Virus record (IMG/VR): IMGVR_UViG_3300009155_000266
Location: 1-23,869 of that record
Length of the DNA stretch: 23,869 nucleotides
From: a virus
Direction: 5' to 3' (one strand)
Shown: positions 1 to 23,869 of the stretch, piece by piece
Position numbering within the stretch: the stretch's first letter is position 1
Layout: every line of letters starts with the position of its first letter
Notes under the pieces: generated by a model
Told to the model about the DNA's origin: nothing
Databases searched by the model: none
The model's input: the letters and a program-made list of their open reading frames with translations, nothing else
Translations under genes and position numbers: made by a program

Positions 1-1
1 A

Positions 2-202
2 TTTAATCAGTTTAAAGCTGGCATAACAGTAAACGAAATTAATCAAAAATTATTATCGATGAAATGGGAAATAAAATACAACAAAGAAAGGGTCATCGTA
101 AATGGCAATACAATTGAGGAAGCGATAAAGGAATTTAAAAAGTTAGGAATACACGTCGAAAGCAAAGAGATAAGCATTAGTAGTTTTGGAAATCGTTCAT
201 AA
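2..202 (+). CDS. C-terminal part of an unrecognised protein (5' end outside window)
   Basis: An open frame enters from the left edge and runs 66 codons to TAA at 200-202. I do not recognise the product. The visible part is charged, rich in Lys, Ile and Glu, with no hydrophobic segment. It reads like the end of a small alpha/beta domain: it has a short strand-like stretch (KERVIVNG) followed by a helix (TIEEAIKEFKKLG). A terminator hairpin follows 13 bases after the stop, which supports this being a real gene that ends a transcript. The antisense frame over the same bases has no support of its own. Confidence 0.6.
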   Translation, partial: FNQFKAGITVNEINQKLLSMKWEIKYNKERVIVNGNTIEEAIKEFKKLGIHVESKEISISSFGNRS

Positions 203-215
203 TTTAGGTTGTTTG

Positions 216-246
216 TCCCGTATCTCATTGGTACGGGATTTTTTTT
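216..246 (+). terminator. Intrinsic terminator after the first partial gene
   Basis: A perfect 7-bp stem, TCCCGTA / TACGGGA, with a 9-base loop is followed directly by eight T residues (239-246). It lies just past the TAA of the partial gene and upstream of the next promoter-like module. It fits a rho-independent terminator on the + strand. Confidence 0.85.
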
Positions 247-256
247 GCATTTATTT

Positions 257-300
257 TTGTAAATATTTTTTTATTTAAATAATTATAATTAAATTTACAT
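257..300 (+). promoter_or_regulatory. Promoter-like AT-rich module, copy 1
   Basis: This 44-base block starts with TTGTAAATA and ends with TAAATTTACAT. It matches the block at 1888-1931 at 38 of 44 positions without gaps. Bacteroidota housekeeping promoters typically have a TTG-type -33 box and a TAnnTTTG -7 box. Here TAAATTTA sits at 290-297, 20-27 bases before the ATG of the JAB gene, with the 5' TTG further upstream than usual. A promoter is inferred from the copy number, its position after a terminator and the -7-like box. Confidence 0.55.
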
Positions 301-316
301 AATAAAACAACCAATT

Positions 317-748
317 ATGAAAGTTAACGAAGTAAAAGTCCAGTATTCTAAAAAAATAGTTGGCAATGTATCAGATAGTCACAGCGCTGTCAATTACTGT
401 AAAAGTATTCCAGAATTTGAAAATCGAATGGAATATCAGGAAGTTTTTGCTGCTATATATATAGATAATGGCAACAACATTCTTTGTCATCAAATTATAG
501 GAATTGGAGCAATATCAGCAGCAATGGCAGATATTAGAATAATAATGTCAACGGCTTTAAAGACATTATCAACTAAAATAATATTATGTCACAATCATCC
601 ATCAGGAGGTTTAAAACCTTCAGATGCTGATATTAAACTTACAAAAGAAATAAAAAATGCTGCTTTATTTTTTCAAATATCAGTTATTGACCATATTATT
701 TTAACAAAAGAATCTTATTATTCTTTTGCTGACAACTGTATTTTATAA
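317..748 (+). CDS. RadC-type JAB (JAMM) domain protein
   Basis: This 143-residue protein consists almost entirely of the C-terminal metallo domain of the RadC/UPF0758 family. The JAMM zinc signature is complete: Glu42 upstream, His92 and His94 in HNHPSG, Ser102 and Asp105. The helix-hairpin-helix part found in chromosomal RadC is absent. Such short stand-alone versions are common on Bacteroidota plasmids, conjugative elements and phages. Their role is unsettled, with DNA repair and anti-defence both proposed for relatives. The start follows an AAAACAACCAATT leader with no Shine-Dalgarno box and lies 16 bases after the promoter-like module. An 18-base gap separates it from the next gene. Family assignment is strong; cellular function is unknown. 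Confidence 0.9.
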   Translation: MKVNEVKVQYSKKIVGNVSDSHSAVNYCKSIPEFENRMEYQEVFAAIYIDNGNNILCHQIIGIGAISAAMADIRIIMSTALKTLSTKIILCHNHPSGGLKPSDADIKLTKEIKNAALFFQISVIDHIILTKESYYSFADNCIL

Positions 749-766
749 TCACAAAAAACAACCAAA

Positions 767-1030
767 ATGGAAAAGACAATTTATTCAGTTATGTACTTTG
801 GCAATGCCAAAAGGTATCAAGATTTATGCGAAGAAGTAGCTGCTTACTCTAAGCGCCACGCAGTTGAAAAGGTTTATGCAAAAATGCGTAACGAAGATTA
901 TTTCCCAGATGATTTTTTTCTATGGGGAGGACTTGTTAAGGATTGTGACGGCAACGTGATTGCAGATGCCAACGACGAAACGATTGAGTACGATGGAGGA
1001 TATTTTTACGCTGAACCAGTAATGCAATAA
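767..1030 (+). CDS. Small unknown protein (87 aa)
   Basis: I do not recognise this 87-residue acidic, aromatic-rich protein. It has no membrane segment. The first half is a likely helix containing a Tyr/Lys/Ala run (about 25-42). The second half holds WGGLVKDCDGNVIAD, a strand-turn-strand pattern. It loosely resembles the 66-residue protein at 1979-2179: both have a helix, then a Phe-rich stretch, then G-x-LV followed by a Gly turn. They could be distant paralogues. The start is preceded by AAAAAACAACCAAA, the leader type shared in this block. The glucosaminidase-like gene begins 2 bases after its stop, so the two are probably translated from one message. Confidence 0.7.
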   Translation: MEKTIYSVMYFGNAKRYQDLCEEVAAYSKRHAVEKVYAKMRNEDYFPDDFFLWGGLVKDCDGNVIADANDETIEYDGGYFYAEPVMQ

Positions 1031-1032
1031 TC

Positions 1033-1869
1033 ATGAAAAAGGCAATTATAGAAACATACGTTAAACAAAACAATCGCCTTCCCTTCCAGATAGCTGGAGG
1101 GGTTGGTATTGCCTTTTTACTTGGACTTTTTTACAGTCCTATTCCTGTTCAATATCAATCAACCAGTTTTGTTCCTATCATCCAAAAAGAAACATTATAC
1201 GTCCATAAAATAACGGCTTTAAATCTACCTGTAAAATCTGAGGTTGATGAAAGCGCCTACGGGTCACGTTCCTACGGGTACGAGGTGCGCAAGTTATCAG
1301 GTGAACAGTTAAGGCAAACATTAGAAGGTAGAGGCTTTCGTAACCTTGCAAAAGTTGATCGGACAAAACTTCGCAGAATATACCTTGCTTACTGCTATGA
1401 GTCAATGTTGATGAATGTACACCATTTAACCGACTTTCCAGTATCAATGATTTATTCGTTTTTTATTATTGAGGCAACCAGTCAGGGGATAGAAACAGAA
1501 TTGTGGCGCAAACATGCAAACGCTGGAGGGGTTAAGGCATTAAAAGGAAAACAATCCGTAACCTATAAAACACGAGAAGTTATCAGGGGAAGAAACAAGT
1601 TTATCAGGGCTAAATTTATGAAAGCAGAATCAACCGAAGAAGGTATGAACCTTTGGGCTCAGGTTCTTAATTCTGGGCGATACTTTGAATGTAAAAAAGC
1701 CAATTATAAGTTAAAAGGAAAAAGGCTTTATGAATCAATCTGCAAATGTATCTATGAAAATGGTTATCATACCGACCGAGATTACAAGTTCCGTGCTTCA
1801 TTGATGGCTGAATACTGGCAAATCAAACGGGATAATTTCCCTTTGAAAAAAGAATACAATGTTTTTTAA
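1033..1869 (+). CDS. Membrane-anchored glucosaminidase-like cell-wall hydrolase
   Basis: This 278-residue protein has one N-terminal membrane segment (about 19-38, IAGGVGIAFLLGLFY), so the rest should lie in the periplasm. Residues 125-270 follow the pattern of the FlgJ/GH73 mannosyl-glycoprotein endo-beta-N-acetylglucosaminidase family. There is a helix with the expected catalytic Glu (Glu147 in FFIIEATSQG), then HANAGGVKAL in place of the usual NNxFGIK. Further on are the KFMKAESTEEG stretch, a LNSGRYF motif and a GYHTDRDY motif (usually GYATDxxY). It would cut glycan strands of peptidoglycan. It lies on the + strand, far from the holin/amidase cassette, so it may serve DNA entry or another step besides lysis. 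The fold call is from pattern only and the active site is not proven. Confidence 0.72.
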   Translation: MKKAIIETYVKQNNRLPFQIAGGVGIAFLLGLFYSPIPVQYQSTSFVPIIQKETLYVHKITALNLPVKSEVDESAYGSRSYGYEVRKLSGEQLRQTLEGRGFRNLAKVDRTKLRRIYLAYCYESMLMNVHHLTDFPVSMIYSFFIIEATSQGIETELWRKHANAGGVKALKGKQSVTYKTREVIRGRNKFIRAKFMKAESTEEGMNLWAQVLNSGRYFECKKANYKLKGKRLYESICKCIYENGYHTDRDYKFRASLMAEYWQIKRDNFPLKKEYNVF

Positions 1870-1887
1870 CTTTTTTTAAAAATAATG

Positions 1888-1931
1888 TTGTAAATATTTT
1901 TTTGTTTAAATATTTATTTATATATTTACAT
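1888..1931 (+). promoter_or_regulatory. Promoter-like AT-rich module, copy 2
   Basis: This is the second copy of the 44-base block seen at 257-300 (38 of 44 identical, no gaps). It contains TATATTTA at 1921-1928, a near match to the Bacteroidota -7 box, and a TTG 16 bases before it at 1902-1904. It lies in the 109-base gap after the glucosaminidase-like gene, and the 66-residue gene starts about 48 bases after its end. The rest of the gap is A-rich leader. A promoter is inferred. Confidence 0.6.
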
Positions 1932-1978
1932 ATCGAAACAAACAAAACGATATTTCATCACTTAAAAAACAAACAATC

Positions 1979-2179
1979 ATGACAACTTTAGAAACAAAAA
2001 AAATTAAACAAGTAAACAGGTACAATGTAGTTGACAGTAGAGGTAGAAACACAGAAATTTATTATGTTGCTTCTAATATTAAAGATGCTGCAAAAATGTT
2101 TAAAAATGACACAGAAAACTTTAGAAAGTTTTATTACGGTAAATTAGTAAGGGGATATAATGGAGGCGTAAGAGGTTAA
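1979..2179 (+). CDS. Small basic unknown protein (66 aa)
   Basis: I do not recognise this 66-residue Lys/Asn-rich protein. It reads as a strand pair (RYNVVDS..TEIYYVAS), a helix (NIKDAAKMFKND) and a C-terminal Tyr/Gly tail, with no membrane segment. The start is supported by an AAAAAACAAACAATC leader. The gene is a monocistronic unit: a promoter-like module lies upstream and a strong terminator begins 12 bases after the stop. That isolation suggests it is expressed on its own, possibly at a high level. It has a faint pattern match to the 87-residue protein at 767-1030. Confidence 0.7.
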   Translation: MTTLETKKIKQVNRYNVVDSRGRNTEIYYVASNIKDAAKMFKNDTENFRKFYYGKLVRGYNGGVRG

Positions 2180-2190
2180 TAATCACCTTA

Positions 2191-2223
2191 TAGGGCAGCG
2201 CCCCCCAGCTGCCCTACTTTTTT
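2191..2223 (+). terminator. Strong intrinsic terminator after the 66-aa gene
   Basis: A perfect 9-bp stem, TAGGGCAGC / GCTGCCCTA, closes an 8-base loop (GCCCCCCA) and is followed by C and six T residues. The GC-rich stem stands out in this AT-rich region. It isolates the upstream small gene from the membrane protein gene that follows. Confidence 0.88.
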
Positions 2224-2247
2224 CAACCACTAAAAAACAAAAAACAA

Positions 2248-2784
2248 ATGGAAAAGAATTTCACCAACACCCAGTTCAAATGGACTTTTGAAAGCATTAG
2301 CGATAACATTCCAACAATCATGCTTTTGACAATTATCTTAACCTATGGGGTTAATGCTTTTTTAACCGCCATCTTTTTACCGATTGATTTCTGGATAGCA
2401 ATCATAGCTTCAACCATTTTACAACTCGGACGCTTTGCAGTCGTTTTCATGGACTTTCTGAACCCTACTAAGGGAAGAAGCCCTTACCCACCTAAAATAG
2501 CGTTAGGCGCAACAGTAATAGCCTTAATCGAAGTTTTCTTTGGGTTAATGGAAAAGTATTCTGGAAGCGAATTTATTACAATGTTCTTTTTTGTTGGAAC
2601 AATCGTTTGTTTTGGATATTTACTTGAAATAAACTTTGTAAATAAAGGAGTTGAGGCATACGGTTTGGAAGAACCAAAAGTTATAAAAAGACGCAAAAGA
2701 AGGGTAGTTGCAAAAAAAGTCACGGAAGATTCACCTAAAGAAAGTAAGGGTTATGTAACTTCGTTTAAAACAATCACACTTTGA
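2248..2784 (+). CDS. Four-helix membrane protein, unknown function
   Basis: This 178-residue protein has four likely membrane helices (about 22-44, 47-68, 83-101 and 109-128) and then a highly charged cytoplasmic-type tail with KRRKRR near 147-152. I know no family for it with confidence. It could affect the host membrane, for example in superinfection exclusion, but that is a guess. The start follows AAAAAACAAAAAACAA. The last codons overlap the next gene by 4 bases (TTGA), so expression is probably coupled to the resolvase gene. Being on the opposite strand to the lysis cassette and larger than a typical holin, it is not my choice for the holin. Confidence 0.75.
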   Translation: MEKNFTNTQFKWTFESISDNIPTIMLLTIILTYGVNAFLTAIFLPIDFWIAIIASTILQLGRFAVVFMDFLNPTKGRSPYPPKIALGATVIALIEVFFGLMEKYSGSEFITMFFFVGTIVCFGYLLEINFVNKGVEAYGLEEPKVIKRRKRRVVAKKVTEDSPKESKGYVTSFKTITL

Positions 2785-3266
2785 GGACATACATAGGAGT
2801 TGACCCAGCAATAAGAATAAACGGAATGGCGGCTTGTTTTATTCACCCAAACAAAGAGGTAAGATTCACGAAATATAAAAGGTTCGTGGATTTTATCCTC
2901 GATGTCCCTAAATGGTCAGAATTTAACCCCATTGTACTGGTGGAAGATAGTAGCCTCCAGAATGTAACTTTTAACTCTTCCATTAACCGCGCTATCCTTT
3001 CCAGAATGTCTCGAAATGTAGGCATGAATCAAGCCGCTTCCCGTATTGCCTATGAATGGATTAAAGAAAATAGCTACGAAGCTTATAATATTTCCCCTGA
3101 GCAAAAGGGCAAAAAATGGGGAAAGGAAATATTTTTAAAAATCTTCCAAAGCGAAGGTTACAAGTTTGAACCAAATTTTAAACCAGCTAAAATAAGTCAA
3201 GACGAAATCGATTGTTTTACTCTTGCTTTGATAGCTAAAAATTACCAAAGACATGAAAAAAAATAA
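2781..3266 (+). CDS. RuvC-like Holliday junction resolvase (RNase H fold)
   Basis: This 161-residue protein matches the RuvC-type nuclease pattern. IGVDPA contains Asp8. VLVED contains Glu55 after the second core strand. A long helical region follows (SRMSRNVGMNQAASRIAYEWI). The C-terminal helix begins SQDEIDCFTLAL with Asp141 and Asp144, the D-x-x-D spacing of RuvC (Asp138, Asp141). It would cut branched DNA during recombination or before packaging. The start is TTG inside the TTGA overlap with the membrane protein gene, because no ATG lies close enough to keep IGVDPA. Its end overlaps the next gene by 14 bases. The length is near that of RuvC (about 170 residues). Confidence 0.82.
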   Translation: MRTYIGVDPAIRINGMAACFIHPNKEVRFTKYKRFVDFILDVPKWSEFNPIVLVEDSSLQNVTFNSSINRAILSRMSRNVGMNQAASRIAYEWIKENSYEAYNISPEQKGKKWGKEIFLKIFQSEGYKFEPNFKPAKISQDEIDCFTLALIAKNYQRHEKK

Positions 3267-3540
3267 CGAAATGATTGACGGAATCGATTTAGAAACTTGG
3301 AAAGAAATTGAAATGATTGCTCAAACCTATCCAAAGCCAATAAAATTTTCAGATAATATAAATAGTAAAATTGCGTTACTAAAATTTTATCTTGAGCCTT
3401 TACTTCCAGACTTAAACCCTCCAATAATGGCAATGGATAAAGGTCGAATGCTTACAATTGCTTATCGGTTGTATAAAGCCTCAGACGGGGACACGGTCAC
3501 AAATTTATCATTAAGGATTATAAATCAAATTATAAATTAA
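3253..3540 (+). CDS. Small unknown protein (95 aa)
   Basis: I do not recognise this 95-residue mainly helical protein, which contains LPDLNPPIMAMDKGRML. It has no membrane segment. The ATG lies 14 bases inside the resolvase gene, in an A-rich stretch (GACATGAAAAAAAATAACG); a second ATG 15 bases later is possible. It is the last + strand gene before the convergent hairpin at 3575-3602, and its position next to the resolvase suggests a DNA-related accessory role. That is context only. Confidence 0.65.
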   Translation: MKKNNEMIDGIDLETWKEIEMIAQTYPKPIKFSDNINSKIALLKFYLEPLLPDLNPPIMAMDKGRMLTIAYRLYKASDGDTVTNLSLRIINQIIN

Positions 3541-3574
3541 GAAATAGGTTACGTTTGTTAATTAGTGGTGAAAT

Positions 3575-3602
3575 AGAGGGTTGGCAGTTGCGTCAACCCT
3601 TT
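3575..3602. terminator. Hairpin between convergent transcripts
   Basis: The stem AGGGTTG / CAACCCT (7 bp, extendable by a G-T and an A-T pair) closes a 10-base loop. It lies between the stops of the + strand 95-residue gene and the - strand amidase gene. Neither side has a pure T tract: TTCCATTTT on the +, CTATTTC on the -. The position favours a bidirectional terminator. Confidence 0.55.
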
Positions 3603-3607
3603 CCATT

Positions 3608-4267
3608 TTAAAACGTAATCCCTTGTGTCTTTGCATAATCAACTACCGCCCGTGCATGACAAAGCGCCAATGTATTCTGAAAGACTGGGTCGAACATCAT
3701 TAACGCGTCTTTGTAATTAGTAAAGAAACCGTTTTCAGATAAAGCCGCTGGCATATTGGTTTGACTCAGGACAAAGAAATTTTCCTCTTTGTCAGGGTCA
3801 TTGTCAATAGTATCGCTTCGAAACAACCATTTAGGAAAAGCCTCTTGTACCTCATTAAAAAGGAAGGTGGCGTAAATATCCGACTTTGTTTGTCCCTTTG
3901 ATGTGAACACCTCAAAACCCCTTGCCGTTGGCGATGCTGCGTTGCCGTGAATGCTTAGGTATAAAGAAGCCTCATAATTTTGGGCGTTTATATTTGCCTT
4001 TGCTACGCGCTTGGTAAGGCTAATATCAATTACAGGGTCGTAAACATTAATAACTGAAAAGCCCCAGTCTTTTAAATACTGCTCAATCTTTGCAGCCACT
4101 TCACGATTAAACACGCCTTCAAAAAACCATCCGTAACCGTGGAACTTTGAGTTATTATGCTGGAAGCATTTAGACGGGTAGGTCGTATAATTGTAAGGTA
4201 ATTTCTTTTTTTCATCAATGCCTCCATGACCAGCGTCGAGAAAAACACAAAATTTATTTGCTTTCAT
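3608..4267 (-). CDS. N-acetylmuramoyl-L-alanine amidase (Amidase_3), endolysin
   Basis: This 219-residue single-domain zinc amidase cleaves the bond between N-acetylmuramate and L-alanine in peptidoglycan. Zinc ligands are His14 in the DAGHGG motif, Glu50 in WFFEG and His107 in LSIHGNA. The catalytic Glu178 lies in LSENGFFTN. No signal peptide and no wall-binding domain are seen, so release probably depends on the holin gene upstream. It is the last gene of the late block, ending at the convergent hairpin. Its ATG is preceded by an A/T-rich leader and by a stable hairpin 15 bases further upstream. As the last gene, with holin nearby, endolysin is the natural role. Confidence 0.92.
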   Translation of the reverse strand: MKANKFCVFLDAGHGGIDEKKKLPYNYTTYPSKCFQHNNSKFHGYGWFFEGVFNREVAAKIEQYLKDWGFSVINVYDPVIDISLTKRVAKANINAQNYEASLYLSIHGNAASPTARGFEVFTSKGQTKSDIYATFLFNEVQEAFPKWLFRSDTIDNDPDKEENFFVLSQTNMPAALSENGFFTNYKDALMMFDPVFQNTLALCHARAVVDYAKTQGITF

Positions 4268-4282
4268 ATTTATATATTTTTA

Positions 4283-4310
4283 AGGGCGATGTAAGTCAAT
4301 ACACCGCCCT
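4283..4310 (-). promoter_or_regulatory. Stable hairpin just upstream of the amidase start
   Basis: Read on the - strand, AGGGCGGTGTA pairs with TACATCGCCCT over 11 bp (one G-T wobble) around a 6-base TTGACT loop. It ends 15 bases before the amidase ATG. The following bases are A-rich, not T-rich, so it is not a classical terminator. A second imperfect hairpin (GCTACC / GGCAGC, 4312-4328 region) lies beside it in the same 73-base gap. Control of lysin translation or an RNA processing site is inferred. Confidence 0.5.
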
Positions 4311-4340
4311 CGGCTGCCTAAGGTAGCGATTCTTCTGCGC

Positions 4341-4634
4341 CTATAATTTAAAACCAATCAGTGCAAAAGCTGCACCAACGATTGATAACTTTGCTGGAAG
4401 TTTTACTTCAATTTCTTTTCCTGCACATTCGCGGCTTGTCTCCTTGATTTTATCCCAAATGATTTGAGCCAACTGGATATATTCACGCCAAGTAAATTTT
4501 ACTTTGTTGCCCTCAAGATGAACATTAATTTCACTTGCAAGTTCCGCTATGTTCATAGAATAACAAGCAATGTCACCTATGGGACTTTTGATTGTGTCTG
4601 CTGATTTTAAAACCTCTTTTAAATTAGTCTGCAT
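4341..4634 (-). CDS. Small unknown protein inside the lysis cassette (97 aa)
   Basis: I do not recognise this 97-residue protein. Most of it is charged and helical; the last 17 residues (LSIVGAAFALIGFKL) form a short hydrophobic tail that could touch a membrane. It sits between holin and amidase, 11 bases after the holin stop, so a lysis-related role such as holin regulator is possible but unproven. It lacks the signal sequence or lipobox expected of a spanin. Two hairpins lie between its stop and the amidase start. Confidence 0.65.
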   Translation of the reverse strand: MQTNLKEVLKSADTIKSPIGDIACYSMNIAELASEINVHLEGNKVKFTWREYIQLAQIIWDKIKETSRECAGKEIEVKLPAKLSIVGAAFALIGFKL

Positions 4635-4645
4635 ATTATTTGTTT

Positions 4646-5050
4646 TTAACGTTTAAAAAATTTTGATATTAATGTCCCTAATTCAACACCAGTTATTCGC
4701 TTGATGTTTTCCGCAACGCTAAATAACTCTGTTGCAGATATCATCATTGCTACCATGTAAGTAATGGGGAAAGGAATTGAAAAGGTATTTTTTGCACCTT
4801 CAAAAATTAGTATGGCTACAAAATAAACTACAATTTTTTCTGTTGTTCGATATAATCCTTTGCTACTTATCTTTTGCCCTTCCTTTTTAGCCGCTTTGAT
4901 TCCCGTCAATGTGTCTGCAAAAACAACAAAAATTGTAAAAATTAGAAATCCTTTAATTGGAATCAGGAACGAGGCAATGAAGCCGCAACAAATACTAAAA
5001 GAAATAAATTCCCAAGATTGTTGTAATAATTTTAGTATAATTGATTTCAT
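4646..5050 (-). CDS. Phage holin (holin_4 / toxin-secretion type)
   Basis: This 134-residue protein has four likely membrane helices (about 15-33, 35-52, 72-87 and 95-112). The conserved stretch of the phage_holin_4 family is present between helices 2 and 3: FADTLTGIKAAKKEG, then ISSKGLYRTTEKI. It would form the membrane lesion that frees the amidase. I place the start at the ATG at 5050, 5 bases after the stop of the fiber gene, not at the longer in-frame ATG at 5110, which lies inside that gene. The extra 20 residues there are polar and unlike the family. The neighbours (fiber upstream, amidase downstream) match a late lysis module. Confidence 0.85.
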   Translation of the reverse strand: MKSIILKLLQQSWEFISFSICCGFIASFLIPIKGFLIFTIFVVFADTLTGIKAAKKEGQKISSKGLYRTTEKIVVYFVAILIFEGAKNTFSIPFPITYMVAMMISATELFSVAENIKRITGVELGTLISKFFKR

Positions 5051-5055
5051 ATTAT

Positions 5056-6897
5056 TTAGTTTCTTTGTATTATATGCCAATTTGTTCCGTCGCATACTAA
5101 TGTACACCATTGAGGCGTTACATTTCCAGCACTTAAAATAGGTGTTGAAGGTGAGCCACCATTTAAAGGAATTACATTAGATGCGTTACTTACAACAGTT
5201 CCACTTGCAAGGTTTTTTATCATATAAGTATTTCCAGATGTTAACGATGTTGTTAAATCTAAGGTTGTGGTTGAAAAACCGCCTGAATTAACAATAAATA
5301 CTCTATTAGTTGTAACTGCTACGCCTGCACCAGCATTTGTTGCAATAAAAAGATAATCTACTTTTAAGTTAGTTCGTGCATTTGATTCCGATGTTGCATT
5401 TGTTCCACCATTTGCAATAGGTAAAGCCGTACCACTATATGTTAAGTCTAAATTTCCAGTTGTTGTAATTGGTGAATTTGAAACAGTAAATAAAGAAGGT
5501 GCGGTTATTCCTACACTTGTAACACCAGTATTAGTTAAATTATCGTTTGTTAAATTTAATCCAGAACCGACCGTTATTTGACCAACCGCTCCACCAACTG
5601 AATTTAAACCAAGTAATCTATTTGTCCCACTTGTGGTTGATGTTAAGGTTAAACCTCCAGATGTTATTGATGCTGAAAAGGTTTTAACACCGTTTATAGT
5701 TTCATTACCTGATAACCCTACTTTTATATTTATCCTATTACTTAGGCTTACTGTATCTGCCCCTACTAATGTACCAATTGGAATTGTTTGACTACTTAAT
5801 AATCCCGTAGAACTTGCCGTAACCATGCGAGTGCCAGAGCCTGCAAGGTTTGACAATGTTGTTGCGCCTGTTACACCGAAAGTGCCATTAACATCAAGTT
5901 TATATAATGGGTTTAAATTACTTATGCCTAACCTTCCACCATCTTGATTTGCAACAACTGATATAGTAGTATCAAGATATTGCCCTAACTGTCCACCGCT
6001 GAAATTTTTAGCGGTCATTAAATATATGTCTGAGGTTCTAACATTATTTGGAAATGTAGATGTACCTGGTCTATCTGTAAATGTAATTTGAGCAGTTTGA
6101 TTTCCTTTATTATTATCTCTTTTTGCAAAATAATTTAAAATATTATAATAAAAAGTAGATGATGAACCATCGTTACTATCTTCCTGTCTATTTATTGTTC
6201 CGCTCATTGTTCCACCTGTCAACGGCAGATAACTTGTATTGTCATAAGAAATTGTTGTTCCCGTTGCTTTTACAAAACCAGTACCATTTAGCTTTAATTG
6301 AAATGTTGACGCCGCAACCCCTGACCTTAAATAATTTGTAAGCATTGAAGCCGTATCCAAAAGGTTTAATTTAGTCGCAAATCTTGTATTTAAATTAAGC
6401 AAAGACGTATCAGCCTTTCTTAAATATTTTGATAACATTAATGTAGTGTCAGATATGTTTAGTTTTAAGTTTATTCTACTGCTTAAAGATGTTGTGTCTG
6501 TATTATTATTTATTATTATCGTATCAGCATTATTAAATTTCCATCCTCCTTTAGTCTTAATGTAACTAAATAAAACATTGTTAATAGTATCAAATAGATG
6601 GTAGGCATTATTTATAGTAGAAGGTTTTAAAGCCGTTGTATCGCTTGCACGACCTCTAAACGTTAAACCATCGCCGCTGGTCTGGTAACCAAGTCTTTGT
6701 TTGTTAGAATTTGCTGGGTATTGAGCAAAAAGGCAAACTGAGAGGAATAAAAAAAGAATCGAAGGCAATGTTTTTTTGCCCCCAATCCTTTTGATTAAAC
6801 TACTCCCAATTTTGATTAAAACCTCCTGTAATAATATCTCACCGATTTTCCCTAAAGTTTTAAGGAAAAGTCTTTCTTTTTTTGGTTTGTCAATCAT
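5056..6897 (-). CDS. Tail-fiber-like protein with an N-terminal export signal
   Basis: This 613-residue protein starts with a basic, amphipathic 43-residue head. A hydrophobic signal-like segment follows (44-58, PSILFLFLSVCLFA), with a plausible signal peptidase I site at LFA/QYP. Next are QRLGYQTSGDGLTFRGRASDT, then repeats of DTxSLSxRINxK type (134-195 and 381-392), then YLPLTGGTMSGTI (223-235) and ALPIANGGTNATSESNART (491-509). The last two are well-known tail-fiber motifs. YKLDVNGTFGVTGATT (332-347) is typical of Bacteroidota fibers. A signal sequence is unusual for a virion protein. A TTG at 6768 could give a shorter form beginning at the signal. It overlaps the upstream gene by ATGA. 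Fiber call good; location uncertain. Confidence 0.78.
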   Translation of the reverse strand: MIDKPKKERLFLKTLGKIGEILLQEVLIKIGSSLIKRIGGKKTLPSILFLFLSVCLFAQYPANSNKQRLGYQTSGDGLTFRGRASDTTALKPSTINNAYHLFDTINNVLFSYIKTKGGWKFNNADTIIINNNTDTTSLSSRINLKLNISDTTLMLSKYLRKADTSLLNLNTRFATKLNLLDTASMLTNYLRSGVAASTFQLKLNGTGFVKATGTTISYDNTSYLPLTGGTMSGTINRQEDSNDGSSSTFYYNILNYFAKRDNNKGNQTAQITFTDRPGTSTFPNNVRTSDIYLMTAKNFSGGQLGQYLDTTISVVANQDGGRLGISNLNPLYKLDVNGTFGVTGATTLSNLAGSGTRMVTASSTGLLSSQTIPIGTLVGADTVSLSNRINIKVGLSGNETINGVKTFSASITSGGLTLTSTTSGTNRLLGLNSVGGAVGQITVGSGLNLTNDNLTNTGVTSVGITAPSLFTVSNSPITTTGNLDLTYSGTALPIANGGTNATSESNARTNLKVDYLFIATNAGAGVAVTTNRVFIVNSGGFSTTTLDLTTSLTSGNTYMIKNLASGTVVSNASNVIPLNGGSPSTPILSAGNVTPQWCTLVCDGTNWHIIQRN

Positions 6898-7436
6898 AAA
6901 ACTATTCCTAAAGTGTTATAAATGTCTGTTATTTCTTCTTCATCTGGATAACAAGTTGACTCAGGACAACCGATTGCACTTGGAATAAACGCCGTCAAAG
7001 GTGTTGAATAATTACACAAAAGGTCTTTAATCCTTTTCTTCTTTACATCTAACCTTTGTAATAAAGTGTCTTGATAAAACTTTAAACCCTCAACCCCGAC
7101 GTTCTGTCCATATTCATTATCTAAGGTATATAAACCATTTGAGCCAAGTTGCATAACCATGTAGGGCGAAGCTTCATATAATACGGCATTAGCGCAAAAG
7201 GATTTTAATTGTTTGTCCCAAATGTCCTGATAAGACGTTGATGTAAACGCGGTACTTGTTCCCTTGTTTGCCACCATTGAATCATATAAGGTTAAGCCAA
7301 TGGCGGGAACAATCCAACGAAACTCAGCATCTTGAATATGTGGGCTAATAAGGCTTTTATCAAGTCTTATGTCAGCTGGTGTTGGACGTGCAACCCCTCC
7401 AGCTATTACTTCACTCGGTTGTATTAATTGGCTCAT
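6894..7436 (-). CDS. Putative head-tail connector protein
   Basis: This 180-residue protein is soluble and mostly helical. The pattern (ISPHIQDAEFRWIVPAIGLTLYDSM, later a helix with Cys/Ala/Tyr, and LLQRLDVKKKRIKDLLCNY) resembles small connector or adaptor proteins that Bacteroidota phages encode next to the portal (DUF6712-like, from memory). It would sit at the neck between portal and tail. The gene begins 26 bases inside the portal gene and ends in an ATGA overlap with the fiber gene. Three Cys lie in the last third (GCPESTCYP). Position supports the role; the family match is not verified. Confidence 0.6.
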   Translation of the reverse strand: MSQLIQPSEVIAGGVARPTPADIRLDKSLISPHIQDAEFRWIVPAIGLTLYDSMVANKGTSTAFTSTSYQDIWDKQLKSFCANAVLYEASPYMVMQLGSNGLYTLDNEYGQNVGVEGLKFYQDTLLQRLDVKKKRIKDLLCNYSTPLTAFIPSAIGCPESTCYPDEEEITDIYNTLGIVL

Positions 7437-8838
7437 TGGTTGGGGTTGTTTGTTGTATTTCTACGGGTGCATACCCTAATATTTCTCTTTTTTCATTTAA
7501 TGAAAGGTTTTCTTCCACCTTAATTTCACCCATGAAAGACACGGGCAAAGTGTTTGAAATGCTAAACGATACGTCGGTAAACGCTGAATTATAAAGCCCA
7601 ATTTCTTTTAAGAACGGGTTAATAATCTTTGATAACAGAAGGTTTTGACGTGGCTTAATAACTGTATTTTGCAAGTATTCCATTTCTTGCCTTATCTGTT
7701 GGTTTGTTCCCAGTTGCCCCGATGTTGCAAAACCAGCTAAAGATTTTGACCAACGATTAGCGACGACAATCGCTGAGGCTGCAAGGTTTTGGAGGTTTAA
7801 AAATTCCCCTTCGCTTTCTTTTGAGGTGGGTATAAAATTTGCCTTTAATTTTTCATCTCGTAAAACTTGAACAAATAACTTGTGATTATTTCCCATTCCT
7901 GTAAACTTTGATTCAATGCCTTCAACAAGGCTTTTAGCCTCAACCGATGTCATTGACCCAAAGAATTGTAAAATACCTGAAGGCATAAAACCATTTTCAA
8001 ATTTACTTGTATTAAATCTTTGAATTCTATATTCAATCTCCGCCCACATCTTAGCGCCTATCCACTCAGGTAAACCAAAGTAGAAATAACCAGCCGCGTA
8101 TTGCTTAACATGAATAATTGAACGCTCCGTTCCGTCCTCTAATTTCTTAAACTCTGGATAAATTGGTATTTCTCTAAATCCTTCCTTTTCGTAATAAGTG
8201 CCCTCAGTCGTTAATGGTACTTCTTCCCAATTATCGTAAATGCCAACGGATCTTATTATCTGATCCGCTTCTGCTTTCCTGATTCCAATGTTATAAACGG
8301 GCACATGATAAATATAAGTGAATGGTTCATTACCAACCTTACCCCGTACAATTTCTGAAAAGCAATTTCCAAAAGCATCGTAATCAAAAGCCAACGAACC
8401 TAAAACCTCTTGTAAGTTTTGAGAATGCAGATTAACCTGCCTAATAACTTCTTCAATTTCATTTAAAGAATCGTCGGTTATTACTTCCCCTTTCATTGAG
8501 GTTGTAAGTAAAGTATTAGATTTACCTTTCATTGGGATAAAACCATCACCAACAACCATATTAACCTTGTCCTCAATGATTCGCCTAAGCGTTGGGGAAT
8601 TGTTGACAATGGCTATTAGACTCTTTAAAAAGTCATCTTTCTGAGTAAAGAATCTAACCCATTTTGCGCCTGTAAAATCAAGTCTTTCACGTGACGGCTC
8701 ATTAAAAATATCTTCCTTAACTAACATAGTGTTGGAAGTATCTAAAGTAACCGAAGCCAATAAAGGACTATTATTTCTTTTTAAATTTCTATTAGCCCTG
8801 TTCGGAACTGCTTGAATCGTCTTCTTTATTTGGCTCAT
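7411..8838 (-). CDS. Phage portal protein
   Basis: This 475-residue protein matches the PBSX/SPP1-like portal pattern. An N-terminal region ends in RLDFTGAKWVRFF; SPTLRRIIEDKVNMVVGDGF follows, then SLAFDYDAFGNCFSEIV, a VKQY..GYFYFGLPEW core and an ANRWSKSLAGF stretch. The C-terminal region contains EYLQNTVIKPRQNLLLSKIINPFL. Twelve copies would form the DNA entry ring. I choose the ATG at 8838: the longer ATG at 8895 adds 19 residues unlike the family. This start still overlaps the upstream small gene by 47 bases. A later ATG at 8736 would avoid the overlap but drop about 34 residues. It ends with a Thr/Pro/Asn-rich tail. Confidence 0.88.
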   Translation of the reverse strand: MSQIKKTIQAVPNRANRNLKRNNSPLLASVTLDTSNTMLVKEDIFNEPSRERLDFTGAKWVRFFTQKDDFLKSLIAIVNNSPTLRRIIEDKVNMVVGDGFIPMKGKSNTLLTTSMKGEVITDDSLNEIEEVIRQVNLHSQNLQEVLGSLAFDYDAFGNCFSEIVRGKVGNEPFTYIYHVPVYNIGIRKAEADQIIRSVGIYDNWEEVPLTTEGTYYEKEGFREIPIYPEFKKLEDGTERSIIHVKQYAAGYFYFGLPEWIGAKMWAEIEYRIQRFNTSKFENGFMPSGILQFFGSMTSVEAKSLVEGIESKFTGMGNNHKLFVQVLRDEKLKANFIPTSKESEGEFLNLQNLAASAIVVANRWSKSLAGFATSGQLGTNQQIRQEMEYLQNTVIKPRQNLLLSKIINPFLKEIGLYNSAFTDVSFSISNTLPVSFMGEIKVEENLSLNEKREILGYAPVEIQQTTPTNEPINTTE

Positions 8839-9016
8839 AGGTTTTTTTCTCAGGCGTGAAAATGACGTGTTGGCTAACAGATGTGGGGTTGGCATTATAC
8901 CAACCCCTTAATTCTGCTTGGGTAAAATTTCCGATAGCCTTTTTTAGTATTCCCGCTTTTCCCGTCGGGTCATTCCCGACGTAAATCATTAGCTTACTTT
9001 TTTCCCTGACTATCAT
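8792..9016 (-). CDS. Small unknown protein before the portal (74 aa)
   Basis: I do not recognise this 74-residue protein. It has IYVGNDPTGKAGILKKAIGNFTQAEL-type content split by short turns and ends in an acidic Ser-rich tail (EDDSSSSEQG). An A-rich leader (AAAATATAAA) precedes the ATG, and the tail-tube-type gene stops 10 bases upstream. A second in-frame ATG at residue 10 is possible. It overlaps the portal start by 47 bases in another frame, which is unusual in this compact block. Context suggests a minor head or neck component. Confidence 0.55.
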   Translation of the reverse strand: MIVREKSKLMIYVGNDPTGKAGILKKAIGNFTQAELRGWYNANPTSVSQHVIFTPEKKTYEPNKEDDSSSSEQG

Positions 9017-9026
9017 ATTTTATATT

Positions 9027-9575
9027 TTAATCAATTAGATTCATTACGCTTTCGCCGTTAACGATAAATCTTGCTTTATTAGTTGTACGGCAAGTTAACG
9101 TTAATGTCTCTTGATTACTATCAGTAAATAAAGCACCAGATAAACCTTCAGCGCTTGTAAGCCTTACTGGTCTCTTTTTTGCTCCGATAACCTCAGCACC
9201 CCATAACCAATAAAGCCCTGTATTTTCAACGTGGACACAAACCAAGCCGCAAGCCTGATTCGCCATGTCCTGAATAAGGTTTCTTAACTCTTGGTCACGG
9301 CAATTAATAATACCAACTAAACTTTGCTCAATCGCAACCGACAAAGTATCTGGGTCTTGAGTCACCGTTTCCGTGAATGAGCCTGAGTTTTCCCTAAATT
9401 CCACCTCGTAAAATACTGAGGCAGTTGATGACATTGTAATCGCTGTTACCGCTGCACTTGAATTAGCAGTAAAACCAGTAACTTGATTCGCATTAGCAAT
9501 ATAAAGTTTACCGATACCGCCAGCGCAAGTTCCATCGACACATTGATTAAGCCATCCGCTTGTTATTGCACTCAT
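9027..9575 (-). CDS. Structural protein, tail-tube-type candidate
   Basis: This 182-residue beta-rich protein starts with SGWLNQCVDGTCAGGIGKLYIAN. It contains VFYEVEFRENSGSFTETV, QSLVGIINCRDQELRNLIQDMANQ (split here at the helix) and TGLYWLWGAEVIGAK, and ends in a strand-rich stretch with RFIVNGESV. This layout recurs in Bacteroidota phage virion proteins that I would place as tail tube or a related ring protein, but I cannot confirm which. It follows the major capsid gene by 12 bases and would be expected at high copy. There is no signal peptide or membrane segment. Confidence 0.55.
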   Translation of the reverse strand: MSAITSGWLNQCVDGTCAGGIGKLYIANANQVTGFTANSSAAVTAITMSSTASVFYEVEFRENSGSFTETVTQDPDTLSVAIEQSLVGIINCRDQELRNLIQDMANQACGLVCVHVENTGLYWLWGAEVIGAKKRPVRLTSAEGLSGALFTDSNQETLTLTCRTTNKARFIVNGESVMNLID

Positions 9576-9587
9576 ATTTATTTTAGA

Positions 9588-10571
9588 TTAGTAGCCTACG
9601 CTGATTAATGAATGGTGAATATAATTTACACCCATCTTGAAACGAGCCTTAATATACACCTTTTCGTCTTTCTGGTCGTACCAAAGTTCTAAAGCCGTCT
9701 CAGGGCTTAAAACGTCTGTTGCAAGTACCTTGTTTTGTGGGGTTGTATATTCCACATAATGAGGCTTAGTTGTTCCAAGTGACGTTGCAATGTCATCCCA
9801 ACGATACTGAGGAATAACGGTTACACCTCTAAAAGTGAATTGCTCAACCCCATTAATTAACTGAAGTAAACCGTAGTCACCGCCACCGCCGTTTTCAATA
9901 TCTTCCCTTAGCTGAGAATAAACGCTTTGGGTTACATTAAACACCTTTTGGTTAGCTGGTAATCCTTTTAACTGTAAAGGCGCTTGGTCGTATACTGAAC
10001 GAAGAATTGCAAAGCCATCACCAGACGCAAGGTCTGTACCTGAGCCTGTGTTAGTTCTTGGAATTAAATCGTCTGCAACTAACTTAGGATAATAAACTGT
10101 CCAAAATCCGTCTAAAGAATCATAATTAGGGTTGTTGGAAGCCTGTGAACCAAAATAAGACAAACGGGTAATGTCATTTCTTATCGCCTGTTGCGTACGG
10201 GTTAATAAGATATTTTCAATCAATGTTCCCGAAACATCTGGAAGCCTTGTACCCGTTTTCAATAACTCCTCAAAAACTGTGTCTTCAAATTCGTCCCAGC
10301 ACATTTCAAGGTCAACCTTCATTTTTTCAACGTCGATTGTACGTTGATAAATGTCAACCGAACCAACGGGATTAAATCCGCAACCAGAATATTTTCTTAC
10401 GATATTTTCAAGGTCTTGAACGAATACCATTTTCTTTTTATTGGCGACGTTTCCAAGTACACGGAATTGTCCGCGTAAATCGTCATCAAAAAAGACTGGC
10501 TCTAAAAATATATTATTTGCCTCCGTACCTCTAAAGGATACGTCAAGTTGGCTTATTTCAACTGATGCCAT
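9588..10571 (-). CDS. Major capsid protein
   Basis: This 327-residue protein is the best candidate for the shell protein. Its length, mixed alpha/beta content and position directly after the protease/scaffold and a small partner fit a HK97-fold capsid. An N-terminal part (DLENIVRKYSGCGFNP) is followed by MCWDEFEDTVFEELLKTG, a helix with RTQQAIRNDITRLSYFG, an A-domain-like stretch (KVFNVTQSVYSQLREDI) and a C-terminal strand region (ALELWYDQKDEKVYIKARF). The ATG has the leader AAAAACAA. No N-terminal scaffold (delta) domain is present, consistent with a separate scaffold in the upstream protease gene. Confidence 0.8.
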   Translation of the reverse strand: MASVEISQLDVSFRGTEANNIFLEPVFFDDDLRGQFRVLGNVANKKKMVFVQDLENIVRKYSGCGFNPVGSVDIYQRTIDVEKMKVDLEMCWDEFEDTVFEELLKTGTRLPDVSGTLIENILLTRTQQAIRNDITRLSYFGSQASNNPNYDSLDGFWTVYYPKLVADDLIPRTNTGSGTDLASGDGFAILRSVYDQAPLQLKGLPANQKVFNVTQSVYSQLREDIENGGGGDYGLLQLINGVEQFTFRGVTVIPQYRWDDIATSLGTTKPHYVEYTTPQNKVLATDVLSPETALELWYDQKDEKVYIKARFKMGVNYIHHSLISVGY

Positions 10572-10583
10572 TTGTTTTTAATT

Positions 10584-11057
10584 TTAAAGGTTTGCGTAAG
10601 TAATCGTAGCTGTTGTATTTGTCAACTGTGCTGCCGATTCAATAATATATGAAAACTCTGTTTTTTCTACAGCCTTAGCAGTTGCAAAGAAAACCTTCCA
10701 ATCATTTGCGTGATTTAACGCGGTTGTTGAAATGTTAAATGCTGCCGAAGGCGCTGATGAAACAAAACTACCGTATGCTTCATGACCACTTTCGTCAATC
10801 AAATTAAACTTATAATAATTTGAAGCGCTTGTCACTCCGTAAATCGGTGTAACTGTAAATCTGTCACCTCCTGAGGCAATATGCCAAGTAAAGGATACAG
10901 GAATACGGTCTTCAAATGTATTAACCCCATACAATTTTTCAGCATTTATGCCGTTAACATTGGCGTAAGGGTTAGTACGATTAAGGCTATTTTGTCCGAC
11001 GTATGTGTTGGAATCAAGAAAGCCATTTACGTTCTGAGCGGTTGGATTGAATGCCAT
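10584..11057 (-). CDS. Putative head decoration or stabilisation protein (157 aa)
   Basis: This 157-residue protein is beta-rich with many Asn, Thr and Ser residues and no membrane segment. It reads NVNGFLDSNTYVGQNS at the start, then strand pairs (RFTVTPIYGVTSASNYYKFNLI) and TATITYANL at the end. I do not recognise the family. Its place between the protease/scaffold and the capsid gene is where many phages encode a capsid decoration protein. Its ATG shares one base with the protease stop (TAATG), which suggests coupled translation. Function is inferred from position only. Confidence 0.55.
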   Translation of the reverse strand: MAFNPTAQNVNGFLDSNTYVGQNSLNRTNPYANVNGINAEKLYGVNTFEDRIPVSFTWHIASGGDRFTVTPIYGVTSASNYYKFNLIDESGHEAYGSFVSSAPSAAFNISTTALNHANDWKVFFATAKAVEKTEFSYIIESAAQLTNTTATITYANL

Positions 11058-11494
11058 TATCTTTGTGAAATTTTAGATTTAACTAATGATGCAAAAGAAT
11101 CAAAAGGACTCAATTTTGCTTTTGTTTCCTGAACCTTTTCATGTTGTGAGCCTCCTGAGGGAAGTCCAACGCCTTTTTTAACTTGTGCCCTAAGTGCAAC
11201 CAGTTCATTTCCCAATGTTTCCAGAACCGTCTCAATTTCATTAATCGAGTTCTTTTGTTCATCAGACTTTTTGTACATTGATTGCATTTCTTCTTGTTGC
11301 TTAGTATGGATTGCGTCCATTTCCTCAGGTGACAATACAAAGTAACCTAAATCTTTAAGCATAGTAATAGCAACGTCGACATCATCGTTTTTAGGTTCTG
11401 CTGGCATTACTCCAGGGTCTTGCATAACATCTTGGACTTTATCTTCAGTACTGTTAAGCAAATTTTTAATTTTTTCTAAAATGGAATTACCCAT
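11057..11494 (-). other. Possible nested scaffold protein within the protease gene
   Basis: An in-frame ATG at codon 315 of the protease gene is preceded by AACAAAAAAGAAGATGAC, the A-rich leader type that precedes other starts here. It would give a 145-residue coiled-coil protein, comparable to the lambda C/Nu3 arrangement in which the scaffold is the C-terminal part of the protease gene. The long form is certain as an open frame; separate expression is inferred. Confidence 0.35.
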
Positions 11495-12436
11495 GTCATC
11501 TTCTTTTTTGTTGGTTATTAATAATGCAGCTGGGACATTTAGAAATTTGCTTAGGCTATTTTGCAACGGTAATAAATCAATATTTTTTTCGCCAACTTTT
11601 ACAATTTCATCAATGAAACCAAACTCTAATGCTTCTTGTGCGGTCATCCATGTTTCAGCCGCCATCATTTTTGTGATATTTTCTTTAAGGTTATTCTGGT
11701 ATCCTTTACGCTTATAAACCGATGCGGTATAAATGTCCAATAACTTTGCTTCCATCTTATCCAATAATTCAGCCGTTGCCTCAAGTTCGTCGGCGTTACC
11801 CATCGTATAACTCCAAGGTCTATGAATCATTAAAAAAGCGTTCTCAGTCATTTTCACTATATCCGCCGACAAAAGTACAACCGTTGCAATGCTTGCTACC
11901 AAGCCGATTCCTGTTGCCGTTGTTTCATTTGGGTAGTTGGCAATTAAATCAGCGATTCCCATTCCTTCGGTGACTGAACCACCACCAGACGAAATAACCA
12001 AGTTAATTTCCTCACCCTTTGCGTCATTAATTTTACTTCTTACCGAATTATAAGAATTAACAGATTCCGAAATTTCCCCTAAAATATCAATATTAAATTT
12101 TGCCATCGCTTTGCTTTCCTTTTCCCTTTCAATCTTTTTAAACTTTGCCTCAGCCCAAACCTTCATCGCACTTCCACCCCAGGCATCATACATGATTGAG
12201 CCGCATATTTCATTCCCATCTTCGTCAAAATATTTGCCCTGGTCATACGTTTCCGCGCGTGAAAGAAAACTGTATGTTCTTTGTACAGTATCTTCACTTA
12301 AGCCTTCGCCGTTTGCGATTTGGTTTGCTCTTAACCAGCCTACACGCGTTCCACATGAAGAGCCATTGTCCTTCTTATGATTTAACGCCTTCCTTGCGTT
12401 ATTTTTTGCCGTGTCTGGATAATCAGCGTAAGTCAT
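11057..12436 (-). CDS. ClpP-like head maturation protease with N-terminal phage domain and C-terminal scaffold-like region
   Basis: This 459-residue protein has three parts. Residues 8-105 (ARKALNHKKDNG, CGTRVGWLRANQIANGEGLS, GSIMYDAWGGSAMKVWAEAKF) form a domain often joined to phage head proteases and capsid proteins. Residues 112-285 are a ClpP-like S14 protease: Ser182 in GLVASIATV, His205 in LMIHRPW and Glu261 in AAETWMTAQEAL at the place of the catalytic Asp, a swap common in phage members. Residues 315-459 are acidic and coiled-coil rich (helix 340-420), as expected of a scaffold. The protease would cut scaffold and itself during prohead maturation. An internal ATG at 11494 could yield the scaffold alone. 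Confidence 0.85.
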   Translation of the reverse strand: MTYADYPDTAKNNARKALNHKKDNGSSCGTRVGWLRANQIANGEGLSEDTVQRTYSFLSRAETYDQGKYFDEDGNEICGSIMYDAWGGSAMKVWAEAKFKKIEREKESKAMAKFNIDILGEISESVNSYNSVRSKINDAKGEEINLVISSGGGSVTEGMGIADLIANYPNETTATGIGLVASIATVVLLSADIVKMTENAFLMIHRPWSYTMGNADELEATAELLDKMEAKLLDIYTASVYKRKGYQNNLKENITKMMAAETWMTAQEALEFGFIDEIVKVGEKNIDLLPLQNSLSKFLNVPAALLITNKKEDDMGNSILEKIKNLLNSTEDKVQDVMQDPGVMPAEPKNDDVDVAITMLKDLGYFVLSPEEMDAIHTKQQEEMQSMYKKSDEQKNSINEIETVLETLGNELVALRAQVKKGVGLPSGGSQHEKVQETKAKLSPFDSFASLVKSKISQR

Positions 12437-12445
12437 AAGGTAAAT

Positions 12446-12799
12446 TTATTTATTATTATTTTTCTTATTCCTTTTTTTGCTGATTGCATAGCCAAACGAC
12501 TCAGGGTGTTGAATCATGTTATATACCGTTTTCTCGCTTAATCCAGTTCGAATGCTAATATCTAAAATAGCATTCATCTTGCTTTCATTTTCAAATAAGG
12601 AAGCTGGATACAATTCCATAACCATAAATTTAGCAATGGTTAAATCTTTGATAACATTGGTTTGATATAAGAAGTCAATAAGGGTATAAAAGTCTGGTGT
12701 TATATTATCCTTATCGCACAATGCTTTGAATTTTTCTAAGATGCTTTCTTGAAATTCAATTAATAATTCCTTATCAATGTTATTTTTCTCATTGTTCAT
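12446..12799 (-). CDS. Small unknown protein (117 aa)
   Basis: I do not recognise this 117-residue helical protein. The C-terminal part (ISIRTGLSEKTVYNMIQHPES) resembles a helix-turn-helix, followed by a Lys/Asn tail (KKRNKKNNNK). It could bind nucleic acid or be a virion assembly factor. It overlaps the upstream 87-residue gene by 11 bases in the +1 frame, with no slippery heptamer in view, so ribosome reinitiation is more likely than frameshifting. It lies between the tape measure and the head protease. Confidence 0.6.
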   Translation of the reverse strand: MNNEKNNIDKELLIEFQESILEKFKALCDKDNITPDFYTLIDFLYQTNVIKDLTIAKFMVMELYPASLFENESKMNAILDISIRTGLSEKTVYNMIQHPESFGYAISKKRNKKNNNK

Positions 12800-13052
12800 C
12801 GCGCCAAAATTGTACTATTTGCCTCATTTTTCCAACTACCTTTGTTCTGCACGCTGGGCAATTTCTTCGCTCAGGCTCATAGTTGTTTACAAAATTATTG
12901 TAAATCTGGAATAAATAATCCATATCCGACGGGTCAATGGATAAAACCCTGTAAGTTCTGTCAACTGTTGCCATGACTTGCTCCTTATATTCCTGAGGTA
13001 TGCGAATTGCAAGTTCCCCCCAAATTGAATTTCCTTTCATACAATTACACAT
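12789..13052 (-). CDS. Small Cys-containing unknown protein (87 aa)
   Basis: This 87-residue protein begins MCNCMKG and has CPAC near residue 69, so two Cys pairs could hold one zinc ion. The middle (YRVLSIDPSDMDYLFQIYNNF) is helical, and the end KVVGKMRQIVQFWRD is another helix. Similar small proteins with a C-terminal CxxC(R)xKV motif are familiar to me from Bacteroidota phages, with no assigned role. It begins immediately after the tape measure stop (TAA then ATG). Position next to the tape measure is compatible with a tail assembly accessory function, which is inferred. Confidence 0.62.
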   Translation of the reverse strand: MCNCMKGNSIWGELAIRIPQEYKEQVMATVDRTYRVLSIDPSDMDYLFQIYNNFVNNYEPERRNCPACRTKVVGKMRQIVQFWRDEQ

Positions 13053-16000
13053 TTATAAAGTTGCTTTTACTTTTAGTTTATTCCCCTCAGCCAAATCCCT
13101 TGCAATGTCATCCGAAACTACATAAGCCTGAAGCCTATCAATGCGATTATTAATTGCATCCGTCTTTGCCTCAATAACTTGTAAAAAGTTGCTTAAATCA
13201 TTGTTGCCTGATATACCTTGTATTGGTGCAGAAATCGGAGGAACCATGCCACCCTCCGCAAAACCTTTTATACCAATCTTTCTAAACGTCGGAGATCCGC
13301 CTAATAAACTTTGCTGCCTTTGATTTAATACAACCTCACCGCGTTTAACATAAGCAAGGACGTTGTCACCGTTTGACCGTGTTGGAATATTTTGTTTTTG
13401 ATTGACCCTTTGCCCTGTTACGACGCCACCTTCGGCAAGGGGTTGGGCGGCTATCGTTGCAATTTGTGCGGCTGATGCTATTGCCGTAGGAATGGCAAGT
13501 AAAAATGAACCTTGAGCCAATGCTTTTTGAAAAGCCAAAGCGCCTTGAATGATTGCTTGAATTAATGCAATCTTCTTTTCATCTTTTGCTGCTTTTATTC
13601 TAAGGGCTTCAGCTTCGGCTTGTTGTTGCTCAAGTAATAACTTTTGATTTGCTATATCCTTTTCAATCCTTTTCTTTCTTAACCCCGATGCCTTTTCAGC
13701 CTTTGCTTCAAGTTCTGCAATATTGTTTTCCGTGTTGGTTATCTGTTCGTTTATAGCCTCGGCTTCCTTTTGCGCCCTTGCCTGTTGGAAGGTAGAAATT
13801 ATATCGGTCACCGAAAGAATAGAATCGCTAATTGAATTAATTAATTCTTGAGTATTTGCTTTTTTATCTTCTAACTTTTTTTTGTCAATTTCTTTTAATT
13901 TTTCAGCCGCCTCTTCTTCATTTTTAATATTTTCTTGATTTGCTTTTTCAATGTCATCAAAATTCTTTCGGTAAACATTGACCTCCTCTTTTGATAAAGC
14001 TTGTTTGCTTTTATTAAAATTAGCTTCGGCATTTTGTCTTTCAACAATCAAGTTTTCAGCCTCTTTACTTCCAGTCTTTTCAAGGGCTAATAAAGCATTT
14101 ATTCTTTGAACCTCTGCATTATAATCCTCATCTAAAATAACACGGCGATTGTTAATGTTTTCAATCTCATCTTCAGTTGTGGTTTGCTTTGAACGTGCAA
14201 GGTTAATGACAGACTGAGCAACTTTAAAATTTTGGTTAATTTCATCAATGGCAATCCTTTTCTTTTCTTCGTCTGACTTACCAAGTATTTCGTTCTGGGC
14301 ATCAACCGCCGTTTTAATCTGGGCGTTGACCTCGTTTAATTTTACCGCCAATTCCTTTTGAGTTCCAGAACCAACCACGGCTTCGCCAAATGCCTTTTGT
14401 AATTTACTTTGTTCTTCCTGTAATTTTGCCAATGAGCCATCAACAAAGGACTTTGCAAGTTTTTCCCCAGTTTTTTTGCCCGTTGTAGTTACTATTGGGT
14501 CAGGTTTAAATTTTTCTAATTCGGATTCAATGCCTTTTATTTCTTCGCCTAATCTTTTATAATCAGCGCTACCAAACAATGTTATTTTTCTTGCATTTCT
14601 TTTTTCAGCTAATTTTTGCTCTAAACCCGATTGAGTTCCTAAAAGTGCTTTTGCAAGTGAAGCTTGTCTTTTCTTTTCTTCTTCTTCTGTTTTTTTATTT
14701 ATAAGTTCTATTTCTTTATTACCATTTTTTATTTCACTATTAAATACTTTAAAAAATGATAAAACAGACCCCTCAGGTTTTGTAAATTCGGCAAATGCTT
14801 TTTTATAAGCGCTTAATCGATTTGGTACTTGTTCAAAATATCTTAAAACATTTGATAAAACATTATTTAAAAATATCTTTCCTTTTGCAGTTGCAATTTC
14901 AAATTCAACACCAGTATTTGCAAGTATTTCATTATACCCCTTTTCACTTTCCTCAAGTTGTTTATTAACGTTATATAATTCTTCTTGTTGCTTTTGATAT
15001 AGTGTTGTTGATAATGTGACATCTTCTGTACTTTTTAAAACTTCACCTAATGTAAAAATATAATCAACACCAACATCTTCGCCTCCAGATTTAAAAACAT
15101 CTGCAATTACAGTTTGCAGTTGAGTGCCAGCAACTCCAGTTTCTTTTAATTTTTCTGTTATTAAACTGAAAGCTTGCCCAGATGTAACCGAACCATTATT
15201 TATATTAGCAAAAAGTTGATTTGTAAACTGTTCGCCAAAAGCCCCAATTAAAGCATCTTTTGAACTTTTTGTTTGCTCCCTAATTGATTCACCAAAAAAT
15301 TTAACAATATCTAAACCTTTATTTGAAAATATCCCTTCGTTTGCCGCAGAAATAGAAACTCTTAAAAAATCTTCTGCACTTAATCCAGCGTCTCTAAATT
15401 GAACTGAAAATTCTTTTAAATTATCTAAATATTGACCTTGAGCGTCTGCGCCTTTTCGAAAACCAATTTCAATTAAATCAAGTGCTTGAGGAAAAGATAA
15501 ACCTAAAGCCTTGCTTGCACTATTTGCAGCTATTACAATTTCGTCAACATCTTTTTTATATGTGTTTGCTATCGCTTTACTTTGCGCAACCGTATTTTGT
15601 AAAGCGTCACCAGTTAACTCAGTAAAATTTTGAACCTGAGCCGATAAGCGTCTTGTTTCTTCTACTCCAACGCTGATGCTTTGAAATATTTCGCTTATGG
15701 CACTAAATGCAGTTAAGGCAATGCCAATAGCACCTAAACCAATATTTAAAGCACCTGTCGTTTTGCCAAGTTGAGTAATTCCCATTGACATTCCACCAAT
15801 AGCGCCTGTAACCTGTCCTAATGTTCCGCTTAACTTAGGAAAAAAGTTTGATAACGCCTCGGTATAACCACCGACATTCCTTTGGAATTGCCCTACGGTT
15901 GCGTCTATACCCTTTAATCTTTTGTCTAAAGCCCCGATTGATACTAATAAATCCTTTGCCTCCTGAGTGTTATCCTGTTGAGCGGCTGCTAAATCTTTGT

Positions 16001-16301
16001 ATCTTTTTCTTTGGTCATTTAATTCCTTTGATAAACGTCGATATGCCCCTTCGCTTTTATCGATGCCCGCTATCTCTTCTTTCCTTAACTTAACTTGTTC
16101 CCTTGTAACATCGTTAACCAATGATTGAGCCGCTTTTAAATCGACTAACTTTTTTTCAAGTTTCTTAATTTCGTCAACGTCTGCGGTCTTTTTTAACTCG
16201 GCGTTTAACTCAGCTATCTGCCTTTTTAGTTGTGTTGCCGTTTCAATCGTTCCCGCTAAACCTTCTATCTGAATTTTAAAACCAATTACCTTTTCAGCCA
16301 T
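13053..16301 (-). CDS. Tail tape measure protein
   Basis: This 1082-residue protein is by far the longest product. Residues 15-150 are coiled coil (TATQLKRQIAELNAELKKT). A Gly/Ala-rich hydrophobic stretch follows at about 160-205 (GTLGQVTGAIGGMSMG), then a phage_MIN/TMP-like region with VQNFTELTG, and long coiled coils at about 530-900. A hydrophobic part (IALIQAIIQGALAFQKAL..LLAIPTAIASAAQIAT) precedes the typical C-terminal motifs AEGGVVTG, GDNVLAYVKRGEVVLN and GFAEGGMV. It would set tail length and leave the tail during DNA injection. I see no lytic domain inside it. It shares one base with the 71-residue gene upstream (TAATG). Confidence 0.93.
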   Translation of the reverse strand: MAEKVIGFKIQIEGLAGTIETATQLKRQIAELNAELKKTADVDEIKKLEKKLVDLKAAQSLVNDVTREQVKLRKEEIAGIDKSEGAYRRLSKELNDQRKRYKDLAAAQQDNTQEAKDLLVSIGALDKRLKGIDATVGQFQRNVGGYTEALSNFFPKLSGTLGQVTGAIGGMSMGITQLGKTTGALNIGLGAIGIALTAFSAISEIFQSISVGVEETRRLSAQVQNFTELTGDALQNTVAQSKAIANTYKKDVDEIVIAANSASKALGLSFPQALDLIEIGFRKGADAQGQYLDNLKEFSVQFRDAGLSAEDFLRVSISAANEGIFSNKGLDIVKFFGESIREQTKSSKDALIGAFGEQFTNQLFANINNGSVTSGQAFSLITEKLKETGVAGTQLQTVIADVFKSGGEDVGVDYIFTLGEVLKSTEDVTLSTTLYQKQQEELYNVNKQLEESEKGYNEILANTGVEFEIATAKGKIFLNNVLSNVLRYFEQVPNRLSAYKKAFAEFTKPEGSVLSFFKVFNSEIKNGNKEIELINKKTEEEEKKRQASLAKALLGTQSGLEQKLAEKRNARKITLFGSADYKRLGEEIKGIESELEKFKPDPIVTTTGKKTGEKLAKSFVDGSLAKLQEEQSKLQKAFGEAVVGSGTQKELAVKLNEVNAQIKTAVDAQNEILGKSDEEKKRIAIDEINQNFKVAQSVINLARSKQTTTEDEIENINNRRVILDEDYNAEVQRINALLALEKTGSKEAENLIVERQNAEANFNKSKQALSKEEVNVYRKNFDDIEKANQENIKNEEEAAEKLKEIDKKKLEDKKANTQELINSISDSILSVTDIISTFQQARAQKEAEAINEQITNTENNIAELEAKAEKASGLRKKRIEKDIANQKLLLEQQQAEAEALRIKAAKDEKKIALIQAIIQGALAFQKALAQGSFLLAIPTAIASAAQIATIAAQPLAEGGVVTGQRVNQKQNIPTRSNGDNVLAYVKRGEVVLNQRQQSLLGGSPTFRKIGIKGFAEGGMVPPISAPIQGISGNNDLSNFLQVIEAKTDAINNRIDRLQAYVVSDDIARDLAEGNKLKVKATL

Positions 16302-16516
16302 TATATTTTTATTTTATTAATGACATCCTTCAAGTATGCCATATTAATAATATATTCATCGTTTTGTAAAACACCGCGTACCAAATTTAAATGAATTATG
16401 GAAGCCTTTTGAGCAAGATAAAACACGCGCCCTGTTTCCTCGATTTCATCATCAAGAATAAAGGTTGAATAAAATTCAAGAAATACCTTTTTGCCCAATG
16501 CTTCTTTGTCTTCCAT
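16301..16516 (-). CDS. Small unknown protein before the tape measure (71 aa)
   Basis: I do not recognise this 71-residue acidic helical protein (LEFYSTFILDDEIEETGRVFYLAQKA has that character; seen in pieces). It sits directly before the tape measure gene and shares one base at each end with its neighbours (TAATG at 16516 and 16301). In many siphoviruses the slot before the tape measure holds tail assembly chaperones, but this protein is shorter than usual for that class and shows no frameshift partner. Tail-related function is inferred from position. Confidence 0.6.
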   Translation of the reverse strand: MEDKEALGKKVFLEFYSTFILDDEIEETGRVFYLAQKASIIHLNLVRGVLQNDEYIINMAYLKDVINKIKI

Positions 16517-18951
16517 TATCCTTTTGTTACACCGTTTACAACTACCTCATAATTTGCCCCGTCATAATGGGTATCTACATTTATACCAATGGTTGAGCCA
16601 CTAATTATATATTGTACCGTTGGTATTAACTTTTGTCCGTTCATAAATACAAGTACATTTGCATTCGTGTTGCTTACCTGAGTGATACCAGAATTAGGCG
16701 CAAGCACCAAAACGTTTGTCATTGAATTTAAGAACGGAGTGTAAGATAATTGGATATTCACCGTTGCCCCATTTGCACCTACTAAGCCGCTACCTGAGCC
16801 TGTTACCGTTCCACTTTGAGGCGAAGCCCCAGCAAGTGTAATCGTATTGACAACTTTTGTTAAATCATTTGTATTTGGTTTTTCATCGTAAAGCAAAACC
16901 GTTTTCGCTGGACTATTGGATTTTGGATTGTATTCCAAACTTTGTATAATAAAGTTCGATGAACCAATGATTCCTTTGCGCCTAAATGAAAGTTGCGTTA
17001 TATCTTTTGGTTTCCATTTGGCAAATGTCGTGTAAACTTTACCAAGTTCAATGCGCTTGTAAGTTTGTAAATGAAAGGTTTTAAAAACGCCTTGCATTAC
17101 GTTCGTATAATTAGTAACCTCGTCCGAAAAGGATAGGTTAAAATCCGCACCGCTTGGGTCATTGTAATTTACCATGAAGGCGGCTGGAAAATCAAAAGCC
17201 GAAGCCGCTGAAGTTGTTTCGTCGAACAATCTTATTTTACCATCTAAGCCCGCACGCCTTCCAGCGTAATAAAGCAAACGAGGTGCAAGGTTATAATTTG
17301 GTTCGGCGTCCGTCACCGTATTATAATCATCACCAAATACTAAAGGCATTTGTGCCCCGTATGTTCCTCCCGTGGTAATAGTAACGTCGTTTATATGGAT
17401 TGCTTTGGCAAAGAAATTTGTATATATAAATTCAATACCATTTTCAAATCTGTCAGTTGGGAAATTGTAGCCTCCTGAATAAATATTTACCCCGCGTCTT
17501 TCTTCTTCCTTGTTTGTCGTATCGTCGTCCGTGGCGTATGCCAAAACCTGACTTGATTTATAACCGTCTAAAACTTGAAAGTCTGAGCCATCAACGTCGC
17601 GGACATTTAAATCATACTTGTTTGAGGCTTTAAAGAAGCCGTCAAAACTTGTAATGCTTGCCGCTCCCGTGCTATTTGCCCGATACCTGATTGTATAATC
17701 GTCCTTTGGGTAGGCGTAAACCTGTCGATTTAATACGTCTGTCTCCCATGCAAGATTAAAAATGGTTGTAAGGTCTGCTATTATATCCCTTGCATACCAT
17801 GAAATAGGGATAATATATTGCAAGTTTACAATTTCACCCGTTTCCAATCCCTCTTTTTCTGCCACAATTGACAAAGAACCAGCAATAGAAAGGTTAAAAG
17901 ATACATTTTCATATCTTAATCTAAGTTTTACGGTATCATTTGCAACCAAATCACCCAGAAATTCAAGTGAAATTGAATCATTTAAGGATGTTTCATTCGT
18001 TAAATCATAGGTTGAAACGTTGTTTCCATTAACTTCAAAGAACAAAATAAGCTCCGCAAATTGGTTTATATCTCCAATAGTAGCCGTTAACGTTACATTT
18101 AACTCAGCTATTAACTCGTATAAAGCATTTATCGGGACAGTGTAAGTTCCCCCAGTATAATTTCCCCCTGTATCAAAGTTTGGTGAAGTTGTTTCGTCTG
18201 TAAATGTAATGTCAACCGTTCCATTTTCTCCCGCTGACTTGGTAAAGGTTGAAGGCGAAGGGTTGGAAGCCCTGAGATTTACAAAGTCTTTTATATAATC
18301 CGCATCAAGGTTAAGACCCATTGGAATAATCAAACGATTAAACGGGTCTGTCTTAAAAATACTGTTTAATTGATAACCTTTGTCTTTAAAAGCCTTTTCC
18401 AATATCTGCCAAATAAAAATAGCTGGGGTTAACTCATTGTATAAAATATAGGTTTCGTTTTCCCATGCCTTCCACTTCATTAAAATAAAACAATACTCAG
18501 CCGTAACAGGGTTGTAATTTGCCTTAACCGTTGTTTCGCTTACCTCGATTGTTGACCAACCTAAATCCCTTACTAAAATATTTCCCACGTCTGCAAACCA
18601 ATCGGCATTGTTTCCAATCAATGATACTTTAAAATTGGCTGCAACAAAACCAGAATTAATCGCTTGTAAATCTGCACCCTCTAACCTTGCTTTTCCTGTT
18701 AGTATTGGCACACCATCGACTTCAAGTCTTGCTGACAATAACTTGTAAGCATTGGTTACAATTGCACCAGCATCGGTTATGTTTTGAAATATATTTACGT
18801 TTGTCTTTGTTGCTGGAAGAGTCACATTTCTTTTAGAATGCGCACCCGATATATTGCCTAATTCAATATTCTCAATCGAATAATCAATTGTTACATTGAC
18901 CTCATTTTGGTTTAAATCTACTTCTTGACCGCCTATAAATAATTTTATCAT
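16516..18951 (-). CDS. Large tail-tip / baseplate-like protein
   Basis: This 811-residue beta-rich protein begins LFIGGQEVDLNQNEV, then SGAHSKRNVTLPATKTN and LEVDGVPILTGKARLEG, a pattern I associate with tail-tip hub proteins of Bacteroidota phages. The middle contains LIAELNVTLTATIGD-type strands and RGVNIYSGGYNFPTD. The C-terminal 110 residues end in VLVFMNGQKLIPTVQYIISG and YDGANYEVVVNG, a small repeat-fold module often at fiber or hub ends. It overlaps the upstream gene by ATGA and the downstream small gene by one base. It probably forms the tip below the tape measure. Exact role (Tal-type hub or fiber holder) not resolved. Confidence 0.65.
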   Translation of the reverse strand: MIKLFIGGQEVDLNQNEVNVTIDYSIENIELGNISGAHSKRNVTLPATKTNVNIFQNITDAGAIVTNAYKLLSARLEVDGVPILTGKARLEGADLQAINSGFVAANFKVSLIGNNADWFADVGNILVRDLGWSTIEVSETTVKANYNPVTAEYCFILMKWKAWENETYILYNELTPAIFIWQILEKAFKDKGYQLNSIFKTDPFNRLIIPMGLNLDADYIKDFVNLRASNPSPSTFTKSAGENGTVDITFTDETTSPNFDTGGNYTGGTYTVPINALYELIAELNVTLTATIGDINQFAELILFFEVNGNNVSTYDLTNETSLNDSISLEFLGDLVANDTVKLRLRYENVSFNLSIAGSLSIVAEKEGLETGEIVNLQYIIPISWYARDIIADLTTIFNLAWETDVLNRQVYAYPKDDYTIRYRANSTGAASITSFDGFFKASNKYDLNVRDVDGSDFQVLDGYKSSQVLAYATDDDTTNKEEERRGVNIYSGGYNFPTDRFENGIEFIYTNFFAKAIHINDVTITTGGTYGAQMPLVFGDDYNTVTDAEPNYNLAPRLLYYAGRRAGLDGKIRLFDETTSAASAFDFPAAFMVNYNDPSGADFNLSFSDEVTNYTNVMQGVFKTFHLQTYKRIELGKVYTTFAKWKPKDITQLSFRRKGIIGSSNFIIQSLEYNPKSNSPAKTVLLYDEKPNTNDLTKVVNTITLAGASPQSGTVTGSGSGLVGANGATVNIQLSYTPFLNSMTNVLVLAPNSGITQVSNTNANVLVFMNGQKLIPTVQYIISGSTIGINVDTHYDGANYEVVVNGVTKG

Positions 18952-20156
18952 AACTGGGCGGTTGGTTTATTTGGATAGGTAATTTCAAAAGATAACTCAA
19001 TGTCTGTTGTCCTATTGTTGTCCGTCAATGTTTCAGCGTTTGAAATAGTTACATTGACATATTTACCATTCTCAATGACGTAAACCTCAGGGGAATAAAA
19101 CATTGAGGCAATGTAAACCGCGTCCTCATGCGGAATACTGCATTTAACTTGCTTTCTTTTGTTTACCCTTTGATTTGTCTTTATAATTGTTTTATCATAA
19201 CTGTTTGCGCGTGGATTAGTTACTACACTCCACGGCTGCGATATGTTTATTATATCCGCATTGGCGTTTTGTAAGTCTTGAATCAAGCCGCGAAATTGAT
19301 AACTTTCTGCACCTCCATATTTACCGAACCAAAATAAGTCAATGTTATTATTGCAATTTGGCTCAAGGAAAATCTCAATGCTTTCTGAACGCTGCGTATA
19401 ACTTCCATCGTAATAACCAACGGAAACCGAATAAAAATTGTACGCACTTGACGAGGCTGGGAAATTACCCATGTGAAAGACTGCGGTACTTCCAAAGATG
19501 TTAGCCGCACCAACGGACAAAGAATATAAGTCATTGTTAGCTGAGGAAACAACAAAGTCAACAATCGTCTCCGCGCTTGACCCTGACTTAGTATAAAATT
19601 GAAACCTTCCAGCGTTTACCCCTTTGCCAACAAATGAAAGAAATATATTCCCATCCTCATTGCATCGCCTGTCTTGGTTATTTGTGGTAAGGAATTTAAA
19701 AGGATTTGCCGACGGTTGATAAAAGTCGCTTAGATTAAAGTCGTTATCGTCCCCGTAAAACTGTGAAGGAATAACAAAACCCGTGGAACTAAATTGACTT
19801 GCCGTTGATGTAACAAGGAAACCCGCACTACTTACCGTTTGGTTCTTTGATACGCAATAGACTGACTTTATAACATCCGTGTTATTTGTCAAGGAATAAG
19901 TATCAAGCGTTCCAAAGAAACTTGTCTTTGACCCCGTTAATGGCGCAACGTCGGAGTAAAGGAAGCTTTGGATATTGGTATCAAATACCGCGCTGCTTCC
20001 ACTTGTTCCCGTCTGAGCCGCTAAGAAAGACCCTGCAAGGCTGCCACCAACGTAAACATCGATTTGTTGCTGAACCACCGCTGAAGGCTCAATGCTGCGA
20101 TAAGATACAGGATAAAGAAGGCTTGATAATGTGTCTGGGTTTATCGTGTAACTCAT
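18948..20156 (-). CDS. Tail protein, distal-tail-type candidate
   Basis: This 402-residue beta-rich protein carries many Ser, Asn and aromatic residues. The core (LFWFGKYGGAESYQFRG, then KTNQRVNKRKQVKCSIP and EVYVIENGKYVNVTISN) is of the sort encoded beside the tail hub in Bacteroidota siphoviruses. It has no signal or membrane segment. It overlaps both neighbours by 4 bases (ATGA at 20153-20156 and at 18948-18951), so it is made together with the large tail-tip protein. I place it in the tail tip from position and composition; no family domain is recognised with certainty. Confidence 0.55.
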   Translation of the reverse strand: MSYTINPDTLSSLLYPVSYRSIEPSAVVQQQIDVYVGGSLAGSFLAAQTGTSGSSAVFDTNIQSFLYSDVAPLTGSKTSFFGTLDTYSLTNNTDVIKSVYCVSKNQTVSSAGFLVTSTASQFSSTGFVIPSQFYGDDNDFNLSDFYQPSANPFKFLTTNNQDRRCNEDGNIFLSFVGKGVNAGRFQFYTKSGSSAETIVDFVVSSANNDLYSLSVGAANIFGSTAVFHMGNFPASSSAYNFYSVSVGYYDGSYTQRSESIEIFLEPNCNNNIDLFWFGKYGGAESYQFRGLIQDLQNANADIINISQPWSVVTNPRANSYDKTIIKTNQRVNKRKQVKCSIPHEDAVYIASMFYSPEVYVIENGKYVNVTISNAETLTDNNRTTDIELSFEITYPNKPTAQL

Positions 20157-20683
20157 CTGTTTAATATTGATTTGTAATAACTTTCAATCGTTGCCTCAAC
20201 GCTAAAGGTAATGGCATTCTCGATTAACTCAATGAACTTTGGACTATTTTTGTCCAATGCTATTTCTATAAAGCCCGTTCTTCTTCCCGTCTTTGAATGC
20301 TTGATAACACTATTCTTTGTTGGCATTCCTTCTAATTTATGCTTTGATGCAATCGCAAAAGCAATACCCTTAGCCTCTTTGTCGCTTTTCCCCATTCGCC
20401 TTTTGACGTAATCAATTAAGCCGTCAATGTACTTACTTGTTTTTCTTCCGCTGTTTGGGTAATATGGTATCTTGTTTGAGGGCACACCTTCATTATTTAT
20501 CGCCATGTAATCAGGAACAAGCCCCTCAATGACAAGCGTATTAATTTCAAACTTTACAAGGGTTTCCATTTGCTTGACGGCTGAACCTGATAACTCATGA
20601 CCCTGTGCCCGCCATTCATTGGCAACCACGGTAATCGCTAAAAGGCTAATGTCATCCGCTAACTTTTGTAAACTTGCATCCAT
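20153..20683 (-). CDS. Morphogenesis-type protein (176 aa), function uncertain
   Basis: This 176-residue protein is helical at both ends with a basic middle (PNSGRKTSKYIDGLIDYVKRRMGKSDKEAKGIAF, seen as motifs SGRKTSKY and KRRMGKSDKE). It then has HSKTGRRTGFIEIAL and a C-terminal helix. The overall shape recalls HK97 gp10-like tail completion or virion morphogenesis proteins, but I cannot confirm it. The leader before its ATG is TTATTTATTCCT, poorer in A than elsewhere, and directly follows a UUCG hairpin. It overlaps the next gene by ATGA. Confidence 0.55.
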   Translation of the reverse strand: MDASLQKLADDISLLAITVVANEWRAQGHELSGSAVKQMETLVKFEINTLVIEGLVPDYMAINNEGVPSNKIPYYPNSGRKTSKYIDGLIDYVKRRMGKSDKEAKGIAFAIASKHKLEGMPTKNSVIKHSKTGRRTGFIEIALDKNSPKFIELIENAITFSVEATIESYYKSILNR

Positions 20684-20695
20684 AGGAATAAATAA

Positions 20696-20715
20696 GGTAA
20701 CCCCGAAGGGCTACC
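20696..20715 (-). terminator. UUCG-loop hairpin between fiber genes and tail-tip genes
   Basis: On the - strand GGTAGCCC pairs with GGGTTACC over 8 bp (one G-T) around a TTCG loop closed by C-G, an extra-stable RNA tetraloop. It begins 6 bases after the stop of the 130-residue gene and is followed by TTATTTATTCC, T-rich but broken. It could terminate a share of transcripts or stabilise the upstream 3' end. Confidence 0.5.
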
Positions 20716-20721
20716 GTGTTT

Positions 20722-21114
20722 TTAATCTATTCTAATTGTAAGCTGAGAAGCATTAAATTTAACTTCATCACCAATAGCTATTGATTTCCCAGTTCCTAAA
20801 GCACCGTAAAACAATAAATTACCAGATGTGGAATTGTCAAAAATACCAAAATTATCGGCACTTGTAGCACTTGAAGCCGCCGTTACAATAGTAATTGCAG
20901 CCGTGTTGGAAATAGTTGCCGTTGCTCCCGTGGTTGTCGTCCAACCGCCAGCGTTTACGGCAATACGAGAATACAAGCCCGTACCACCAAGACCCGTTTC
21001 GGTTGGCGACCCGTTAAACAATTGCACCCATGTAGCCGAAGGCTGAGTTGGGAACGCACCGCCGTTGACCCAGTCGAGAATCTCGTTCTCTAAATAATTT
21101 GAAAATGCACTCAT
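20722..21114 (-). CDS. Short tail-fiber-type protein (130 aa)
   Basis: This 130-residue protein follows a pattern common to many phage tail-fiber-associated proteins. It starts with SNYLENEILDWV and then has TWVQLFNGSPTETGLGG. LYSRIAVNAGGWTT, SNTAAITIVTAAS and NFGIFDNSTSGNLLFYGAL follow, ending in a GDEVKFNASQLTIRID strand pair. These proteins usually lie among receptor-binding or tail-tip genes. No signal or membrane segment. The family pattern is strong although the biochemical role of these proteins is not settled. It lies just upstream of the UUCG hairpin. Confidence 0.72.
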   Translation of the reverse strand: MSAFSNYLENEILDWVNGGAFPTQPSATWVQLFNGSPTETGLGGTGLYSRIAVNAGGWTTTTGATATISNTAAITIVTAASSATSADNFGIFDNSTSGNLLFYGALGTGKSIAIGDEVKFNASQLTIRID

Positions 21115-21131
21115 TTATAAAGTTTTTAACG

Positions 21132-21536
21132 TTAAAAATTTATTTCTTCCCAGTTGCCTATTTCCTCATTCCATCTGTACATTTTGCCATCATTTGGATA
21201 AGGTATAGGTGATTGCCAAAGGCAATTTTGTTCGTTCAATGTCCAAGAAGGAAAATGTTTTGGTGGGATAAAAGCATCCCTTATGCTATCGTAATAATAA
21301 CCTATTCCAGCATAGTTTTTTCTAAATGCCTTGCTTTGGTCTTGGCTTGGCGTGTTGTTGTCGGCTTGGTAATGAATGCCGCCACGGGTGTTGTAAGAAG
21401 TGCGTTTAGCAACGCAATTAAACATTAAACCATAATGTTTTTCGGTATCGTTACCATTAAATGTACATACTTCATCTGCACCACTTATAACAGATGTAAC
21501 AAAATTTTCATTATTTAAAAGTGCGTAATGTGCCAT
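21132..21536 (-). CDS. Fiber-associated protein of a type common in marine phages (134 aa)
   Basis: This 134-residue protein opens AHYALLNNENFVTSVI and contains TSYNTRGGIHYQ, then FRKNYAGIGYYYDSIRDAF and IPPKHFPSWTLNEQNCLW. It ends with PIPYPNDGKMYRWNEE and a Trp. This is a recurring small virion protein of cyanophages and other aquatic phages, function unknown, usually near tail fibers. I set the start at the ATG at 21536, one base after the stop of the 754-residue gene. A longer in-frame ATG at 21593 would add 19 residues that overlap that gene and do not fit the family. Confidence 0.7.
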   Translation of the reverse strand: MAHYALLNNENFVTSVISGADEVCTFNGNDTEKHYGLMFNCVAKRTSYNTRGGIHYQADNNTPSQDQSKAFRKNYAGIGYYYDSIRDAFIPPKHFPSWTLNEQNCLWQSPIPYPNDGKMYRWNEEIGNWEEINF

Positions 21537-21537
21537 A

Positions 21538-23802
21538 TTATGAGAATGTAACTGTTCCAGAATTTCTAATTTCTCTAATACTAAATGTGCCATCGGTATA
21601 ACTTACTGCATCTGTTTGCGCACCACCAGCCAATGTAATAGTAGCTGAACTTGTTAACCATCTAATTATAAATACTCCTTTACCACCTTTACCACCAGCT
21701 ACATTCACTGTAAATGCATATCCTCCGCTACCGCCTCCTCCTAAATAGTCAGTACCATTATTTCCAATACCATCTTGAGTATTAGGACTTGAAGCACCAC
21801 CTCCTAAACCACCTAATCCGCCAGTTGTTGTATTATTACCACCACCACCACCACCTCCAGCGTAATAAGGTGTAGGTAAAACTCCTGTAATTGTATTTTG
21901 TAATCCATTGCCGCCATTACCTCTACTTACTGCACCTACACCAGCAGTTCCAACTGCACCAGCACCACCACCTCCACCACCTTCATCATTAGTTGAACCA
22001 TTACCACCATTATTTCCTTGTCCGCTTGTTGCTATTCCACCAGATTTAACAGTTGATGTACTTGTACCACATCCACCTCCACCTGAACCACCATTACCTC
22101 CAGCACCAGTTGTTCCAGCACCACCACCACCACCACCAACAGCAGCTGTTCCTAATGCACTAAACGATGAATTAGTACCGATTTGTCCATTTGCTTCAGC
22201 AACACCAGCCGTTCCACCACCACCAACAACTATGTTATATGTAGTATTTTTGTTAATACTTAAACCCGTTCCAGTCAAATAACCGCCAGCACCACCAGCA
22301 CCACCGCCACCATTTGGTGCATTACCAGTTCCAGCAGCACCACCGCCACCAGCGACTACAAGGTAATCAACTGTTACAGTTGTAGCAGCCACATACAACG
22401 TCGCATTCGTCACCGTTGCCGCTCCCGTTACACTTGCCGATACATTGTCAGCCGTTGTTATTGTTGCAGTTGTTGTTCCTTGACCCGTTATACTTGCCGA
22501 CATTGTTGCCGCTCTAAATAAATCAGCGTTTACCACCTTTGCCGTTGCCTCGATACTCGCGTTAAACGTAATACCAAAATTAGCTTCCGCGGAACTATTC
22601 GCCGTTGCCGTGGCTTGTGCAGTTATAATCCTTGTAATCTGAGCCTCCGAACTTGTTTGAGCCGTTGCCGTGGCTTGTGCAGTTACAGGGATAGTAATCT
22701 GTGCTTCGGCTGAAGTTGTAACTGAGGTATCAACTGAACTTGATAAAGATATTACCCTTTGGATATTTCCATCGCTAACCCCTGAACCAATGACAGATGC
22801 GAATAATAACTTGCTTAAGATTATTTGGCTTTGGGTAGTTGCTTGACCGATGCTTATCGCCTCTAATGTTCTTATAACGAAGAGTAACCCAGTTACCGCC
22901 CCTGTTCCTGTTACGTTTGCTTCGCATTGTACTATTCCCTTAGTTGTTACATCTAAATTCGCATTTACATTTGCCGTGCCCGTTGCTGAACCCGTGTTAA
23001 ATATAGTCAGGTTTATGTTCCCAGATACTTGACCCGTGGCGTTTAATTCACCAATGATATTAATCGCCCTTTGGACTTCTGCCTGAGCCGTTGCCGTTGC
23101 TATTGTAGTTGCAGATACATTTTTGACCCTAACAATGTCACCCGATGCCAATGCAAAAGCGGTGACCGATGCGTCAACCTCAATTATATTTTGCTGCCCT
23201 GTTACTATGAAACCCGTTGCCGTGGCTTTGCATTCAACAAAAGCCGATACAGAAGTTTTAAGAAATATATTTGCCTGACTTGTTCCTGTTGCAATAGCAT
23301 TACCAACCACTTCGATAATCCTTTGAACCTTAACTTCGCAATTAGTTGGAACTACTAAATTAAAATTTATTTGAACGGTCACTAACCTTTGAATGCCAAC
23401 AAAGGAATCAAAAGTAAATTGAGGCGCTTCAGGAATAAATAAATAATTTGGTAATATTGACTGTTTAATAAGATTTAAACGCTGAATAAAAGCCGTTGCA
23501 TATTGTTGCAACGCTGCCCACTTATCTATCTGTAAAGTGAGATCCGAATCGCCTTCGTTATCATAGCCTAATAAATCATCAAAGAATAATGTTACTTGAT
23601 ACGTGTCCTGTTTCCTTGTTTGGTCTGACCCTGTAATTGTTGGCACGGAAAAGAATACTCGTGGGAATGCGTTTAACTCCTGAAAATCTTCTGTGTTTCC
23701 TTGTCGTACACGGTCTGAAGCCCAGCCAAAATTGTAGCTTTTTATCGCCTCAATGTCACCCGCGGTGTCTTTAAAAACGTCACTTATCTCCCGTATATTC
23801 AT
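21538..23802 (-). CDS. Tail protein fused to repeat fiber and glycine-rich adhesin domain
   Basis: This 754-residue protein has three regions. Residues 1-155 are a mixed alpha/beta domain (VFKDTAGDIEAIKSYNFGW, RVFFSVPTI, TYQVTLFFDDLLGYD, then NFNLVVPTNCEV) that resembles small tail-completion proteins of Bacteroidota phages. Residues 156-478 are about 15 degenerate repeats of roughly 20 residues of type ATATAxxSSEAxITxI. Residues 479-714 are glycine-rich, opening VDYLVVAGGGGAAG and closing GKGVFIIRW, the pattern of phage Gly-rich tail adhesins. A short tail (GTFSIREIRNSGTVTFS) ends it. It likely projects from the tail and binds the host. Its ATG shares one base with the preceding stop. Confidence 0.78.
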   Translation of the reverse strand: MNIREISDVFKDTAGDIEAIKSYNFGWASDRVRQGNTEDFQELNAFPRVFFSVPTITGSDQTRKQDTYQVTLFFDDLLGYDNEGDSDLTLQIDKWAALQQYATAFIQRLNLIKQSILPNYLFIPEAPQFTFDSFVGIQRLVTVQINFNLVVPTNCEVKVQRIIEVVGNAIATGTSQANIFLKTSVSAFVECKATATGFIVTGQQNIIEVDASVTAFALASGDIVRVKNVSATTIATATAQAEVQRAINIIGELNATGQVSGNINLTIFNTGSATGTANVNANLDVTTKGIVQCEANVTGTGAVTGLLFVIRTLEAISIGQATTQSQIILSKLLFASVIGSGVSDGNIQRVISLSSSVDTSVTTSAEAQITIPVTAQATATAQTSSEAQITRIITAQATATANSSAEANFGITFNASIEATAKVVNADLFRAATMSASITGQGTTTATITTADNVSASVTGAATVTNATLYVAATTVTVDYLVVAGGGGAAGTGNAPNGGGGAGGAGGYLTGTGLSINKNTTYNIVVGGGGTAGVAEANGQIGTNSSFSALGTAAVGGGGGGAGTTGAGGNGGSGGGGCGTSTSTVKSGGIATSGQGNNGGNGSTNDEGGGGGGAGAVGTAGVGAVSRGNGGNGLQNTITGVLPTPYYAGGGGGGGNNTTTGGLGGLGGGASSPNTQDGIGNNGTDYLGGGGSGGYAFTVNVAGGKGGKGVFIIRWLTSSATITLAGGAQTDAVSYTDGTFSIREIRNSGTVTFS
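21838..21855. repeat. ACC trinucleotide run (six units)
   Basis: Six perfect ACC units on the + strand encode part of a polyglycine tract in the adhesin (about residues 650-655). Change of unit number would keep the frame. Confidence 0.9.
22120..22137. repeat. ACC trinucleotide run (six units), second site
   Basis: Six perfect ACC units on the + strand encode a second polyglycine tract of the same adhesin (about residues 556-561). Other shorter CCA/ACC runs lie nearby. Confidence 0.9.
22601..22720 (-). repeat. Two 60-base direct repeats in the fiber region
   Basis: The first 25 bases of each 60-base unit (22601-22625 and 22661-22685, starting GCCGTTGCCGTGGCTTGTGC) are identical. The rest has diverged, with a shared TAATCTG at the same offset. 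Each unit encodes 20 residues containing TAQATATA. It is the best conserved pair in the longer repeat array and points to recent tandem duplication. Confidence 0.85.
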
Positions 23803-23867
23803 TATTTCTTTTGCTTTGATAGGTCTTCAATAACCTTTTCTTCTGCGGCTTTGCTTGCAAGATATTG
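23802..23867 (-). CDS. C-terminal end of an unrecognised gene (5' end outside window)
   Basis: A - strand frame entering from the right edge encodes QYLASKAAEEKVIEDLSKQKK and then TAA at 23804-23802, which shares one base with the ATG of the next gene (TAATG). The charged helical sequence and the overlap match the coupling pattern of the late block. Only 21 residues are visible, so no function can be given. Confidence 0.55.
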   Translation of the reverse strand, partial: QYLASKAAEEKVIEDLSKQKK

Positions 23868-23869
23868 GA

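Follow-up and report, generated by a model that had tools for sequence, protein, structure and literature searches.

A putative tail terminator joined to a repeat rod and a variable tip in a single gene of uncultured phages

The window analysed here, a viral DNA record of 23,869 bases, carries on its minus strand an open reading frame for a 754-aa protein (21538..23802) that joins parts resembling a tail terminator, a rod and a tip. A head domain with a tail-terminator-like fold (residues 1–155; 23338..23802) is followed by a rod of about 16 lengths of 20 aa in which strands are drawn about every 10 residues (residues 156–477; 22372..23337), a Gly-rich tip matching Pfam PF21722 (residues 478–715; 21658..22371) and a C-terminal end of 39 residues beyond the Gly-rich domain (residues 716–754; 21541..21657), all on the minus strand. 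The frame was confirmed to be present and open, and a fused frame of this kind is likewise uninterrupted in 24 further viral contigs, which encode 17 distinct proteins (18 including that of the window); a stop codon is present in 23 of the 24, the frame of the remaining one, L021, running off its contig. An assembly artefact as the source of the fusion is ruled out by these 24 fused relatives. In PHROGs, the 754-aa protein matches an unnamed phage family, phrog_2295, over residues 171–734, that is, the rod and tip. The whole fusion protein had no tblastn match in 50,697 annotated phage records (E limit 0.001), megablast of window positions 13053–23802 returned no match among annotated phages, and a search of genome contigs gave none either. 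The AF2 model of the full-length fusion (pLDDT 42.9) was left out of all claims about fold.

The gene order in window 5056–23802 is terminase, terminator, genes for proteins of 176, 402 and 811 aa, tape measure, protease, capsid, tube, portal, connector and fibre. Tail genes precede head genes in this arrangement, which is shared by Elizabethkingia phage TCUEAP1 (MN732896). The names of the terminase, protease and capsid proteins come from search results; those of the portal, connector, tube, tape measure, holin and amidase are putative, read from the sequences, with an order that agrees with TCUEAP1. In the head maturation protease (11057–12436), an N-terminal part that matches a different phage family (phrog_2859, residues 7–108) is fused to a ClpP-like domain. 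Upstream of the terminase in contig L026 lie genes for proteins of 369 aa (1379–2488) and 334 aa (4302–5306), which we take to resemble a sugar aminotransferase and a glycosyltransferase, respectively. The best annotated relatives of the terminase are from Riemerella, Nonlabens and Bacteroides phages, with up to 46% identity, and include one record labelled Shigella phage Henu10; because of these relatives the host is presumed to belong to the Bacteroidota, which phages of this uncultured group probably infect.

The first-pass annotation had taken residues 1–155 for a separate tail protein, and both the extent of the domain and its predicted structure bear this out. The boundary of the head is sharp at C155, the point at which stand-alone relatives end. 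A model of the head was built from 19 sequences (pLDDT 61.6, pTM 0.56). In a Foldseek search of the PDB, terminator or neck entries of lambda (gpU), Mu, R4C, Douge and A-1(L) rank first, with T5 p142 and the pyocin collar lower in the list; the best match has an E of 2.5e-3 and a probability of 0.99, none reaches 1e-3, and the 50 rows include unrelated proteins, such as a de novo design at rank 8 and kinase domains. When the head was aligned on the Foldseek candidates with VIA-align, the phage Chi neck gave a Z of 10.4, T5 p142 10.3 and the lambda tail cap 10.1. Forty-four of rows 1–47 (Z 10.4 to 7.0) have titles that refer to neck, connector, collar, cap, terminator, tail or virion assemblies of phages, tailocins or related machines, and for many rows the title names the assembly rather than the aligned chain; named terminators within these 44 rows include those of T5 (p142), lambda (Z 9.8), Mu, T1, R4C and T4 (gp15). 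The other three rows are 4acv (Listeria antigen B), 2gjv and 2l25 (titled by accession only), and the T5 paper (PMC11784142) treats the first two of these as terminators. The first clearly unrelated row has a Z of 6.7. Far from being unrelated to tail proteins, a finding that would have spoken against the earlier description, the head gives structure matches of terminator type, and by its fold it looks like a tail terminator, in a model of modest confidence.

Structure searches of a viral library extended this picture to longer proteins. The head matches 96 viral models at E up to 1e-3; the best 50 of these 96 include one named tail completion protein and ten models of 393–1035 aa, within which the search does not give the position of the head match, and three of these ten have names that refer to collagen repeats (two) or to an SO2946-like C-terminal domain (one). 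In phiCD508, VIA-align places the head on residues 1–132 of a 272-residue chain. At the level of sequence, searches of Pfam, PHROGs, NCBIfam and the PDB gave no named terminator family for the head, the best PHROG match being an unspecific virion structural protein (E 0.016). No tblastn match was found in the 50,697 annotated phage records for the head (E limit 1) or for one divergent head from the relatives in which it is a stand-alone, or plain, gene (E limit 0.1). The _4 protein of TCUEAP1 has no sequence likeness to the head despite the shared gene order, and a comparison with gp42 of Nonlabens phage P12024L gave nothing. The head gene is single-copy and lies within the structural gene block: one head was found per record in all 11 examined (five plain and five fused contigs of 36–41 kb, and the window).

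The rod is periodic, though less strictly than first described. Autocorrelation of residues 156–478 at lag 20 stands well above plain shuffles (z = 7.6) and was matched by 0 of 1000 parity-preserving shuffles, on which tests an origin of the repeats by chance was rejected. Even lags exceed odd lags in this region (mean −0.11 vs −0.64), the pattern expected of β-strands. The 322 residues amount to about 16 unit lengths, of which the unit finder could assign only 11 clearly; unit starts are 20 to 45 residues apart, and a fixed 20-residue register therefore holds only locally. AF2 draws regular strands about every ten residues of the rod, rather than the coil of a disordered repeat, at a confidence (pLDDT 27–44) too low to evidence a fold. 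Shorter rods among the relatives measure near 90, 111, 131, 150 and 170 aa, in steps of about 20, which we use descriptively only, since periods of 19 and 21 rank above 10 and 20 in a scan of rod lengths. A pore-forming toxin suggested by NCBIfam for residues 363–484 (14 bits vs a cut-off of 380) was rejected as a chance match.

Glycine makes up 38% of residues 478–715, and Gly_rich_2 (PF21722) matches residues 468–715 with an E of 1.5e-14 and 55 bits, above the Pfam gathering cut-off of 24.3, in agreement with the Gly-rich tip domain of the first-pass annotation. Gly-rich tips of this kind are common on phage fibres. Four tip classes, under names that we presumptively assigned from motifs and recall (Gly-rich, LamG-like, DADAxAFF and propeller-like), occur on one head type; among 8 fused relatives searched against Pfam, one gave Gly_rich_2, one LamG-like tip an arabinofuranosidase fragment and the propeller-like tip DUF6923 repeats, with nothing above cut-off for the other five. 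One base after the stop of the fusion begins a small gene (21132..21536, minus strand) for 134 aa, counted from the internal Met20 of a 153-aa ORF, with an assignment to phrog_7759 that covers the window's small gene alone. Small gene and tip class correspond in 23 of the 24 loci that can be read (Gly-rich 9/9, LamG-like 10/10, DADAxAFF 3/4, propeller-like 1/1), counts that include near-identical contigs, as the distinct fused proteins number 18 with the window. On a neighbour tree of 23 fused contigs the tip class and the small gene each change 8 times. A further gene, of GP80 type (20722..21114, minus strand), encodes 130 aa of family PF23140 (podophage GP4 fibre I; PDB 8jou_a, E 7e-9); it is present in 23 of 23 fused loci where readable, and tblastn found it absent from 34 plain loci and 10 plain half-contigs. 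According to the LSH1 phage paper, 8JOU_g, another chain of that entry, is a fibril joining an adhesin to the GP4 tail nozzle collar.

Relatives were collected in three ways. The 24 contigs found by a head scan are all fused, close relatives with a separate head were found by a terminase scan, and a scan with both head kinds yielded 65 loci. In 34 of these the head is a stand-alone gene of 151 aa in the same gene order, and in 24, to which the window is added, it is fused to a rod and tip (493–756 aa, one cut by its contig). Four loci (L208, L211, L212 and L213), here called form C, have a different domain of about 95 aa at the same junction, and three (L216, L218 and L059) are too cut to be classed; because the initial scan that found fused loci used their head and the one that found plain loci used the terminase, these frequencies are not a census. 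The proposed union of a structural tail part with a rod and tip is upheld in all 24 fused relatives (one cut at the start of the tip), and the suggested comparison with relatives uncovered the separate version of the head in 34 of the 65 loci. The extra domain of form C is similar to the C-terminal end of the 811-aa protein encoded in the window (19/36 residues, E 4e-11, in a single comparison). In the plain form, the head gene and a 176-aa gene that follows it share 7 bases in 10 of 10 maps, and in the fused form the rod, the tip, usually the small gene, and the GP80-type gene come between the two. This 176-aa gene (20153..20683, minus strand), which directly follows the stand-alone terminator in plain phages, has a short match in TCUEAP1 _5, over 34 columns; comparison with gp43 of Nonlabens phage P12024L gave nothing, and neither the 176-aa gene nor form C had a tblastn match in the 50,697 annotated phage records (E limit 0.1).

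The main structural genes come in the same order in the maps of five fused and five plain contigs, barring small ORFs and tape-measure lengths; the marked differences are at the terminator locus and at the locus of the fibre gene that follows the connector. Fused heads are 74–97% identical to the head of contig L026, even where the adjacent 293-aa genes are only 54–58% identical, and plain heads are 43–47% identical to it though neighbour genes reach 97%. A head tree of 42 rows places fused and plain heads on opposite sides of one branch (support 100), with a single label change. On a tree of five neighbour genes, which includes 39 of the 42 contigs (L060, L014 and L021, with too few genes, were dropped), 7 changes of the allele label are needed, of which starred branches force 6, compared with a mean of 12.6 for shuffled labels. 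The label is more clustered than when shuffled, and part of the pattern is thus descent; since the two head clades are nevertheless scattered over the neighbour tree through 7 switches, the alleles are exchanged as a block. From these sequence comparisons, we suggest that recombination puts the fused block in the place of the plain terminator allele.

The second marked difference concerns another fibre gene, located after the connector (613 aa in the window; 5056..6897, minus strand), which is shorter in fused than in plain phages where readable. In each of the 14 fused contigs examined, out of 25 fused records counting the window, its product measures 575–944 aa and no second fibre gene follows. 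Among plain contigs, the fibre measures 1028–1226 aa in the five complete ones (G008 and G032 being near-copies), is cut by both contig ends in G009 (530 and 1038 aa) and is cut in five others; of the six plain contigs that can be read at this point, five have a second fibre and G009 lacks it. Fibre length agrees with the allele in 4 of 4 independent pairs (p 0.125) and the second fibre gene in 3 of 4 (p 0.25), a coupling that is not significant, as four pairs cannot reach significance. There is a hint here, by analogy with what is reported for lactococcal decorations, that the adhesins may substitute for each other. The fibre of this locus, the second fibre and the gene of about 200 aa that follows have signal-peptide-like starts (for example, ending FAQ), which is odd for virion fibres (window 5056–6897; L129–L134).

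We think it likely that the fused gene encodes a tail terminator with an accessory, swappable adhesin grafted onto its last residue, and an adhesin carried by the tail terminator would place fibres at the neck. This reading draws on the fold similarity of a modest model, the two alleles at one locus, the block exchange, the linkage of tip and small gene, and the single head per contig. The 155-aa head would form an oligomeric ring capping the head-proximal end of the tail tube, and the C-terminus of each subunit would run into a strand-rich repeat rod ending in an exchangeable tip, such that, with one rod per subunit, fibres would stand out at the neck. Tips of the Gly-rich, LamG-like, DADAxAFF and propeller-like classes may hold the virion to sugars of host or environmental surfaces, with the small gene providing a tip-specific partner, perhaps a folding helper or cap, and the GP80-type protein a further putative fibre part; the adhesin would then work like lactococcal neck-passage fibres on another anchor. 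By analogy, the sheath-contacting domains of larger terminators and the phiCD508 alignment suggest that a C-terminal extension can lead outward, making an outward exit of the rod plausible; a result from T5 argues the opposite, as a C-terminal tag on its terminator led to aberrant polymers and may fold into the lumen (PMC11784142).

The fusion could instead be a precursor, cut after residue 155 into an ordinary terminator and a free fibre that docks elsewhere, at the baseplate or capsid. The plain allele ends at the same residue, and a free head is thus sufficient, and a protease gene is present in the window (11057–12436); however, the residues after C155 pass straight into the repeats and differ between relatives, and separate genes would serve the same end, so we hold such processing to be unlikely. 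It is similarly improbable that the head shares only the terminator/tail-tube fold and anchors a fibre, for example at the tail tip, with another protein serving as the terminator. The modest confidence of the head model would allow for this, as would the superimposable domains of tail tubes and terminators described in PMC11784142, but entries for necks, caps and terminators lead the structural matches, the plain allele encodes nothing beyond its 151 aa and so has no fibre to hold in place, and the 10 contigs and the window contain no second head homologue, a search that an unrelated terminator would escape. An ordinary modular tail fibre with a fibre-specific N-terminus, to which the Pfam Gly-rich tip (PF21722) and the match of rod and tip to the unnamed family phrog_2295 would be suited, is very improbable, as the terminator likeness would have to be a coincidence in spite of the structure matches and the plain allele at the same site.

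If a terminator does carry the adhesin, a protein essential for assembly also serves to display an exchangeable adhesin, and receptor-binding fibres could stand at the neck of a long-tailed phage without a separate collar protein. Form C, at the same residue, and the long viral structure matches suggest that the arrangement may have arisen several times, and we give even chances to the broader idea that the terminator C-terminus is a general docking place for accessory neck adhesins. If the terminator reading is right, terminator genes would also be worth searching for concealed adhesins in phages known from metagenomes, and the occurrence of both alleles among close relatives amounts to a natural experiment on the role of neck fibres.

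In known examples the terminator is a hexamer closing the tail tube on the side of the head, and some larger terminators have additional domains touching the sheath (PMC11784142). Like lambda gpU, SPP1 gp17 and T5 p142, the protein examined here has the terminator-like fold over the whole head, with a stand-alone allele of 151 aa and one copy per contig; unlike known terminators, its fused allele adds about 340–600 residues of rod and tip. Among the matches listed in a literature search covering titles, the starts of abstracts and few subscription papers, none describes a terminator–adhesin fusion. Cyanophage A-1(L) has neck fibres with a distal carbohydrate-binding module, which showed no binding to the host tested (PMC10966104). 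The likeness lies in fibres at the neck with a distal module, a neck location that is predicted here from the genes, and the difference is that the A-1(L) fibres are three separate proteins (gp80–82) docked on a gp5 pentadecamer rather than on the terminator. Fibre I of GP4 (gp80, 8jou_a), which is a podophage, is of the same family as the 130-aa gene of the fused block. We know of no link of this fibre to a terminator. A counterpart in function may be the neck passage structure (NPS) of lactococcal 936 and P335 phages, proteins of about 500–900 aa whose first ~180 aa are nearly identical and whose remainder falls into seven groups with carbohydrate-binding modules; they are optional (73 of 113 phages) and tend to exclude other decorations (PMC6669499). 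Judging from sequence, a conserved N-terminus with exchangeable C-terminal modules appears to be common to both, here as four tip classes on one head. The NPS has a BppU-like collar domain and is encoded by a gene of its own, non-essential in TP901-1, whereas here the anchor would be the terminator itself. An optional neck adhesin with swapped tips is thus a class of function already known from NPS.
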